Source: Robinsoniella peoriensis (GTDB lineage Bacteria; Bacillota; Clostridia; Lachnospirales; Lachnospiraceae). Taken from it: 64,000 bases of DNA. Both the position numbers and the translations under genes were made by a program. Positions 1 through 64,000 of this stretch are shown piece after piece. Numbering within the stretch: position 1 is the stretch's first letter; each line of letters begins with the position of its first letter. The notes under the pieces are model-generated. The model made no database searches and was not told the origin of the DNA. It saw nothing but the letters and a program-made list of their open reading frames with translations. The stretch is taken from assembly GCF_000797495.1 (NCBI RefSeq), contig NZ_JTGN01000002.1, positions 496,001 through 560,000 of the forward strand. Reading direction: 5' to 3'.

Positions 1-1
1 T

Positions 2-214
2 TCCAAAAACGGCGGATATGATTCCATTTTTGACGCAGCAAAGGTTATGGGTAAAGTAGAAGAGAAGACATATAAGCCGATTCCGGAAAATGTTGAGGCA
101 TATAAGAAACTTTACGCAGAGTTTAAGATTTTACACGATTACTTCGGACGCGGTGCAAATGATGTTATGAAGCGCCTGAAAACCATTAAAGCAGAAGCAC
201 GTAAGGAGAATTAA
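2..214 (+). CDS. araB: L-ribulokinase, C-terminal end (partial)
   Basis: Open reading frame running in from the left edge and ending TAA one base before the araD start. The 70 visible residues ([33 protein letters not shown]) match the C-terminus of FGGY-family ribulokinases. The enzyme phosphorylates L-ribulose in cytoplasmic arabinose catabolism, and its product is the substrate of the adjacent araD. The tight spacing implies one operon. Only the tail is present, so the catalytic domains and the start lie outside the window. A related FGGY sugar kinase is the alternative, but adjacency to araD favours ribulokinase. Confidence 0.85.
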
Positions 215-215
215 G

Positions 216-908
216 ATGTTAGCAGAATTAAAAAAAGAGATTTACCTTGCAAATATGGATCTGCCAAAATACGGGCTGGTTACTTTTACCTGGGGTAATG
301 TAAGCGGAATAGACAGAGAAAAAGGATTATTTGTAATTAAGCCAAGCGGTGTTCCCTATGATGAATTAAAACCGGAAGACATGGTAGTAATGGATCTTGA
401 GGGCAATAAGGTAGAAGGAAAATACAATCCTTCATCCGATACGCCCACTCATGTAGAATTATATAAAGCATTTCCGGAAATAGGCGGAATTGTGCACACC
501 CATTCATCCTGGGCAACCAGCTGGGCACAGTCCGGAAGAAGTATCCCATGCTATGGTACAACACATGCTGATTATTTCTATGGAGAAGTTCCATGCTTAA
601 GATGCCTGAACAAAGACGAGATTGAAGATGCTTATGAAAAAAATACAGGACTTCTGATTACTGATTATTTTAAGGAAAATGATTATAAGGCTATGCCGGC
701 AGTATTATGTAAAAACCATGGACCATTTACCTGGGGTAAAGACGGACATGAAGCAGTACATAATGCTGTGGTTTTAGAGGAAGTGGCAAAAATGGCAGCC
801 CGTTGTGAACGCATCAACGGACAGGTAGAGCCGGCTCCACAGGAACTGCAGGATAAACATTATTACCGCAAACACGGCGAGGGTGCTTATTACGGTCAGG
901 GAAAATAG
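216..908 (+). CDS. araD: L-ribulose-5-phosphate 4-epimerase
   Basis: 230-residue class II aldolase/AraD protein that converts L-ribulose 5-phosphate to D-xylulose 5-phosphate, feeding arabinose into the pentose phosphate route. Visible features are the phosphate-binding GNVSG near residue 27, Asp75, the zinc ligands His94 and His96 (VHTHSS) and the third ligand near His168 (KNHGPF). These correspond to the known residues of the E. coli enzyme. Length is normal. The AAGGAG ribosome site lies in the end of araB, and the start follows the araB stop by one base, so the two are probably translationally coupled. A terminator follows at 936, closing the operon. Confidence 0.95.
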
Positions 909-935
909 AGTGTGGATGTAAAATTCTAAAATAGG

Positions 936-991
936 AAAAAGGGCCTATGCTCAATGTCTGGTGGAAGGATGTTGGGGACAGGTCCTTTTTT
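936..991 (+). terminator. Rho-independent terminator after araD
   Basis: AAAAGGGCCT pairs with AGGTCCTTTT (one G-T wobble) around a loop of about 35 nt and runs into a T tract. It separates the arabinose operon from the sigma factor gene. From 992 to 1199 I see only AT-rich sequence with no confident promoter. Confidence 0.75.
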
Positions 992-1199
992 GAGTTTACT
1001 AATTACTAACCACAAAGTGCCTTTCCAGCAAATCACCTAAAATATTCCAATGCTGATTGTTCCAAACCCCCTGATATGTTATATTAAACCTATAAATAAA
1101 TTTCTGCAAATTTTTTTATTTACCATGCAATAAAACAGCTACCACAGGCATTAACTAAATAGAAAGGGAAAGAGACAATCTTATACAGGTGAATTACGA

Positions 1200-1781
1200 A
1201 TGATTCTATTTTGTTTAATTCCGGAAGAGCAAAATGAAAATCAACGGCTGGGTCAGATTGTGAAAGAAGAGTTATTTATTCAGATTGCAGAGGGAGATAT
1301 GCAGGCGTTAGAGACGATGTATTACCAAACTTACAAGGCAGTCTATGGATTTATTTTATCGATATTGAAGAATCAGTATGATGCAGAGGATATATTGCAG
1401 GAGACATATATCAAGATCAAAACAGGAGCGCATTTGTATAAGCCTCAGGGAAAGCCCCTTGCCTGGATATTTACCATTGCAAGAAATCTCTCTTATATGA
1501 AGATTCGAAAAGATAAAAATACTCAGACATCACCTTATGAAGAGCTTGAGAATATGCTGGACTTTTCAGCAGTAGAAGATAAGGAAAATAAATTGTTACT
1601 GGAAGCAGCGTTTTCCATTTTAGGGGATGAAGAGCGGCAGATTATTATTCTGCATGCCAATACCGGGATGAAACACCGGGAAATTGCAGCCTTACTGAAA
1701 CTCCCCCTTTCTACAGTACTGTCTAAATATAACCGCGGAATGAAGAAACTACGAAATTACATAGAAGGGAGGATGTCTTAG
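1200..1781 (+). CDS. ECF-type RNA polymerase sigma factor
   Basis: 193-residue sigma-70 family protein with only regions 2 and 4. Region 2 spans about residues 38-105 (DAEDILQETYIKI) and the region 4 helix-turn-helix about 145-190 (HREIAALLKLPLSTVLSKYN). It should direct RNA polymerase to a small regulon. The ATG at 1200 has AGGTG eight bases upstream; a GTG at 1260 is possible but has no good ribosome site. The next gene starts 3 bases after the stop and encodes a membrane protein with an RsgI-like ectodomain, so this sigma is probably held at the membrane by it. The signal sensed is unknown. Confidence 0.88.
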   Translation: MILFCLIPEEQNENQRLGQIVKEELFIQIAEGDMQALETMYYQTYKAVYGFILSILKNQYDAEDILQETYIKIKTGAHLYKPQGKPLAWIFTIARNLSYMKIRKDKNTQTSPYEELENMLDFSAVEDKENKLLLEAAFSILGDEERQIIILHANTGMKHREIAALLKLPLSTVLSKYNRGMKKLRNYIEGRMS

Positions 1782-1783
1782 AT

Positions 1784-2908
1784 ATGCAAAAGATCGAGCA
1801 AGGATTGAAACAAGCAGTAGAAGACATTACTCCTGACGTTTTTAACAAAGTGGCAGCATCTGAAGATGAGAAGCTGCAAAAAGAAGAATGGCTGCTGGAT
1901 GAACCAAAATCCTGGCATAAAATTCATTTGGCTTTTAGAGGCGCAGCAGCGTTAGCAGCCTGTCTGATTCTTATATTGGGTATCCGTATTTTTTGGAACA
2001 ATCAGATTGATTCTACAATTGATATTGATGTCAATCCAAGTGTTGAGATTCAGACAAACCGTAAGAATCTGGTTAAGGAGGTAAAGGCTCTCAATAAAGA
2101 TGGTGAAATTATAATAGCAGATATGAATCTTAAAAATGTGGAGTTAAACACAGCTGTGAATGCGTTAATTGGCTCTATGGTGAGAAAAGGCTATATAACA
2201 GAGGCGAATAATTCTATTCTGGTATCCGTGGAAAACAAAGACACAAAGAAAGCAGATGAAATCTGTCAGTCTATTGTAGGAGACATCAGGCAGGTACTGG
2301 ATAAAAAAAATATCAAAGGGGTCATCTATAACCAGGAGATTACAAGCAGTGAAGAAATATCTGGTCTTGCGCAGCAATATGAGATTTCCCAGGGTAAGGC
2401 GGCATTTTTATTAAAGCTGATCAAAAAAGATCCGGAACTGAAAATGGAACAGCTGGCAAAAATGACCATGCAGGAGATTGCCCAGCTGATCAGGATTAGG
2501 AGCATCGATATTTCAGATATGGCAGGATATGAATCCGATGAATCTATTTTAGAAAATGTGGAAGATATCATTGAAGAGAGTAGTGATTCAAGAAGCACCG
2601 GGAATAAGCAGAAAATGCAGAAGAGAGGATCCGATCAGAGAGATGGGGGTTACCGGGATAATGATTCAGACGATGAGGATGACATAGATGATAGGGACGA
2701 TGAGGATGATTTATATAATGATCCGGACGACTTAAATGATGATGCAGATGATTTCGATCAGGATTTGGAGGATTTGAATGATGACGCAGACGAATTAGAT
2801 AACGATGCAGAAGACCTGAACAGCGATGACGAAAACTGGGATGACGAGGACCTGGATGAACGATCCGATGATTTAGACGATGACGATGAACCAGATAATG
2901 ACGATTGA
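1784..2908 (+). CDS. RsgI-like membrane anti-sigma factor with acidic tail
   Basis: 374 residues. The N-terminal ~50 residues are cytoplasmic, one membrane segment lies at about 52-70, and an external domain follows, beginning DIDVNPSVEI (79-89), the signature of the RsgI family. Residues from about 275 to the end are extremely acidic, with Asp/Glu runs such as DDADDFD and DLEDLNDDADELD, suggesting a calcium-binding or cell-wall-proximal segment (inference). GGGAGG precedes the start. Known RsgI proteins pair with SigI and sense polysaccharide through a C-terminal carbohydrate module; this one pairs with an ECF sigma and carries an acidic tail instead. The function is inferred from operon position and the conserved motif. 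Confidence 0.8.
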   Translation: MQKIEQGLKQAVEDITPDVFNKVAASEDEKLQKEEWLLDEPKSWHKIHLAFRGAAALAACLILILGIRIFWNNQIDSTIDIDVNPSVEIQTNRKNLVKEVKALNKDGEIIIADMNLKNVELNTAVNALIGSMVRKGYITEANNSILVSVENKDTKKADEICQSIVGDIRQVLDKKNIKGVIYNQEITSSEEISGLAQQYEISQGKAAFLLKLIKKDPELKMEQLAKMTMQEIAQLIRIRSIDISDMAGYESDESILENVEDIIEESSDSRSTGNKQKMQKRGSDQRDGGYRDNDSDDEDDIDDRDDEDDLYNDPDDLNDDADDFDQDLEDLNDDADELDNDAEDLNSDDENWDDEDLDERSDDLDDDDEPDNDD

Positions 2909-2926
2909 TAATGGAGGTAAATAATT

Positions 2927-3619
2927 ATGTTGAAGAAAAAGATGGCAAAAACAGTGATTTTAATGGGATGTACATTTCTGATGATGGGAGCAACAGCATT
3001 AGCGGCACCGAAACCGCAGCAGATTATGATTGAAGGTGGCAATAATGTTATGCGGGTAGGTAAGACCATGGATCTGGACAGCGAAATTCTCCCGGGGAAA
3101 GCAAAAGTAAGAGACCGTAACATTATATGGACCAGCAGTGATCCCAAAGTAGTTAAAGTGGTGGAAAAAAGAGATGATGATACGAAAGTAAAAGCTATGA
3201 AAACTGGAGATGCAGTCATTTCAGTCAAAATTAAGAATACAAAGTTAAAAGCAGATTTCCAGATTACGGTACAGAATAAGACAAAAGGAGTTTCTGTAAA
3301 AAAACAGGAAGATAAGATTGATGGTTACCGCAAACAGTATAAAAAAGTGTTCAATAATATTAAGAAAACAAACGTTGAAGCGGATGCGTTAACAGCGAGA
3401 CAGCAATATTTGAATTTTGAACGGGAACTGGATGCCATTGACCGAAAGGCAGACCGTTTAGATGACCAGATAGAAGATGCTTATCATGATGGGAAACTTT
3501 CCTATAGCCAGATGAAGTCTCTTGAGAGAAAGTTAGATAAATTGGAAGATTACAAAGACAGTATAGAAGATTATCTGGAAGATAAGTATGAGCTGATAAA
3601 TGAAAGATATGACGATTAA
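2927..3619 (+). CDS. Secreted Ig-like (BIG2) protein with C-terminal coiled coil
   Basis: 230 residues. A signal peptide (1-27, ending TALAA) is followed by a bacterial Ig-like fold at about 32-122 (IIWTSSDPKVVKV, MKTGDAVISVKI) and a charged helical region at about 130-230 likely to form a coiled coil. It starts 18 bases after the anti-sigma gene with a GGAGG site, so it belongs to the sigma/anti-sigma operon and is probably an exported effector or ligand of that system. No LPXTG anchor or second membrane segment is visible. No enzymatic activity can be assigned. Confidence 0.7.
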   Translation: MLKKKMAKTVILMGCTFLMMGATALAAPKPQQIMIEGGNNVMRVGKTMDLDSEILPGKAKVRDRNIIWTSSDPKVVKVVEKRDDDTKVKAMKTGDAVISVKIKNTKLKADFQITVQNKTKGVSVKKQEDKIDGYRKQYKKVFNNIKKTNVEADALTARQQYLNFERELDAIDRKADRLDDQIEDAYHDGKLSYSQMKSLERKLDKLEDYKDSIEDYLEDKYELINERYDD

Positions 3620-3725
3620 GTCGGGTAGATATATAACAAAAAGCAAAAAAAGAATGACTTTAATGTATGTGTGTGGTAAAATATGACCTACAGATCAACA
3701 GGAATATTGATAGGAGAAATGTACG

Positions 3726-3932
3726 ATGAGTAAATATAATCCTCTTTGGGAATACGTTAAAGAAACTGACAGTCCATCATTAAAGCTGACGTTTGAAGAA
3801 ATTAAAAACATTGCAGGAATTGAGATAGATCACTCTTTTTTGAATTATAAAAAAGAACTAACGGAATATGGATATCAGGCAGGTAAAATTTCTTTGAAAG
3901 AAAAGACGGTAATTTTCAATAAAATTGATTGA
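3726..3932 (+). CDS. Small conserved-type protein, DUF7662-like
   Basis: 68 residues without membrane segment or signal peptide. The pattern KYNPLWEYVK followed by LTFEEIKNIAGIEI resembles small DUF7662-like proteins found in many bacteria, usually of unknown role; I assign this from memory of the pattern. The start has an AGGAG site 12 bases upstream. A -10-like TAAAAT lies near 3678. A strong hairpin terminator follows at 4018, so it is monocistronic. Confidence 0.6.
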   Translation: MSKYNPLWEYVKETDSPSLKLTFEEIKNIAGIEIDHSFLNYKKELTEYGYQAGKISLKEKTVIFNKID

Positions 3933-4017
3933 GAAATGATTTTGCTGGAGAAATGATACGGCTGCGGGATCGGTGTCTGTAAACTGCAGAAACTGGATTT
4001 ATGACTATGGAAAATGT

Positions 4018-4059
4018 AAATACCGTTGTTCCCGGTTAAGGGAATAGCGGTATTTTTAT
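4018..4059 (+). terminator. Rho-independent terminator
   Basis: AAATACCG and TTCCC pair with GGGAA and CGGTATTT around a six-base loop, followed by a T run. It ends the 3726-3932 transcript. Confidence 0.85.
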
Positions 4060-4084
4060 TGAATAAAAATATTTTTTAAATTAC

Positions 4085-4200
4085 TGTAACGAATCGTGTA
4101 TTTGTGTAACTTATAGACAGGAGGTGAAAGTGTGAAAGAAAAATCGCTTTCACACTGATGAGTTGGGAATAGCACAAGCCTGCTTGAGCTATTCATGGGT
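4085..4200 (+). promoter_or_regulatory. Upstream leader of the second ECF sigma gene: repeats, two hairpins, possible 8-codon ORF
   Basis: Two TGTAAC copies (4085-4090 and 4105-4110, 20 bases apart) could be ECF-type promoter elements. A GGAGGTG ribosome site near 4120 is followed by an 8-codon GTG frame (4132-4158, MKEKSLSH). That frame lies inside a perfect 10-bp hairpin (AGTGTGAAAG with CTTTCACACT, 4129-4156). A second hairpin at 4168-4195 pairs GAATAGC and CAAGC with GCTTG and GCTATTC. The pseudoknot-type element follows at 4204. Together these fill most of the gene-free stretch 3933-4284. Confidence 0.5.
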
Positions 4201-4203
4201 TAA

Positions 4204-4284
4204 GTTTGAAAGATAATTTTACGAAAGGAAGCGATTCTGCCCAGTACTTTTAAACTGTTTGAATGGGCGGTCTTGGTGGATGAG
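4204..4284 (+). promoter_or_regulatory. Recurring leader RNA element, copy E (before ECF sigma gene)
   Basis: Helix 1 is GTTTGAAAG (4204-4212) with CTTTTAAAC (4247-4255). Helix 2 is GCCCA (4239-4243) with TGGGC (4264-4268). The helices interleave, so they form either a pseudoknot or two alternative states. A conserved TGTTTGA joins them and GAAAGGA lies inside. The same layout occurs at 17374 and 41662 with different but still complementary bases. The element ends at the start codon and so could control translation. Confidence 0.6.
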
Positions 4285-4788
4285 ATGGATAAGCAGAATA
4301 TGGAGCAGATATATGAAAATAATGTGAAAGCAGTTTATAAATATTTGTTCTGCCTGACCCATAATGCTGACATTTCTGAGGAGTTGACCCAGGAAACTTT
4401 CTATCAGGCTACAAGAGGAATTGAAAAGTTTCGGGGTGACTGTAAAGTATCGGTCTGGCTGTGCCAGATTGCAAAAAGGCTTTGGTACCGGGAACTGGGA
4501 AGGCGGCAAAAACAGCAGGTATCTGTTAATGAACTGACAGAAGAGATACCGTCATATGAAAATATTGAAAATGATTATTTGCTGAATATTGAAAAAGTAG
4601 AGCTTTTTAAACAGCTGCATCATTTTGATGAACAGACCAAAGAAGTGATATATTTAAGGCTTACCGGGGAACTGAGTTTTGCAGAGATAGGAGACATACT
4701 TGGGAAATCAGAAACATGGGCTAGAGTAACTTTTTACAGAGGAAAACAGAAATTAGTGAAAGGAAGAAAAGAATGGGACAAAAATTAG
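4285..4788 (+). CDS. ECF-type RNA polymerase sigma factor
   Basis: 167 residues from the ATG at 4285; the longer frame would need a TTG at 4273 without a suitable ribosome site. Region 2 contains DISEELTQETFYQATRGIEKF and the C-terminal region 4 helix-turn-helix contains LSFAEIGDILGKSETWARVTF. The 3' end overlaps the following zinc-finger anti-sigma gene by 16 bases, the standard arrangement for ECF/ZAS pairs. The long structured leader suggests extra post-transcriptional control. The regulon cannot be read from the sequence; autoregulation through the TGTAAC repeats is possible. Confidence 0.88.
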   Translation: MDKQNMEQIYENNVKAVYKYLFCLTHNADISEELTQETFYQATRGIEKFRGDCKVSVWLCQIAKRLWYRELGRRQKQQVSVNELTEEIPSYENIENDYLLNIEKVELFKQLHHFDEQTKEVIYLRLTGELSFAEIGDILGKSETWARVTFYRGKQKLVKGRKEWDKN

Positions 4789-5564
4789 ATTGTGAAATTG
4801 TAAGGGATTTGCTGCCTAATTATATAGAACATATGACTGGCAGGGCAACGAATGAAAGTATCGAAGAACATCTGGAAGGATGTACAAAGTGCAAAGAAAT
4901 CTATCTTGAGATGCGTGAAGAGATACAGGTAGAGACTGCTCCCGAGGTTAAGAACTTTAAGAAGTATCTGGGATGGACACAACTCAGGTATATCACAGGG
5001 GGGCTGGCAGGCCTTGGCTTCATTGGCATTATCGTGTGTATGATCGTAAATTTCGCCATCGACGGAACATTTACCTGGTCGCTGATTGTAGCAGGAAGCG
5101 TAGTATTTGCATTGGCCTGCGGGTATGTATTAGTTAAATCGAAAAAATATAAACCAGAGAAGACGCTGTTATGTATTACCGTACTCATTATACCGTTACT
5201 GATGATTATTCAATATACACTAAAGGATTTTAGCGTCGAATATACAGGAGCCTGGCTGTGGAGACTGGGTGTTCCGATCACCTGTGTGTGGCTGGTAATT
5301 GTCTGGGTGACTGATCTGGCGATTCGGCTTTTCCATTTCAATATCTGGCATAGTCTGGCATTTCTGACATTACTTAGCATACCGGGAAATATAGTTACCA
5401 ACACCTTGAGCAATGCCTATGTCCTGGCAATGCAGGGAACAAAAAATTCATCCATCGGAGTTATTGTAATAAATAGTTTGTCAAGCCTGATTCTCGTGGT
5501 TATTTTCTGGATCGCTGGGAACTGGTACCGGAATAAAAAGAAAGCAGCAGGAAAAAAAGCGTAG
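4773..5564 (+). CDS. Zinc-finger anti-sigma factor, polytopic membrane protein
   Basis: 263 residues. The N-terminus carries the ZAS zinc signature HLEGCTKC at about 34-41 (His-X3-Cys-X2-Cys), which binds and sequesters ECF sigma factors in the cytoplasm. About six hydrophobic segments follow (roughly 73-95, 98-120, 128-146, 160-180, 190-212, 225-250), more than the single segment of classic ZAS proteins, so the membrane part may itself sense a signal. The start overlaps the sigma gene, implying translational coupling. The pair is confidently recognised; the inducing stimulus is not. Confidence 0.85.
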   Translation: MGQKLDCEIVRDLLPNYIEHMTGRATNESIEEHLEGCTKCKEIYLEMREEIQVETAPEVKNFKKYLGWTQLRYITGGLAGLGFIGIIVCMIVNFAIDGTFTWSLIVAGSVVFALACGYVLVKSKKYKPEKTLLCITVLIIPLLMIIQYTLKDFSVEYTGAWLWRLGVPITCVWLVIVWVTDLAIRLFHFNIWHSLAFLTLLSIPGNIVTNTLSNAYVLAMQGTKNSSIGVIVINSLSSLILVVIFWIAGNWYRNKKKAAGKKA

Positions 5565-5571
5565 AAAACTT

Positions 5572-5600
5572 TTGACAAGAAAATTCAGTTGTGGTAGTTT
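5572..5600 (+). promoter_or_regulatory. Promoter for the isomerase-like gene
   Basis: TTGACA (5572-5577), a 17-base spacer and a weak -10 TAGTTT (5595-5600), about 55 bases before the ATG at 5655. Confidence 0.5.
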
Positions 5601-5654
5601 AATAGAATGATACAGCAGATCATGCTGCAAATACGCTTTTGAGTGGAGGAGACT

Positions 5655-6467
5655 ATGAAAATTGGAGTTCGTGCCCATGACTATGGGAAAATGGAGATCG
5701 AAGAACTGGCAGAAGTACTGCACAAAGAGGGCTATCAGGCAGCCCAGCTGGCGCTGCCAAAGGCTTTTAAAGGAATTGAACAATACAGTGATATAAGCCT
5801 GAAGCATCTGGAGAGAATCCGCAAAGCATTTGAGGAGCATCAGATTGAAATTCCGGTATTTGGCTGTTATATGGATCTTGGAAACCCGGATGAGGAGATT
5901 CGCGCCAACGGGGTGCAGAACTTAAAAATGTGCCTTGCTTACAGTAAAGAAGTAGGAGCAAAGGTGGTAGGTACAGAAACGGCTTATCCTCACCTGAGCA
6001 AAGAACAAAAGAAAATCTGGTACCCATTCATGATGGACAGCATAAAACGCGTTATGGAAGAAGCGCAAAAGCTGGATGTAAAACTGGCAGTAGAACCGGT
6101 ATACTGGCATCCGTTGGAAAATGTGGAAGCAGTGTTGGATGTGATTGACCAGGTACAGGACAGTGAGCATCTGCGTCTGATTTTTGATGCTTCTAATCTC
6201 CTGGAATTTCCGGAAAATACGGATCAGGAGAAATATTGGAGCCAGTGGCTGGATAAAATTGGCGGATACATAGATGTGATGCATATTAAAGATTTCACAC
6301 TGGATGATAACCGTACATACGTTCCTGCCAGATTGGGAGAAGGCATAATTGCTTACGATACCATCATTCAATGGCTGAGACAAAACAAACCGGATATGTA
6401 TCTCCTCAGAGAAGAGATGAATCCGGAGTTTGCAAGAGCGGATATCGCTTTTTTGAAAAAGTTTTGA
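5655..6467 (+). CDS. Sugar phosphate isomerase/epimerase-like TIM barrel protein
   Basis: 270 residues of the AP-endonuclease-2/xylose-isomerase-like fold. Metal-site motifs are GTETAY (~97), VEPVYWHP (~145), FDASNLL (~177), HIKDF (~212) and a final REEMN (~255). Relatives isomerise or epimerise sugars or sugar acids. GGAGG lies just upstream of ATG 5655; the earlier GTG at 5643 overlaps that site. It has its own promoter and a terminator at 6536. Proximity to a TRAP transporter and GH105 enzyme suggests a role with uronic-acid sugars, which is inference; the precise substrate is unknown. Confidence 0.75.
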   Translation: MKIGVRAHDYGKMEIEELAEVLHKEGYQAAQLALPKAFKGIEQYSDISLKHLERIRKAFEEHQIEIPVFGCYMDLGNPDEEIRANGVQNLKMCLAYSKEVGAKVVGTETAYPHLSKEQKKIWYPFMMDSIKRVMEEAQKLDVKLAVEPVYWHPLENVEAVLDVIDQVQDSEHLRLIFDASNLLEFPENTDQEKYWSQWLDKIGGYIDVMHIKDFTLDDNRTYVPARLGEGIIAYDTIIQWLRQNKPDMYLLREEMNPEFARADIAFLKKF

Positions 6468-6477
6468 TCATAAAGAT

Positions 6478-6527
6478 TGAAAGAAGCCAGCATGGCACAC
6501 AAATCTGCAATATGCAATGAGATAAAT
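6478..6527 (+). repeat. Degenerate copy (D) of the leader element
   Basis: Contains GATTGAAAGAAGCCA, then CTGCAATA (6505-6512) directly followed by TGCAATG and GATAAATG. These are the outer blocks of the elements at 17374 and 41662, but the central helix strands are missing. It lies between the isomerase-like gene and its terminator, not in front of a start codon, so it looks like a relic. Confidence 0.45.
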
Positions 6528-6535
6528 GAAACAGA

Positions 6536-6566
6536 AGGAATCTCTTTAGTCAGAGGTTCCTTTTTT
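6536..6566 (+). terminator. Rho-independent terminator
   Basis: AGGAATCTCT pairs with AGAGGTTCCT across a six-base loop, followed by TTTTTT. It ends the 5655-6467 transcript. Confidence 0.85.
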
Positions 6567-6693
6567 CTGCCTGGATAAAACGGAAAATACAAAAAAACAT
6601 AAATATAATCAAATTTCAACAAAAAAATGGTGCAATATAGTTTGAAAAAGTACAAAGGACTGCAACATAAAAGAAGAAAGAGCCTTTTAACTA

Positions 6694-6702
6694 TGTTATA
6701 AT
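6694..6702 (+). promoter_or_regulatory. Extended -10 promoter of the TRAP operon
   Basis: TG-N-TATAAT (6694-6702) without a recognisable -35, about 116 bases before dctP. A promoter lacking a -35 suits activation by the AraC-family regulator encoded at the far end of the operon (inference). The rest of the gene-free stretch 6568-6818 is AT-rich with nothing else I can support. Confidence 0.5.
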
Positions 6703-6818
6703 GCAACTATAAGAAGTGCTGTAATAGTGCTGAAAAAAATATCGAGAATTTATGCAATATTACTAAAAAATAGATCAAAAATTTGTATATATTCACGATG
6801 AAGAAGGAGAAGAAATAC

Positions 6819-7841
6819 ATGAAAAGCATTAAGAAAACACTCGGAATTGCAGTTGGCTTGATAGGAATTGTTATTGTAGCAGTTACATTTTTTAAAGTAG
6901 TAAGTGCGAATTCCAGCGGAAAAGTGGAGATCAGGCTGGCGCATAACCAGTCGGCAGGATCTGAGATTGCAGATTCCATTGCATTGCTCTCTGACATAGT
7001 TGCAGAAGATGATTCTAAGGAAATGGAAGTTAAGATTTATCCAAGCGGTGTTCTCGGAACGGAAAAAGAAATCATCGAAATGGTAAAAGCGGGAATTCTG
7101 GACATGGCAAAAGTCAGTTCCAACACCCTGGGACAGTTCCAGGATGAGTATTCAATCTTTGCAGTACCGTATCTGTTCAATGGGCAGCAGCATTACTATG
7201 ACGCCATGGAAAAAAGTGAAGAGGTACAAAAACTTTTTACTTCCACAGAAGAAGAAGGATACATAGCAATTGGTTATTATGCAAATGGTGCAAGAAATTT
7301 TTATCTTAAGGAAGATGTGAAGTGTGATAATCCTTCCGTACTTAAAGGGAAAAAGATACGTTCTATGCCAAGTACCACTTCCATGGATATGATTGAAAAA
7401 ATGGGAGGCTCACCGGTACCGATGGCAGCAGGAGAGACCTATACTTCACTTCAGCAGGGAATTGTGGATGGTGCGGAAAATACAGAGCTGGCACTGACCG
7501 TCGACGGACATCAGGATCTGGTAAAATCCTATACTTACACAGAGCATCAGTATTCACCGGATATTTATATAATCAGTACGAAAAAATGGAACAGTATGAC
7601 AGAGGAACAGCAGAATTACTTAAGAGAAAGCCTGAAAAGTACGAATGAGAATTTTAAAAGTCTCTACACAGGAATGATGGAAGCAGCGATACAAGAAGCA
7701 GAAGAACATGGCGTTACCGTTTACAGGGATATTGATAAATCTGCATTGATTGAAGCCGTACATCCTATTCGGGAATCATTCTGTGCAAAGGGAGATTCGT
7801 ATAAAACTTTGTACGAGGATATTCAAAAATATGCGGAATAA
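6819..7841 (+). CDS. dctP: TRAP transporter solute-binding protein (DctP family)
   Basis: 340 residues from ATG 6819, chosen because AAGGAG lies 8-10 bases upstream; a TTG at 6783 would be longer. An N-terminal export segment (about 1-33) precedes a mature DctP domain: IRLAHNQSAGSEIADSI, KIYPSGVLGTEKEIIEMV, RSMPSTTSMDMIEKMGGSPVPM and QQGIVDGAENTE, the last being the family's ligand-carboxylate region. It captures an organic or sugar acid outside the cell and delivers it to the DctQM permease encoded next. The GH105 hydrolase and AraC regulator nearby suggest a uronic acid or unsaturated uronide as ligand (inference). Confidence 0.92.
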   Translation: MKSIKKTLGIAVGLIGIVIVAVTFFKVVSANSSGKVEIRLAHNQSAGSEIADSIALLSDIVAEDDSKEMEVKIYPSGVLGTEKEIIEMVKAGILDMAKVSSNTLGQFQDEYSIFAVPYLFNGQQHYYDAMEKSEEVQKLFTSTEEEGYIAIGYYANGARNFYLKEDVKCDNPSVLKGKKIRSMPSTTSMDMIEKMGGSPVPMAAGETYTSLQQGIVDGAENTELALTVDGHQDLVKSYTYTEHQYSPDIYIISTKKWNSMTEEQQNYLRESLKSTNENFKSLYTGMMEAAIQEAEEHGVTVYRDIDKSALIEAVHPIRESFCAKGDSYKTLYEDIQKYAE

Positions 7842-7865
7842 ACAGCAGAGTTAAAAAAAGAAATA

Positions 7866-7910
7866 GAAAGGAAATTGCAGGTGGTTCTGCACTATGCAAT
7901 GGGTACAAAG
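7866..7910 (+). repeat. Partial copy (C) of the leader element before dctQ
   Basis: GAAAGGAAATTGCAG, a short loop, CTGC, then TGCAATGGG and the dctQ start. This matches the 3' hairpin and TGCAATGG block of the elements at 17374 and 41662 but lacks the interleaved helices. Because it reads through in frame, gene callers may place the dctQ start upstream at 7875. Confidence 0.5.
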
Positions 7911-8378
7911 ATGAAAGTATTAAATAAAGTTCTGGAAATTGTGATCGCTGTTCTGGTTGCGGTAATGGTAATCGGTTGTTTCTGGCAGGTAATTACAAGA
8001 TTTCTGTTAGGAAATCCAAGTAAATACACAGAAGAGTTTCTAAGGTATGTATTAATCTGGGTAACGATGCTGGGAGTTCCGTATGCTTACGGAAAAGAAA
8101 AGCATTTATCCATCGGTATTCTTACCAAGAGTTTTCAGCCGAAAAATAATGTTTTAACCAAAATAGGAATTGAAGTATTAATTATTGTACTGAGTGTGTT
8201 TGTTATGATCGCGGGAGGATGGCTGGTAACGATGAACTCCGCAGGACAGATTTCTCCGGCTATGCAGATTCCGATGCAGCTGTATTATGCATGTGTGCCA
8301 ATCAGTGGTGTTCTAATGATTATTTACAGTGTAAACCGGATGATTAGCTTTGTAAAAAAATTAAAGGAGGTAAAATAG
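7911..8378 (+). CDS. dctQ: TRAP transporter small permease (DctQ family)
   Basis: 155 residues with four predicted membrane segments (about 8-28, 43-62, 81-103, 122-145) and the family signature YTEEFLRYVLIWVTMLGVPYAYGKEKHL. It pairs with DctM to form the sodium- or proton-coupled permease. The ATG at 7911 begins the normal N-terminus; in-frame codons upstream (TTG 7875, GTG 7881) lie within the repeated leader element and probably are not translated as part of DctQ. One base separates it from dctM, and the AAAGGAGG at its end serves as the dctM ribosome site. Confidence 0.88.
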   Translation: MKVLNKVLEIVIAVLVAVMVIGCFWQVITRFLLGNPSKYTEEFLRYVLIWVTMLGVPYAYGKEKHLSIGILTKSFQPKNNVLTKIGIEVLIIVLSVFVMIAGGWLVTMNSAGQISPAMQIPMQLYYACVPISGVLMIIYSVNRMISFVKKLKEVK

Positions 8379-8379
8379 T

Positions 8380-9687
8380 ATGGAATTACAGGCAGCTATT
8401 GTTCTGGTTATTACGTTCTTTTTTCTGTTGGCAATGAGTGCACCCGTATCTTTTAGTATTATTGCTTCCGCACTTTTGACTATTATCATGTTTTTATCCC
8501 CGGGATTCGGGATGTTCATATCAGCACAGAAATTAGTTGGCGGTATTGATAGTTTTACCCTGCTGGCAGTGCCATTTTTCATCCTGGCAGGTCTTTTGAT
8601 GAGCAGCGGCGGTATTGCACAGAGACTGATAAATCTGGCATTATTAGTATTGGGTAAGGTTCCGGGTTCTCTGGCACTGACTAATATTGCCGGAAACGCA
8701 ATGTTTGGATCCATTTCCGGTTCCGGTATTGCAGCAGCTACGGCAATCGGCGGTGTTATGAATCCACTGGAAAAGAAACAGGGTTATGATGAAGGGTTTT
8801 CAGCAGCAGTTAATATTGCAACTGCTCCGGTAGGACAGTTAATCCCTCCGACTACTGCATTTATAGTATTCTCCGCAGCAAGCGGTGGTACGTCGGTAGC
8901 TACCTTATTTATGGCGGGTTGGATACCGGGTCTGTTATGGGCAGGACTATGTATGATCGTAGCATTTTTCTATGGGAAAAGACACGGATATGTGATTAAA
9001 AGAGAGAAGCTTACCGGATCTGTGGTTTTGAAAACCATCTGGGATGCAATTCCAAGCTTACTATTGGTGGTAATTATTATCGGCGGAATTCTCTCCGGAT
9101 ACTTTACTCCTACAGAAGCATCCGGGATAGCGGTGGTGTATGCATTTTTATTATCGGTATTCGTATATAAAAGTATTAAAATAAAAGAGATACCGGCTAT
9201 TCTGGTTGATACCGGAGTTATGACAGCAGTAGTTATGCTGATCATCGGGGCATCATCCATTTTATCCTTTGTACTTTCCTTTACGGGGCTGCCCCAGGCA
9301 ATCAGTAATCTGCTCCTTGGCATTTCCGATAACAAAATTGTCATCCTGTTGATCATTAACCTGATTTTGTTAATAGTAGGTACTTTTATGGATATGGCTC
9401 CGGCGCTGTTGATTTTTACGCCGATCTTTCTTCCGATAGCAACGAATCTTGGTATGGATCCCATTCAGTTTGGCGTTATGATTGTAATGAACTTATCCAT
9501 TGGAACCGTAACTCCCCCAGTGGGAAGTGTATTGTTCGTAGGATGCAGTGTGGCAAAGCTCCAGGTGGAAGATGTTATGAAGAAACTCCTGCCATTTTTT
9601 GGTGCGATACTGATCGCTTTGCTGTTTGTTACTTTCATACCCGCACTCAGCACCTGGCTGCCGTCTGTTCTTGGGCTTATGGGTTAG
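8380..9687 (+). CDS. dctM: TRAP transporter large permease (DctM family)
   Basis: 435 residues, normal for DctM, with about 12 membrane segments. Signatures include AVPFFILAGLLMSSGGIAQRLI, GSISGSGIAAATAIGGVMNP, APVGQLIPPTTAFIVFS and GTFMDMAPALLIFTPIFLP. It forms the translocation channel of the DctPQM importer. The start follows an AAAGGAGG site. Its last 11 bases overlap the 3' end of the convergent araC-type gene on the minus strand; no hairpin terminator separates them, so antisense read-through between the two transcripts is possible. Confidence 0.92.
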   Translation: MELQAAIVLVITFFFLLAMSAPVSFSIIASALLTIIMFLSPGFGMFISAQKLVGGIDSFTLLAVPFFILAGLLMSSGGIAQRLINLALLVLGKVPGSLALTNIAGNAMFGSISGSGIAAATAIGGVMNPLEKKQGYDEGFSAAVNIATAPVGQLIPPTTAFIVFSAASGGTSVATLFMAGWIPGLLWAGLCMIVAFFYGKRHGYVIKREKLTGSVVLKTIWDAIPSLLLVVIIIGGILSGYFTPTEASGIAVVYAFLLSVFVYKSIKIKEIPAILVDTGVMTAVVMLIIGASSILSFVLSFTGLPQAISNLLLGISDNKIVILLIINLILLIVGTFMDMAPALLIFTPIFLPIATNLGMDPIQFGVMIVMNLSIGTVTPPVGSVLFVGCSVAKLQVEDVMKKLLPFFGAILIALLFVTFIPALSTWLPSVLGLMG

Positions 9688-10564
9688 TTGGTATATTTGT
9701 ATGAGTGACTGTATTTAATGTTTTACGATATTTCAGAGGAGAGATGGTCATGTAAGTTTTAAACATTTTTTCAAAATAGGTGATGCTTTCATAACCAAGG
9801 GCATGTGCGATGGATGAGATGCTCATGTCTGTTTCCTCTAAATAGCGCTTTGCTTTTTTAATACGGTGGATATTGATATATTCACTGATGGTATAGCCGG
9901 TTACTTCTTTGAAAACTCTGCAGATATAGTATTTGCTTAAGTAAAAATGGCTGGACAAATCCTCCAGGGATATGGTTTCCTGACAGTTCTCTGAGAGATA
10001 ATCCGCAACGGCGTAAGCTGTCCGGTATTTGCTTTCACTACCAAACTGTGGAGTTTCCTGGTTCTTATGTGAGATATCACGTACCAGTTTGAGAAAATAA
10101 GAGAGGATTTCCAGTTCAATAGCATATTTGTAGTTTCGGTGCTTTTTACTGAATTCTGTCTGCAGATGCTCGTACATCTGCATAAACAGATACTGCTGAT
10201 CTTTATTCAGATGATATACACCATAGTTATCCTGAAAGAAGCGAACCAGGCCAAGGGCAGGGAATTTTTCACTTAGTTCCTGCATTTTCCCTTTACCAAT
10301 GTAGAGAATAATCCGGTTATGGCCCTGATCTTCCTCAGTAACAGATTTAGTCATATGTATAAGATTAGTATCCACAAGGATAAGATCACCTTTGGATGCC
10401 AGATAATTACGGTTATTAAAGAAAAAGAGGCGTTCGCCTTCTAAGATATAAAAAATTTCATACTCATTGTGAAAATGTTTGACACGCATGTCGAATTTAC
10501 CGTTTCGCACCATATGCTCCAGGGAGATTCCTTCCATTTCAGCATAATAGACCACTTTTTCCAT
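9677..10564 (-). CDS. AraC-family transcriptional regulator
   Basis: 295 residues. An N-terminal cupin-like sensor domain (HFHNEYEIFYILEGE near residues 31-45) is followed by a C-terminal double helix-turn-helix at about 190-290 (ISLEDLSSHFYLSKYYICRVFKEVTGYTISEYI; SISSIAHALGYESITYFEKMFK). AGGTGG precedes the start on the minus strand. It lies convergent to the TRAP operon and divergent from the GH105 gene, so it is the likely activator of both in response to a sugar-acid ligand (inference). Confidence 0.9.
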   Translation of the reverse strand: MEKVVYYAEMEGISLEHMVRNGKFDMRVKHFHNEYEIFYILEGERLFFFNNRNYLASKGDLILVDTNLIHMTKSVTEEDQGHNRIILYIGKGKMQELSEKFPALGLVRFFQDNYGVYHLNKDQQYLFMQMYEHLQTEFSKKHRNYKYAIELEILSYFLKLVRDISHKNQETPQFGSESKYRTAYAVADYLSENCQETISLEDLSSHFYLSKYYICRVFKEVTGYTISEYINIHRIKKAKRYLEETDMSISSIAHALGYESITYFEKMFKTYMTISPLKYRKTLNTVTHTNIPTNP

Positions 10565-10772
10565 GGATTACCACCTTTTCTTTGGAATTGTTTAAGGAAT
10601 AAATATGAATATAACCACCTGCGGAGTCTGTCCATAAGACAGGCTGTGTGATATATTTAGTACATTATATAATAAACAACTTAAAAAAGCCAGTGCCTGA
10701 CCCAACGTGCCAGAAAATCCTTGTTCCGGATCTGCACGCTTGGCGCCTGTTTGAAATATATGGAGGATTTTA
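10565..10772. promoter_or_regulatory. Divergent intergenic region between araC-type gene and GH105
   Basis: Holds TATATAAT-like sequence near 10665-10672 readable as a -10 on either strand. GGAGG lies just before the GH105 ATG. No clear -35 is visible for either gene. The likely regulator operators cannot be pinned down from sequence alone. Confidence 0.35.
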
Positions 10773-11900
10773 ATGAAAAATATAAACGAAAAAGAATTGA
10801 GAGATAAGTTAGATCTGGTAATTGATAAGCTTTTGAATCTGGACGGTCCCGATAATGCAAAGGAACTGGAAGAAAATGGTGGGGAATCAATTGGATTTTT
10901 CAAAAGAGATTTTGGTATCCGGGAATGGGACTGGCCTCAGGGTGTAGGTCTGTACGGGCTGTTAAAAATAATGAAGACAGAAAAAAATGAAAAATATCAG
11001 AAGTTTCTATATGACTGGTTTAAGGAAAATGTAGAACAGGGGCTTCCGTCAAAAAATATCAATACCACTACGCCGCTGCTAACGCTGGTAGAATTAAATG
11101 AGCAGTATAATGATCCGGAATTTGAAGATCTCTGCCTGAAGTGGGCTGACTGGCTGATGAACTGCCTTCCCCGGACAAAGGAAGGAGGCTTTCAGCATGT
11201 TACCAGTGCAAACGGAGATCGTCTGGGCGTTCGTTTGAATGAAAATGAAATGTGGATTGATACTATTTTTATGACAGTATTATTCTTGAATAAAATGGGT
11301 CAGAAATATAAAAAGCAGGAATGGATAGATGAATCCATACATCAGGTTCTGATGCATATAAAGTACCTCTGTGATAAGGATACCGGATTGTTCTTCCACG
11401 GGTGGACTTTTAATGAGAGAAATAATTTCGGGGGCATCTTCTGGTGTCGTGGAAACAGCTGGTTTACCCTGGGGATACTGGATTATATTGATATGTTCAA
11501 AGGAACCATGAATGCTGGCGTAAAACAATTTATCACAGATACATATAAGGCGCAGGTACATAAGCTAAAAGAGGTACAGAGTAAAAGCGGCTTGTGGCAT
11601 ACGGTGCTTCTGGATCCTTCAAGCTATGAAGAGGTGTCCGGTTCAGCGGCAATTGCAGCAGGAATCCTAAAAGGAATCCGTTATGGAATTCTGGATGATT
11701 CCTATATGGAATGTGCCCAGAAAGCCGTGAAAGGAATTTTGAAAAATATCGACCGGGATGGAACCGTGCTGAATGTATCCGGTGGAACCGGAATGGGATA
11801 TGATGCAGATCATTACAAAAATATATTAATTGCACCAATGGCTTACGGGCAGTCTCTGACCATACTGGCTTTGGCGGAAGCCTTGCTGCATTTGTCATAA
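10773..11900 (+). CDS. Unsaturated uronyl/rhamnogalacturonyl hydrolase, GH105-like
   Basis: 375 residues, the usual length of GH105 (YteR/RhiN) enzymes, which remove the 4,5-unsaturated uronic acid left at oligosaccharide ends by polysaccharide lyases. Family features are REWDWPQGVGLYGL (~51), the catalytic-Asp region MWIDTIFMTVLF (~163) and FWCRGNSWFTLGI (~220). The fold is an alpha/alpha six-barrel. There is no signal peptide, so it acts in the cytoplasm on imported fragments. Adjacency to the TRAP importer and AraC regulator supports a pectin- or glycosaminoglycan-fragment pathway. GH88 is the alternative family. Confidence 0.85.
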   Translation: MKNINEKELRDKLDLVIDKLLNLDGPDNAKELEENGGESIGFFKRDFGIREWDWPQGVGLYGLLKIMKTEKNEKYQKFLYDWFKENVEQGLPSKNINTTTPLLTLVELNEQYNDPEFEDLCLKWADWLMNCLPRTKEGGFQHVTSANGDRLGVRLNENEMWIDTIFMTVLFLNKMGQKYKKQEWIDESIHQVLMHIKYLCDKDTGLFFHGWTFNERNNFGGIFWCRGNSWFTLGILDYIDMFKGTMNAGVKQFITDTYKAQVHKLKEVQSKSGLWHTVLLDPSSYEEVSGSAAIAAGILKGIRYGILDDSYMECAQKAVKGILKNIDRDGTVLNVSGGTGMGYDADHYKNILIAPMAYGQSLTILALAEALLHLS

Positions 11901-11935
11901 AAGTACAATATAATATAAGCTGTATCGGGTAATAT

Positions 11936-11997
11936 AAAGTGAGATTGGACGATCAGGCAGGAAACGGCTGCCATGACCGTTCAATTTCACTTTTTTT
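11936..11997 (+). terminator. Rho-independent terminator after GH105
   Basis: AAAGTGAGATTGGACG pairs with CGTTCAATTTCACTTT (two wobbles), with a nested GGCAG/CTGCC hairpin, followed by seven T. The remaining gene-free stretch to 12216 carries only the dapA promoter region. Confidence 0.8.
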
Positions 11998-12132
11998 AAA
12001 GTTCCTGACTTACTTTAGATGAATATAATAAAATACATCTTCTTTTTGCATATTAAATAAGAGGCAGTACAAGACTTTTATGTAAATTTAATGAAAAAAA
12101 GCAGATGCTGTATCTCATTTTAATATGCTTTG

Positions 12133-12171
12133 TGCTATGATGTAGGAAATTTAACTTAGCTGTTTGACAGC
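12133..12171 (+). promoter_or_regulatory. dapA extended -10 promoter and short inverted repeat
   Basis: TG-N-TATGAT (12133-12141) with no strong -35. It is followed by GCTGT-TTG-ACAGC (about 12159-12171), a 5-bp inverted repeat near the expected transcript start, possibly an operator or leader hairpin. Confidence 0.4.
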
Positions 12172-12216
12172 GAATCAGATAGTTTTAAAATAAAATGTAT
12201 GAAAGAGGTAAAGAAT

Positions 12217-13173
12217 ATGAAGCATACAATTTTTACAGGCGCAGGAGTTGCATTGGTCACTCCGTTCAAAGAAAATGGAAGTGTTTATTTTGAAAAGCTC
12301 GAAGAGCTGATTGATTTTCAACTGAAAAACCATACGGATGCCATTGTTGCTGCAGGTACAACAGGAGAGGCATCAACGCTAAGCGATAAAGAGCACTTTG
12401 AAGTTATCCGGTTTATTGCATCTTGTGTGGGACATCGTGTTCCAGTCATCGCCGGGGCAGGTTCCAATTGTACCGAACATGCTGTTGAACTTTCCAGACA
12501 GGCAGAAAAGGCAGGAGCAGATGCATTGCTTCACGTAACGCCGTATTATAATAAGACTTCACAGCAGGGACTGGTTTACCATTTTAATGCAATTGCGGAT
12601 GCGTCTGATCTGCCGGTAATTTTGTATAATATTCCGTCCAGGACCGGGTTGAATATTCAGCCGGAGACTTATCTTCGTTTATGTGAAAATGAGAAGATTG
12701 TAGCAGTTAAAGAGGCCAGCGGTAACTTTTCCCAGATTGCTAAAATTTCTTCTCTCTGTAAGGACAGACTGGATATTTATTCTGGCAATGATGATCAGAT
12801 CACATCAGCACTGGCACTTGGAGCAAAAGGAGTAATTTCGGTGTTATCGAATATTATGCCTAAGGTTGCCCATGATATTTGCGAAAGCTTTTTTAACCAT
12901 CATCCGGAAACCAGTGATGAATTGCAGATTGAGTATCTGGAGCTGATTGAGGCGCTGTTTTATGACGTGAATCCCATACCAGTGAAACAGGCTCTCAACT
13001 ACATGGGATGGGATGTGGGGGAATGCCGCCTTCCGCTCTGTGAAATGGAGCCGGTGATGGCAGAAAAGCTGTTAAAAGTCATGAAAAAGTATAAATTAGT
13101 TGCAAAAGATCCCGGCAGCGTTTATTATAAAAGAGCATCCATCTTGCATGAAAACAGGAGGCAGACATTATGA
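12217..13173 (+). CDS. dapA: 4-hydroxy-tetrahydrodipicolinate synthase (DapA family)
   Basis: 318 residues from ATG 12217 (AGAGGT eight bases upstream); an ATG at 12199 has no suitable site. It condenses pyruvate with aspartate semialdehyde in lysine/diaminopimelate synthesis. Visible motifs are GTTGEAS (pyruvate and phosphate-like site, ~44), TPYYNKTSQQG with the catalytic Tyr (~131), YNIPSRTG with the substrate-binding Arg (~136-143) and AVKEASGN with the Schiff-base Lys (~165). This motif set favours DapA over neuraminate or KDG aldolases of the same fold. The stop overlaps the next start as ATGA. Confidence 0.9.
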   Translation: MKHTIFTGAGVALVTPFKENGSVYFEKLEELIDFQLKNHTDAIVAAGTTGEASTLSDKEHFEVIRFIASCVGHRVPVIAGAGSNCTEHAVELSRQAEKAGADALLHVTPYYNKTSQQGLVYHFNAIADASDLPVILYNIPSRTGLNIQPETYLRLCENEKIVAVKEASGNFSQIAKISSLCKDRLDIYSGNDDQITSALALGAKGVISVLSNIMPKVAHDICESFFNHHPETSDELQIEYLELIEALFYDVNPIPVKQALNYMGWDVGECRLPLCEMEPVMAEKLLKVMKKYKLVAKDPGSVYYKRASILHENRRQTL

Positions 13174-13511
13174 TTATCCACGAACTTGGAAGAGAAAATG
13201 ACAGAGTCATTGTGATACTTCATGACGAGGAACATACGGACTGGGATAACAGTGATATTCTGAAAAAATGTGCGGGATCTTATCATCTTGTAATGCTGTC
13301 CTTAGGCGAGAATGAAAGTGAAGATGTCTTATTCCAGTATCTGAACGATTATTATCACAATCATGTCTATGCGATCTGCGGTTTTCAAAACGAATGGCGG
13401 ATATTTACTATTTTGATGAACAACAAAGAAGTGATTTATGATAAGATGGTTGTAGAAGGAAAATCGGTTAGTTCCGGTAAAATGATTGAAAAGTACATCT
13501 GCGAGATGTAA
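13170..13511 (+). CDS. Uncharacterised 113-residue protein coupled to dapA
   Basis: Start overlaps the dapA stop (ATGA) with AGGAGG upstream, so it is surely co-translated. The sequence is mixed alpha/beta without membrane segment, zinc motif or signal peptide: an N-terminal beta strand RVIVILHDEEH, a central acidic stretch and a C-terminal KMVVEGKSVSSGKMIEKYI. I do not recognise the family. Position between dapA and the c-di-AMP receptor gene may point to cell-wall precursor or osmotic regulation (speculative). Confidence 0.6.
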   Translation: MIIHELGRENDRVIVILHDEEHTDWDNSDILKKCAGSYHLVMLSLGENESEDVLFQYLNDYYHNHVYAICGFQNEWRIFTILMNNKEVIYDKMVVEGKSVSSGKMIEKYICEM

Positions 13512-13532
13512 AAAGTGATGGAGGTGTCCAAT

Positions 13533-13868
13533 ATGAAAATGATATTTGCAATTGTCCATGACGAGGACGGAGGATTTGTAGTTGACAAACTAAATAAGAG
13601 CAATTTTATTGTGACGAAACTTGCCACTACCGGAGGATTCCTGCGCAGGGGGAACACGACACTGCTGATTGGAACGGAAGATGATAAAGTGGAGCAGGTT
13701 ATTGATATTATTAAAGAAGAGTGCTCAACCAGAAAGCAAGTAAATGTGAACACCCCTTATGTATCCGGCGGCGTACAATCAATCAGCTACGCCACAGTAC
13801 CAATGACTGTTGAGTTTGGCGGAGCAACCATATTCGTAGTAGATGTGGAACAGCATGTAAAAATTTAA
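13533..13868 (+). CDS. darA: Cyclic-di-AMP receptor (DarA/PstA family)
   Basis: 111 residues from ATG 13533 with GGAGGTG nine bases upstream. It is a PII-like trimeric protein that binds c-di-AMP. Family sequence includes MIFAIVHDEDGG, FIVTKLATTGGFLRRGNTTLLIGTED (the nucleotide-binding T-loop region) and the C-terminal GGATIFVVDVEQH. It lies in the cytoplasm; its downstream effector is not settled in the family. It is the third gene of the dapA operon, 21 bases after the preceding gene, linking lysine/cell-wall precursor synthesis with c-di-AMP signalling by position only. Confidence 0.9.
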   Translation: MKMIFAIVHDEDGGFVVDKLNKSNFIVTKLATTGGFLRRGNTTLLIGTEDDKVEQVIDIIKEECSTRKQVNVNTPYVSGGVQSISYATVPMTVEFGGATIFVVDVEQHVKI

Positions 13869-13896
13869 ATTATATATTGAGACTTTCAAACACCCT

Positions 13897-13962
13897 CGGA
13901 AGCGTGTCTTAAAATTGCTGCGGCATAGATTTTTAAGACACGCTTCCGCTTGTTATGAGCGG
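13897..13962. repeat. Perfect 18-bp inverted repeat plus overlapping small hairpin
   Basis: CGGAAGCGTGTCTTAAAA (13897-13914) and its exact reverse complement (13931-13948) flank a 16-base loop. A second hairpin CCGCT/AGCGG follows at about 13946-13962. There is no T tract, so it is atypical for a terminator. It overlaps the -35 of the next gene. Confidence 0.75.
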
Positions 13963-13978
13963 AAAGATTTGTTATAAT
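13950..13978 (+). promoter_or_regulatory. Promoter of the ArsR-type gene
   Basis: TTGTTA (13950-13955), a 17-base spacer and consensus TATAAT (13973-13978), 66 bases upstream of the ATG. The -35 falls within the downstream small hairpin. Confidence 0.6.
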
Positions 13979-14044
13979 AGGCAGACTGGCAGACAGCCGG
14001 TATAGCAAATGAAATCATAGCAGGCAGTCAGGAGGAATTTTTTT

Positions 14045-15079
14045 ATGGGCATGATCATGAAAAATGAGTTGGATCCGGTATTTGAAACACTTGGCTTATT
14101 ATGCAGTTGTTATCAAAGTGAAGAGACAAGAGATGAAACAATAAAGGAATTGAATGAAATTGGGATTGATGGTGAGGCATTTTATCAAAAGCATTTTAAA
14201 ATCCTGGAACGTTATGAAAAATATTTTAAAGATCATTACGTGAAAACGGAAAATGAAGAATTCTTTTTTAAGGATAAGGATCAGGAATGGATACTCATTT
14301 TGATTGTATCGGTTACAGAAAACAAGGAATGGATCCAATCCCTGGATGGAGTAACAGACGAAGAGCTTAGAGATACACTGATGTCAATTATTATTGATGA
14401 TGGAGTTAATTCGGAAGAGCTTTCCAGACAGAAAATTCCCTGTATCAAAAACGAGCTGGATATTATTGAGTTTTTAGAACCTCTGGACATGGATGAAGGA
14501 AAAAAGTGGCATTTACTTAAATTTCTACACCGGCCCAGGTTCTGGATGGAATACCTCATGGAAGCAATCCGTAAAAATATACCTGTGTATGAGAAAGCGC
14601 TTGCATCAGTGGAAAAACCTTTGCAGACCTTATTGGAACGTTATGCAGCACACAAGGTTGAGAGATTTGACCGGCTGTTTACGAGTTTCTTATCCCAGGC
14701 AGTAGTCTATCCTACCCTGGTGGCTCCGGCAATACAGCTGATTTTATATTCCCATGGTTATCAGGGATTATTCTTAGAGCTCCTGCCCAGGAGAGGAAAA
14801 AGTACGGATGCCGCAAAAGATGCTGTTATCATGAAGCTGAAGGCACTGAGTGACAGAAGCAAACTGGATATTCTGTGTATTTTAAAGGAATCCAAAAAGT
14901 ACAACCTGGAACTGGCGGGAACCATGAAATTATCAGCGTCCACCATGTCCCATCATATGAATGTATTATTTTCCTGTGGGTTGGTGAATATTGAGAAAAA
15001 GAATGGCAAAGTATACTACTGCCTGGAAGAAGACGCAGTTATGGATCTGATCGGGGATCTGAAGCAGCTGCTATTATAA
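14045..15079 (+). CDS. ArsR-type winged-helix regulator with long N-terminal domain
   Basis: 344 residues. The C-terminal ~85 residues form an ArsR winged helix (MKLKALSDRSKLDILCILKES, SASTMSHHMNVLFSCGLV, KKNGKVYYCL). The first ~250 residues are a helical domain I do not recognise, without metal-binding Cys clusters. AGGAGG lies nine bases before the ATG. A terminator separates it from the ABC exporter downstream, which it probably represses (inference from adjacency). It is far longer than classical ~110-residue ArsR repressors and resembles large ArsR-type regulators found next to ABC exporters in Clostridia. Confidence 0.8.
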   Translation: MGMIMKNELDPVFETLGLLCSCYQSEETRDETIKELNEIGIDGEAFYQKHFKILERYEKYFKDHYVKTENEEFFFKDKDQEWILILIVSVTENKEWIQSLDGVTDEELRDTLMSIIIDDGVNSEELSRQKIPCIKNELDIIEFLEPLDMDEGKKWHLLKFLHRPRFWMEYLMEAIRKNIPVYEKALASVEKPLQTLLERYAAHKVERFDRLFTSFLSQAVVYPTLVAPAIQLILYSHGYQGLFLELLPRRGKSTDAAKDAVIMKLKALSDRSKLDILCILKESKKYNLELAGTMKLSASTMSHHMNVLFSCGLVNIEKKNGKVYYCLEEDAVMDLIGDLKQLLL

Positions 15080-15169
15080 AAATGAGGGAATGCGTGACGC
15101 ACAGCTGCAGGAAATCAATTTTCAAACACACTCTACTGTAAGAATCCCGTTATATAGGAAAAAGTTGAG

Positions 15170-15231
15170 ATCAACAGGGGTCTTAAATCTGTATTTTATT
15201 GCAGACTTAAGGCTTCTGTTGATTTTTTGCC
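15170..15231 (+). terminator. Strong rho-independent terminator
   Basis: ATCAACAGGGGTCTTAAATCTG pairs over about 20 bp with CAGACTTAAGGCTTCTGTTGAT around a 10-base loop, followed by six T. It ends the regulator transcript. Confidence 0.9.
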
Positions 15232-15300
15232 CAAAATTCGAAAGGTTCAATAAAAAATCCTGATCCTGCATTAAAGTTATTCGATAATGATCAAATATAG

Positions 15301-15329
15301 TTGACAAAAATAAAATAGTAATATATTCT
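15301..15329 (+). promoter_or_regulatory. Promoter of the ABC exporter gene
   Basis: TTGACA (15301-15306), a 17-base spacer and TATTCT (15324-15329). The ATG at 15334 would lie about at the transcript start and so is not a usable start codon. Imperfect AT-rich palindromes around 15279-15298 (TATTCGATAATGATCAAATA) could be the regulator's operator. Confidence 0.6.
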
Positions 15330-15408
15330 GTAAATGACGAATGTATTTGATGAATATAGAATATATAAAACAATGCATTCCAATAAACGAAAAAGAGAGG
15401 TATCTGAT

Positions 15409-17148
15409 TTGAAAGCATGTTTAAAAGAAAATAAGTGGATTCTTGCATTGGTAATTGGCATTGGAGCACTAAGTTCAGTAGCATCCGCATTTATATCAAT
15501 TATTTTGCAAAAGATAGTGGATGCGGCGATTGGGCAGGATGTAAATACTTTCTGGCGTCTGTTTACATTTACTATGATTTATCTTCTTATATTGGGCGGA
15601 TTTGGTTTTCTGGAAGCTTACTGTGGAAAGGTTCTGATCCGGAATGTAACGAAGAGTCTTAGAAAAAAGACGTTTCAGGGATTGCTGAGCAGGAACCCGG
15701 AGGGTTTCTATAAGGTTAATACCGCGGATTATCTGTCAGCAATAGTAAACGATGTGAAGCTTGTGGAAGAAAATTATTTAGTACCAATTCAGCTCCTGGC
15801 TAAAATGGTCGTTTTGTTTGTAGCAACTCTTGGAATTCTGTTTTATTTAAGCTGGCTGGTAACGGTGATTCTAATCTTCTTTATGCTGTTAATGTTTTTA
15901 ATACCTGCATTTTTTGGGAAAGCGCTTCAGGTAAGGCAGAACAATTTTTCAGAAAAAATAGCAGAGTTTACGGCAAAATGTAAAGATTATTTGTCCGGTT
16001 ATGAGGTAATACGGGGATTTGCCATTGAGGGTTATATTCGAAAAGAATTCCAAAAGGAAAACCGGGATACTGCAGAGAGCAAGTTTATGGCTGACCGGCT
16101 GCTGGCGGTTAATGAGTGTTTTGCCAGTATTTTATCAGCGCTTTCCACTGTAATTATCGTTTTTGTAGCAGCCTATTTTGTCTTGACAGGCAGGTCTACG
16201 GTAGGAACCCTTTTGGCACTTGTCCAGTTAAGCGGAACATTTATAACGCCGGTAATGATGATTATGCAGAATTTACCTAAAATTACGGGAATGAAACCTG
16301 TGTTAGAGCGTCTCTCACGGCTTAGCCAGGAACAGGACACACAAGACACACAAGACACACAGGATAGCAGGATTTTGGGAACAGTGAGCAAAGGGGTATC
16401 CGGATCTTCTTTTAAAAGTCTGTTGAACATAGAAAAAGTTAGTTTTTCATACCAGGAGGAAAGAAATATTTTGAACGAAGTGGATCTGCAAATAGAACCT
16501 GCCAAAAAATATGCCATTATTGGGGAAAGCGGGAGCGGAAAGTCCACGCTGGTAAAATTGCTGACCGGATATTCAGACAGATATAGTGGCAGTATCCAGT
16601 TTGACGGACGTGAAATCAGGGATATGAATGGGAAGGATTTAAGTAATATTGTATCGATGATTCATCAGAATGTATATTTATTTGATACGGATATTTACCA
16701 GAATATCTGCCTGGAGCGGGAGTATTCCGGCACAGAACTGCAGGATGTAATAGACAGAAGCGGCATCAGTTTATTTTTGGACCAGATGGAAAATGGGCTA
16801 AAGACTCCGGCTGGAGAAAATGGAATACACCTGTCCGGGGGGCAGCGCCAAAGAGTAGCAGTAGCAAGAGCACTGATCCGAAGAACCCCCCTGTTAATAT
16901 TGGATGAAGGCACCTCAGCGGTAGATATGCAGACGGCATATGATATGGAAAATCGGCTTCTGGCCCAGGAAAAACTGGCGCTGATTACCATTACCCACAA
17001 TCTGAAGGAAGAATTGCTGAAACAGTATGACCAGGTAATTTTTATGAAAAATGGAGAGATTGTAGAAAAAGGATCTTACAATCAGTTAAAAGAAAAACAG
17101 GGAGCATTTTTTGATTTTATGAATTTACAGGAAAAAATAGAGAACTAA
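15409..17148 (+). CDS. ABC-type exporter, fused membrane and ATPase domains
   Basis: 579 residues from a TTG start at 15409, preceded by GAGAGGT and matching the usual short N-terminus (KACLKENKWILALV). Residues ~10-305 form a six-helix type IV exporter domain. A hydrophilic linker contains a QDT triplet repeat. The ATPase domain (~345-570) has Walker A GESGSGKST, signature LSGGQRQRVAVARALI, Walker B LLILDEGTS and switch His in TITHN. It acts as a homo- or heterodimer exporting a drug, lipid or peptide. The adjacent ArsR-type regulator suggests induction by its substrate. No partner half-transporter is nearby. Confidence 0.88.
   Translation: MKACLKENKWILALVIGIGALSSVASAFISIILQKIVDAAIGQDVNTFWRLFTFTMIYLLILGGFGFLEAYCGKVLIRNVTKSLRKKTFQGLLSRNPEGFYKVNTADYLSAIVNDVKLVEENYLVPIQLLAKMVVLFVATLGILFYLSWLVTVILIFFMLLMFLIPAFFGKALQVRQNNFSEKIAEFTAKCKDYLSGYEVIRGFAIEGYIRKEFQKENRDTAESKFMADRLLAVNECFASILSALSTVIIVFVAAYFVLTGRSTVGTLLALVQLSGTFITPVMMIMQNLPKITGMKPVLERLSRLSQEQDTQDTQDTQDSRILGTVSKGVSGSSFKSLLNIEKVSFSYQEERNILNEVDLQIEPAKKYAIIGESGSGKSTLVKLLTGYSDRYSGSIQFDGREIRDMNGKDLSNIVSMIHQNVYLFDTDIYQNICLEREYSGTELQDVIDRSGISLFLDQMENGLKTPAGENGIHLSGGQRQRVAVARALIRRTPLLILDEGTSAVDMQTAYDMENRLLAQEKLALITITHNLKEELLKQYDQVIFMKNGEIVEKGSYNQLKEKQGAFFDFMNLQEKIEN
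16333..16365 (+). repeat. In-frame 9-bp tandem repeat in the exporter linker
   Basis: CAGGACACA/CAAGACACA/CAAGACACA/CAGGAT encodes Gln-Asp-Thr triplets between the membrane and ATPase domains. Unit changes by slippage would keep the frame and only alter linker length. Confidence 0.8.
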
Positions 17149-17236
17149 TTTTATAAAAGTACTTTCTTTTCATAATGTAATGGTTTAAACTACAAACAGG
17201 AGAAAAAAGATTTTATCTACTTTTATGCAGAAGCGT

Positions 17237-17265
17237 TTGACAAGCGGCGCTAAAAGAATTAGGAT
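17237..17265 (+). promoter_or_regulatory. Promoter upstream of the lipoprotein gene
   Basis: TTGACA (17237-17242), a 17-base spacer and TAGGAT (17260-17265). The resulting transcript would have a leader of about 205 bases containing the structured element at 17374. The rest of 17149-17373 shows nothing I can name. Confidence 0.55.
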
Positions 17266-17373
17266 TGTAAATAATTAATATAACAGTCGTTCATTCCATA
17301 TTATTGAATTTCATGATCGACTGGCATATAATCAGGATACATAAGAAATGTATTGCCGAAAGAGGAGTAGAAG

Positions 17374-17478
17374 GGTTGAAAGAAAATAACGCAGAAAGGA
17401 TGCCACGATGTGATTCTTTCAATCTGTTTGATTGTGGCAGTATTGCAGCCTTACCTGCAATATGCAATGGGAATAAAT
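17374..17478 (+). promoter_or_regulatory. Recurring leader RNA element, copy A (before lipoprotein gene)
   Basis: Helix 1 is GGTTGAAAGAA (17374-17384) with TTCTTTCAATC (17414-17424). Helix 2 is GCCAC (17402-17406) with GTGGC (17434-17438), interleaved with helix 1. Helix 3 is TATTGCAG (17441-17448) with CTGCAATA (17455-17462), then TGCAATGGG and the ATG at 17479. The element has an open frame from GTG 17410 into the lipoprotein gene, but copy B is frame-shifted relative to it, so conservation is at RNA/DNA level. Confidence 0.65.
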
Positions 17479-18498
17479 ATGAGAAAAAAGGTACTTTTAC
17501 TAGTTTTGCTATGCAGTATATTGGGATTTAATGCAGGATGCCAGAAAGATGGCAAAGCAGATGCAGCAAAAGGAACGGCAGAAAGCAGTACTTCTGAAAT
17601 TATGAAAGTAACGGAAAGCGGCGGCGGAGCACAGACAAATGCTGTCGGTGATTCCCAGAATTCAGAAGGAGTGAAATTATACATATCTACGGGAGATGGT
17701 AAGTTTCAGAGTTACGACTATTCTGAGACAGAGGAAGCCACGCCCGACAGCCTGGTAAAAGCAATGGAAACACTGACCGGATGGAATATATCTCTGGCTG
17801 ATCAGATAACCACGGGAAAAGGCGGAATGACGGTGTGCATTACCGGAGAAAGCGCTGTTTTTATGGGACCACCATTTAACCAGAAGGAAAACTTCCATGT
17901 TTACGATGCGCAAAGTATGGTGTATGCCGTACTGGACAGTATCCAGAAAACACTTCAGACTTATGCGAGTCCAAAAAATCCGGAAAGTGTAGATATTTAT
18001 TATTGTATGGAAGGGAATGTGCCCATACGCATTGATAATCTGGATGTTACAATTCCCATGGATCAGCCTTATACCCATGAAGTGCTGGCAAAGCTGTTTC
18101 AGCATGCTGATGCACCTACCGGTACTGGTTCAACGAATGCAGGAGGTAATGTTCGGGGATCTAAAGCTTATGGACAGACGGATGCAGGTAACACTACAGA
18201 TGGACAAGGAAATTATGAACAGCCGGAGGTACAAGGAGACGGCAGCTATCAGCAGCCTGGAGTACAGGATGGGCAGGAAGGTTACCAACAGCCGGGGACA
18301 GCAGAGAGTGGAGCTTATGAGCAGCCCGGAGTGCAGGATGGAGCAGGTGATTACCAGCAGCCCGGAGTGCAGGGTGGCGAAGAAAATGAACAGCCAGAAG
18401 TAACAGATGGGCAGGAAAATTACCAGGAGCCGGATGTCAGCGGGCCTGGTGATATAGAGAATCAGTCTTTGCCGCAGGAGAATGACAGCTGGCAGTAG
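17479..18498 (+). CDS. Lipoprotein with GerMN-like domain and Gln/Pro/Gly repeats
   Basis: 339 residues from ATG 17479, giving a clean lipoprotein signal (RKKVLLLVLLCSILGFNAGC, lipidated Cys about residue 21). A longer in-frame start at 17410 would only add residues encoded by the repeated leader. After a Ser/Thr/Gly-rich linker, residues ~65-215 look like a GerMN-type (spore-germination/sporulation) domain, a moderate-confidence call. From ~235 to the end are imperfect ~15-residue repeats (YQQPGVQDG and variants), likely an extended cell-wall-spanning region. Translation seems to depend on the leader element, since no classical GGAGG is present. Ligand or partner unknown. Confidence 0.7.
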   Translation: MRKKVLLLVLLCSILGFNAGCQKDGKADAAKGTAESSTSEIMKVTESGGGAQTNAVGDSQNSEGVKLYISTGDGKFQSYDYSETEEATPDSLVKAMETLTGWNISLADQITTGKGGMTVCITGESAVFMGPPFNQKENFHVYDAQSMVYAVLDSIQKTLQTYASPKNPESVDIYYCMEGNVPIRIDNLDVTIPMDQPYTHEVLAKLFQHADAPTGTGSTNAGGNVRGSKAYGQTDAGNTTDGQGNYEQPEVQGDGSYQQPGVQDGQEGYQQPGTAESGAYEQPGVQDGAGDYQQPGVQGGEENEQPEVTDGQENYQEPDVSGPGDIENQSLPQENDSWQ

Positions 18499-18598
18499 AT
18501 ACTGGGATAAGGCCAATATTTTATATAAAGTTAACTGGTATTTTTGAAACGAATATAGTATAATCCCCTATGAAGGCAAAAAGATTAGGAGATTGTAC

Positions 18599-19447
18599 AT
18601 GTTTGGCTATGTTACCATTTATAAACCGGAGTTAAAAGTTAAAGATTATTATAAATATAAAGCATATTATTGCGGTTTATGCAGAACCCTAAAAGAGAAC
18701 TTCGGATTCCGCGGCCAAATGACGCTGACCTATGATATGACTTTTGTAGTCATTCTGCTTACTTCACTGTACGAACATAAAATGAAGAACAGCAAATATC
18801 ATTGTGTAGTACATCCGGTTAAAAAAATGGACATGCTGCAAAATGACTTTACAGAATATGCAGCAGAGATGAATGTAATATTATCTTATTATCATTTTAT
18901 AGATGACTGGGAAGATGAAAAGAGTATGGCTGGGCTTGCAGGCAGTAAGCTGCTTGGCAAAAGCGTAAAAAGCATCATTTCGAAATATCCGGATAAGTGT
19001 AAAACCATACAGCGCTGTTTAAAAAAACTTCAGGAATATGAAAAAAAGCAGATAACGGATATGGATGCCGTTGCCGGAAGCTTTGGCGAATTAATGGGTG
19101 AACTTCTGGTTTACAGGAAAGACCAGTGGGAAGACAGACTTCGTAAAATGGGATTTTTCCTTGGTAAATTTATATATATCATGGATGCCTATGAGGATGT
19201 GAAAAAAGATATTGAAAAAGGTAATTATAATCCTCTCATCCCATTACAGGGAAAAGAGAATTATGAAGCGGTTTGTGAGCAGATGCTTAATATGATGATG
19301 GGAGAGTGCAGCAGAGAATTTGAGCTGCTGCCCTGTCTTTGGGATGTGGATATCCTGAAAAATATACTCTACGTCGGAGTATGGACAAAATATGATAAAA
19401 TACAAAAAGAAATGAAAGAAGGAAAGGAACAGAAAAATGGTAAGTGA
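18599..19447 (+). CDS. DUF5685 family protein
   Basis: 282 residues from ATG 18599 (AGGAG upstream; TTG 18593 is a poorer start). Family hallmarks are [16 protein letters not shown] at the start, YYCGLCRTL with a Cys pair and an all-helical body. Two acidic motifs, FIDDWEDEK (~100) and [18 protein letters not shown] (~200), resemble the Asp-rich metal sites of isoprenoid synthases, an analogy I cannot prove here. A TATAAT lies at 18559-18564. It overlaps the J-domain gene by 11 bases, and the same pairing is familiar in Clostridia. The role is unknown. Confidence 0.8.
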
Positions 19448-20054
19448 TCCATATAGCGTATTGGGGATTTCATCCAATGCGACCAATGATGAAGTAAAGA
19501 GAGCATACAGAGATTTGAGCAGGAAATACCATCCTGATTCTTATTCGAATAATCCACTGGCGGGTCTGGCTGAAGAAAAGTTTAAAGAAGTGCAGGAAGC
19601 CTATGATCAGATTATGAAGGAACGGGAAAGCGGCTATAGTTCAGGCGGTTATACTGCCGGAGGATATCAGAGCAGCCAGGATGATTCCAATGAGATGAAG
19701 TCTGTAACGAATTATATAAATTCGGGATATTATCAGGATGCATTGAATATGTTATCAAGAATGCAGAATCGTACCGCGAAGTGGTATTACTACAGTGCGG
19801 TGGCTAATTCCGGTATCGGCAATAATGTGCAGGCGATGAACCAGGCACAGCAGGCATGCAGTATGGAACCAAACAACCAGGAGTACCGAAATCTGGTTAA
19901 TCAATTGCAGTGGAGCGGTCAGCGTTACCAGTCTAACAGTTATGGGAACGGGCGTTCTGCCGGCGGATGTACGACCGGTAATTGTTGTTGTGATCTGTGG
20001 TGTGCAGATTCACTTTGCGAATGTATGGGAGGAGATCTTTGTTCATGCATGTAA
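19437..20054 (+). CDS. J-domain (DnaJ-like) protein with Cys-rich C-terminus
   Basis: 205 residues. An N-terminal J domain at about 1-62 ([22 protein letters not shown]) holds the HPD tripeptide (KYHPDSY), which stimulates DnaK-type ATPase. After a Gly/Ser linker comes a TPR-like helical region (~85-160). The last ~30 residues are Cys-rich ([23 protein letters not shown]), perhaps a metal or lipid attachment segment. It lacks the zinc-finger and substrate domains of true DnaJ, so it is a specialised co-chaperone. It is co-translated with the DUF5685 gene upstream and overlaps the membrane protein downstream. Confidence 0.85.
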
Positions 20055-20578
20055 GTGGCAAAAAAATGGCATTTTCAGGCCTGTTACTGGCGCTTACGAT
20101 TGTACTTATGGTGCTGAGCGGTGTCTTTCAGTTTAACACGTTGTTTTTACTGGGAGCAGCTTCGTTTTTCGTGGGAATTATGATCCGGGAATTTGGATTA
20201 AAGCTGGGCGCCGGCTTTTACATAGGAGCGGTCATTCTGGGCCTGCTGATAGCGCCGGATAAACTGCACTGCCTTACTTTTGCGATTATGGGACTCTATG
20301 TTCTGGCGATTGAATTTGTATGGCTGAAACTTGGAAAAGTATGTCCAAATGCCAAAGGCCGCAGGATATTCTGGATTTTCAAATATCTCATTTTTAATGT
20401 ATTATTCTTACCGATGCTGTTTCTTTTTCCAAAGCTTCTGTTTGCTGGGGAGATATCAGGATGGATTCTTCTGGTAGCAGTAGTATTGGGACAGATTGTT
20501 CTTTTTATTTATGATAAAGCATACGAGTATTTTCAGGCAAGTATATGGGGAAAATACCGGAAACAATTAGGATTTTAA
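20045..20578 (+). CDS. Uncharacterised integral membrane protein
   Basis: 177 residues from ATG 20045, which has GGGAGGAG about 10 bases upstream and overlaps the J-domain gene end. Predicted membrane segments are at about 9-27, 30-46, 52-68, 76-96, 115-137 and 143-165, with few charged residues except the C-terminal [18 protein letters not shown]. No transporter signature is recognised. Tight overlap with the DUF5685/J-domain pair suggests a three-protein membrane-associated unit. A shared terminator follows. Confidence 0.65.
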
Positions 20579-20633
20579 AAAAAGCTCATATGGCTGTACG
20601 TAATTGTGCGTCAGCGATATGGGCTTTTTTACA
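20576..20633. terminator. Bidirectional terminator
   Basis: AAAAAAGCTCATAT and CTG pair with CAG and ATATGGGCTTTTTT. It has a T tract on both strands and lies between convergent genes (membrane protein on plus, symporter on minus). Confidence 0.85.
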
Positions 20634-20637
20634 TTTT

Positions 20638-22053
20638 TTACTTCAATCGTTTCTTCTTTTTACGATCCGGGGTTATTACTGTATCCTGGAAATGAAAACA
20701 TTCTTTTGCAACTGTCTTATTCAATACTAACAGGCAGATCAGATTGGGAATTGCCATAAGTCCGTTCATTGTATCTGAAAAATCCCATACTACCTGCAAA
20801 GTAGTAGTAGCGCCGAGAAAAATGATCAGGCAGAAGATAATACGGTAAAGATAAGTGATCTTTGGGGACTTCACCAGATATTCCAAAGATTTTTCACCAT
20901 AGTATTCCCAGCCTAAAATGGTGGAGAAAGCAAATAATGTAATGCCGATGGTGACAAGCCAACCCCCGGCACCACCAAGAGCGGTAGAAAAAGCCTGTAT
21001 GGTCAGGTTTACTCCGGTGATTACTTTTCCGTCCACACCCAGTGTACCAAGAACACCGGAGGAAGCGATTGCAAGTCCGGTTATGGAGCAGACAACCAAA
21101 GTGTCAAAGAAGGTACCTGTCATGTTGATATAACCCTGTCTGGACGGATGATCCGTTTTGGCGGCAGCAGCGGCGATTGGAGCAGATCCAAGCCCTGCTT
21201 CATTAGAAAATACCCCTCTTGCGACGCCCCAGCGCATTGCAGAAAGCATGCTGGCGATAATGGTACCGCCCACCCCTCCGGCAATGGCGTCCGGTGAAAA
21301 AGCCATATGTATGATCTGTGCAATACCGGCTGGAAGATTTTTAAAATTCAGAATTATGACAATAAGACCGCATATAAAGTAGAGGACGGCCATGAAAGGA
21401 ACAATCAGGGAGCATACTTTACCGATACTTTTAATCCCTCCCACAAGCACGATCAGAGCCAGAATCATAATCACTGCACCCGTTACAGAGAGCGGAATGC
21501 CAAAGGTATCATGCAGGGCAAGGGATATGGAATTTGCCTGGGTCATGTTGCCGATTCCAAAAGATGCCACAACCGCAAAGACGGAAAAGAGTGCGGCAAG
21601 AACAGAGCCGATCCATTTGATGCGAAAACCGTTTTTCATGGCATACATAGGGCCGCCTGCCATTTCACCAAATACATTGGTTTCACGGTATTTTACAGCG
21701 AGAACGCTTTCTGCATACTTGGTAGAAAGTCCAAACAGAGCACTGATCCACATCCAGACAAGAGCTCCGGGACCACCTATAACCATAGCCGTAGCAACAC
21801 CAACGATATTTCCTGTACCAATTGTAGCAGCAAGAGCTGTCATCAGAGATTGAAAAGGTGAGATGTCACCACTGTTAGAGTCCATATCCGGATCGGCTTT
21901 TTGAAAAACGGACCGCAGAGCGTAACCCAGGTTGCGCCAGGGAAGAAATTTGAGGCGAATAGTCATGAAAATGCCGGTTCCGACCAGCAGTATCAGCATG
22001 ACAGGCCCCCAGACAAAACTGTTAACATCGGATAAGATCGTTGAGAAATTCAT
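20638..22053 (-). CDS. Sodium:alanine/glycine symporter (AGCS family)
   Basis: 471 residues with about 11 membrane segments. AGCS signatures are FQSLMTALAATIGTGNIVGVATA and GPGALVWMWISALFGLSTKYAE near the N-terminus, GGPMYAMKNG and RWGVARGVFSNEAGLGSAPIA. It imports alanine or glycine with sodium. The start has AGGAGG eight bases upstream on the minus strand. A 22-codon open frame on the same strand (22118-22050) ends in TGA overlapping this ATG, so the symporter may be translationally coupled to a leader peptide. No glycine riboswitch is recognisable. Confidence 0.9.
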   Translation of the reverse strand: MNFSTILSDVNSFVWGPVMLILLVGTGIFMTIRLKFLPWRNLGYALRSVFQKADPDMDSNSGDISPFQSLMTALAATIGTGNIVGVATAMVIGGPGALVWMWISALFGLSTKYAESVLAVKYRETNVFGEMAGGPMYAMKNGFRIKWIGSVLAALFSVFAVVASFGIGNMTQANSISLALHDTFGIPLSVTGAVIMILALIVLVGGIKSIGKVCSLIVPFMAVLYFICGLIVIILNFKNLPAGIAQIIHMAFSPDAIAGGVGGTIIASMLSAMRWGVARGVFSNEAGLGSAPIAAAAAKTDHPSRQGYINMTGTFFDTLVVCSITGLAIASSGVLGTLGVDGKVITGVNLTIQAFSTALGGAGGWLVTIGITLFAFSTILGWEYYGEKSLEYLVKSPKITYLYRIIFCLIIFLGATTTLQVVWDFSDTMNGLMAIPNLICLLVLNKTVAKECFHFQDTVITPDRKKKKRLK

Positions 22054-22118
22054 GTTGGTTTCCTCCTGATAATTATTCCCGTGAGCAACAAGCCAGACGG
22101 ACGCGCTTGCGTGTTCAT
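22050..22118 (-). CDS. Possible 22-codon leader peptide upstream of the AGCS symporter
   Basis: ATG AAC ACG CAA ... ACA TGA encodes MNTQARPSGLLL followed by TGIIIRRKPT. Its TGA overlaps the symporter ATG (ATGA) and its 3' part contains the symporter's AGGAGG. No good ribosome site precedes it, so translation is uncertain; it may instead be an RNA structure that happens to be open. Confidence 0.35.
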   Translation of the reverse strand: MNTQARPSGLLLTGIIIRRKPT

Positions 22119-22121
22119 TTG

Positions 22122-22174
22122 GCGACTGCCACGAGGTTCAAATCCCCCGTCGCCTGAGGCGGGATATTTGACTT
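22122..22174. repeat. Nested inverted repeats with tRNA T-arm-like sequence
   Basis: GGCGAC and GTCGCC bracket a stretch containing GGTTCAAATCC. An outer hairpin TCAAAT.../...ATTTGA encloses CGCC-TGA-GGCG. On the minus strand this is the untranslated leader of the symporter gene. The remaining gene-free stretch to 22397 is AT-rich, with GTTAAC-type palindromes near 22175-22190. Confidence 0.5.
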
Positions 22175-22397
22175 AACAAGTTAACACGGTAGTGTATAAT
22201 TAAATAATTATAGCATGGATAAGAGGTGGGGGCAAGGAGTGTTTCTTTGTGATTTTATGTAGAGATATGCTGTAAATATGCCTTGCAACATTGAAGATTA
22301 CATATTATAATTTATTGGTACAGGCAGGAAAAAGTAACTGTTTGTAACACAGCCCTCCTTTATGGCGGGAATTACATTTAATGAAAGGAATAAAACT

Positions 22398-22919
22398 ATG
22401 GCACAGAATCCAATTGTAACCATTACTATGGAAAATGGCGATGTTATGAAAGCAGAATTATATCCGGAGATTGCACCAAACAGTGTAAACAATTTTATCA
22501 GCCTTATAAAAAAAGGTTTCTATGATGGAATTATTTTTCACCGTGTAATCAATGGATTTATGATCCAGGGCGGATGTCCTAACGGAAATGGTATGGGAGG
22601 TCCGGGATATAGTATTAAAGGAGAGTTCTCACAGAATGGTTTTGCAAACCAGTTTAAACATACACCGGGTGTTCTTTCCATGGCAAGAGCTATGGATCCC
22701 AACTCTGCAGGTTCCCAGTTCTTCATTATGCATAAGAATTCACCTCATCTGGATGGATCTTATGCGGCTTTCGGTAAAATTACGGAGGGTATGGATGTTG
22801 TAAATAAGATAGCAGAAACAGATACAGATTACAGCGACCGTCCATTAGATGAGCAAAAGATTAAATCTATGACAGTAGATACTTTTGGTGTTGATTATCC
22901 GGAACCGGAGAAATGCTAA
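22398..22919 (+). CDS. Peptidyl-prolyl cis-trans isomerase, cyclophilin type
   Basis: 173 residues from ATG 22398 (AAAGGA upstream). Cyclophilin core motifs are present: IIFHRVINGFMIQGGCPNGNGMGGPGY (~47-72), containing the active-site Phe-His-Arg, then GVLSMARAMDPNSAGSQFFIMH and LDGSYAAFGKI. It catalyses proline isomerisation in cytoplasmic folding; no signal peptide is present. Length is typical of bacterial PpiB-like proteins. It is monocistronic, with a terminator at 22950. Confidence 0.93.
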   Translation: MAQNPIVTITMENGDVMKAELYPEIAPNSVNNFISLIKKGFYDGIIFHRVINGFMIQGGCPNGNGMGGPGYSIKGEFSQNGFANQFKHTPGVLSMARAMDPNSAGSQFFIMHKNSPHLDGSYAAFGKITEGMDVVNKIAETDTDYSDRPLDEQKIKSMTVDTFGVDYPEPEKC

Positions 22920-22949
22920 TTTTTTAACAAACTAAAACAAATTTCATAT

Positions 22950-23015
22950 AAATATTCCTCAGAGTTTGGCATTTTATTAACGAAATAAACCGCCGGACCT
23001 GGGGAATATTTTTTT
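22950..23015 (+). terminator. Rho-independent terminator after the cyclophilin gene
   Basis: AAATATTCCTCAG pairs with CTGGGGAATATTT (one wobble) across a loop of about 36 bases, with a T tract. Confidence 0.75.
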
Positions 23016-23193
23016 GTTATTTGGAAATACTAGGTCAATTTACAAAAATTTTATAATTAGGGGTCCTGTCCTTTTGAAATGTGATTTTTTGTGAGAAAAT
23101 CTGTATTTATAGCGAATTTGAGCAGGTTACAATGTGGAATTTTACGAGTATTCAGATGGTAAAAAAATCTTTGTAGTTTTTTTAAAAAAAGGA

Positions 23194-23222
23194 TTGACAA
23201 AATTTTAACGGTATAGTATGAT
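23194..23222 (+). promoter_or_regulatory. adhE promoter
   Basis: Near-consensus TTGACA (23194-23199), 17-base spacer, TATGAT (23217-23222), with an A/T-rich upstream stretch that may act as an UP element. Between the cyclophilin terminator and this promoter nothing else is evident. Confidence 0.85.
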
Positions 23223-23226
23223 GACC

Positions 23227-23244
23227 TTGTTAAAAAATTGTCAA
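23227..23244. promoter_or_regulatory. Rex-type operator of adhE
   Basis: TTGTTAAAAAATTGTCAA fits the Rex consensus TTGTTAANNNNTTAACAA with two mismatches and begins 4 bases after the -10. Rex repressors sense NADH/NAD and control fermentation genes in Clostridia, which suits adhE. Confidence 0.75.
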
Positions 23245-23294
23245 TAAATGAACCAAAACAAATTATAAATTCACCTATTCAAGGAGGAACAAAC

Positions 23295-25916
23295 ATGGCT
23301 AAGAAAGAAACCACGGTTAATGTAGTACCTGAAGTGATTGACAGTGTTGAAGCATTGAATGCGAAACTGGCTGCTATGCGCGAAGCGCAGAAGGTATTTG
23401 CTACTTTCACACAGGAACAGGTAGATAAGATCTTTTTTGAAGCTGCTATGGCAGCAAATATGCAGCGTATTCCGCTGGCAAAACAGGCAGTTGCTGAAAC
23501 AGGTATGGGTATTGTAGAAGATAAGGTTATCAAAAACCACTATGCTGCAGAGTATATCTACAATGCTTACAGAAGTACAAAGACCTGTGGCGTGATTGAA
23601 GAGGATTCTGCATTTGGTATTAAAAAAATTGCAGAGCCGTTAGGATTAATTGCAGCAGTAATCCCAACCACAAACCCGACTTCAACAGCAATCTTCAAGA
23701 CTTTAATTTCTCTGAAGACCAGAAATGCCATCATCATCAGCCCGCATCCGCGTGCAAAAGACTGTACCATTGCAGCAGCTAAGATTGTTTTAGATGCAGC
23801 AGTAAAAGCAGGAGCACCGGAAGGCATCATCGGATGGATCGACGTTCCTTCCCTTGAATTAACAAATGAAGTAATGAAAGCAGCAGACTGCATCCTTGCA
23901 ACCGGTGGCCCTGGTATGGTTAAAGCCGCATACTCTTCAGGAAAACCTGCTTTAGGTGTAGGCGCTGGTAATACCCCTGTTGTAATTGATGATACAGCAG
24001 ATGTAAAACTTGCAGTAAACTCCATCATCCATTCCAAGACATTTGATAATGGTATGATCTGTGCTTCTGAGCAGTCTGTAACAGCAGTAGGAAGCATCTA
24101 TGACGCAGTAAAGAAAGAATTCGCAGACCGCGGATGCTATTTCTTAAAAGGCGAAGAACTGGATAAGGTTCGTAAAACAATCATCATCAACGGCGCATTA
24201 AACGCTAAGATCGTTGGACAGTCCGCTTATACAATTGCAAAGCTTGCAGGTGTAGAAGTTCCGGAAGCAACCAAGATCCTGATCGGTGAAGTAGAATCTG
24301 TAGACATCAGTGAAGAATTCGCACATGAGAAATTATCTCCGGTACTGGCATTATATAAAGCAAAAGACTTCGATGAAGCTCTTGTAAAAGCAGCTCAGTT
24401 AGTAGCTGACGGCGGATACGGACATACAGCATCCCTGTACATCCATCCGGCACAGAAAGAAAAAATGGAAAAACACGCAGCAGCTATGAAGACCTGCCGT
24501 GTATTAATCAATACTCCTGCAGCTCAGGGTGGTATTGGTGACTTATACAACTTCAAACTGGCTCCATCTTTAACACTTGGATGCGGATCCTGGGGCGGTA
24601 ACTCCATTTCCGAGAATGTTGGTGTAAAACACTTAATCAACATCAAGACAGTTGCTGAGAGGAGAGAAAATATGCTGTGGTTTAGAACACCTGAAAAAGT
24701 TTACTTCAAAAAAGGCTGTATGCCGGTTGCTCTTGATGAACTGGGAACAATCATGAATAAGAAAAAATGCTTTATCGTAACGGATAGTTTCTTATATAAG
24801 AATGGTTATGTAAAACCAATCGAAGAGAAATTAGACGCTATGGGAATCCAGCATACCTGCTTCTTTGACGTAGCTCCGGACCCAACACTTGCATGTGCAC
24901 AGGCTGGTGCAAAAGCAATGACAGAATTCGAACCGGATACGATCATTGCACTTGGCGGTGGTTCTGCAATGGATGCTGCTAAGATTATGTGGGTAATGTA
25001 CGAACATCCGGAAGCTGACTTCATGAGAATGGCAATGGACTTCATGGATATCCGTAAGAGAGTATACACCTTCCCTAAGATGGGCGAAAAAGCTTACTTC
25101 GTAGCTATCCCTACATCTTCAGGTACAGGTTCTGAGGTTACACCATTTGCAATTATCACAGATGAAAAATCCGGAGTAAAATATCCGTTAGCAGACTATG
25201 AACTGCTTCCTAACATGGCTATCATTGATGCTGATAACATGATGAACCAGCCAAAAGGCTTAACAAGTGCTTCCGGTATCGACGTAATGACACATGCATT
25301 AGAAGCATACGTTTCCATCATGGCTACAGACTATACAGACGGTCTTGCATTAAAAGCAATTAAAAATGTATTCCAGTATCTTCCTTCAGCATATGAAAAC
25401 GGAGCAAATGATCCGATCGCAAGAGAAAAAATGGCTGATGCTGCTTGTATGGCAGGTATGGCATTCGCTAACGCATTCCTTGGAATCAACCACTCTCTTG
25501 CCCATAAATTAGGTGCATTCCATCACCTGCCACATGGTGTTGCAAATGCTTTAATCCTTACAAGAGTTATGCGTTTCAACGCAGTTGACGTTCCTACAAA
25601 GATGGGTACATTCTCTCAGTATCAGTATCCGCATGCAAAAGAAAGATATGCGGAAGCAGCTCGCTTTGCAGGCATCGTAGGCAAGGATGACAATGATACA
25701 TTCGAAAAATTAATTGCAGCATTAGAAGACTTAAAAGAAAAAATTGGTATCAAAAAATGCATCGCTGATTACGGCGTAGATGAAAAATACTTCCTGGATA
25801 CATTAGATGACATGGTTGAACAGGCATTTGATGATCAGTGTACAGGAGCTAACCCAAGATATCCTCTTATGAAGGAAATCAAAGAAATTTATTTAGCTGC
25901 ATACTATGGCAAATAG
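23295..25916 (+). CDS. adhE: Bifunctional acetaldehyde-CoA/alcohol dehydrogenase
   Basis: 873 residues from ATG 23295 (AAGGAGG upstream), the normal AdhE length. The N-terminal aldehyde dehydrogenase half (~1-440) reduces acetyl-CoA to acetaldehyde, with catalytic Cys in DNGMICASEQS (~252). The C-terminal iron alcohol dehydrogenase half (~455-870) makes ethanol; it has GGGSAMDAAKIMW, PTSSGTGSEVTPF and the iron-ligand motifs GINHSLAHKLGAFHHLPHG. It forms cytoplasmic spirosomes in other bacteria and regenerates NAD during fermentation. Promoter and Rex-type operator predict induction at high NADH. Codon use is more biased than in neighbours, consistent with high expression. Confidence 0.97.
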   Translation: MAKKETTVNVVPEVIDSVEALNAKLAAMREAQKVFATFTQEQVDKIFFEAAMAANMQRIPLAKQAVAETGMGIVEDKVIKNHYAAEYIYNAYRSTKTCGVIEEDSAFGIKKIAEPLGLIAAVIPTTNPTSTAIFKTLISLKTRNAIIISPHPRAKDCTIAAAKIVLDAAVKAGAPEGIIGWIDVPSLELTNEVMKAADCILATGGPGMVKAAYSSGKPALGVGAGNTPVVIDDTADVKLAVNSIIHSKTFDNGMICASEQSVTAVGSIYDAVKKEFADRGCYFLKGEELDKVRKTIIINGALNAKIVGQSAYTIAKLAGVEVPEATKILIGEVESVDISEEFAHEKLSPVLALYKAKDFDEALVKAAQLVADGGYGHTASLYIHPAQKEKMEKHAAAMKTCRVLINTPAAQGGIGDLYNFKLAPSLTLGCGSWGGNSISENVGVKHLINIKTVAERRENMLWFRTPEKVYFKKGCMPVALDELGTIMNKKKCFIVTDSFLYKNGYVKPIEEKLDAMGIQHTCFFDVAPDPTLACAQAGAKAMTEFEPDTIIALGGGSAMDAAKIMWVMYEHPEADFMRMAMDFMDIRKRVYTFPKMGEKAYFVAIPTSSGTGSEVTPFAIITDEKSGVKYPLADYELLPNMAIIDADNMMNQPKGLTSASGIDVMTHALEAYVSIMATDYTDGLALKAIKNVFQYLPSAYENGANDPIAREKMADAACMAGMAFANAFLGINHSLAHKLGAFHHLPHGVANALILTRVMRFNAVDVPTKMGTFSQYQYPHAKERYAEAARFAGIVGKDDNDTFEKLIAALEDLKEKIGIKKCIADYGVDEKYFLDTLDDMVEQAFDDQCTGANPRYPLMKEIKEIYLAAYYGK

Positions 25917-25980
25917 GATTCCTATATGGTATAGTTTATAGATAAGCTGTTCAGTCGGATACCTTGCTATAGTATGAAGA

Positions 25981-26014
25981 ATTACGGCAGATTGAGTCTA
26001 CAGTCTGCCGTAAT
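25981..26014 (+). terminator. Hairpin after adhE
   Basis: ATTACGGCAGA and TCTGCCGTAAT form a perfect 11-bp stem with a 12-base loop. The T tail is short (TTT), so it may be a weak terminator or a 3' stabiliser. Confidence 0.6.
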
Positions 26015-26069
26015 TTCCACGATCAGTTTTATTCCAAGAACGGTTGAATGGCAGTTTGTAAACATCAAT

Positions 26070-26137
26070 TGCCAGGCAGTCCTCCTTAGTACATTACAAG
26101 TGTCTGCCTGGCAGAACCAACAACATGGAAAAGGGGG
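26070..26137 (+). promoter_or_regulatory. Leader hairpin whose loop complements the downstream ribosome site
   Basis: TGCCAGGCAG (26070-26079) pairs with CTGCCTGGCA (26104-26113), a 10-bp stem. The 24-base loop holds CCTCCTT (26081-26087), complementary, with one wobble, to the ribosome site AAGGGGG (26131-26137). This allows a loop-to-SD interaction that could limit translation of the kinase gene. Confidence 0.5.
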
Positions 26138-26145
26138 ATTTTCTA

Positions 26146-26892
26146 ATGTCAGAATTACAGATTATTGCAAAAAGGGACCAGAAAATGGTTTACAGAGACG
26201 GCGGCAAGGCGGTCAAGGTATTTGAATCAAGTTTCACGAAAGCAAATATTTTAAATGAAGCATTAAATCAGGCAAGAGCAGAAGAAACGGGACTTAATAT
26301 CCCGCAGGTTCTGGAAGTAACGAAAGTCGATGGAAAATGGGCGATCGTATCTGAATTTGTCCAAGGTAAGACATTAGAGCAGTTGATGCAGGAGCATCCG
26401 GAAAGGCTTGAGGAATATATGAATTTATTTGTTGACCTTCAGCTTGAGATGCACAGCAAAAAAGCACCTTTATTAAACAAGTTAAAAGATAAGATGATTC
26501 GTAAGATTACTGCAGCAGGTCTGGATGCAACTGTTCGTTATGAACTCAACACCCGCCTGCAGGGGATGCCTACCCATACCAAAGTATGTCATGGCGATTT
26601 CAACCCGAGCAATATTATTATCGATGAAAGCGGAACAGCTGCGATTGTTGACTGGGCACATGCCACCCAGGGTAACGCAAGTGCCGATACCGCCAATACT
26701 TATCTCTGCTTCGCATTGCAAAATCATGAAGCAGCAAAGCTTTACATGGATCTATTCTGCAGGAAGAGTGACACTGCAAAACAATACGTAGAGCAGTGGC
26801 TTCCGATTGTAGCTGCATCCCGCCTCACAAAAGGTGTGGAAGCAGAAAAAGAATTTTTAATGAAGTGGATTGATGTTTGCGAATATCAATAG
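26146..26892 (+). CDS. Aminoglycoside phosphotransferase/choline kinase-like kinase
   Basis: 248 residues from ATG 26146 (GGGGG ribosome site). It has a protein-kinase-like fold: a beta-rich N-lobe with KAVKVFE (likely ATP-binding Lys), then VCHGDFNPSNIII with the catalytic Asp (~162) and IVDWAHA as the metal-binding Asp (~178). APH-fold proteins phosphorylate antibiotics, choline or sugars. Short N-terminus and chromosomal context argue for a housekeeping small-molecule kinase rather than a resistance enzyme. It is monocistronic, flanked by hairpins. Substrate unknown. Confidence 0.8.
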   Translation: MSELQIIAKRDQKMVYRDGGKAVKVFESSFTKANILNEALNQARAEETGLNIPQVLEVTKVDGKWAIVSEFVQGKTLEQLMQEHPERLEEYMNLFVDLQLEMHSKKAPLLNKLKDKMIRKITAAGLDATVRYELNTRLQGMPTHTKVCHGDFNPSNIIIDESGTAAIVDWAHATQGNASADTANTYLCFALQNHEAAKLYMDLFCRKSDTAKQYVEQWLPIVAASRLTKGVEAEKEFLMKWIDVCEYQ

Positions 26893-26926
26893 AATGACTG
26901 GAATAAAATTGAAGATTGAGTAGTGG

Positions 26927-26967
26927 GGAACGAAGGAATGCCGGGTGATTGGGCATTCCTTTGTTCT
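26927..26967 (+). terminator. Hairpin terminator after the APH-like kinase
   Basis: GAACGAAGGAATGCC pairs exactly with GGCATTCCTTTGTTC around a small loop. The T tail is weak. Confidence 0.65.
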
Positions 26968-27135
26968 TGTGGTTTACTAAGATGATATAGATTGCGGATA
27001 TTGCAGGATTTCTTGGACTAAATATGATATAATAAAAATATTGCAAATAATTATTTAAAAGTTTAACATAATAAAAAATTAAATCTTTTCAGGCTGCATC
27101 AATAAGAATATATATTACAGCCTAATCGGAGCCCT

Positions 27136-27960
27136 ATGATTATCATAAATGACATTATATTCAATCAAAACATAGAGAACAACAATATAATAGAAGAAAT
27201 AAACCAGTTTTTCAATCGCCTGCAAAAGGAAGGATGGAAAGTGATAACTGCAGCATCTGACATGTCTTATGATCTGGAATCCGTAATTCTGATCACAAAT
27301 TCAGCTGCCAATGGAAAAAAAGCGAAAAACGCAGGAATTCCCTGCGTTTTTTATGATGCACTGGGAAGTGCAGCCGGTATTTACGGGGTTGATATGGTGG
27401 TAGAAGGTCTGGAAGAAGTGGGCAGCGAATTCTTGATGAGTGTCTATAACAGACACTATAAGATCGCTTCTGTTATCACGGAGACAGCCCGTTTACTTAT
27501 TCGGGAAACTGTACCGGAAGATGTGTATGAATTATATGAGATATACAAAGATCCGGAGATATCCAGGTATTTACCGGCACTGCCAAAGGATCTTAATGAG
27601 GAAAGAGAGATTTTGGAATCCTATTTTGATCATATGTATGCATTATATGGATATGGTATGTGGACTGTAGTTGAAAAAAGTTCCAGTCAGATGATTGGCA
27701 GAGTGGGATTTGAAAATGGGGAATTGGAAGGAGCAGGAATGATTGAACTGGGATATCTGATTGGCAGCGTCTGGCAGAAACAGGGATATGCATTTGAAGC
27801 AGTCAGAGCTGTTCTGGATTATGGGAAGACATTTTTGGGATTTGAGGAAGTCTATATCAGAACGAAATCAGAGAATCTGGGTTCCCGTGCTTTGGCTGAA
27901 AAAGCAGGCTTTCAGCTGATCAAAGATGGTGATATACAGTATTACAGAAGGGGATTATAA
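27136..27960 (+). CDS. GNAT acetyltransferase with N-terminal HAD-like segment
   Basis: 274 residues. Residues ~125-272 are a RimJ/RimL-type GNAT domain (RLLIRETVPEDVYELYEIYKD, IELGYLIGSVWQKQGYAFEAVRAVLDY, SRALAEKAGFQ), which transfers acetyl from acetyl-CoA to an amine. The first ~110 residues contain ILITNSAANGKKAKNAGIPCVFYDAL, reminiscent of the end of a HAD-like hydrolase, but the nucleophilic DxD motif is not seen, so it is probably a non-catalytic remnant or sensor domain. The stop overlaps the next gene's ATG (TAATG), so it is coupled with the LacI-type regulator. Confidence 0.78.
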   Translation: MIIINDIIFNQNIENNNIIEEINQFFNRLQKEGWKVITAASDMSYDLESVILITNSAANGKKAKNAGIPCVFYDALGSAAGIYGVDMVVEGLEEVGSEFLMSVYNRHYKIASVITETARLLIRETVPEDVYELYEIYKDPEISRYLPALPKDLNEEREILESYFDHMYALYGYGMWTVVEKSSSQMIGRVGFENGELEGAGMIELGYLIGSVWQKQGYAFEAVRAVLDYGKTFLGFEEVYIRTKSENLGSRALAEKAGFQLIKDGDIQYYRRGL

Positions 27961-28988
27961 TGGCTGAAGAAGAAAAGCAGGAATATCGTGTGCGGATTAT
28001 AGATATAGCAGATGAGCTGGGGGTGAGCACAGCCACGGTATCTAATGTCATCCACGGGAAGACGAAAAAGATTTCGGAGACTACCGTAGCAAAAGTGCAG
28101 GAAGTATTGGAGAAAAATCAGTATTTTCCCAATATGGCATCTATTTTGATGGCGCAAAATGATGCGCGAATCATCGGGGTGATACTGTCTGATGACTGTA
28201 AATACGAAGGCAGAATGATTGAAGATCCATTTGTCGGTACGGTGGTTTCCAACCTTTTGAAGGAAATTCAGGCAAAGGGATATTTTATGCTGCTTCGGGA
28301 AGAAGATGATTTGGAGGAAATTGTCCGATATTCTTCGATCTGGAATATGGCTGGGATTCTATTACTGGGATTTTGTGAACAGGAGTATGAGAAGCTGAGA
28401 AGCAGAATGAGAATTCCGTTTGTTGTAATTGACGGTTTTCTGAAAAAAATAGATCGCTATGGGAATATCGGCATTGATAACTTTAGCGGTGGATACCAGA
28501 TGGGGGAGTATCTGTGGAATATGGGGCATCGTAATATATTATTTCTGGCAGATAATGATGAGTGCGCAGATCACCAGAGATACTGTGGATTTGTGAAGGC
28601 TATCACAGAATGGGGCGGAGGTATGTGTGATTTTAAAATGCTGCCAATGGAAGCCGGAAAACGCCCGGAGGTCTATGAACAATTATTATCCCAACTGGGA
28701 GAATATACGGCGGCGTTCTGTGCTTCTGATGTATATGCCATAGAATTTATGAGTTATTTGACGGATCATGGGTACCGTATACCGGAGGATTTTTCCGTAT
28801 CCGGGTTTGATGATGTGTCGGCGGCACAGATAGTGAGACCAAAGCTTACTACAATCCGGCAGGATTTAAAAGAGAAAGCGGCTTCGGCAATGGATTTACT
28901 GGAGTCAATGATGAAAGGAAATATTATACAGGAAGAAAGGATCTTACCGGTTATGCTGGTGGAACGGCAGAGTGTAAAAAAAATATAA
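27960..28988 (+). CDS. LacI-family transcriptional regulator
   Basis: 342 residues. The N-terminal helix-turn-helix and hinge (IIDIADELGVSTATVSNVIHGKTKKISETTVAKV) are followed by a periplasmic-binding-protein-like effector domain (RIIGVILSDD, DNFSGGYQMGEYLWNMGHRNI, SVSGFDDVSAAQIVRPKLTTI). It should repress sugar-related genes until its ligand binds. It overlaps the GNAT gene, and no sugar operon is adjacent. A palindromic candidate operator, GGTTA-N6-TAACC, lies at 29037-29052 in front of the next gene. The hinge lacks the common LSxxAR-type motif, so its operator may be unusual. Confidence 0.88.
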   Translation: MAEEEKQEYRVRIIDIADELGVSTATVSNVIHGKTKKISETTVAKVQEVLEKNQYFPNMASILMAQNDARIIGVILSDDCKYEGRMIEDPFVGTVVSNLLKEIQAKGYFMLLREEDDLEEIVRYSSIWNMAGILLLGFCEQEYEKLRSRMRIPFVVIDGFLKKIDRYGNIGIDNFSGGYQMGEYLWNMGHRNILFLADNDECADHQRYCGFVKAITEWGGGMCDFKMLPMEAGKRPEVYEQLLSQLGEYTAAFCASDVYAIEFMSYLTDHGYRIPEDFSVSGFDDVSAAQIVRPKLTTIRQDLKEKAASAMDLLESMMKGNIIQEERILPVMLVERQSVKKI

Positions 28989-29036
28989 TGTGGCTTTCGT
29001 TAAATTGTACAAAAATATCTTGAAAGAATTGGCTTT

Positions 29037-29082
29037 GGTTACGCGGTTAACCTTTTGTTTTTCAGAAAAAGCGTGATAGGAT
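29037..29082 (+). promoter_or_regulatory. Promoter with LacI-like palindrome before the AAC(3)-like gene
   Basis: GGTTACGCGGTTAACC (29037-29052) is an inverted repeat with a central CG, as in LacI-family operators. It sits immediately upstream of a -35-like TTGTTT (29055-29060) and -10 TAGGAT (29077-29082). Confidence 0.45.
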
Positions 29083-29145
29083 AAAGGTATTGGAAAGAAA
29101 GGAATCCTTTCCAGAATGCCGACTTATAATGCGAGGAGAAACAAA

Positions 29146-29949
29146 ATGACGAATAATGATGAAAACAGAGCATTTTTAACAAAAGCAGATTTCATGGAAG
29201 GATTTCATGAAATAGGAATAAAAAAAGGAGCAGCCGTTTTTGTGCACACTTCGCTGAGCAGTCTTGGATTTGTATGTGGAGGGGCACAAGTTGTGATTGA
29301 AGCACTGTTAGAGTCTGTTGGTGAGGAAGGAACCATTATGATGCCAACCCAGAGCTGGAAGAACATGGATCCGGATACAGGAGTTCATGGGGATCTTCCA
29401 AGAAAGTGGTATCCTGTCATACGCAAATGCTGGCCTGCATATGACCCTGAAATCACCCCTTCCAATAACATGGGGGCAGTAGCAGAAATGTTTCGCAAAT
29501 GGCCGGGTGCAAAGCGCAGCAGTCATCCGGTGCGTTCTGTGACAGCGGTGGGAAGATATGCAGAGTTTTTAACAGAAAAGCACGATTTATCCAATATCTT
29601 TGGTGCAGGATCCCCGATCGATCGCTTGTACCAGCTGGGCGGGGAAGTTTTACTGATTGGAGTGGGATATGATAAGAACACATCGCTGCATCTGGCAGAT
29701 GCAATAGCTGATTATCCGGGAAAGCATAGTGAGGTTCAGAGCAGTGCAGTCAATAAGGGCGGAATCAGACAATGGGTTACTTACGAGACACTGGCGGTGG
29801 ATGGTGAGGATTTTCAAAAAATTGGGGAAGCTTTTGAAGAGGAAAACGAAGTAAGGGTGGTACAACTGGGAAATGCGGATATTCGCATCATGAAGCAAAG
29901 AGAACTGGTGGACTTTGCTGTTAAGTGGATTGAAAAATATAGAAAATAA
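29146..29949 (+). CDS. Aminoglycoside N(3)-acetyltransferase-like protein
   Basis: 267 residues from ATG 29146 (GAGGAG upstream). AAC(3)/YokD family motifs are FVHTSLSSLGFVCGGAQVVI, MMPTQSW, KRSSHPVRSVTAVG and LLIGVGYDKNTSLHLAD. Members acetylate the 3-amino group of aminoglycosides with acetyl-CoA, but many chromosomal Firmicutes homologues have no known resistance role. No plasmid or transposon sequence flanks it, so I would not call it an acquired resistance gene. It is probably a native amine acetyltransferase. Confidence 0.82.
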   Translation: MTNNDENRAFLTKADFMEGFHEIGIKKGAAVFVHTSLSSLGFVCGGAQVVIEALLESVGEEGTIMMPTQSWKNMDPDTGVHGDLPRKWYPVIRKCWPAYDPEITPSNNMGAVAEMFRKWPGAKRSSHPVRSVTAVGRYAEFLTEKHDLSNIFGAGSPIDRLYQLGGEVLLIGVGYDKNTSLHLADAIADYPGKHSEVQSSAVNKGGIRQWVTYETLAVDGEDFQKIGEAFEEENEVRVVQLGNADIRIMKQRELVDFAVKWIEKYRK

Positions 29950-30039
29950 AAGAATATAAGAGGCGGATTCTGAAAAACATTGAAAGCTTTTTCTAAACCT
30001 GATATAATGCAGAAAACAAAACGAAAGGTGGAGGAATAA

Positions 30040-30876
30040 ATGATTCAGGATATAGCACCATATGTTTTAGATAATCAGTATACCCCTGATTTGCCAAATA
30101 AGGATAGTTTTCTGCTTTGTTTTCATGGAAATGAAGTTTTGATAAATATCAGTGATGACCAAATCGTCTTTCCGAGGTTAAAAGACCTGGAATCGATGGA
30201 AGAGAATCTGCAGGAGGGATGTACTTATTTATTTTCAATCAACAGCCAGAGTTTTTATCTGGCAAATAACATAGCAAATTCCCCTGGAACAGGATTTACC
30301 ATGGCGAATGTGGAAATATTCCGGACTGCACAGCCCCAATATCTGTCATTTGCAGGAATAACCGCATTTCAAATATTCAGCTGGTATCAAACCAGACGTT
30401 TTTGTGGCAGATGCGGTAAACCTATGAAACATCATGATAAAGAACGAATGATGTTTTGCAGCGAATGCGGATTACAGGAATATCCCAAACTTTCACCTGC
30501 AGTAATTGTAGGAATTGTAGATGGAAATAAGCTTCTGATGTCCAGATATTCCGGGCGGAATTATAAGAAATATGCTTTGATAGCGGGATTTGCAGAGGTT
30601 GGTGAGACGATTGAAGAAACAGTAAAACGGGAAGTTATGGAAGAAGTGGGGCTTAAAGTAAAGAATATAAGATATTATAAAAGCCAGCCCTGGGCTTTTT
30701 CCAGTACATTGCTGTTCGGATTTTATGCAGACCTTGATGGCGCAAAAGACATAACGCTGGATCGGAATGAGCTGGAATTTGCAGAGTGGTTTAACAGAGA
30801 AGATATACCGGTTTGCGACACCGCGATTAGTCTGACGAATGAAATGATAATGAGATTTAGAGAGAATAAAGAGTAA
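30040..30876 (+). CDS. nudC: NADH pyrophosphatase (NudC-like Nudix hydrolase)
   Basis: 278 residues from ATG 30040 (GGAGG upstream). An N-terminal beta domain is followed by a four-Cys zinc ribbon (CGRCGKPM...CSECGLQEYP, ~123-146). The Nudix box GFAEVGETIEETVKREVMEEVG (~185-207) has the metal-binding Glu residues, and SQPWAF (~221) matches the NudC SQPWPF signature. It hydrolyses NAD(H), or NAD-capped RNA 5' ends, in the cytoplasm. Length is normal. No operon partner is evident. Confidence 0.92.
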   Translation: MIQDIAPYVLDNQYTPDLPNKDSFLLCFHGNEVLINISDDQIVFPRLKDLESMEENLQEGCTYLFSINSQSFYLANNIANSPGTGFTMANVEIFRTAQPQYLSFAGITAFQIFSWYQTRRFCGRCGKPMKHHDKERMMFCSECGLQEYPKLSPAVIVGIVDGNKLLMSRYSGRNYKKYALIAGFAEVGETIEETVKREVMEEVGLKVKNIRYYKSQPWAFSSTLLFGFYADLDGAKDITLDRNELEFAEWFNREDIPVCDTAISLTNEMIMRFRENKE

Positions 30877-30894
30877 AAATTATACAGATCAGAA

Positions 30895-30907
30895 GGTAAC
30901 GTTATCG
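30895..30907. promoter_or_regulatory. Palindromic site identical to the malQ operator candidate
   Basis: GGTAACGTTATCG is the exact reverse complement of CGATAACGTTACC at 36985-36997. It lies 17 bases upstream of the tetR -35, so the MalR-like regulator may also act here. Confidence 0.45.
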
Positions 30908-30923
30908 AAGACCAGAATAATGA

Positions 30924-30975
30924 TTGACAATGCGTAAAAGTTCCTGTATACTACATACATACCAATAGTATGTAT
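30924..30975 (+). promoter_or_regulatory. tetR promoter and autoregulatory operator
   Basis: TTGACA (30924-30929), 17-base spacer, TATACT (30947-30952). Directly downstream, ATACATAC-N5-GTATGTAT (30955-30975) is a perfect 8-bp inverted repeat over the transcript start. Its half ATACATACCAA recurs before the MFS gene. Confidence 0.8.
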
Positions 30976-30990
30976 ACAGGAGATGAACGT

Positions 30991-31659
30991 ATGGCTAGAA
31001 ATAAGTATCCGGAAGTTACAGTAAATCGTATCTTAGATGTGGCTACCAGATTGTTTGTGGAAAAAGGATACGATAGTACAACAATTCAGGCAATAATAGA
31101 TGAATTGGGGGATTTAAGCAAGGGTGCCATCTACCATCATTTTAAATCCAAAGAAGATATTATTGAAGCCGTTATGGAGCGTATGTTTGCAGAGATGTAT
31201 AGTAGTGTATATGCGATAATGGAAGACTCATCACTAAATGGTTTACAGAAGATACAGAAAACGATTCGGGTTTCTTTGGGAAATCCAAATCAGGAAAAGG
31301 TACTGAAGTCGGCGCCGGATCTAATGCATAACTCACGCTTTTTGGCAGCACAACTGTATGGTAGTATTAATAATTTTTGCAGAGAAGTGATAGAGCCTCT
31401 GGTGCATGAGGGAATTAAAGACGGTTCCATTTGTACGAAGTATCCCAAACAATTGGCGGAGATGCTGATAATCCTGTCTAATATCTGGTTGAACCCGGCA
31501 GTATTTCCGGTTCCGGATAATGAACTGTATGATAAATTTTTATTTCTAAAAGATGTAGGAGAGCGTATAGGCATTCCCGTTTTAGATGATAGTATGCTTG
31601 AAAGACTGCAATACTTTCGACGCATCATGGATGAGAACTCAGCAAAAGAATTATCATAA
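30991..31659 (+). CDS. TetR-family repressor
   Basis: 222 residues from ATG 30991 (AGGAG upstream). The N-terminal helix-turn-helix reads VNRILDVATRLFVEKGYDSTTIQAIIDELGDLSKGAIYHHFKSKEDII. The all-helical remainder is the ligand-binding and dimer domain. Strong promoter and palindrome imply autorepression. A related half-site lies before the MFS gene at 31757, so it likely controls that efflux pump in response to a toxic compound (inference). A terminator-like hairpin follows. Confidence 0.9.
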   Translation: MARNKYPEVTVNRILDVATRLFVEKGYDSTTIQAIIDELGDLSKGAIYHHFKSKEDIIEAVMERMFAEMYSSVYAIMEDSSLNGLQKIQKTIRVSLGNPNQEKVLKSAPDLMHNSRFLAAQLYGSINNFCREVIEPLVHEGIKDGSICTKYPKQLAEMLIILSNIWLNPAVFPVPDNELYDKFLFLKDVGERIGIPVLDDSMLERLQYFRRIMDENSAKELS

Positions 31660-31679
31660 AAAAGATAGCAACTCAATTA

Positions 31680-31710
31680 CTGTCACGTAATATAGTGGCA
31701 GTATATTTTT
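31680..31710 (+). terminator. Hairpin between tetR and the MFS gene
   Basis: TACTGTCAC pairs with GTGGCAGTA (one wobble) and is followed by ATTTTT. It may end or attenuate the tetR transcript before the MFS gene. Confidence 0.6.
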
Positions 31711-31715
31711 AAACA

Positions 31716-31737
31716 TATACATACCAAACGTCGGTAT
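31716..31737. promoter_or_regulatory. Second TetR-type operator, before the MFS gene
   Basis: TATACATACCAA continues into ATACC-N7-GGTAT (31721-31737). It shares the block ATACATACCAA with the tetR operator and lies about 20 bases before the MFS start. Confidence 0.6.
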
Positions 31738-31756
31738 CAATTAAGGAGGATTTAGA

Positions 31757-33025
31757 ATGAATCAAAAAACAACTTTATTCCACCGGGATTTCACACTGGT
31801 GGTAATCGGACAGATTATTTCCCTTTTTGGAAATGCAATTATTCGATTCGCACTGCCACTTTACCTGCTGAATATAACGGGATCTGCTGCTTATTTTGGG
31901 CTTGCCAGCGCACTGTCATTTATTCCAATGATTGTGTTAACTCCTATTGGAGGGATGATTGCAGACAGGGTGAATAAAAGAAATATTATGGTGGTACTGG
32001 ATTTTGCCACAGCAGCGCTCATAACCATATTTTCAATTACTATGGGGAGATTGAATCTGATTGTACTATTGATCATTACATTAATGATTCTTTATGGAAT
32101 ACAGGGGGTTTATCAGCCTGCTGTTCAGGCTAGTATGCCCCTGCTGGCAGATGAAGAACATTTACTGCAGGCGAATGCCGTGATCAATCAGGTCAGCGCA
32201 CTTTCTAATTTACTGGGTCCTATTATAGGAGGAATATTATTTGGATTATGGGGACTGACCCCGATTTTGGCAATTGGCGGTATTTGCTTTTTCTGCTCTG
32301 CGGTAATGGAGATTTTTATACGTATTCCAAATGTGAAGACTAGAAAAGCGACAAGTATTCTGGTATTAGTGAAAAGTGATTTTAAGGAAAGCATGACTTT
32401 TATTGTTAAAGAAAACCCCATTATCATGAAAGGTATCATGATTGTGGCAGCGTTTAATTTATTCCTGAGTTCTATGGTGATGGTATCCATGCCGGTTATG
32501 ATTACACAGACTCTGGGGATGCCGGACCAGATGTATGGATATGCCCAGGGGGCTTTGGCAGCAGGTGGGTTACTTGGGGGCATACTGACGGGTGTTCTGG
32601 CTAAAAAATTAAAGGTGGAGCAGACCTCATGGATGCTTTTAGGTTCTGCGATACTGTTAATTCCTATGGGGGCTGTGTTTTTAATTGATTGTACCCCAAT
32701 GGCTGCGTATATCATTATTACCATAAGCAGTTTTGGATTGATGGGTATGTCTACCATGTTCAGCGTGCAGATGCTATCTTTTGTTCAGGGGCAGACTCCG
32801 GCACATTTATTAGGAAAGGTAATTTCCTGGGTACTGGCATTGGCTATGTGTTCGCAGCCGGTTGGGCAGGCAATGTATGGAGCTCTATTTGAAAAATTTA
32901 AAATGACACCGCATATCGTTATTTTTGGTGCAGCTTTTATCTCAATTGTAATTGCATTAGCAGCAGGAAAAGTCTTCCGATCCATGGGACAGTCATTTGA
33001 AAAGGAAGAAGTGGGAAGTTATTAG
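31757..33025 (+). CDS. MFS efflux transporter
   Basis: 422 residues with 12 predicted membrane segments and the MFS motif A GGMIADRVNKRNIM between segments 2 and 3. It resembles the EntS/macrolide-efflux branch (FTLVVIGQIISLFGNAIIRFALPLYL at the N-terminus). It should export a drug or metabolite using proton motive force. GGAGG lies seven bases upstream of the ATG. The TetR-like gene directly upstream and the shared operator half-site make a local repressor/pump pair. Substrate unknown. Confidence 0.87.
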   Translation: MNQKTTLFHRDFTLVVIGQIISLFGNAIIRFALPLYLLNITGSAAYFGLASALSFIPMIVLTPIGGMIADRVNKRNIMVVLDFATAALITIFSITMGRLNLIVLLIITLMILYGIQGVYQPAVQASMPLLADEEHLLQANAVINQVSALSNLLGPIIGGILFGLWGLTPILAIGGICFFCSAVMEIFIRIPNVKTRKATSILVLVKSDFKESMTFIVKENPIIMKGIMIVAAFNLFLSSMVMVSMPVMITQTLGMPDQMYGYAQGALAAGGLLGGILTGVLAKKLKVEQTSWMLLGSAILLIPMGAVFLIDCTPMAAYIIITISSFGLMGMSTMFSVQMLSFVQGQTPAHLLGKVISWVLALAMCSQPVGQAMYGALFEKFKMTPHIVIFGAAFISIVIALAAGKVFRSMGQSFEKEEVGSY

Positions 33026-33037
33026 AGAAATATCTTG

Positions 33038-33074
33038 TACCAGGTTTTGAATTTACTCAAAACCTGGTTCTTTT
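33038..33074 (+). terminator. Rho-independent terminator after the MFS gene
   Basis: ACCAGGTTTTGA pairs exactly with TCAAAACCTGGT around a six-base loop, then TCTTTTG. Confidence 0.85.
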
Positions 33075-33122
33075 GTTATCTGAAAAAGAAATCTTATTCC
33101 GGGAACAGTAAGAAATTAAAAG

Positions 33123-33151
33123 TTGAAATAAGTCAAAAAACCTCGTATAAT
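33123..33151 (+). promoter_or_regulatory. Promoter of the parA-like gene
   Basis: TTGAAA (33123-33128), a 17-base spacer and consensus TATAAT (33146-33151), 45 bases upstream of the ATG. Confidence 0.75.
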
Positions 33152-33195
33152 CAATTTTATATAAGAAATATCTATGAAATAAAGCGAGGTGCCTG

Positions 33196-33987
33196 ATGAA
33201 AGAAACAAAAGTCATTTGTTTTACGAATAATAAAGGAGGAAGTGGTAAATCTACTACCTGCTCTAATGTAGGATGTGCTATGGCTATGGCCGGGAAAAAA
33301 GTGCTTTTGATCGATGCGGATATGCAGCTGAATTTATCACTGTCATTTTTTACAGAGGATGAGGTATTAGAATTTGCTACAGGCGATAAGAATCTTTATC
33401 AGGCGATAAAGGCCCAAAAGGACTTGAGTGATTACATAGTTTCTACCGCTTATGAGAATCTGGATCTGATTCCTTCTTCTACTTTAATGAGTTCTATTGA
33501 ATATGAATTGTTTACAAAATGGCAGAGAGAATTAATTCTGAAAAAGTGTCTTGAGAAGGTTCGTACATCCGGTATCTACGATTATATACTGATTGATGCA
33601 CCTCCTACGCTTGGAGGATGGGTAATGAACATACTCTGTGCATCCGATCAGGTAATCATACCGGTAGAAGCCAGTCCCTGGGGCTTATTTGGCCTGGCAA
33701 ATATGTTTGATTTTTTAAATGAGGTTAAGCAGATTTCAACAGAACTGAAACTGTTGGGAATTGTAGTAACAAAAGTAGATACCAGAAAGAATTATTTTAA
33801 ACAGACAATGGAAACATTAAAGGAGATGGAAGATATCCATTTATTCGAATCTTATATTCGGGTGGACAGTTCTATCGAATGGTCACAGGATAACAGCGCA
33901 CCGGTAGTTGCCTATAAAAAGAGCAGCAGAAGTGCAAAAGAATATACAGCATTGGCAGAGGAGGTACTGGAAATTGGCAGTAGGTAG
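33196..33987 (+). CDS. ParA/Soj-family ATPase
   Basis: 263 residues. Deviant Walker A NNKGGSGKSTTCSNVG (~11-25), Walker A' DADMQLNLSL (~41), Walker B DYILIDAPP (~133). These ATPases position DNA or protein cargo along the nucleoid. No ParB gene or parS palindrome is visible; the partner is instead a Lys/Ala-rich protein encoded just downstream. True chromosomal parA normally lies near the origin with parB, so this is probably an orphan ParA-type positioning ATPase. A MinD-like role is less likely because no C-terminal amphipathic helix is seen. Confidence 0.85.
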   Translation: MKETKVICFTNNKGGSGKSTTCSNVGCAMAMAGKKVLLIDADMQLNLSLSFFTEDEVLEFATGDKNLYQAIKAQKDLSDYIVSTAYENLDLIPSSTLMSSIEYELFTKWQRELILKKCLEKVRTSGIYDYILIDAPPTLGGWVMNILCASDQVIIPVEASPWGLFGLANMFDFLNEVKQISTELKLLGIVVTKVDTRKNYFKQTMETLKEMEDIHLFESYIRVDSSIEWSQDNSAPVVAYKKSSRSAKEYTALAEEVLEIGSR

Positions 33988-34084
33988 AGGAAGCATCATG
34001 AGAGCAGCGAAATCCGGAAGTAAAAAGGAAAATAATATAGAGTTTATGACACAGGCAACAGAAAATCAAGTGGAGGAAAAAAGT

Positions 34085-34498
34085 ATGGCAGAAGAGAAGC
34101 AGGAAGTAAAAGAAGCAGCTGAAATGCCGGCAGAAGAACAAAAGGAATCTGTTAAATCAGAAACAAAAGCGGAAGTGTCTGCAGCTGAAAAACCAGTGAA
34201 AAAAACGACCAGAAGAAAAACTGCGCCTAAGGAAGAGCCGGTAACGAAGGAAGAGCCAGATAAAAAGGCTGAACTGGCAAAGAAGGCAGAACCAGCTAAA
34301 AAAGCGGCTTCGGCAAAGAAAACGGCTGCAGTAAAAACAACATCAAAAGCAGCACCTGTGAAAAAAGCAGCTGCAAAAACAAAGGCTCCGGCACGAGTAA
34401 AAAAGGAAACGAAAGAAACCGTTGTGGTTGAACAGGAAACAGGGGTACAGAAGAATTATATCGGTATTAAGGATAAAATGCCCACTTATTTATTATAA
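34085..34498 (+). CDS. Lys/Ala-rich basic protein partner of the ParA-like ATPase
   Basis: 137 residues if started at ATG 34085, which has GGAGG eight bases upstream. An ATG at 33998 (AGAGGA upstream, 166 residues) is a good alternative, and the frame stays open into parA. The middle is low-complexity Lys/Ala/Pro/Glu (KKAEPAKKAASAKK), like histone-H1-type or nucleoid-binding tails, and the end (NYIGIKDKMPTYLL) looks ordered. It may tether ParA to DNA or to a cargo (inference). Composition makes homology calls unreliable. Confidence 0.6.
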   Translation: MAEEKQEVKEAAEMPAEEQKESVKSETKAEVSAAEKPVKKTTRRKTAPKEEPVTKEEPDKKAELAKKAEPAKKAASAKKTAAVKTTSKAAPVKKAAAKTKAPARVKKETKETVVVEQETGVQKNYIGIKDKMPTYLL

Positions 34499-34607
34499 AA
34501 AGTTTTTTCAGAATACCTTTCTTTTCCAGCATTTATTATACGGCAGCAGCGGGTTTTGGATTAGGTAGATTTCAATGTGGATTTTTGTTGTTTTCTAGGA
34601 TTTAAAC

Positions 34608-34655
34608 TTGCGAATCCCAAATAAATGTGGTATATTAATGTTAATATGTTAACAA
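34608..34655 (+). promoter_or_regulatory. Promoter and Rex-type operator of the PduQ-like gene
   Basis: TTGCGA (34608-34613), 17-base spacer, TATATT (34631-34636). Then ATGTTAATATGTTAACAA (34638-34655) matches the Rex consensus with one mismatch. The operator again follows the -10 directly, as at adhE. Confidence 0.75.
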
Positions 34656-34688
34656 TGACAAAAAAGTGATAAAGAAGGGACGGGAATC

Positions 34689-35843
34689 ATGAATAGTTTT
34701 GATATTAAGACGAAGATATATTTCGGTGACAATGCATTAGACCGTTTGACAGATATTCCATATCAGAAAATAATGATTATAACAGATCCGTTTGTAGTCC
34801 AGAGCGGTATGATCGAACTGGTAACAAGACGATTGGACAAGAGTGGGAAAGAATATTCCATATACAAGGATGTAGTGCCGGATCCACCGATTGAAAAAGT
34901 AGTTTTAGGCGTAAAAGCACTGTTGGAATATCAGCCGGAAGCAATTGTTGCAGTAGGCGGCGGTTCCGCGATTGATTCCGCAAAAGGTATGCGCGAGTTT
35001 GCTACAAAGCTTGGTGCAAAAGAAGAAATGGCTTTAATTGCAATACCTACTACAAGTGGTACAGGCTCTGAAGTAACGTCATTTTCTGTCATTTCCGACC
35101 CGGTAGAACAGATTAAATATCCACTGGTTTCTGAAAGCCTGCTTCCAACCGAAGCGATTTTAGATGCAGAGCTGACCAGAAGTGTTCCGCCTGCAATCAC
35201 AGCAGATACCGGAATGGATGTATTTACCCATGCGTTAGAAGCATATGTAAGTACCGAAAATCAGGAATTTGCAGCAGCATTATCCGAAAAAGCAATTGAA
35301 ATCTGCGGCAGCTTCTTATTACGTGCTTACCTGGATGGAAGCGACACACATGCCAGAAAGAAAATGCATATTGCATCTTGTCTTGCAGGACTTGCATTTA
35401 ACTCCGCTTCGCTGGGGATTAATCACAGTATGGCACATCAGCTGGGGGCAAGATTCCATATTCCTCATGGACGTGCGAATGCAATGCTGCTGCCATTTAT
35501 TATTCAATATAACAGTTACATAAGCAAACACAGCAGAAGTCAGAAGGAATACCCGAAACAGGTTAAAAAATACGTAACGATCGCAAGAATCTTAGGACTT
35601 CAGAACTTTAATACAATCACTACCATTAGAGCATTGGTAGCCTGGGTACAGTTCATGTTAAGAGAAATGGATATTCCGCTTTGTATTGCACAGACTGGAA
35701 AATGCACAAAAGAAGAATATTTTGCAGCAATTCCGGCTATGGCGGATGCAGCTTTAGCGGATGCCTGTACACCAACCAATCCAAGAGTTCCAACCAAAGA
35801 TGATATTATGGACATCTACGAACGTCTCTGGGATGTAAATTAA
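34689..35843 (+). CDS. Iron-containing alcohol dehydrogenase (PduQ-like)
   Basis: 384 residues. Type III alcohol dehydrogenase motifs are VAVGGGSAIDSAKGM (NAD binding, ~92), PTTSGTGSEVTSF (~140), and the iron ligands DVFTHALEAYVS, GINHSMAHQLGARFHIPHGRANAML. It is closest by memory to 1-propanol dehydrogenase PduQ, but no propanediol microcompartment genes are nearby, so a general aldehyde reductase role is likely. Rex-type control ties it to NADH disposal together with adhE. Its C-terminal half resembles the alcohol dehydrogenase half of AdhE (PTNPRVPTKDDI versus GANPRYPLMKEI). Confidence 0.9.
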   Translation: MNSFDIKTKIYFGDNALDRLTDIPYQKIMIITDPFVVQSGMIELVTRRLDKSGKEYSIYKDVVPDPPIEKVVLGVKALLEYQPEAIVAVGGGSAIDSAKGMREFATKLGAKEEMALIAIPTTSGTGSEVTSFSVISDPVEQIKYPLVSESLLPTEAILDAELTRSVPPAITADTGMDVFTHALEAYVSTENQEFAAALSEKAIEICGSFLLRAYLDGSDTHARKKMHIASCLAGLAFNSASLGINHSMAHQLGARFHIPHGRANAMLLPFIIQYNSYISKHSRSQKEYPKQVKKYVTIARILGLQNFNTITTIRALVAWVQFMLREMDIPLCIAQTGKCTKEEYFAAIPAMADAALADACTPTNPRVPTKDDIMDIYERLWDVN

Positions 35844-35859
35844 TAAATAGATACGAAAT

Positions 35860-35914
35860 AGGGCCGCACAAGAGCATTTTTCAGAGATGATCTTGTGTTT
35901 GGCTCTGTTTTTTG
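35860..35914 (+). terminator. Rho-independent terminator
   Basis: CACAAGA pairs with TCTTGTG, extended by imperfect GGGCCG/TTGGCTC pairing, followed by TTTTTT. It ends the dehydrogenase transcript. Confidence 0.65.
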
Positions 35915-35922
35915 GAGAGAAT

Positions 35923-36855
35923 ATGAAAAAAGATGCGGGTCATTATTTGACAAATCCCTGGATAGTAGGAATACTTGCCGTGATCAGCACTGCTTTGTGG
36001 GGAAGTGCGTATCCCTGTGTGAAATCGGGATATGAGATCTTTCAGATAGCTGCAGAGGATATTGGATCAAAAATTTTATTTGCGGGCTATCGATTTTTCC
36101 TTGCAGGGATCATGACGTTTGTTTTTGTATGGATACTAAAGAAAAGATTCCCGGTTCCGGTTCGGAAAATGATACCCGGAATATTGGGACTGGGTGTGGT
36201 ACAGACCACGATACAGTACATTTTTTTCTATATCGGAGTTGCGAATACCACCGGTGTAAAAGGATCAATCATTAGTGCGTCGAATTCCTTTTTTACCATA
36301 TTACTGGCTCATTTTTTTATGAAAAGTGAGAAGCTGAATATTCAAAAATGTGTGGGGTGTCTTCTTGGGTTTGGAGGAGTCATTCTTACTAATTTTTCCC
36401 TGAGTGGATGGGATACATCTTTTTCAATTCAGGGGGAAGGATTTTTGATGATTTCTGCATTGGCATATTCTGTGGCTTCTTTGTGGTCAAAGCGGCTTGC
36501 GCAAAAAGAAGATCCCATTTTGATTACTGCATTGCAGCTCTTATCTGGAGGTGCTCTGTTAATTGGAATAGGATTTTTAAGCGGTGGAAAAATTGTCAGC
36601 GGATTCTCTGCATCCGGGTTACTTCTGCTTTTATATATGGCATTTATATCCTCTGCAGCATTTTCCATATGGACGATTCTGCTGAAATATAATCCCGTGG
36701 GAAAGGTAGCGATCTATGGGTTTATGATTCCGGTGTTTGGAGTGTTTTTATCTGCAATTTTCCTTCAGGAGAATGCCTTTACCCTGAGAAATCTTGGGGC
36801 ATTGATTCTCGTCAGTGCCGGAATTATAGTCGTTAACAGGCGTAAGATAAAGTAG
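35923..36855 (+). CDS. EamA/DMT-family transporter
   Basis: 310 residues from ATG 35923 (GGAGAG upstream). Ten membrane segments fall in two EamA repeats, with the N-terminal signature ALWGSAYPCVKSGYEIF and a second-repeat LAYSVASLWSKRLAQK. Members export amino acids or metabolites. No regulator or operon partner is adjacent. The start lies just past the preceding terminator, so its promoter must overlap that hairpin or it depends on read-through. Substrate unknown. Confidence 0.85.
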   Translation: MKKDAGHYLTNPWIVGILAVISTALWGSAYPCVKSGYEIFQIAAEDIGSKILFAGYRFFLAGIMTFVFVWILKKRFPVPVRKMIPGILGLGVVQTTIQYIFFYIGVANTTGVKGSIISASNSFFTILLAHFFMKSEKLNIQKCVGCLLGFGGVILTNFSLSGWDTSFSIQGEGFLMISALAYSVASLWSKRLAQKEDPILITALQLLSGGALLIGIGFLSGGKIVSGFSASGLLLLLYMAFISSAAFSIWTILLKYNPVGKVAIYGFMIPVFGVFLSAIFLQENAFTLRNLGALILVSAGIIVVNRRKIK

Positions 36856-36932
36856 TTAAAGTAAATGTGCACAGAATACAGGGCTGTAACTTATGCGTTT
36901 TTCTGAAATGCAAAAAATCAGGAGAATTGGAG

Positions 36933-36961
36933 TTGCCAGCCGTGTATATCTGTGCTATGAT
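36933..36961 (+). promoter_or_regulatory. malQ promoter
   Basis: TTGCCA (36933-36938), 17-base spacer, extended -10 TG-N-TATGAT (36953-36961). Confidence 0.75.
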
Positions 36962-36971
36962 AATTATAGAA

Positions 36972-36998
36972 TTGGAAACGGTACCGATAACGTTACCG
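36972..36998. promoter_or_regulatory. Overlapping cre-like and LacI/MalR-like operators before malQ
   Basis: TTGGAAACGGTACCG (36972-36986) fits the CcpA cre pattern WTGNAANCGNWNNCW with one mismatch. CGATAACGTTACCG (36985-36998) is a near-palindrome centred on AACGTT, typical of LacI-family sites. Both lie just downstream of the -10, suited to repression. Confidence 0.6.
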
Positions 36999-37032
36999 GA
37001 AACAGATAAAGAAGAACAGAGGAGGCACTTAT

Positions 37033-38517
37033 ATGAGAGCCAGTGGAATGTTATTACCGATAGCCAGCCTTCCATCTAAGTATGGAATTGGCACATTTTC
37101 AAAAAGCGCATATGATTTTGTAGATATATTAAAGGCGGCAGGCCAGAAGTTCTGGCAGATTCTTCCTCTAGGTCCTACGGGGTATGGGGATTCACCATAC
37201 CAGTCATTTTCTACCTATGCTGGAAATCCATATTTCATTGATCTGGACCAGCTGGTGGAAGAAGGATTGTTAAGTGAAAAAGAATGTAAGTCTTTTGATT
37301 TTGGTACAAATAGAAGACATATTGATTATGGAAAGATCTATGACTCCCGATTTCTCCTTTTACGGAAAGCTTACGAGCACTGTGAATTAGAAGGAAATCA
37401 GGATTACCAGAAATTCTTAGCAGAGAATGAGGAATGGCTGGATGATTATTGCCTGTATATGGCGGTAAAAAATCATTTTGACGGAGTCAGCTGGGACCAT
37501 TGGGATGAGGATATCCGGCTTCGTAAACCGGAGGCAATGGAAAAGTACAGGAATCTGTATGAAGATGAAATTAATTTTTTCCGCTTTCAGCAGTTTAAGT
37601 TCCAGGAACAATGGTATGCATTAAAGAAATACGCAAATCAAAGCGGTGTGGAGATTATTGGAGACATTCCCATTTATGTAGCATTTGACAGCGCAGATAC
37701 CTGGGCGCGTCCGGATTTATTTCAGTTTGATGCTGAGAATCTGCCCATCGATGTAGCTGGGTGCCCTCCGGATGGATTTTCAGCTACAGGCCAGTTGTGG
37801 GGGAATCCTCTGTATAAATGGGAATATCACAAAGAGACCGGATATGTATGGTGGGCAAAACGTATGGAACGGTGTTTCCGCCTTTACGACATTGTGAGGG
37901 TAGATCATTTCCGGGGATTTGATGAATATTACGCGATTCCTTATGGAAATAAGACTGCAGAAAATGGATGTTGGAAAAAGGGTCCGGGACTGGATCTGTT
38001 CAGGCAGTTAAGGAAGCAGTTAGGGGAAATGCGGGTGATTGCGGAAGATCTCGGATATTTAACTCCAAGTGTTATACAGATGGTGGAAGAGAGCGGATTC
38101 CCGGGGATGAAAGTGCTGGAATTTGCATTTGATTCCAGGGAACCAAGTAATTACCTGCCTCATAACTATGACAAGAACTGTGTGGTTTATACCGGTACCC
38201 ACGATAACCAGACACTGAGAACCTGGTATTATGAAATGGCAGAGGAAGACCGGGAGCTTGCTAAAGAATATATGAATCTGTATGGCAGAAGCGATGAAGA
38301 AATTCACTGGGAGTTCATTCGTTTGGCACTTTCCAGTGTGGCAATGCTGGCGGTAATACCGGTACAGGATTATCTTTATCTGGATTCCGATGCCAGAATT
38401 AATACGCCGTCTACTTTAGGTGATAATTGGACCTGGCGTTTAACCGATGAAGATTTTGATGAAGAATTGATTAGCAAAATCAGAAAACTTTGTGTTTTAT
38501 TTGGCAGAAGTGAGTAA
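37033..38517 (+). CDS. malQ: 4-alpha-glucanotransferase (amylomaltase)
   Basis: 494 residues, a normal GH77 length. It disproportionates maltodextrins, releasing glucose, in the cytoplasm. Family motifs are SKYGIGTFSKSAYDFVDILKAAG and LPLGPTGYGDSPYQSFS at the N-terminus, GDIPIYVAFDSADTWA, the nucleophile region VRVDHFRGFDEYYAIP, the acid/base VIAEDLGYLTPSV and the third Asp in GTHDNQTLRTWY. GGAGG lies eight bases before the ATG. Promoter-proximal cre-like and LacI-like sites, plus the adjacent LacI-family gene, suggest control by maltose signals and carbon catabolite repression. It is not part of a longer mal operon here. Confidence 0.95.
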   Translation: MRASGMLLPIASLPSKYGIGTFSKSAYDFVDILKAAGQKFWQILPLGPTGYGDSPYQSFSTYAGNPYFIDLDQLVEEGLLSEKECKSFDFGTNRRHIDYGKIYDSRFLLLRKAYEHCELEGNQDYQKFLAENEEWLDDYCLYMAVKNHFDGVSWDHWDEDIRLRKPEAMEKYRNLYEDEINFFRFQQFKFQEQWYALKKYANQSGVEIIGDIPIYVAFDSADTWARPDLFQFDAENLPIDVAGCPPDGFSATGQLWGNPLYKWEYHKETGYVWWAKRMERCFRLYDIVRVDHFRGFDEYYAIPYGNKTAENGCWKKGPGLDLFRQLRKQLGEMRVIAEDLGYLTPSVIQMVEESGFPGMKVLEFAFDSREPSNYLPHNYDKNCVVYTGTHDNQTLRTWYYEMAEEDRELAKEYMNLYGRSDEEIHWEFIRLALSSVAMLAVIPVQDYLYLDSDARINTPSTLGDNWTWRLTDEDFDEELISKIRKLCVLFGRSE

Positions 38518-38636
38518 GACAATGGGATAGATAAAACCGGAGCAGAGGATAGTACTGCATTACATCTTATTTTTCTTGTATTTTTATTCATCAGTTGATA
38601 TACTTTTACTATTAGATAGTGGGAAGAGGAAGATCA

Positions 38637-39668
38637 ATGGAAACTATTACGATTAAGGATATAGCAAAGTTATGCGGTGTTGGTGTGAGTACGGTGTCCA
38701 GGGCGATGAATAATCATCCGGATATTAATGAAGAAACGAAGCAGAAAATCATGGAAGTGATTAAGGATTATCATTATGTCCCCAACAACAGCGCAAGGAA
38801 TTTAAAGCGTGCAGATGCAAAGGCAATTGCAGTATTAATTAAGGGGATTACGAACCCGTTTTTCAGCAAAATGATCAAAATATTTGAGCAGGAAATTCAG
38901 GAGAAAAAATATACATTTGTCCTGCAGCATGTGGATGACCACCAGGATGAGGTGGATGTTGCAATCCGCCTGGAAAAGGAAAAAAGATTGAATGGAATTG
39001 TATTTTTAGGCGGTCATTTTTCCCATTCCAGAGAGAAGCTGGAGCAGATTCCAGTTCCCTTTGTACTCAGTACAATCGGTCTGCGGGACCAATCCGGCAG
39101 TGAAAGGTATTCCAGTGTCTACGTGGATGATGTAAAGGAAAGTGCCAAGATGGTAAGTTACCTGATTGAGCAGGGACACCGTAAAATTGCTATAATCGCA
39201 TCCGGTGAGGATGATGAGAGTATTGGAAGGCTCCGGCTGGAGGGGTACAGAAGGGCGCTGGAGGAACATGGTATTGAATACGATGAATCCTATGTAGCCC
39301 GGATGAAGGACGATGTGGATAGTTATTCAATGGAAAACGGTTATGCAGTTACGAAGGAACTGCTGGAATCAGGAAAAGATTTTACGGCTATCTTTGCAAT
39401 TTCTGACAGTATTGCAATTGGATGCTGCAAGGCTATTTTTGATGCCGGAAAGAGTGTGCCGGAGAACTATTCGGTAGCGGGATTTGACGGTCTGGAAATG
39501 GCGGCTTATTATCATCCGTCTGTCACAACAATAAAACAGCCGGTAGAGGAAATGGCAGAAGCTACGATAAAAATGCTCTTTGATGTGATCTTAAACGGTG
39601 CACGGGAACAACAGAGAGTATTTGATGGAGAACTAATAGAGGGAAAATCCGTAAAAAGGATAGAGTGA
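38637..39668 (+). CDS. LacI-family regulator, MalR-like
   Basis: 343 residues from ATG 38637 (AGAGGA upstream). The DNA-binding head TIKDIAKLCGVGVSTVSRAMNNHPDINEETKQKIMEVI and hinge YVPNNSARNLKRADAKAI are complete. The effector domain ends SVAGFDGLEMAAYYHPSVTTIKQP, characteristic of the family. Position directly after malQ and the palindromic operator before malQ support regulation of maltodextrin metabolism, probably as a repressor (inference). A copy of that operator also lies near the tetR promoter at 30895. Confidence 0.87.
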   Translation: METITIKDIAKLCGVGVSTVSRAMNNHPDINEETKQKIMEVIKDYHYVPNNSARNLKRADAKAIAVLIKGITNPFFSKMIKIFEQEIQEKKYTFVLQHVDDHQDEVDVAIRLEKEKRLNGIVFLGGHFSHSREKLEQIPVPFVLSTIGLRDQSGSERYSSVYVDDVKESAKMVSYLIEQGHRKIAIIASGEDDESIGRLRLEGYRRALEEHGIEYDESYVARMKDDVDSYSMENGYAVTKELLESGKDFTAIFAISDSIAIGCCKAIFDAGKSVPENYSVAGFDGLEMAAYYHPSVTTIKQPVEEMAEATIKMLFDVILNGAREQQRVFDGELIEGKSVKRIE

Positions 39669-39714
39669 GAATGAGATAAAGTATCTGCAGGATATGGGAG
39701 TGTAAAATATTGTG

Positions 39715-39765
39715 ATTAAAAGAGAGTGAAAAAAGTTTCTTCGAACTTATGCACTCTCTTTTAAT
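39715..39765. terminator. Strong hairpin terminator
   Basis: ATTAAAAGAGAGTG pairs exactly with CACTCTCTTTTAAT across a 23-base loop. It ends the malQ/malR-like region. From here to the ecfA promoter nothing else is evident. Confidence 0.8.
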
Positions 39766-39867
39766 TTTCATTTTAGAGAATTGTTCGAAAGGGGCGCTAT
39801 TCATCCATTGCTTTTTTATTTTAGAAAATATATAGAATCATTTTAGAAATTCTGGGCGCGAAAGTCC

Positions 39868-39896
39868 TTGTAAAAAATCATTAAATCATATACAAT
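39868..39896 (+). promoter_or_regulatory. Promoter of the ecf operon
   Basis: TTGTAA (39868-39873), 17-base spacer, TACAAT (39891-39896), 48 bases before the first ecfA start. Confidence 0.6.
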
Positions 39897-39943
39897 ATAC
39901 AAAGATTATAATTGTTAACGATTAAACTAAAACAGGTGACAAT

Positions 39944-40789
39944 ATGGGAATTATAAAAGCAAGTAAGCTTGTATATGAATATTTTAAATATGGGGAAGAC
40001 GGAAATGTAGAATCTACCCAAAGAGCGATTGATCATGTGGATCTGGATGTGAAAAAAGGGGATTTTATTGCAATATTGGGTCATAATGGCTCTGGAAAGT
40101 CTACCCTGGCAAAGCATTTGAACGCGATTCTGATACCTACGGAAGGAACGCTGTATGTGGATGGGATGGATACCCGGGATGATAACAAGGTGTGGGAGAT
40201 ACGGCAGACTGCAGGCATGGTATTCCAGAATCCGGATAATCAGATTATAGGAACGGTAGTGGAAGAAGATGTTGGGTTCGGACCGGAAAATATGGGAGTG
40301 GAGTCCAAGGAAATCTGGGAACGGGTTGAGGAGAGTCTGAAAGCAGTCGGCATGTGGGAATATCGGGAAGCATCTCCGAATAAACTTTCCGGCGGACAAA
40401 AGCAGCGCGTTGCCATTGCAGGTGTCGTGGCGATGCATCCAAAGTGTATTGTTCTGGATGAGCCAACTGCTATGCTAGACCCAACCGGCAGAAAAGAAGT
40501 AATCCGTACCGTAAGAGCTTTAAATCAGGTAGAAGAGGTGACGGTAATTCTGATCACCCACTATATGGAAGAAGTGGTACATGCTGATAAAGTTATTGTG
40601 ATGGATGAGGGCAGAGTTGTAATGCAGGGAACGCCCAAAGAAATTTTCTCACAGGTGGAAACCCTGAAAAAATATCGTCTGGATGTTCCTCAGGTAACGC
40701 TGTTGGCTCATGAGTTAAAAAAGGCAGGTGCAGATCTGCCGGAAGGTATTTTAAGTGTAGATGAGTTGGTGAATGAACTATGTCGATGA
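39944..40789 (+). CDS. ecfA1: Energy-coupling factor transporter ATPase 1
   Basis: 281 residues. Walker [10 protein letters not shown] (~46), Q-loop [23 protein letters not shown] (characteristic of EcfA), signature [13 protein letters not shown], Walker [14 protein letters not shown], switch His in LITHYMEE. It pairs with EcfA2 and EcfT to energise uptake of vitamins and metals by interchangeable S components, none of which is encoded here. AGGTGA precedes the ATG. It overlaps ecfA2 by 10 bases. Confidence 0.95.
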
Positions 40790-41640
40790 AAATAGAAAAT
40801 TTAAGTTATGTGTACAGTGAAGGTACAGCATTTGAAAAGAAGGCTCTGGATAATATTAATCTGGAGATTCCAGATGAACAGTTTATCGGGATTATCGGTC
40901 ATACCGGATCAGGTAAATCCACATTGATCCAGCATTTGAATGGCCTTGTTAAAGGGACATCCGGTAAGATCTATTATGACGGGGAAGACATCTATCAGGA
41001 CGGGTATGATATGCGCAGTCTCAGAAATCAGGTAGGACTGGTTTTCCAGTACCCGGAGCACCAGCTGTTTGAAATTGATGTATTTACCGATGTCTGTTTT
41101 GGTCCTAAAAATCAGGGATTGTCAAAGGAAGAGACAGAAGCGAGGGCATTAGAGGCGCTTCAGCAGGTAGGACTTAAGGAGAAGTACTATAAGAAATCTC
41201 CATTTGAATTGTCCGGTGGACAAAAGAGAAGAGTGGCTATTGCCGGAATTCTGGCGATGCAGCCGAAAATGTTGATTTTAGACGAGCCTACTGCTGGTCT
41301 GGATCCCAAAGGACGGGATGATATTCTGGATCAGATAGCAAAACTCCATAGGGAGAGAAAAATAACGGTTGTTCTGGTATCACATAGTATGGAAGATGTT
41401 GCGCGCTATGTGGAGCGTATTATCGTTATGAACAAAGGAAAAGTCATGTTTGATGACAAGCCAAAGCATGTCTTCCAGCATTATAAAGAGTTAGAAGCAA
41501 TTGGATTGGCGGCGCCGCAGGTAACTTATGCTGTAAAGGCCCTTGAGAACAAAGGATGGAATATTGATACCAGCGCTACCACGGTAGAAGAGGCAAGGGA
41601 TGCCATCTTAAAAGCCATGAAAGGCAGAAAAATGCAATAA
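40780..41640 (+). CDS. ecfA2: Energy-coupling factor transporter ATPase 2
   Basis: 286 residues from ATG 40780; ATG 40786, overlapping the previous stop, is an alternative. The Firmicutes EcfA2 N-terminus ([24 protein letters not shown]) supports 40780. Walker [11 protein letters not shown]-loop [23 protein letters not shown], signature [13 protein letters not shown], Walker [13 protein letters not shown], switch His in LVSHSMED. It forms the heterodimeric motor with EcfA1. Between its stop and ecfT lies a 130-base leader-like element instead of the usual tight coupling. Confidence 0.95.
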
Positions 41641-41661
41641 TGCATGGTGAAGATGTTGAAA

Positions 41662-41770
41662 GGCTGAAAGAAAAATGAGAAATGGAAAGGAAGCCACACT
41701 GTGATTCTTTCAACCTGTTTTATTTGTGGCAGTATTGCAGGCGGTCCTGCAATATGCAATGGTTATAAAT
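41662..41770 (+). promoter_or_regulatory. Recurring leader RNA element, copy B (between ecfA2 and ecfT)
   Basis: Helix 1 is GGCTGAAAGAA (41662-41672) with TTCTTTCAACC (41705-41715). Interleaved helix 2 is GCCAC (41693-41697) with GTGGC (41726-41730). Helix 3 is TATTGCAG (41733-41740) with CTGCAATA (41747-41754), then TGCAATGG and the ecfT ATG. One extra base relative to copy A breaks any shared reading frame. It is nearly identical in sequence to copy A 24 kb away. Confidence 0.65.
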
Positions 41771-42577
41771 ATGATAAGAGATATTACATTAGGACAATAT
41801 TATCCGGTGAAATCTCCCATTCACCGTCTTGATCCCAGGACTAAATTAGTCGGTACGATTGTATTTATTGTATCTTTATTTATCGTCCGGTCTTTTATTG
41901 CTTATGCATTTGCTGCTGTCTGCCTGGGTGTCGTGATAAAAATGTCTAAAGTACCTTTTAAATTTATGGTAAAAGGTCTGAAGACGATTATGATTCTTCT
42001 GATGATCACGGTTGTTTTTAACCTTTTCTTAACAGGCGGAACCCCGGTTTTGACAATATGGAAGTTTACCATTACCCGGGAAGGAATAGAAACGGCAATA
42101 TTTATGGCGCTGAGGCTGGCATTTTTAATTATAGGATCATCGGTCATGACTTTGACTACAACACCGAACCAGCTGACAGACGGTATGGAAAAGGGGCTCC
42201 GTCCCCTGAATAAATTGCATGTACCGGTACATGAAGTAGCGATGATGATGTCTATCGCACTTCGTTTTATCCCGATTTTGTTAGAAGAAACGGATAAAAT
42301 AATGAAAGCCCAGATGGCCCGGGGCGCTGACTTTGAAAATGGGAATTTGATTCAAAAGGCAAAGAACCTGGTTCCATTGCTTGTCCCGTTATTCATCTCT
42401 GCATTTCGAAGAGCGAATGATCTCGCCATGGCTATGGAAGCACGGGGCTATCATGGCGGTGAAGGTAGAACCAAGATGAAGCCGCTGGTTTATAAAAAGC
42501 AGGATTATGCAGCGTATATCTGCCTTTTAGTGTATTTAGCAGGAATGATACTGATAAAATTATATGTAAAAATGTAA
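41771..42577 (+). CDS. ecfT: Energy-coupling factor transporter transmembrane subunit
   Basis: 268 residues from ATG 41771, which gives the normal N-terminus MIRDITLGQYYPVKSPIHRLDPRTKL. An upstream in-frame GTG at 41726 lies inside the leader element. It has 5-6 membrane segments, and the coupling motifs AQMARGADFE and AMEARGYHGGEGRTKM bind the grooves of EcfA1/EcfA2. It forms the core of the vitamin/metal uptake motor. No GGAGG is present before the ATG; the leader element may set its translation separately from the ATPases. Confidence 0.92.
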   Translation: MIRDITLGQYYPVKSPIHRLDPRTKLVGTIVFIVSLFIVRSFIAYAFAAVCLGVVIKMSKVPFKFMVKGLKTIMILLMITVVFNLFLTGGTPVLTIWKFTITREGIETAIFMALRLAFLIIGSSVMTLTTTPNQLTDGMEKGLRPLNKLHVPVHEVAMMMSIALRFIPILLEETDKIMKAQMARGADFENGNLIQKAKNLVPLLVPLFISAFRRANDLAMAMEARGYHGGEGRTKMKPLVYKKQDYAAYICLLVYLAGMILIKLYVKM

Positions 42578-42687
42578 ACAGCAGGAATGGATTTCAGGGA
42601 TTAAAATATAATCAGTTGATTTCAAAGAAAAACAATTTGATACTATATTGAGAGTTTGGATATGAAATAAAAGTAGGTGCATGGAAC

Positions 42688-43434
42688 ATGAAGCGAGTAA
42701 AATTAGTGGTTGCGTATGACGGCACAAATTATTGCGGCTGGCAGGTACAACCCAATGGGAATACGATAGAGGATGAATTAAATCATCATCTTTCCGAACT
42801 TCTCCAGGAGGAAATTAAGGTAATCGGTGCCAGCAGAACAGATGCCGGAGTACATGCCCTGGGGAATGTAGCTGTTTTTAATACAATGGCAAGAATGCCG
42901 GCAGATAAGATTTCTTATGCGATGAATACCAGGCTTCCGTCTGACATCCGTATTCAGGATTCCTGTGAAGTGCCAGAAGATTTTCATCCGCGTTTCTGCA
43001 ACACGGTGAAAACATATGAGTATAAAATTTTGAATAAACGGTTTCAGGACCCTATACGCCGCCTGTATTCCCTGTTCTATTATATCCCACTGGATGTGGA
43101 GCGTATGCGTAAAGCGGCTGCTTATATGGTAGGGGAGCATGATTTCGCCGGGCTTTGTACCCATAAACCGGAGATAACCAATACGGTAAGAACAATTTAT
43201 TCACTGGATATTGAAAAGAATGATGATCTGATTACAATCCGGGTTCGAGGGAATGGATTTTTGTACAATATGATAAGAATAATCGCAGGTACCTTAATCC
43301 GGGTAGGAAATGGCAGCTTTGAACCAGAGTATGTATTGGATATTCTGGAAGGTAAGGACCGGAAAAAAGCAGGTGAGACAGCAAGGCCGGAAGGATTGAC
43401 TCTGGTAAAAATAGAATATACAGACAAAGAGTGA
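42688..43434 (+). CDS. truA: tRNA pseudouridine(38-40) synthase
   Basis: 248 residues. TruA motifs are VVAYDGTNYCGWQVQPNGNTIEDEL, the catalytic Asp in GASRTDAGVHALGNVAVF (~52), RFQDPIRRLYS and GNGFLYNMIRIIAGTLIRVGNG. It modifies U38-40 in tRNA anticodon stems. The ecfA-ecfA-ecfT-truA order is standard in Firmicutes, where rplM-rpsI usually follow. Here a terminator and a surface-protein island follow instead. Confidence 0.95.
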   Translation: MKRVKLVVAYDGTNYCGWQVQPNGNTIEDELNHHLSELLQEEIKVIGASRTDAGVHALGNVAVFNTMARMPADKISYAMNTRLPSDIRIQDSCEVPEDFHPRFCNTVKTYEYKILNKRFQDPIRRLYSLFYYIPLDVERMRKAAAYMVGEHDFAGLCTHKPEITNTVRTIYSLDIEKNDDLITIRVRGNGFLYNMIRIIAGTLIRVGNGSFEPEYVLDILEGKDRKKAGETARPEGLTLVKIEYTDKE

Positions 43435-43468
43435 TGTTTTAATAATATTAAAAACATCACTCTTTTTT
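43428..43468 (+). terminator. Rho-independent terminator after truA
   Basis: AGAGTGATGTTTT pairs exactly with AAAACATCACTCT with a small A/T loop and six T. The stem begins inside the last codons of truA. Confidence 0.9.
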
Positions 43469-43469
43469 A

Positions 43470-43498
43470 TTGACAAAATAAATATATTATGTTAAAGT
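43470..43498 (+). promoter_or_regulatory. Promoter of the Tad-like operon
   Basis: TTGACA (43470-43475), 17-base spacer, TAAAGT (43493-43498). It gives a long leader (about 225 bases) with hairpins AACAAG/CTTGTT (near 43603-43622) and GTGTGAT/ATCGCAC (near 43636-43651) before the first pilin-like gene. Confidence 0.6.
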
Positions 43499-43729
43499 GT
43501 GGATATACATCTAAATGATATAAATTCTGGCATATCGCCAAAGGTTTTCCCTATTTTGTAACAAGAAGGATTTTTAACGCAAATAACAGCAGTAATCATT
43601 ATAGAAACAAGCGATAACACTTGTTGTTTTAATAGTGTGATAAATCGCACAATTATAAACGAAGCTAGAATAGTCTCTGATTTTTATAGGGATTTTCTAT
43701 ATAAAAATATGGAAAGGAGGAATATGCCT

Positions 43730-43909
43730 ATGAAAGCATTTCTGGAGGAATATGGTATTATCATTATCGTTGCAATTATTGCGCTGATTATGGTATTACT
43801 GGCAACGCCACTGGGACATTACATCGGTGAAGCAGTCGCTGCCACCGTCACAAATTTCATTACCAAATCTGGTATCTCAAGCCCCCCTCAAATAACAATG
43901 CCCTGGTAG
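43730..43909 (+). CDS. Flp-like mini-pilin 1
   Basis: 59 residues from ATG 43730, with AAAGGAGG nine bases upstream (ATG 43724 is too close). The N-terminus MKAFLEEYGIIIIVAIIALIMVLL is one hydrophobic helix preceded by Glu7-Tyr8, the pair found in Flp pilins just after the processing site. Only two residues precede the would-be mature N-terminus. The rest is a short polar tail. It is the first gene of the Tad-like operon and is probably the major subunit (inference). Confidence 0.65.
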   Translation: MKAFLEEYGIIIIVAIIALIMVLLATPLGHYIGEAVAATVTNFITKSGISSPPQITMPW

Positions 43910-43972
43910 TACAATTAATTGCAGGGACCGTCTCAGATCCCTGCATAACAAGGAAAGAAAGGAGGAAGCAGT

Positions 43973-45043
43973 ATTAATAATACAGTTGATTTTTGGACCT
44001 TTAAAGAAGAAAATTATGGACCTTTCTTAAAGTATGTTAAAGATGACCTGGTGACAGACATCAATTATAATGGCAGGGATACCTGGATAGATCACCTGGA
44101 AAAGGGGCGTTTTCTTGCAGAGGACATCGAAGTTACATCAGATTTTATCAATCAGTTCAGTATGCGTCTGTCCAATGCGGTCAGCGCAAATTTCAATAAA
44201 AATGAAAATCTGCTGGAGGCAGAGACGAAAACTCTGCGGATATCAATAATACACGAAAGTGTAGCCAGTACTGGCCGCTCTGTATCAATCCGTAAAACAG
44301 ATCCCTGCAGACGGCTGACAGAGTCGTTGATGCAGAAAACAGGATATTGTTCGGGAGAGATGATGGCATTTTTAGAAAATGCCGTAAAAGCTCATATGAA
44401 TATTATTATGTGTGGACTTCCGGGATCGGGAAAGACGGAATTGCTGAAATATCTGACCGGGTTTGTACCTGCGAATGAAAGAGTAATCACGATTGAGGAT
44501 AATCTGGAAATTCATTATGCAGATATTAATCCAGGCAAGGATGCGGTGGAACTAAAAGTAAATGAAAAATTGTTTGATTATACCAAGGCAATAAAAGCAT
44601 GTCTGCGCCAAAATCCAAAGTGGATTATGTTGTCAGAGGCCAGATCGGCGGAAGTGAAATATTTGTTGGAAGCAATGAGTACGGGTACCCATTGTCTGAC
44701 CACGCTGCATACAGATGATGTTCGCAAAGTGCCTGATAGAATTCAGAATATGATGAAAGATTCCCTGGCTGCGAACCGCATGGAAAACGACATATACTCA
44801 TTTGTGAATGTGGGTGTTTTATTAAAAAAGCGAATGAATCATGTAGGAGTGATACAGAGATATATCGAACAAATCTGTATCTATAACAGGAATGAAGTTA
44901 GAGGGGTGAATGAAATTATGGTGCTTGCTGAAAATGGCGAAATGACAAGTCGTAAACTTCCTCATAATATTGAGAGAAAATTTACACAGGATAATATCGA
45001 AGATCCCTTCCGGGTACGAGGGAGGTATGAACATTGGAAGTGA
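43973..45043 (+). CDS. CpaF/TadA-type secretion ATPase, probable ATT start
   Basis: 356 residues if started at ATT 43973, which has GGAGG seven bases upstream. No ATG, GTG or TTG lies between the upstream in-frame stop (43946) and GTG 44051, and a 44051 start would cut off YGPFLKYVKDDLVTDI, the usual CpaF N-domain. Walker A GLPGSGKTELL lies at ~148-155, the Walker B region is WIMLSEARSAEVKYLL and the His box is TGTHCLTTLHTDDV. It powers assembly of type IV-like/Flp filaments at the membrane. It overlaps the next gene by 10 bases. Confidence 0.82.
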   Translation: MNNTVDFWTFKEENYGPFLKYVKDDLVTDINYNGRDTWIDHLEKGRFLAEDIEVTSDFINQFSMRLSNAVSANFNKNENLLEAETKTLRISIIHESVASTGRSVSIRKTDPCRRLTESLMQKTGYCSGEMMAFLENAVKAHMNIIMCGLPGSGKTELLKYLTGFVPANERVITIEDNLEIHYADINPGKDAVELKVNEKLFDYTKAIKACLRQNPKWIMLSEARSAEVKYLLEAMSTGTHCLTTLHTDDVRKVPDRIQNMMKDSLAANRMENDIYSFVNVGVLLKKRMNHVGVIQRYIEQICIYNRNEVRGVNEIMVLAENGEMTSRKLPHNIERKFTQDNIEDPFRVRGRYEHWK

Positions 45044-46536
45044 GTGCGAAAAGAAAACCGGGTATTTGTAACTGGCTCAGCCCCCAAAATTTAGTGTATG
45101 AAGTAAACAGGTATGGGTATCATTTTTCCCTGTTGGGTTTTTGGAAATTTTATCTGCTGGCGCTCGTCAGTATTTTTATCATAAGTATGATTTATCAATT
45201 ACAATTGCCTTATATTCTGGCTGTATCAATTTTTTCTCTTTTTCTCTCCCCTTTTATTATTTTAAATACGTATAAGAATATGTATCAGCAGAAGCGATTT
45301 CAGGATGTGACAAATTATCTGGAGCAGTTACTGTATTCCTTTCGTAAAGGACCAAAGATTCTCTCGTCTCTCCAGGATACTCTGGCCGTATTTCCTGAAG
45401 GCCAGATGCATGACCATATTCTGATGGTTATGGACGCCATTCAGAATAAACCGCTTGAAGAGAGCGGGGATCTATACCGTGATGCATTTTCTGCAATGGA
45501 AGAGGCTTACGGATGCCGCAGACTGCGTCAGGCGCATGAATTCTTAATAAAGGTAGAGAGCTTTGGCGGAGAATTCAGCGGAGCAATCGATATTTTACTG
45601 GAAGACCGAAGGCTGTGGATAGAAAGAGTATATGAGTTGGAGAAGGACAGAAGTAATCTAAAAGTGAAAATAACCATTTCACTGGCACTTTCATTTCTGA
45701 TTTGTGGATTGACCATGTTTATGCTCCCAAAGGATTTTCAGACTTTACACAATGGTTTATCACAAGCAGCAACGATGTCGTTGATTATCAGCAATATTAT
45801 CATCTGGTATATCGGACAGAAGAAACTAAGTGTGGACTGGCTAAACGATCTGGAAGAGAACCGGGAGGAGATCAAGAGATGTTACGATCGTGTAATGAAA
45901 CATAATCCAAAAAAAGAAAGAAAAAAGTCCTTTATAATGGCGGGATTCTGCATGATGATAGGTGCATCAGGAATCATACTGCAAAATATCCCGGTAACGA
46001 TCATTGGAGCATCAGCTGTTATTTATGCACTGATGCAGCCGGGGATGGGACTTAAGATGGCTAAAAAAAGAATGGTAAGGGAAGTTGACAAGGCATTTCC
46101 GGTATGGATTATGGAGATATCCCTGCTGTTACAAACGGACAATCCGCAGGTGGCGTTAACAAAGTCTGTTGACCGGGCACCTTATGTACTACAGGAAAGC
46201 TTACAAAAACTGGTGAGTGAAATGGAAAAAAATCCGGCAGCCATTAATCCGTATCTGGGATTTATGACTGAGTTTGATTTGCCGGATGTTCAGTCTTTCC
46301 TTCGTATGTTATATTCCATGTCTGAATCAGGAAGTGAAGACTTTAAAAAGCAGATTATATTTATGGTGGAGCGTAATAACCGGCTTTTGGATAAGTCGGA
46401 AAGAATTATAAATGAAGATAAGACAGCGGGGACAGGCATGTTGGTATTGATTCCAATGGTAACGGGATCCCTGAAAATGATGACGGACCTGGGAGTCTTT
46501 CTTATGTCTTTACTTAGTTTAACACAGGGAATGTAG
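45034..46536 (+). CDS. TadB/TadC-like (T2SF-domain) membrane platform protein, fused
   Basis: 500 residues from TTG 45034, with GGAGGT seven bases upstream; it overlaps the ATPase stop. Two similar halves are visible: paired membrane segments near 33-75, a cytoplasmic helical domain with FRKGPKILSSLQDTLAVFP, segments near 215-265, then a second set (~300-345) with a second cytoplasmic domain (WIMEISLLLQTDNPQVALTKSV) and a final segment near 470. Canonical Tad loci have separate TadB and TadC; here one polypeptide seems to supply both. It would be the inner platform driven by the adjacent ATPase. Confidence 0.72.
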   Translation: MEVSAKRKPGICNWLSPQNLVYEVNRYGYHFSLLGFWKFYLLALVSIFIISMIYQLQLPYILAVSIFSLFLSPFIILNTYKNMYQQKRFQDVTNYLEQLLYSFRKGPKILSSLQDTLAVFPEGQMHDHILMVMDAIQNKPLEESGDLYRDAFSAMEEAYGCRRLRQAHEFLIKVESFGGEFSGAIDILLEDRRLWIERVYELEKDRSNLKVKITISLALSFLICGLTMFMLPKDFQTLHNGLSQAATMSLIISNIIIWYIGQKKLSVDWLNDLEENREEIKRCYDRVMKHNPKKERKKSFIMAGFCMMIGASGIILQNIPVTIIGASAVIYALMQPGMGLKMAKKRMVREVDKAFPVWIMEISLLLQTDNPQVALTKSVDRAPYVLQESLQKLVSEMEKNPAAINPYLGFMTEFDLPDVQSFLRMLYSMSESGSEDFKKQIIFMVERNNRLLDKSERIINEDKTAGTGMLVLIPMVTGSLKMMTDLGVFLMSLLSLTQGM

Positions 46537-46548
46537 AGGAGGTGTCAG

Positions 46549-46704
46549 ATGAAAGCAGTTTTAGAGGAATATGCATATGTCATAATAGCAATTGTTTTGG
46601 CGGGACTGATATTAATGTTTTTATATAGTGGCTTGAAAGAAGGTGGATTTTTAGAAGTGCTGGCAAGAAGGTTTTCCAGCATGATAGCTGGGACAGCCAT
46701 ATAA
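46549..46704 (+). CDS. Flp-like mini-pilin 2
   Basis: 51 residues, MKAVLEEYAYVIIAIVLAGLILMFLY and a basic tail. GGAGG lies 10 bases before the ATG, and the gene starts 12 bases after the platform gene. It shares MK-x-x-LEEY with the peptide at 43730, including Glu7-Tyr8 before a single hydrophobic helix. Probably a minor subunit. Confidence 0.6.
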   Translation: MKAVLEEYAYVIIAIVLAGLILMFLYSGLKEGGFLEVLARRFSSMIAGTAI

Positions 46705-46730
46705 TTTCAACTAACGCGGGAGGCATTGGG

Positions 46731-47855
46731 ATGAAAGTTTTTATACAGGAGTATGGGAAAGTGCTGATAATTGCCCTAATTGGTATTATCAGCATGATGA
46801 TTTTATTGTTTCATGGAGCATTTATGGATATGGTGGATAGTCTTAAGCCTGCGAATCCGGATGTACGGAATGAGTTTACAAGATTGAAACTGGGCAGCCT
46901 GTCAAAAAGAGAAAAGCCAAAGTTTGTCTTCTCTTCTCCAGAATTAAGACTTGGGGATAAGATCCTGATCAGAGATCTGGTGGTAAGTGCAACCGATGCT
47001 GACGGAAATGATCTGAAAGAGCATATCCGGTATTACCTGGAGGATGGGACACCGGTAACATCTGATTATGAAATCAGGGCAGTTCAGTTTGGGACGATGT
47101 CTTTTCGGTTTCGTGCAGAGGATTCCCAGGGGCTTGCTGCAGATAAGAAATTTGCCATAGCAATCGTAAATAATCCGGATAGTCTGGAGGCAGCAAAATT
47201 ATTGGAAGAATGGGATATTGGACAGGCAGCGGAAACGGTGTCGGCAAGGATTTTTGAGTACGATTATCAGGCTGGCGGCACTTTTACAAAAAGATATGTA
47301 CTTACCATTAATGGAGAAGGAGCAGCAAAGGCTTATGGAAGTCCAGAACAGATACCATGGTTGAAAAATTATGCAGATAAGATAACGGAATGTGAGATTG
47401 CACGTTCTGTCCGAACAGAGGATGTCAGTTATTGGTTTAGTGAATGCTCCAGACTGGAAGTGATTCCGCAGTTCTATGGAGTCCGCAAAATGCAGGGGAC
47501 TTTTCAAAATTGCAAAGCCATAAAATATGGTTACATCGAAAATACAGTGGAAAATATCAGCCAGGCTTTTAAAGGATGCACCGAAATGACTTCAATGGGA
47601 CCCATCTTTTCTTCCGTAAGTATTATGGATGAAGCTTTCTCAGGATGTGTAAAGCTGAGGGGAGAATTGTTAATTGAGGCAGATCCGTTAAGCTACCAGG
47701 ACTGCCTGGAGTTGACGGCAAGCCAGACGGGCGGAGTTTCTTTGAAAATATATGCTGCAAATGAAATCAATAGTTCCACCTTAAAAGAGATGGTAATACA
47801 GGAGATTATAAAGTTGAATGGATCTAATGTAAGATATTTGGGTATAAAGGAATAG
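46731..47855 (+). CDS. Pilin-like protein with Ig-like and LRR ectodomain
   Basis: 374 residues. The N-terminus MKVFIQEYGKVLIIALIGIISMMILL repeats the Glu7-Tyr8/helix pattern of the mini-pilins. An ectodomain follows: an Ig- or cadherin-like part (~65-145, ATDADGNDL, SFRFRAEDSQGLAADKKFAIAIVN) and a BspA-like leucine-rich region (~225-335, VSYWFSECSRLEVIPQFYGV, QAFKGCTEMTSM, EAFSGCVKLRG). It would be a tip adhesin displayed by the filament (inference). Similar LRR modules occur in the giant protein downstream, suggesting related surface roles. Confidence 0.65.
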   Translation: MKVFIQEYGKVLIIALIGIISMMILLFHGAFMDMVDSLKPANPDVRNEFTRLKLGSLSKREKPKFVFSSPELRLGDKILIRDLVVSATDADGNDLKEHIRYYLEDGTPVTSDYEIRAVQFGTMSFRFRAEDSQGLAADKKFAIAIVNNPDSLEAAKLLEEWDIGQAAETVSARIFEYDYQAGGTFTKRYVLTINGEGAAKAYGSPEQIPWLKNYADKITECEIARSVRTEDVSYWFSECSRLEVIPQFYGVRKMQGTFQNCKAIKYGYIENTVENISQAFKGCTEMTSMGPIFSSVSIMDEAFSGCVKLRGELLIEADPLSYQDCLELTASQTGGVSLKIYAANEINSSTLKEMVIQEIIKLNGSNVRYLGIKE

Positions 47856-47915
47856 ATCACGTTAAAACACATGCTGGGGATGATATAAAAGAAGGTTTTG
47901 GAGATGGAGGCACTT

Positions 47916-48020
47916 ATGAAGGATATCTTAGAAGAATATGGTCAGACAGCCGCAATTGTTATAATTGGATTGTCAATGGTGAAGATTTTGTGGGCTGTGA
48001 TGGGGGCATTGTCGTACTAA
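47916..48020 (+). CDS. Flp-like mini-pilin 3
   Basis: 34 residues, MKDILEEYGQTAAIVIIGLS plus MVKILWAVMGALSY. GGAGG lies seven bases before the ATG. It keeps Glu7-Tyr8-Gly and one hydrophobic helix with no tail. It is too short for most gene callers, but the ribosome site, operon position and shared motif support it. Confidence 0.55.
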   Translation: MKDILEEYGQTAAIVIIGLSMVKILWAVMGALSY

Positions 48021-48041
48021 ATTAGAGATAAGGGAGAGAAT

Positions 48042-48377
48042 ATGAAAGGAATTGTTGAATTTTTTATGATTACCATTACTTTTGCGTTACTTGCAATTTC
48101 AGGAACCGCATATATTACGGCATCTATCAATACCGCTAATGCAAGAGACTATCATGCATCTATCATAAATGAGTTGGAAGCCAGTAATTTTAATCAGGAG
48201 ATAATAGAAAATCTATATACCGATGCGGCAGATAAAGGTTATGTTCTTGAACCAATACTTCCTTATGAAATAGAAGATTATGAAAAAACAGCTGAGGTTG
48301 ATCTTAATTATAACTACGATATTGGAATTTTAAATATAACAAATGAACAACATTCAATACGTGGTTATGCAAGATAA
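48042..48377 (+). CDS. Small pilin-like/TadE-like membrane-anchored protein
   Basis: 111 residues. An N-terminal hydrophobic helix (MKGIVEFFMITITFALLAISG) has Glu6 but no Tyr, followed by a ~80-residue polar ectodomain (ASNFNQEIIENLYTDAADKGYVLEPILPYEIEDYEKTAEVDLNYNY). The pattern suits a TadE/TadF-like minor pseudopilin. GGGAGAG precedes the ATG. The next gene begins 12 bases downstream. Confidence 0.55.
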   Translation: MKGIVEFFMITITFALLAISGTAYITASINTANARDYHASIINELEASNFNQEIIENLYTDAADKGYVLEPILPYEIEDYEKTAEVDLNYNYDIGILNITNEQHSIRGYAR

Positions 48378-48388
48378 GGGAGGATTAT

Positions 48389-48979
48389 ATGAAAGCGGGA
48401 ATCATTACATTTATCAGCATCCTGATTTTACTTTTGACAGGAAGCATTATTTATACTGTTTCAGGAAGAAATATCAGAAAATCGGAACTGGAAAAAAGTC
48501 TTTCCAATGCAATTGAACAGACAATGAAAGTTAAATATCTGGATCATACGTATCCAATCAGGGATCAGGACGAACTGATTGCAGATTTAACCGGGAATTT
48601 ATTTGCACAAATAACCAGTGATGCAGATATTGATATTCATATTAAAAATATAGACTTTGAAAATGGTTGTATGGATGTAGAGGCCGTAGAACACTTTAAA
48701 TATTTTAACGGGAATGAGGGGAAGATCGCAGTAAGGAAAACAGTGATATTTGAGCAGTTTCAGGATCCAAATGACAAGTTCTATCAGGTCAGATTTTTGA
48801 ATAAGGATGGGTCACTGTTTCGGCAGATACAGGTCTACCATGAGGGGCGCCTGACAGCACCACAACCGGAACCTGCCAATTTGATTCGGTGGGAATTAAC
48901 AGATGATACTGCATGGGATGGGGATTTCAGCAAAATCGTAGTAACAGGAGACATGACATTTCGTGCGGTATGCAGTTAG
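48389..48979 (+). CDS. Membrane-anchored exported protein of the Tad-like operon
   Basis: 196 residues. One N-terminal hydrophobic helix (MKAGIITFISILILLLTGSI), then an ectodomain with the short conserved-looking piece YLDHTYPIRDQDELIADLTGN and a beta-rich C-terminal half. Topology resembles minor pseudopilins. I do not recognise a family. The giant surface-protein gene starts 12 bases after it, so the whole group 43730-56142 reads as one transcription unit without an internal terminator. Confidence 0.55.
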   Translation: MKAGIITFISILILLLTGSIIYTVSGRNIRKSELEKSLSNAIEQTMKVKYLDHTYPIRDQDELIADLTGNLFAQITSDADIDIHIKNIDFENGCMDVEAVEHFKYFNGNEGKIAVRKTVIFEQFQDPNDKFYQVRFLNKDGSLFRQIQVYHEGRLTAPQPEPANLIRWELTDDTAWDGDFSKIVVTGDMTFRAVCS

Positions 48980-48990
48980 GGGATTATATT

Positions 48991-51900
48991 ATGAAAAGAA
49001 AACCAGGAAAAATTATTATAGCAGCTACATTAATATTTGCGATGTGTATGCCGGAAACCGCCTACGCAGTCAACAAAAGAGTACCGGAGATATCAGTTGA
49101 ATCTGTGACAGAGAAGGAAAAGATAATAGAAAAGGAAAATGAAACGCAAACAACAGAGAAAAAGGATAAGGAGGGGGAACAGGATAAGAGGGAACAAGAT
49201 AAGAGGGAACAAGATAAGAGGGAACAAGATAAGAAGGAACAGACAGGGGATGATGCTCTGAAAATTATTTTTACAGATGAAATAAAGGGAGAATTTGACA
49301 AGGGAAAGCTTATCATTACAGGTACTGGAAAGATACCTGATTACGAAAAAGGAAGTTCGCCTCTGAAAGAAGTTATGAAAAATATAACCTCCATACAGGT
49401 AGGCGAGGGTATTACAGAAATAGGGAATTATGTGTTTGCTGATTGTGTTAATGCAGAGAAGGTTGAACTTCCGAAAACACTTGTTGCCATAGGTAATTAT
49501 TCTTTCGCTTATAACGTAGCCCTAAAAGAAATAAATTTTCCTGAAAATGTGGCAGAGATTGGAGCAGGGGCATTTTTTAATGGGATTAACCTCAGCAATA
49601 CGGAATACCCCATAAGTCTAAAAACAGTAGGCGAAGCAGCTTTTTACAATTGTTATCATAACAAGACATTCACAGATCAGGAAATTAAAATTGGTGCTGA
49701 AGCATTCTATTTATGCCGGAATCAAGTTGTTTTTACTCCGGATAAAGCATACTTTTTGGAAAATGGAAGCCGGGTACTATTTGGAAATATATACAAGGCA
49801 GCTGCAGATTTGGCAATAAAGCTGGATAGTGAAGAGACTGGGAAAGTTTTATCACAATTGGAGGTGGAATATAATCAGACGTTTGAAACTGTTAATGACT
49901 ATTTTGACTATCTTATAGAACTTGAGCAATATGGAATAAAAATAAGTTACAGACTGGAAGTACTGCAGAGTGTGAATGAGTCTCATAAGGAAACCGAGTC
50001 TGAGTCAGAGAGCGAAACAACAACAGTTACAGAACGCCAGGAAATAGAATCTAATACCGAAACGAATTCAGAAGTAAAATTAGAAGCTGATTCAAAAGCT
50101 GATTCAGAATCTCTCTCAGAAGCTGATCCAGAAAACAAAACGCAAACGAACACACAAGCCAATTCGAAACAAACAAAGAGTGAAAAGCAACTTATTCAAT
50201 TTTCAGAGAACATAAGGGGTGAATTCCTGGATGGAGTACTTACGGTAACCGGGAAAGGAAATCTCCCTGATTTATCAATGTATACCCAAAACCCCATCGA
50301 TGATATAAAGGCTGAAATTGAAACTATTATTATAGAAGAAGGAATAACTGCTATAGGTGATTTTACATTTCGTAATTGTTTAAATGCAGAGATACTGCGA
50401 TTGCCGGATTCTTTAAAAGTTATTGGTAAATATGCTTTTGCTGACAATTACTGTCTTTCAAAAGTACGGTTTCCCGGCAATCTTGAAGTTATCAAAGAGG
50501 GAGCGTTTAGTAAGAATATTAACCTTCAGGCAGAGAGTTTTCCAGGTTCTATGCAGAAAATAGAAGGATATGCATTTTACAACTGTTTTAAGGTCAGAGA
50601 AAAGGATGCAGAAGGTAAAGGAATTAAGATAAATCAAGATGCATTTTTCCAGTATCCAAGCTATGTAAAGCTTGAAATTCAATCATATGGAAAAACAGAT
50701 TCCAGAGGTAATCGCAACTATGTTGGAAGCCTGTATTACAATGCCCTGCAGATGTCTAAGGAATTACAGGATTCTGAAATTCAGGATATCCTGAAAAAGC
50801 GCAGTGATGAATCCGGAAAGAAATACAAAGATCTCAAAAGTTATTATGACGATTACATTAATAAGAATTATCCGGAAGCAAATATCAAATTTAATGTTTC
50901 TATTGTAGATAAAAACAATGGTTTAAAAAATGCTATTTCTCCTTTTGCAGCTACAACCAGAAGTGCATCAACACAGGCAGAACTGGAAACTGCAATTAGA
51001 CAGTCCGGCAGTGGTGATATTATCAATCTTTCCAAAAATATGACATTAAAAAATGTTGTTATCACAAATAAAAATATTACGATTAGGGCAGCCGGCGGCA
51101 ACCGGACAATCACGCCTGCCAATGGAAACAATGTTACTGCATTTATTATAAATGGTAACAGCAAAGTAACATTTGCAGCAACGGGAACCCATCTGGCATC
51201 CAACGGATCCGTGGCAGATAATAAACTATATATCGGTGCAAGTGCGTCAAAAGGGACTGGAAACTGTATCAATTCCAGTAATATCATAGTTCAGGGAACG
51301 GCTAGAACTACAATCAACAGTAACGTTCTTGTGCGCAACAGCCGCTATCATACCGTATATGGAGATCCAAATACAACTATAGTATTGAATGGTGGAAGCA
51401 TTATGAATACGAAAGAGATCACAGCTGTAAACGGCGGTGGAAATACCTTTGGAATTGGATCTTACGGAACCATTCTGATTAAAAATGGCAAAATTTATTG
51501 TGAAAGTTCAAATCGGAAAATGCAGTATGGACAGGGCGTCCACTCCAATGGTGGTACGATAGAAGTCACTGGAGGAAGTATTTATAACTGTATCGTTGGT
51601 ATTGGGGTTAATCATGGAAATGGTGCAAACGGTGGTAATAAAGAGGATGCATATGCTAATTTTAGCGGCGGATATATCTATAATAATGATATTGGTATTC
51701 AAATAAATAACTCTATGGCAGACATTAGTTCAGTATATGTTGGATTAACATCATATGCAAATGCGGACACTTATAAAGTTTCCTCTAATGCGTCCTATGG
51801 AATATCCATATCCAACAAATCAGAAGTATGGATAGAATCCGCAGGTAGGATTTACCATACAGGGAATGAAGCCATACACAATGAAGGGACATTGGATATT

Positions 51901-54900
51901 ACAAGCAATACAAATGGTAATAGAACTAAAATATGGGGGAATGCATCATATGGTATCCGCAATACACTTACAGGTTATGTATACCTTTATGGTGTCAATA
52001 TTGATGGCGCTAAGACAGGTATTTTAAATGAGAATACCAAAAAAGATAGCTGTATGATGGAAAATTCACCTTTTTCAACGAAAGGCACGGTGATACAAAA
52101 TTGTACGTTACGAGGTGTTATGAATAACGGTAATATGGCAATTGTTACAACGGACTATGGTCTGGGCAACCGGGTAGAGATTATTAATAATGGAGGGGGA
52201 GATAAAGGTGGTGGAATTTATAATAATACTGGCAGAACCTGCTTGTTAGATGCACAAAGTGGAGATGCAGACTCTATCCGAATTAATTCTAATAAAGGAA
52301 ATTATGGTGGCGGTATTTATAATGATGGTACAATAACGATGAAGGGCACTGCTTCTGTTTCGGGAAATACAGCATCAGCAAGTGGCGGCGCTATATATAA
52401 CAATAATAGATTAATTATGAATGGCGGAAGGATATTGAATAATATTGCTGCGACTTACGGCGGCGGTATAATGAATAAAAATACCCTGAATGTTACCGGG
52501 GGCGAGATCGGGGGAAACCGGGCAGCTGCTAACAGTGGCGGTGGAATATGTAATGATGGCGGCACCCAGGGAGTTGCTACAGTCTTAACCATATCAAATG
52601 GTAAAATATATGGTAATACTTCCAATAAAGGATCCGGAATTGAACAGCATGGTGCATATAATCCCAAAATGACTGTAAAAGGCGGGTGGATATATGGAAA
52701 TGCTGGCGGCTATGGGATACATAATGACGCCGGAACAGTAGAAGTGAAAGATGGAGCAGGTATGGGATTCTCATCATGGACAAGCAGTACCTCCTTTACA
52801 CCAAGTAATAATGGAGAGGGAAATATCTATAATAAGGGAAATCTCACCGTTCAGGGAAGTGCAAATGCATGGATTTGTCTAGCTAGTACAACTAATTTTA
52901 ATATAAATAATGTAGGAATTTGTACGATTAATTCATCAGGAAATTTGCCGGTTATAACAGGGAAGTCCACTCATGCAATAGATAATTCAGGACAAATGTC
53001 AATAGAGAAAGTTCTGGTTTTAAATGCACAAGCCGGAATTTACAATAGTAAGAATATAAATATAAATGGTGGAGGAATTTACGGATGCACTGCTTATGGG
53101 GTATACAATACAGTTTCCGGAATCGTAAATATGGGGAACGCAGATATCCATGATAATAAAAACTACGGGACGGGGGCAGGGGTTTATAATCTAGGTACCT
53201 ATACTATGACATCAGGATTTATTCGTAATAATACTTCATCAGGCGGCGGCGGTGTGCAAAACAATGGGATATTCAAATTGAATGGGGGAGAGATTAAAGA
53301 TAATAGCTCAGGCAGATTAGGCGGAGGTGTCAGGAATGATGGGACATTTACCATGACTGGTGGAGGCATTAATGGAAATACCGCAGCCAACGGAGGCGGC
53401 GGAATCTTTAGCGGAAGAAATAATGAACTGACCATATCTGGAGGTACCATTAAAAATAATAAAGTTTCCGCTGGGAATGGCGGCGGAATCTATACCGATA
53501 CCCATGATACGAAGACATTAAGTCTCACAAATACAACGATAACGGGTAATGCAGCTACAGGAGGTAATGGAGGTGGAATATATTACAATGCCAATGTTAC
53601 ATTAGAAAGTAATAATATTAACAGCAATACAGCAGTGACTGGTGGCGGCATTGTCTTCGGAGGACCTGTGAATACGATGAAATCAGGTTCTATATCTAAT
53701 AATACAGCCCTTTCCTGGGGTGGAGGTATCCAGGTGTTGTCAGGTAATACACTGGTATTAAATGATGCATCTATTTATGGAAATACTGCTCCCGGTGATG
53801 GAGGGATAAACAATGATGGATCAATCCGAATGACTGGGGGAACGATCCATAGTAATAAATGTAAAGCCGGCAATACCGGTGGCGGTATCAGGCTTGGAAA
53901 TGCTGCTGCATCCTTTACAATGACCGGAGGCAGAATCTATGGAAATAGCGGGTATGGAATTGTTAATATGTTAGGTACTGTAAATTTGGAGAATGCTTCA
54001 TCTTCCAGTAATGGATGGTCTTTAATCGGATTCGAAAAATTTGAAAATGCATCGGGTGGACTTACTCAGGCACAGGCAGAATCTAAACAAAATTCAATCG
54101 GTGCAATTTACAATGCAGACCGATTAAACATTAAAGGCAGGTCACGTATATACAGTGGCGCCACCTATGGAATTTATAACCGTGGTAAATTAAATATGTT
54201 TAGCGGTGCAAATTGTACATTATCTGGTAATTCTGATGTTGGAATTTATAATGGAAGCACTGGTACAATGACAATGGGTGAGGAAAATCAGATCTGGCTT
54301 GCAAAAACAGGGTTGAAAAACGAAGGAACTGCAACTTTGAACGGTGGCACTATCACAGAAAATACAAAAAGGGGATTAGAGAATGCAGGAACCTTTAATC
54401 TATATTCCGGAGGTATCTTACATAACGGCAAAGAAATTACATCCAAATTCTTTCCCAATGGAGTCACCGGAGCTCATGAGATGGGTAATAGTATATATCA
54501 AAATGGTATTTTAAATGTAAAGGGAAATCCAAATGTGACACAGGATATATTTTTAACACCGAATCATTTCATTACTGTGGAGAATACGTGCGAAGCGGCT
54601 TTTATTACATCCATGAAGGAAGAGGATACTTTTAAAGGCAGAATATTGGCTAACTACAAATTCAATACAGAAAAGCAAACAGGAAAGTATTCTTTGGAGG
54701 CTGATACGAAAGAATTCGCAGACGCAAAGGGAATCGTGATTGATGATCAGACCGGTGTAGATAGGGACTATCCGTATCAGGTATTATTGGATGGTAAAAG
54801 AGTTCTGATTAATTATCTGCCGAATGGGGGAACAGGGAAGATGGCAGGGGATGTTGTGCCGTTAGAGGCTGATTATACATTGCGGGAGAATGAGTTTGTG

Positions 54901-56142
54901 TTTAATAGCCATTCATATGCGGGATGGAGTATTAGTCCTTCAGCGTACCCTGGTAATTCTAATTTTAAACCTGGGCAAATAGTAATACCTTCAGACAGCT
55001 TTAGAAATAACATGAATCCAGTTAGTAAGAAGACTTTTGAAGTTCAGTCATATAAAGAGAATATATTATCAGTATCATTATTGGCTGAAACATTCGGAAA
55101 GCCGGTAGAAAGAGCACTAAATGATGTTGAGTATGACTACCAAGTGGATCTAAATGCTATTTGGGATGAGATGCCTATTGTTGATACTACAATAATGGAA
55201 TTTTATGAAGGTGAATCTGTAACTAAGAAGCAATTAATGGAGGAAATTTATTACTCGGAACTGGGTGCAACAGACAAAGAGGATGGAGCAAGAGAGAAAA
55301 ATCAAGAATATTTCCCACACCTTCTTGATGAGAAAGTAAAAATTATAGAAGTTGAGTATTATCCTATACAAAATGGGTATAAACCTAATCCGAGTAAAAT
55401 TATTTATGATAAGGATATGCCAAATGACTATTTTTTTGATACTTACAATAAAAAGGGAATGGCGTTGAATGAAGAAGTTAACCACAAACTGACATTTCGG
55501 GTAGAAGATAGTGCAGGGAATGTTACCAGCAAAATAAGTGTGGTAAGAGTCTTATATAACAATTATCCTATTTTAAAAGTGCCAGAAAATCTTATTATGA
55601 CGAATGAAGAGCTTAGAATGAACCCATTGACTATTAATGATTTGTTAAGCTATGTAAAAGCAGATGATATCGAAGATGATATGGCTAAAAGACAAGGTCT
55701 AACTGATATCGATGGAAATGTAATAAATATCCAAGATAAAGTAAAGATAATCAGTATACAGGATGAATCCAATAAAATAATTCAACCAGAGGAAATTCAT
55801 GATGTGGGAGAGTATTTTGTTACGTACTCTGTGATGGATCGATTTGGTAAAGAAACGCAAAAGACGATGAAGTTAACCTCTGTAGAACCGGCTGAATTAA
55901 TTGCTGATAATATTGAATATATAAGATTTATATCTTTACAGTATTTGGATACGTTGGATGAGCACTCAAAATGGGATAAAGAAGAACTTAGAACAATGCT
56001 AAAAGATGAAATACCAGTTGAAACTTATAATTTTACTCATGAAAATATACTTAAAATAAAAGAGTTAATGAAAAATTTAAAGAGTAAGCAAGATTTTGAA
56101 CATGCAATTGAGATTATAAAAAAGCGGTATATGAATAAATAA
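48991..56142 (+). CDS. Giant exported LRR/beta-helix surface protein
   Basis: 2383 residues from ATG 48991, which yields a clean signal peptide (1-26, ending AYA). Order: charged repeats (~63-85), BspA-like LRR module (~89-225), Ser/Glu/Thr-rich linker (~330-400), a second LRR module resembling the first (~400-540), a very long right-handed beta-helix (~650-1860) made of GGGIYNNG-type rungs, an InlB-type B repeat (YLPNGGTGKMAGDV, ~1943-2000), DUF5011-like folds (~2066-2300) and a helical tail. There is no LPXTG and no C-terminal membrane helix, so retention may depend on the Tad-like filament or the wall (inference). Probably an adhesin or glycan-binding protein. Confidence 0.75.
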   Translation: MKRKPGKIIIAATLIFAMCMPETAYAVNKRVPEISVESVTEKEKIIEKENETQTTEKKDKEGEQDKREQDKREQDKREQDKKEQTGDDALKIIFTDEIKGEFDKGKLIITGTGKIPDYEKGSSPLKEVMKNITSIQVGEGITEIGNYVFADCVNAEKVELPKTLVAIGNYSFAYNVALKEINFPENVAEIGAGAFFNGINLSNTEYPISLKTVGEAAFYNCYHNKTFTDQEIKIGAEAFYLCRNQVVFTPDKAYFLENGSRVLFGNIYKAAADLAIKLDSEETGKVLSQLEVEYNQTFETVNDYFDYLIELEQYGIKISYRLEVLQSVNESHKETESESESETTTVTERQEIESNTETNSEVKLEADSKADSESLSEADPENKTQTNTQANSKQTKSEKQLIQFSENIRGEFLDGVLTVTGKGNLPDLSMYTQNPIDDIKAEIETIIIEEGITAIGDFTFRNCLNAEILRLPDSLKVIGKYAFADNYCLSKVRFPGNLEVIKEGAFSKNINLQAESFPGSMQKIEGYAFYNCFKVREKDAEGKGIKINQDAFFQYPSYVKLEIQSYGKTDSRGNRNYVGSLYYNALQMSKELQDSEIQDILKKRSDESGKKYKDLKSYYDDYINKNYPEANIKFNVSIVDKNNGLKNAISPFAATTRSASTQAELETAIRQSGSGDIINLSKNMTLKNVVITNKNITIRAAGGNRTITPANGNNVTAFIINGNSKVTFAATGTHLASNGSVADNKLYIGASASKGTGNCINSSNIIVQGTARTTINSNVLVRNSRYHTVYGDPNTTIVLNGGSIMNTKEITAVNGGGNTFGIGSYGTILIKNGKIYCESSNRKMQYGQGVHSNGGTIEVTGGSIYNCIVGIGVNHGNGANGGNKEDAYANFSGGYIYNNDIGIQINNSMADISSVYVGLTSYANADTYKVSSNASYGISISNKSEVWIESAGRIYHTGNEAIHNEGTLDITSNTNGNRTKIWGNASYGIRNTLTGYVYLYGVNIDGAKTGILNENTKKDSCMMENSPFSTKGTVIQNCTLRGVMNNGNMAIVTTDYGLGNRVEIINNGGGDKGGGIYNNTGRTCLLDAQSGDADSIRINSNKGNYGGGIYNDGTITMKGTASVSGNTASASGGAIYNNNRLIMNGGRILNNIAATYGGGIMNKNTLNVTGGEIGGNRAAANSGGGICNDGGTQGVATVLTISNGKIYGNTSNKGSGIEQHGAYNPKMTVKGGWIYGNAGGYGIHNDAGTVEVKDGAGMGFSSWTSSTSFTPSNNGEGNIYNKGNLTVQGSANAWICLASTTNFNINNVGICTINSSGNLPVITGKSTHAIDNSGQMSIEKVLVLNAQAGIYNSKNININGGGIYGCTAYGVYNTVSGIVNMGNADIHDNKNYGTGAGVYNLGTYTMTSGFIRNNTSSGGGGVQNNGIFKLNGGEIKDNSSGRLGGGVRNDGTFTMTGGGINGNTAANGGGGIFSGRNNELTISGGTIKNNKVSAGNGGGIYTDTHDTKTLSLTNTTITGNAATGGNGGGIYYNANVTLESNNINSNTAVTGGGIVFGGPVNTMKSGSISNNTALSWGGGIQVLSGNTLVLNDASIYGNTAPGDGGINNDGSIRMTGGTIHSNKCKAGNTGGGIRLGNAAASFTMTGGRIYGNSGYGIVNMLGTVNLENASSSSNGWSLIGFEKFENASGGLTQAQAESKQNSIGAIYNADRLNIKGRSRIYSGATYGIYNRGKLNMFSGANCTLSGNSDVGIYNGSTGTMTMGEENQIWLAKTGLKNEGTATLNGGTITENTKRGLENAGTFNLYSGGILHNGKEITSKFFPNGVTGAHEMGNSIYQNGILNVKGNPNVTQDIFLTPNHFITVENTCEAAFITSMKEEDTFKGRILANYKFNTEKQTGKYSLEADTKEFADAKGIVIDDQTGVDRDYPYQVLLDGKRVLINYLPNGGTGKMAGDVVPLEADYTLRENEFVFNSHSYAGWSISPSAYPGNSNFKPGQIVIPSDSFRNNMNPVSKKTFEVQSYKENILSVSLLAETFGKPVERALNDVEYDYQVDLNAIWDEMPIVDTTIMEFYEGESVTKKQLMEEIYYSELGATDKEDGAREKNQEYFPHLLDEKVKIIEVEYYPIQNGYKPNPSKIIYDKDMPNDYFFDTYNKKGMALNEEVNHKLTFRVEDSAGNVTSKISVVRVLYNNYPILKVPENLIMTNEELRMNPLTINDLLSYVKADDIEDDMAKRQGLTDIDGNVINIQDKVKIISIQDESNKIIQPEEIHDVGEYFVTYSVMDRFGKETQKTMKLTSVEPAELIADNIEYIRFISLQYLDTLDEHSKWDKEELRTMLKDEIPVETYNFTHENILKIKELMKNLKSKQDFEHAIEIIKKRYMNK
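49177..49236 (+). repeat. 15-bp tandem repeat near the N-terminus of the giant protein
   Basis: About four copies of GAACAAGATAAGAGG encode EQDKR units. In-frame slippage would change the length of the charged stalk. Confidence 0.85.
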
Positions 56143-56149
56143 AAATAGT

Positions 56150-56187
56150 GATCCTCCCGGCTAAGTTTAGAAGGGGAGGATCTTTTT
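56150..56187 (+). terminator. Terminator of the Tad-like operon
   Basis: GATCCTCCC pairs exactly with GGGAGGATC around a loop of about 15 bases, followed by TTTTTG. Confidence 0.85.
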
Positions 56188-56189
56188 GT

Positions 56190-56985
56190 TAGGGCATGGC
56201 CCTGTTCTCCATTGAGGAGTTTTTCGTTGATCCGAAAAACGGAACTTTGGAGAACAAATAAACCACCTGCTCTGCGGGTGGTTGGAATAGCTTTAGCGTT
56301 GTGTAAAAAACCTCCAATGATATAATAAAAATAGGTTCGCCAACCGTTTTATAAATCAAAGGAGGTAGTCCAAATGGACAATAATAGTTTAGCACACACA
56401 AAGTGGAATTGTAAGTACCATATAGTTTTTGCACCGAAATATAGAAGAAAAATTATATATGGCGAGTTGAAAAAGGATATTGCAAATATCTTAAGTATGT
56501 TATGCAAGCGCAAAGAAGTGCATATTGTGGAGGCAGAAATCTGTCCAGATCATGTTCATATGTTAGTAGAAATACCGCCAAAGATAAGTGTGTCAGATTT
56601 TGTAGGGTATTTAAAGGGAAAAAGTACCTTAATGATATATGAGAGACATGCTAATCTCAAATATAAGTATGGAAATAGACACTTTTGGTGCAGAGGATAC
56701 TATGTAGATACAGTAGGAAAAAATGCAAAAAAAATAGAAGAGTATATTCGGAATCAACTAAAGGAAGATTTGGAATATGATCAAATGTCTTTGAAGGAGT
56801 ATATTGACCCGTTTACGGGTGAGCCAGTAAACAAAAGCAAAAAGAAATAAGCCCAAGGGGCTTAGCAGGTAACTGACGTTGCGGCTGGCGAACCTTTCGA
56901 TGAGTCTTTAGACTCCAGTACCGGAAACGAGCCCTTATAGGGCGGAAAACAAACCACCGGCTAAGCCGGTGGTACTGATTGGAAA
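56190..56985 (+). mobile_element. IS200-type insertion sequence (tnpA only)
   Basis: A Y1 transposase gene flanked by subterminal hairpins. Left: GTTCTCC/GGAGAAC enclosing GTTTTTCG/CGAAAAAC (about 56198-56257), then AACCACC/GGTGGTT (about 56260-56284). Right: CCACCGGC/GCCGGTGG (about 56954-56973). No terminal inverted repeats and no tnpB, as expected for IS200. Exact ends are uncertain. It separates the Tad-like and TasA/SipW halves of the island. Confidence 0.75.
56374..56850 (+). CDS. tnpA: IS200/IS605-family Y1 transposase
   Basis: 158 residues, the full length for the family. The HUH metal motif lies in CPDHVHMLVEIPP (~65-77) and the probable catalytic Tyr in RGYYVDTVGKNAKKIEEYI (~112-130). 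N-terminal WNCKYHIVFAPKYRRK and HFWCRGYY are typical. It moves single-stranded DNA by cleaving at subterminal hairpins. AAAGGAGG precedes the ATG. The frame is intact, so the element may be active. The 5' nested hairpin probably insulates it from outside transcription, as known for IS200. Confidence 0.93.
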   Translation: MDNNSLAHTKWNCKYHIVFAPKYRRKIIYGELKKDIANILSMLCKRKEVHIVEAEICPDHVHMLVEIPPKISVSDFVGYLKGKSTLMIYERHANLKYKYGNRHFWCRGYYVDTVGKNAKKIEEYIRNQLKEDLEYDQMSLKEYIDPFTGEPVNKSKKK

Positions 56986-56994
56986 AATGTTTGC

Positions 56995-57027
56995 TGTGAC
57001 CAGTCTGTGACTTGATTTTGATATAGT
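56995..57027 (+). promoter_or_regulatory. Promoter with 11-bp-spaced TGTGAC repeats, copy 1
   Basis: TGTGAC (56995-57000) and TGTGAC (57006-57011), then 10 bases and TATAGT (57022-57027). There is no normal -35. The same arrangement occurs at 62331-62363. The site lies immediately beyond the IS right end. Confidence 0.65.
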
Positions 57028-57104
57028 AAATCTATAAAACGAAGAATTAACGGGATAAGTTGATATTTGAAAGAGAATAGATAGTATATCAGAGGAGGAT
57101 CCAC

Positions 57105-60100
57105 ATGAAGACAAGAATGAAAAAAAGATTAACCGCAATCCTTTTATGTATGGCCATGATCGTGACTACATTAGGTTCCAATGGAGTAGTACTGGCGGCG
57201 GATAATACTGATCATACAGAAGTCCCGGGGACGGCAGCAGAGGCTGAACAGGTCAACGAAGTAAGCCCGGCAGCAGAGACGATTGAAAGTGAAGCGGCTG
57301 CTGCTCAGACGGAACCTGTCGTAATGACAGAGATTCAAACAGAAGCTGCAGCAGTACCGGAAACGGAAATGAATTCCGAAGCAGGAACTGAAAATATTCC
57401 GGAGACAGAGATGTCCAGCGAAACAGAAGCAGAGAGCCAGGAAGAAATGCAATCCGAAATGACATCGGAGACAACAGAAACTGCTTCAACAGAAACAGAA
57501 AGCAGACCGGAAGAAATGCAGTCAAAATATCTTTTTGAAAATGAAGAGATGACAGCAGTAGTAGAATTGATGAATTCGGATACAGTTCCAGCGGATGCGG
57601 TGTTAGAGGTAAAGCCAATCTTAAATAAAATGATTTCAGATAACAGCCCTGAAACAGATAAAGCTGAAAAAGCAGAGTATGACAAAATTAATACTTTATT
57701 AAATGAAAAAGCGGAAAAAGAAGCAGCACCAATCGATGGATTTAATGCTTATGCAATTCAGTTTGAAAAAGATGGTGTGATCTATCCGGTCAAAGATGAA
57801 ATGAAAGTTTCCATTAATTTTAAAAACGCAGTTCTTCCTGAAACCTTCAGAACGGAAGAAATAAATTTAAAAGCGGTTCAGGCGCAGGTATTAAAGTTTA
57901 CGGCAGATGAAAATGAAGCTGGAAAAACAAATGTAATTGATTTGAAAGAAAAAACAACAGTTTTAAATTGTAATTCCGATTTTGCAGTTAATGAAGTAGC
58001 ATTTGAATCAGATAATGTAAGCCAGTTCGCAATTGCTTGGAATGGTGAGGATACAACAACAGAATATACATACGATGATGACCAGGTGACGGTAAAGGCT
58101 GTTTTAAGTGAAGCGGGGATACTTCCCAGAGGAGCAGAACTGAAAGTTGTCCCGGTAGTAGACAAAGAGGAACTGGATAGAGTAGAGAGCCTGTTAAATA
58201 ACAATGCAAAAGCAGAAGATGATACAATAACAGGATTTCTGGCATATGATATTAGTTTTGTAAAAGATGGTGTTGAGGTGGAACCTTCCGGTGAAGTGGC
58301 AGTGACTATGGATTTTAAAGAAGGAGTCAAACCGGAAAAAACAACAAAGAGTAATGCTGAAAAAGCAGAAAACAATGCAGAACAGAATGTTACGGTATAC
58401 CATTTTAATGAAAATGGCAATCAGGATATAAATGTTGAAGAAATTAAACATGCCTCAGTAGATGTTAATAATAAAGCTGAAGTGGTAACAACCAATTTTC
58501 AAGTTAACAGTTTCTCAATATTTACGTTAGTTTGGAAAAATACTGCTGGTTCGGGTCAAGCGAATACAACGCAGAGTTTGAAAATTCACATTGTTGATAA
58601 AAAGGGAAATGATTTAATGAATGAACCTATTAGTTTTCAACATAAGACAGCAGTATCCTGGCCACAGGCTTCACCCAGTCAAATCAGTGAATGGATTCAG
58701 AGTGAAGATATGGATAATCATAAGACACTTGAAAATAAATCTTTTTGTCGTGCATATATGACTTCTGATTCATGGGGGGGACAAAAAGATGTCAGCAATG
58801 TAATGCTCTGGAAAAATGAAAGTAACAACGGATGGCAGGTAAAGTGGAGTTCAAATGACGAAGCATACAATGTGCAGCCAGGCGATGAATTATATTTTGA
58901 ATATACTGACAATCTTAAAACAGTTGATACCATCGACAGCAATAGCAAGGGCATTGAATTGAATATGTTTAACTATAGCGTTGATAAGCATCAGTTCTCG
59001 GGCGGGGAATGGAATGAAACTGCTGCCGGCCGCGGTGTTAAACAGGGGATGGTCCAGAATAAATTAGATGCAGATGGCTATCCTGTGTTTAGTAAAGAGT
59101 TTGGTCAGGCAATTAAAAAGTCTGAAAGTAATAAGGATCTCAGAGGAACTACTTTAAAAGAATGGTTTAATCCACAGGGGAGCTACACCACTCAGGCAAA
59201 TGCAAACCATTTATTTTTACAAAGTGTATATGATGAGAGTAAGTACTTTTACTATAGCAGTTTTGATAATTATGCTTATTTAAATCAGACAGGTGATAAT
59301 GCAGGTAATTTTACTGTTTATCAACAGATTGGAACACCGGATAATGCAAATCAATTATATTATCAGCGTGGTAACTTTATGCCGTACAATAATATAGCAA
59401 ATGGAAAACTTAGTAAAAATAAAAATTACTACGACGAACAGGGTAACCCATTAGACAAAAATGATTCCCGGTATGGAGAAGAATTATATCTTACCCAGGG
59501 AAAAACGTATCACTTTGGCATGAATATGAGCGCTTCCTTTGCACAGCCGCAAAATGGAATGGTAGATGGAAGTCCAATGGTTTTTGAATTTAACGGCGAT
59601 GATGATATGTGGGTTTTCATCGATGGCGTTCTGGTGTTAGATATTGGCGGTTGTCATGATGCCCGCAGCGGAAGCATTAATTTCAAAACAGGAGATGTAA
59701 AGGTTCAGGGAGTTGCAGATACAAATATAAAAGCTTTATTTCAGAAAGCAAAGGCAGATACCTCTAAATTTGTAGAAGGCGGGAACTATTTTAAAAACTA
59801 TACAGCTCATGAAATTAAGATATTCTATATGGAGCGTGGTGCAGGAGCATCTAACTGTAAGTTGAAATTCAATATTCCGGCAGTTCCTAAGGGAAGTGTA
59901 AATGTTACAAAAGAAATTGGTAATATAAATGAAGGATCATTCAGTGATGTAAACTTTAACTTTAAACTTTATGTAGAAGATGAAAATGGAGATGTAACGC
60001 GCGATAATGATAATACAAAGTATAGCTTGGTTACAAATGGGGCATATACACTTATTGATGGAAGTAAGATAAAAGAAATGAAGACTGACCTTAATGGCAG

Positions 60101-61148
60101 TTTTACTTTAAAACATGGTCAGACAGCTCAGTTTACCCAGTTTGATATGGGCAAAAAGTATTTTGTGGAAGAAACGGATGTTATTCAGAGCCAGTATGAT
60201 GAATTTGAAGTGAATGGTGTAAAGTTAACGACAGAGAATGGTTCTATAATTGAAGGAGACGAAGGATCAGATAAATATATTGTCAGAAGTCAGGCTTTGC
60301 TGGTTGGAACGGACCTTACCGTTAACTTTCAAAACTTCTGTACAGGAGATAACCTGCAGGATCTGGTAATTGAAAAAGTGTTAACTTCAGGATCTTCAGA
60401 AGATATTTATGAATTGACGGTTACTGTCGGAGGTCATTTATTTGAAGGTGAATTTATTCGAAATGAAGCAAAAGAAGATGAAAACCGTGAGCAGGCAGTC
60501 AAAGGAAAGATATATGTAAAAGCAGGTGATAAAATCAGGATTCCCAAGATTCCGTCAGGAACCAGTTTTGAAGTAAAGGAATCTAATTTAGATGAACTCA
60601 ATCAGGCATTTACAAAATATGATAAAGAAAACTATAAAGTAGTAAATGCAGAAGTTCTGGCGACTGATGAAAAAGCTTCCGGAAAATTATTGTTTAAAAA
60701 GAATGCAGAAGTTATTGTTACGAATACCTTGCTGTTAGGAAATTTGACAATTAAAAAGACTATAGATTCTGTAAATTATGACAATGGTGATCCGATTTTT
60801 ACATTCCAAATTAAACATTTAGAAACGGGAAAAGTGTTTGAATATACAATGCGTTTTAAAAAAGATGAAGCGTTAACACAGACAAAAACCTTTGAACTTT
60901 TACCCCTTGGAAATTATGAAATAACTGAGTTAGAAACGATTAGATATGAATGTGTAGGTGGAAATGTAAAACAAACAGAATTAAAGAAAACTGCATTAAA
61001 TCAGACTGTAGCATTTAAAAATATTCGTACGAATCCGGATAACTATTCCCATACAGATGTGGTAATTAATAAATTTACTATGGACGAAAATGGTAATATT
61101 GTAATTACTCCGGATCAGTTGGGAAAGTCAGAAAATAAAGAAAATTAA
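57105..61148 (+). CDS. Fibro-slime-domain surface protein with Cna-B-like repeats
   Basis: 1347 residues with signal peptide (1-31). A Glu/Thr/Ser-rich stretch (~33-140) is followed by two related beta domains (~145-305 and ~320-470; compare [11 protein letters not shown] with [11 protein letters not shown]). The fibro-slime domain (~610-920) contains [23 protein letters not shown], and several Cna-B/isopeptide-like beta domains follow (~930-1330: [29 protein letters not shown]). There is no LPXTG sorting signal. GAGGAGG lies before the ATG. The next gene starts 12 bases later, linking it to the TasA/SipW set. Likely a matrix or adhesive structural protein. Confidence 0.8.
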   Translation: [1347 protein letters not shown]

Positions 61149-61160
61149 GGAGTGGATAAG

Positions 61161-61727
61161 ATGAATCGATTTATAAAAAATAAAAAAGCATTGATGGCCA
61201 CTCTGGTTATGGTATGTGTGGCAGCAATAGGTATTACCGGTATGACAATTGCGTTATACTCAGATGTTACTACGGTAAAAGAAAATTCTTTTACCGTAGG
61301 TAATGTGACAACTGATATTGAAGAAAACATTGTTGCATCAGAAGGTATTAAAGAGCCTACAGTGAGAAACACAGGTAAAAATGCATGCATTATTCGTATG
61401 AGAATGACTATATCTCCTCAGAGTGCAGAGAGTAATGTAGGTGTCTCTGGCGGAAGCAAAGATGTATTGTGGATTTATAATGAAAAAGATGGGTTTTATT
61501 ATTATAATGCTGTTGTTCAGCCGGGAGAAAGCACACAGGCATTATTCAGTAAATATGAAATAAAAGATCCGGCAAAGTTTGAACCATTTGATATGACATT
61601 ATACCAGGAAGCGGTGCAGGCAGAAGCTGTTAATGATGCAGGAGATGTAATTTCTGCATTAGACAAAAATGGGAATTTTAATGTGGAATCAGCAAATAAA
61701 ATATGGAAGATTTATAGTGCTGAATAA
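61161..61727 (+). CDS. TasA/camelysin-like exported protein 1
   Basis: 188 residues from ATG 61161 (AAGGAG eight bases upstream; GTG 61152 is less likely). An N-terminal hydrophobic export segment ends IALYSDVTTVKENSFTVGNVTTDI, the pattern typical of SipW-dependent TasA/camelysin proteins. The mature part is a beta sandwich (EPTVRNTGKNACIIRMRMTI). It is coded between the fibro-slime protein and the SipW-type peptidase, so it is probably the peptidase's substrate and a matrix fibre or minor subunit. Confidence 0.8.
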   Translation: MNRFIKNKKALMATLVMVCVAAIGITGMTIALYSDVTTVKENSFTVGNVTTDIEENIVASEGIKEPTVRNTGKNACIIRMRMTISPQSAESNVGVSGGSKDVLWIYNEKDGFYYYNAVVQPGESTQALFSKYEIKDPAKFEPFDMTLYQEAVQAEAVNDAGDVISALDKNGNFNVESANKIWKIYSAE

Positions 61728-61790
61728 AGTATATTTATGTTATTTAAATGCAAAATACGACAAAAAAGTTAGAAGCTTGGAGGAAAAGAG

Positions 61791-62306
61791 ATGTTAAAAA
61801 AAGTATGTGGGATATTAAGTTCTTTATTATTAATTATATTAGCATTAGTTGCAGCAGCGTTAATTGTACCACACTTTTTTGGATATCAAACGATGGCAGT
61901 CTTAAGCGGAAGTATGGAACCCAACATAGGTGTGGGTTCCATTGCTTATGTAAAGGAAGCTCCGTTTGATGAATTAAAAGTGGGAGATGTAATTAGTTTT
62001 CATATGGGAAGCGATACGGTGGTAACACATAGAATAAAAGATGTGGATCAGGAGAACCAGCTAATCACAACAAAAGGTGATGCAAATGAAGTACAAGATG
62101 CCGAACCGGTTGCAGCACCCAGCATTATCGGTAAGGTGGGATTTCATATTCCGCTCATGGGATATATCAGTATTTATGCTAAAACACCGCTTGGAATAGC
62201 GGGGATATGTGCCGTATTTATAGTGTTAATTCTGCTTGTTTTTTTACCTGAAATTTTCAGTAAAGACGAGAAAAAAGAAAATAAAAAAGATAGTAAAAAA
62301 GAATAA
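61791..62306 (+). CDS. sipW: SipW-type signal peptidase I
   Basis: 171 residues. An N-terminal membrane helix (~7-28), catalytic Ser in VLSGSMEPNIGVGSIAYV (~40), and a His in VVTHRI (~82) in place of the usual Lys, which marks the ER/SipW subclass. TTKGDANEVQDAEPV is also diagnostic. A second membrane helix (~137-158) precedes a Lys-rich cytoplasmic tail. It cleaves TasA-like precursors outside the membrane. GGAGG precedes the ATG. Three likely substrates flank it. Confidence 0.93.
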   Translation: MLKKVCGILSSLLLIILALVAAALIVPHFFGYQTMAVLSGSMEPNIGVGSIAYVKEAPFDELKVGDVISFHMGSDTVVTHRIKDVDQENQLITTKGDANEVQDAEPVAAPSIIGKVGFHIPLMGYISIYAKTPLGIAGICAVFIVLILLVFLPEIFSKDEKKENKKDSKKE

Positions 62307-62330
62307 AAAAGTATCATGGAATTATCTCTG

Positions 62331-62363
62331 TATGACCAGTGTGTGACTGGATTGTTATATACT
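62331..62363 (+). promoter_or_regulatory. Promoter with 11-bp-spaced TGTGAC repeats, copy 2
   Basis: TATGAC (62331-62336) and TGTGAC (62342-62347), then 10 bases and TATACT (62358-62363). It matches the site at 56995 in repeat sequence, spacing and distance to the -10. Confidence 0.65.
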
Positions 62364-62427
62364 GGATACATAACATAGGAAGTCGAAAAGAACTTATAAA
62401 TGGATAGAAAGAATAGGAGATAATGAG

Positions 62428-63048
62428 ATGAAGAAAAAAAGTTTAGTTACGATGGTAGCAGCAGTTTGTTTGACAGGTGTAGTAATGGTTGGAGCAACTT
62501 TAGCGTACTTAACAAGCACGACAGATGTAGCACAAAATACATTTACAGTTGGTAAAGTAGAGATTGATTTAAATGAAAAAACCGGTGAAACGAATGAAGA
62601 TTTTACGAAAGAAACAGAGTGGAATGATACGACCGATGGTAAGAATATGTATCCGGGACAGGAAGTTGCTAAGAGACCGGTAGTTACCGTCAATGCTGAT
62701 TCTGCTGACTGTTGGGTGTATGTACAGGTAAGCGGAGCAGATGATTTAGTAAGTAAGAACTTTACTATTGATGGATGGAATACAGACTGGATTAAGACAG
62801 ATGAAACTATAAGCTTAGATGGTATCTACAAATATAAAGATAAAGTATTAAAACAGAACAAAAATAATATACTTCCGGCTGTATTTACAAGCGTTAAATA
62901 TAATGAAAAGGCAGAGGGTAATTTAGAAGGTACTGTTGGGACAGTAAATGTAGTTGCAGCTGCAATTCAGGCTGATGGTATTGATGAAGCGAAAGCACTG
63001 GAAGAAGCTACTGCACAGTTAAGTAAAGCATTAAATCCAGCGGCATAG
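62428..63048 (+). CDS. TasA/camelysin-like exported protein 2
   Basis: 206 residues. The export segment MKKKSLVTMVAAVCLTGVVMVGATLAYLTSTTDV ends in the SipW-recognised pattern GATLAYLT, followed by NTFTVGKVEIDLNE and a beta-sandwich body. GGAG precedes the ATG. It has its own promoter with TGTGAC repeats, so it may be made in greater amount than its neighbours. Probably a main fibre or matrix subunit (inference). Confidence 0.85.
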   Translation: MKKKSLVTMVAAVCLTGVVMVGATLAYLTSTTDVAQNTFTVGKVEIDLNEKTGETNEDFTKETEWNDTTDGKNMYPGQEVAKRPVVTVNADSADCWVYVQVSGADDLVSKNFTIDGWNTDWIKTDETISLDGIYKYKDKVLKQNKNNILPAVFTSVKYNEKAEGNLEGTVGTVNVVAAAIQADGIDEAKALEEATAQLSKALNPAA

Positions 63049-63087
63049 ACAACGAAAACATCATTAAATCAGCATATAATTTATTGT

Positions 63088-63131
63088 AAATATACCCCAA
63101 ATATAACACTAAATATAACCACGGATATAAT
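63088..63131 (+). promoter_or_regulatory. Promoter with AAATATA-type direct repeats
   Basis: Three copies of AAATATA(A/C)C begin at 63088, 63099 and 63111 (periods 11 and 12), followed by consensus TATAAT (63126-63131). Placement across the -35 zone suggests an activator site. It drives the last TasA-like gene. Confidence 0.5.
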
Positions 63132-63156
63132 AAAGAGAGGATAGGTAAATATAATT

Positions 63157-63765
63157 ATGAAAAAGAAAAAAATATTAACTATGGTAGCAGCAGTAGCATT
63201 AGTAGCAGTAATCGGAGTAGGGGCAACTTTAGCATATTTCACAGATAAAGACAGTAAAACAAACGTTGTAACAATGGGAAAAGTAGATATCGATTTAGAA
63301 GAGCCGGAGTTTAGTAAAAATCCGGATGATACAATTACGGACGTAAAGCCAAATCAGAGTATTGTAAAAGACCCTAAAATTACAGTAGCAGAAGGTTCTT
63401 TAGAAGCATATGTACGTGCCAAAATTGAGTTTGAAGGTTTAAGTGAAAAACAAATTAAAGATATTTTACCATTGATTGATATTGATACTCAAAAATGGTT
63501 TTTATCAACAGACGGATACTATTATTATCAGGCTCCAATGAAGGCTGGAGCATCAGATTATCTGTTCCAAACCGTAAAAATACCGGAAAACTGGGGCAAT
63601 GAAGTATCTGGTTTGACATTTAAGATTAATGTTTTTGCAGAAGCTATTCAGGCTGATAGCTTTACTCCATATTCAGAACGTGGTTTAATTATGGGATGGA
63701 AAGATTCAGAAGGAAATGATATTCAGGCAGAAACAAATAAAACAGTTCCAACAGAAGTACAGTAA
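63157..63765 (+). CDS. TasA/camelysin-like exported protein 3
   Basis: 202 residues. Export segment KKKKILTMVAAVALVAVIGVGATLAYFTDKDSKTN, then VTMGKVDIDLEEPEF and a beta-rich body. Its N-terminus is close to that of the preceding gene (TMVAA...GATLAY), pointing to duplication; the mature regions have diverged strongly. Probably matured by the SipW-type peptidase encoded 1.4 kb upstream. It has its own promoter and is followed by the structured repeat at 63799. Confidence 0.85.
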   Translation: MKKKKILTMVAAVALVAVIGVGATLAYFTDKDSKTNVVTMGKVDIDLEEPEFSKNPDDTITDVKPNQSIVKDPKITVAEGSLEAYVRAKIEFEGLSEKQIKDILPLIDIDTQKWFLSTDGYYYYQAPMKAGASDYLFQTVKIPENWGNEVSGLTFKINVFAEAIQADSFTPYSERGLIMGWKDSEGNDIQAETNKTVPTEVQ

Positions 63766-63798
63766 ACAGGATAGCAATTAGCAGTAAATACTCACCAG

Positions 63799-63952
63799 AG
63801 CGTGTTTGAAATTCATCGCCTGATCTGATAGCTCCGCTAATCAGGGTGCAGCCGTGCAAATTAAGAACGTATCCCCACTACGCCGCCAATTTTGCACTGC
63901 CCTCCCGCAAGGTGGAGCAGTCAGCCGCATACGGGCAGTGTGAAAACACGCT
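63799..63952. repeat. 154-bp structured element bounded by AGCGTGTTT inverted repeats
   Basis: Outer repeats are AGCGTGTTT (63799-63807) and AAACACGCT (63944-63952). Inner pairs are CCTGAT (63819-63824) with ATCAGG (63840-63845), and CACTGCCC (about 63895-63902) with GGGCAGTG (63933-63940). It is notably more GC-rich than the surrounding intergenes, and a GAAGTTT/AAACTTC hairpin follows. It has no coding frame. It could be a MITE-like repeat or a large 3' hairpin. The last bases to 64000 show nothing else. Confidence 0.6.
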
Positions 63953-64000
63953 TGAAGTTTATAAAATAACAAACTTCAGCAGCTTATTAGCGGGAAAATC

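Follow-up and report, generated by a model that had tools for sequence, protein, structure and literature searches.

The window, a 64,000-nucleotide stretch of the Robinsoniella peoriensis genome, probably encodes at about 43.7–56.1 kb a reduced form of a Tad-related type IV filament machine, which would hold a giant Sec-exported surface protein at a TadF-like tip by means of the C-terminal domain (CT) of the giant. The features in the sequence that suggest this reading are a widely conserved gene set, a CT shared between giants, the near-restriction of the CT to genomes with the double-length platform gene of the machine, and fusions of the CT to a TadF-like pilin. A Tad-type machine is itself of a known kind, and the reduced form is a second version beside a conventional Tad system in the same genome; what is new here is that different giants share a CT that is nearly restricted to genomes with the platform. 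No description of this arrangement was found in searches of open-access papers in PMC.

All the machine genes are tightly packed and run in the same direction, on the forward strand. Mini-pilin 1 (59 aa, MKAFLEEYG..., 43730..43909), which is the probable main subunit, has the ribosome-binding site AAGGAGG 9 nt upstream and is followed by a CpaF/TadA-type ATPase (43973..45043) and the double-length platform protein (45034..46536). These are followed by mini-pilin 2 (51 aa, 46549..46704), a 374-aa pilin–LRR fusion joining a mini-pilin N-terminus (MKVFIQEYG) to Ig-like and LRR parts (46731..47855), and mini-pilin 3 (34 aa, 47916..48020); mini-pilins 2 and 3 were recognized by the shared N-terminal pattern and a ribosome-binding site. 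The last three genes encode a TadE-like minor pilin (111 aa, 48042..48377), named from its place and form, a TadF-like minor pilin with a C-terminal InlB-type repeat (196 aa, 48389..48979), and the giant (2383 aa, 48991..56142), whose N-terminus resembles a signal peptide by eye. The CT of the giant, located by alignment at 55912..56139 (RFIS..YL.TL...SKW), is the proposed docking domain. This is the gene set that the original prediction had read from the sequence, with its CpaF-like ATPase, double-length platform, mini-pilins, pilin–LRR fusion, two small anchored proteins, and 2383-residue giant. A hairpin of about eight pairs, read from the sequence, lies on the forward strand between mini-pilin 1 and the ATPase (43920..43945). 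It was flagged as terminator-like on the reverse strand only, in a scan whose promoter-like and terminator-like counts at the locus were at chance level, and its sequence is not kept in relatives; a role in setting subunit dosage would be speculative. No Rfam riboswitch was found upstream of the locus, and a PHROGs search returned nothing of use.

The synteny search suggested in the original prediction showed that the gene set is conserved. Among 299 genomes of the bacterial family, 38 platform-type loci were identified in 35 genomes. As these loci were chosen by the platform, its presence in 38/38 holds by construction; HMM searches detected the ATPase and the TadE-like pilin in all 38, which is far beyond chance, and the TadF-like pilin in 36. 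A set of 80 named loci, which was picked by ATPase motifs and overlaps the 38 family loci (e.g., L046 and L097), included Roseburia faecis, Faecalicatena, Lactonifactor, and Clostridium tyrobutyricum. At E ≤ 1e-3, the platform was present in 78 of them, the TadE-like pilin in 73, the TadF-like pilin in 71, and the CT in 50. For the 29 named loci with at least 7.5 kb of downstream sequence, the corresponding counts were 29 for each minor pilin and 21 for the CT.

The ATPase matched PF00437 in Pfam (E 1.3e-29), and its profile matched 2oap, VirB11, and CpaF in the PDB. Among the NCBIfam models, TIGR03819 (TadA) matched at 7.3e-28, which is under its curated cut-off, and the VirB11 model scored higher. 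In a tree of machine, conventional CpaF, and T4P ATPases, which had no VirB11 rows, the machine ATPases formed one clade (99/99) adjoining CpaF and were grouped with conventional CpaF as opposed to the T4P ATPases. PF00437, TIGR03819, and the tree thus give the machine the TadA/CpaF-type ATPase of the Tad/type IVc systems, and models and structures of the PilB/GspE type, which characterizes type II secretion and T4aP, were matched far more weakly than TadA, VirB11, and CpaF. The T4P-type ATPases of the genome itself are encoded on contigs C25, C19, and C20. The window ATPase has no ATG, GTG, or TTG start codon before 44051, and its start was assigned to the putative ATT codon at 43973 because of homology and an AGGAGG 7 nt upstream.

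The platform is one 500-aa gene, and the two separate platform proteins of Tad systems, TadB and TadC, are missing from the locus because this single double-length gene takes their place. In hhalign comparisons, the N half matched TadB (E 2.3e-7) and the C half (4.4e-4); the only clear match of the N half was TadB, and the C half fitted TadB better than TadC, ambiguously. The AF2 model (pLDDT 87.9) comprises two helical repeats, so that two platform repeats are predicted. The window platform had no Pfam match of its own, and T2SSF was matched weakly by 11/63 members of the platform family (best 1.2e-4). Foldseek retrieved nothing from the PDB at E ≤ 0.001 with the platform model, and phmmer with the TadB and TadC of the genome itself matched no ORF in the 38 loci. 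The best PDB sequence match of the platform profile was a designed coiled coil (0.0032), which was taken as chance.

The TadE-like and TadF-like pilins are two conserved small single-helix proteins, mostly without a hydrophilic leader. Neither of the window proteins had a Pfam match, and the TadE genes of the genome itself as queries retrieved one ORF at 0.002 in the 38 loci. The AF2 model of the TadF-like protein (pLDDT 93.0) comprises a helix at residues 2–50, a helix at 60–74, three strands, and then an InlB-like domain, a predicted pilin-like topology. Foldseek returned no pilin for this model; the three matches at E ≤ 0.001 were all InlB B-repeats. An iterated TadF-like HMM drew in 27 ORFs of >400 aa and was rebuilt without long ORFs.

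Counterparts of mini-pilin 1 sit just 5' of the ATPase, with 37 such upstream mini-pilins in 34/38 loci, of which a conventional Flp query recovered three (E 3e-4 to 0.003); mini-pilins matched Flp_Fap and Flp1_like weakly. Long mini-pilin fusions numbered 21, in 21/38 loci, and only those of the window (374 aa) and L046 (364 aa) reach that length. LRR was scored in the window fusion alone (LRR_5, E 1e-5, under the curated cut-off of Pfam), and its Ig-like part was recognized only by eye (Pfam Big_3, 0.16); the 374-aa pilin–LRR form is local.

The giant of the window matched LRR_5 (1.7e-45) and Beta_helix (6.8e-6) in Pfam, in line with a right-handed beta-helix, and the LRR adhesin HupY in NCBIfam (3.2e-21), far under the cut-off of that model. 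The giant may be an adhesin. The bodies of the giants differ between genomes, and the CT is common to them. The CT belongs to no Pfam family, and in the window giant this region has no named NCBIfam match; the motif pattern for the CT was too strict in its first version and was then relaxed. In the family draw of 299 genomes, the CT was found in 30/35 platform genomes and in 1/264 genomes without the platform, an association biased in its favor as 24 of the 30 CT-positive genomes gave rows to the CT profile. Among the genomes outside the profile, the ratios were 6/11 and 1/264, and one of these six (G108) was weak (4.6e-4). A second genome draw, in which six weak platform matches were set aside as single-domain TadB/TadC-type proteins from score and frame length, gave the CT in 7/10 strong platform genomes and 0/334 of the others. 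The Fisher values that were calculated take account of neither kinship nor where the profile came from. Five of the 35 platform genomes had no CT (G008, G034, G066, G168, and G201), and the loci of G034 and G066 end within the giant.

CT genes are placed beside the machine, inside the operon, or elsewhere in the genome (three checked), and in other cases form a fusion with the TadF-like pilin gene. The giant gene lies between those for the TadE-like and TadF-like pilins in L057, L058, L074, L075, and L079 (the last without a CT) and 5' of the ATPase in L060, L063, L077, and L078. The CT and a TadF-like pilin form one ORF in two clear cases, L135 and L151; L068 is a possible third, to which the CT profile gives no match. 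No giant was called in 11 loci. Three of these end at contig ends (L052, L054, and L073), L080–L082 are additional loci in genomes with a giant at the first locus, and the genomes of L050, L056, and L059 have a CT protein elsewhere (L095, L094, and L093, respectively) with no machine genes nearby. The remaining two, L065 and L071, look complete, and no CT protein was found in their genomes. Homologs of the ATPase and platform thus occur with giants, adjacent, in the operon, in trans, or fused, which supports the predicted coupling of a reduced Tad-like machine to a giant.

The original prediction that a prepilin peptidase, TadZ, and separate TadB and TadC are lacking holds for the locus and not for the genome, which has four PF01478 (A24 peptidase) genes and a complete conventional Tad locus (G000:C4, L013). 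Flp, TadE-type, and TadV genes of its own are present there, and its TadZ, TadB, and TadC were named by gene order. Neither outcome set as refuting the original prediction, a complete conventional Tad locus that uses the pilins of the window or ATPase and platform homologs that never occur with the giant, was obtained. TadV and TadZ were not found at the window locus, and the conventional TadZ and TadV as queries matched 0 ORFs in the 38 loci. Each of the 74 family genomes tested for an A24 peptidase, 39 machine genomes and 35 others, had one, and thus the absence of a peptidase at the locus proves nothing; none of the 39 machine genomes is without one, a pattern that is uninformative and not favorable to independence from the peptidase. 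One of the 35 genomes without the machine, G195, has a weak single-domain platform match.

In the proposed mechanism, a single CpaF-type ATPase, together with a single double-length platform, would push out a filament without TadZ or TadG. The Flp-like mini-pilins would likely assemble into a short surface filament, and the giant would leave the cell by Sec and dock through its CT on the TadF-like tip pilin. The machine may also be independent of the peptidase. That it has dispensed with prepilin processing altogether, its subunits being made in mature form with Met-Lys before the assembly helix, its ATPase working with a fused TadB–TadC platform, and the giants being loaded via the CT on the TadF-like tip, is a tentative and rather doubtful extension. 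A more plausible reading of the leader question, though one we would still not call probable, is an ordinary reduced Tad pilus in which the A24 peptidase of a conventional Tad/T4P locus removes a nine-residue leader (MKxxxxEYG), with cleavage following Gly9. Gly or Ala occupies position 9 in 101/110 mini-pilins, counted with a pattern that fixed hydrophobic residues at 4–5 and Y/F/W/H/N at 8, which hold by construction, and that left out 23/133 small membrane ORFs bearing a ribosome-binding site, among which some are evident variants that have one extra residue or differ at position 8. The consensus of eight conventional Flp leaders of the same bacterial family ends similarly in F-L-x-E-E-x-G/A, and this likeness, with the residue at position 9, weakened our initial view of the mini-pilins as simply lacking a leader. 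In the Flp1_like register, with the profile consensus as we take it to be, the mini-pilin Gly would fall at the cut; Flp_Fap, on a consensus that we likewise assume, aligns L047 in the other register, which argues against a short leader. The residue after Gly9 is Pro in 9/110 and K/E/D in 30/110, and Glu at +5 occurs in only 3/110, which also fits cleavage poorly; in an alternative register, Glu-Tyr-Gly is aligned with mature Flp, without a leader. The TadF-like pilins are hydrophobic from residue 1–4 in 75/75 and have Gly/Ala at position 7 in only 50/75, which likewise tells against a short leader, with starts set by rule; 67/75 aligned starts have no other in-frame start codon upstream, and 32 have a stop within five codons. 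The position counts for the TadE-like pilins include some wrongly trimmed rows. The mini-pilins therefore have either no leader or an unusual nine-residue one, and the sequence cannot decide between these. Cleavage by a distant peptidase would have precedents in Bifidobacterium breve Tad, described with its peptidase encoded at another locus (PMC6916266), and in MSH loci, described as without one (PMC6668835).

Two other readings concern the giant. The machine may be a monoderm counterpart of the type II secretion pseudopilus, in which a short filament pushes Sec-exported CT giants through the wall and releases them in place of displaying them. Clients encoded in trans with a common CT, the very short subunits, and a C-terminus of the window giant in which no LPXTG-type anchor was seen by eye would all suit such a role, which we nevertheless consider unlikely, as the CT–TadF fusions in L135 and L151 tie the client to a pilin and fit display better than release, and modules of a surface type (LRR_5, ChW, and InlB repeats) are present in several giants. 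It is very improbable that the machine and giant share only an operon and a history, the CT being a general cell-wall- or surface-binding domain; the complete-looking L065 and L071 would agree with this, but the CT is nearly confined to platform genomes in both draws, CT proteins encoded in trans are found in genomes that have the machine, and the fusions join the two. Display of the giant at the TadF-like tip is the reading that we prefer.

The monoderm Tad/type IVc systems of B. breve and Micrococcus luteus, as outlined in PMC6916266, resemble the machine in having an ATPase of the CpaF/TadA type, subunits of Flp size, a pair of minor pilins of TadE/TadF type, which are putative in the machine, and no secretin. 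The machine departs from that outline in several ways: one double-length platform gene stands in for two, no TadZ was found, most of its TadE- and TadF-like pilins have no recognizable hydrophilic leader, each operon has more than one mini-pilin, and there is a giant CT-domain protein. The same 2019 review asks whether the Tad ATPase–platform complex can be stable and function alone, without TadZ or TadG (PMC6916266), and the machine family, which occurs in gut bacteria such as R. faecis, looks like a natural version of that experiment. It is also a clean test case for the question of whether prepilin processing is dispensable for type IV filaments, and the CT is a marker for the giant surface proteins that such a machine would handle. 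The conventional Tad system of the same genome shares the gene logic, and its CpaF finds the ATPase in 38/38 loci; it differs in its pair of TadV-type peptidases, its TadZ, its separate TadB and TadC, and a Flp that has Glu5 and a leader with Gly at its end. MSH pili are derived from type IVa and have ordinary leaders, unlike the machine here. They are nevertheless comparable in that, as PMC6668835 describes them, the genome has its prepilin peptidase outside the pilus locus. The archaeal platforms in the same source also have two platform domains in one protein, in the order TadC-like then TadB-like (PMC6668835), whereas here the N half is TadB-like and the C half ambiguous, an order that would fit a secondary fusion. 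The Tad operon of Bulleidia extructa is likewise a reduced Tad, from a gut/oral member of the Bacillota, and is described with 13 genes, including tadV and ordinary TadE, TadF, and TadG (PMC12786226). The Kil pilus of Myxococcus xanthus is likewise of the Tad type and has variable domains presented at its tip by minor pilins; it belongs to a diderm, and its minor pilins are described with predicted peptidase sites (PMC12075869). Its tip domains are parts of the minor pilins in that account, whereas the machine here would carry a separate Sec-exported giant with a proposed docking tail.

The nine genes of interest (window at G000:C24:496001-560000 in a genome of 7.39 Mb) all run in the same direction and are flanked by a truA-like gene on one side and an IS200-type transposase (56374-56850) on the other. 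In order, they encode mini-pilin 1, a CpaF-like ATPase, a double-length platform, mini-pilin 2, a pilin-LRR fusion, mini-pilin 3, TadE-like and TadF-like pilins, and an exported protein of 2383 aa (the giant), confirming the gene set described in the original prediction. The ATPase frame contains no ATG, GTG, or TTG upstream of 44051, but homology reaches further upstream, and an ATT at 43973-43975, an unusual start codon, is preceded by AGGAGG at 7 nt; this ATT was taken as the probable start. Beyond the transposase, the region at 57105-63765 encodes a protein of 1347 aa that matches DUF7601 and PA14. A SipW-like signal peptidase and proteins similar to TasA/CalY also seem to be encoded there, and the region resembles a biofilm-matrix cluster.

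The platform was matched in 35 of 299 Lachnospiraceae genomes (46 proteins, mostly nameless, the few names being "hypothetical"). Across 38 loci (37 from platform-positive genomes and the window), the ATPase and TadE-like genes were present in all 38 and the TadF-like gene in 36, the exceptions being L052, which stops at a contig end, and L071. The ATPase gene overlaps or adjoins the platform gene, with gaps from −113 to 83 nt around a median of −9 nt (n = 38). An ATPase-motif scan of a species-genome collection retrieved at least 80 named loci, including Roseburia faecis, Faecalicatena, Muricomes, Acetitomaculum, Anaerostipes, and Clostridium tyrobutyricum; among the 80 listed, the platform was found in 78, TadE-like in 73, and TadF-like in 71 (E ≤ 1e-3). 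Of 344 genomes drawn from Lachnospirales, 10 gave strong platform matches, all from Lachnospiraceae, and six weak matches were set aside. Relaxase-looking genes adjoin the machine copies in L051 and L096, as does an MT-A70-type methyltransferase-looking gene in L146, which suggests that these copies are carried on mobile elements; such carriage may explain the C. tyrobutyricum copy.

A complete ordinary Tad locus lies on contig C4 of the same genome, with two A24 prepilin peptidases, CpaF, and TadZ, TadB, TadC, Flp, and TadE/F types named by gene order and form, and type IV pilus (T4P) ATPases and peptidases lie on C25 and C19; therefore, the window set is a second, divergent system. A partial T4P locus on C20 (L014; PilT-like, PilC-like, and pilin-like) was also observed, with TasA-like genes and genes for surface proteins as neighbors. 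A tree was built from 16 of the 31 aligned machine ATPases, nine conventional CpaF, and five T4P ATPases (two being the same protein), with VirB11 left out and long branches flagged by the tool; in it, the machine ATPases formed one clade (99/99) adjoining CpaF (97/98). A24 genes were found in all 35 machine genomes, four of four further machine genomes, and 35 of 35 genomes without the machine; none lay near the machine by coordinates in the machine genomes tested, and pilin processing by a peptidase in trans is possible.

The AlphaFold2 model of the platform (pLDDT 87.9) contained a long-helix unit in two copies, which we read as GspF-like, and Foldseek returned no known structure at E ≤ 0.001. 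By hhalign, the N half matched TadB (E 2.3e-7), and the C half matched TadB (9.4e-5) and TadC (0.002), against 1e-6 for TadB versus TadC. Archaeal two-domain platforms are TadC-like first and TadB-like second, according to PMC6668835, whereas the N half is TadB-like here. By sequence, this order fits a secondary tadB and tadC fusion, with an ambiguous C half.

The 110 mini-pilin N-termini counted (38 loci) each had a ribosome-binding site and a set pattern fixing hydrophobic residues at 4-5 and Y/F/W/H/N at 8. Position 7 was Glu or Gln in 93, position 9 was Gly in 99 (Ser 7, Ala 2, Thr 1, Arg 1), and position 10 was Pro in nine. Two readings are to be weighed. Glu-Tyr-Gly may correspond to the Glu5-Tyr6-Gly7 motif of mature Flp, with no leader, or Gly9 may be the last residue of a nine-residue leader. 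Each was weakly backed by a different register of Pfam profiles. An in-frame stop within five codons upstream in 44 of 110 makes a leader longer by more than five residues impossible in those. In eight conventional Flp proteins from this genome and related ones, the last leader residue is Gly or Ala and Glu stands at +5, and the mini-pilins compared weakly with the conventional Flp profile (probability 66%). The TadF-like and TadE-like pilins were clearer. All 75 aligned TadF-like sequences were hydrophobic from residue 1-4, and 67 had no other start upstream; in a structure model of pLDDT 93.0 the helix spanned residues 2 to 50, and position 7 was Gly or Ala in only 50 of the 75 sequences. 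Of 115 TadE-like sequences, each read from the first possible start, 100 had become hydrophobic by residue 8. L051 carries two tandem mini-pilin genes (3491-3661 and 3717-3887) with identical protein sequences.

Iteration of the TadF-like profile drew in 27 ORFs longer than 400 aa, 26 of which loosely matched the motif RFIS..Y..TL...SKW, lying 32 to 116 residues before the C-terminus. This C-terminal domain (CT; alignment A1, 24 rows, L068 and L078 omitted as doubtful) was convincingly matched by no Pfam family. Nine giants were compared, and their bodies are not alike. The window giant has LRR_5 and beta-helix, whereas those of L047 and L055 combine ChW with beta-helix; L051, L057, and the L151 fusion carry InlB-type repeats, and L046, L061, and L074 gave no domain at E ≤ 0.001. 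CT was found in 31 of the 299 family genomes, namely 30 of 35 with the platform and one of 264 without (G001, 74% complete). The profile rows came from 24 of these 30, and CT was found in six of the 11 platform genomes giving no row. In the order draw, CT occurred in seven of 344 genomes, all within the 10 strong platform genomes (0/334 others); three of the seven, G108, G522, and G593, had supplied no profile rows. Three genomes (G038, G122, and G143) encode no giant at the machine locus but have a CT protein elsewhere (L095, L093, and L094), with no machine gene inside the surrounding 12-14 kb. The CT protein of L094 (1363-7512) has 2049 aa and is followed by a 982-aa exported-looking protein; L096 is apparently the other end of the broken G110 locus. 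L135 and L151 each encode a single ORF with a TadF-like pilin at the start and CT at the end; L068 is possibly a third such fusion, its TadF part being clear and its CT recognized by motif only.

We propose that the ATPase and platform would extrude a short filament built of mini-pilins, which the TadE-like and TadF-like pilins would cap, and that CT would dock the giant onto the TadF-like pilin. According to PMC12075869, Myxococcus has Tad pili whose tip complexes vary. The strongest arguments, drawn from sequence, are the CT–TadF fusions and the CT clients in trans. The predicted reduced Tad variant was supported in part: the machine is better not classed as a standard Tad pilus, because it has a single platform in place of separate TadB and TadC, and TadZ was not found, but in function it most likely resembles one.
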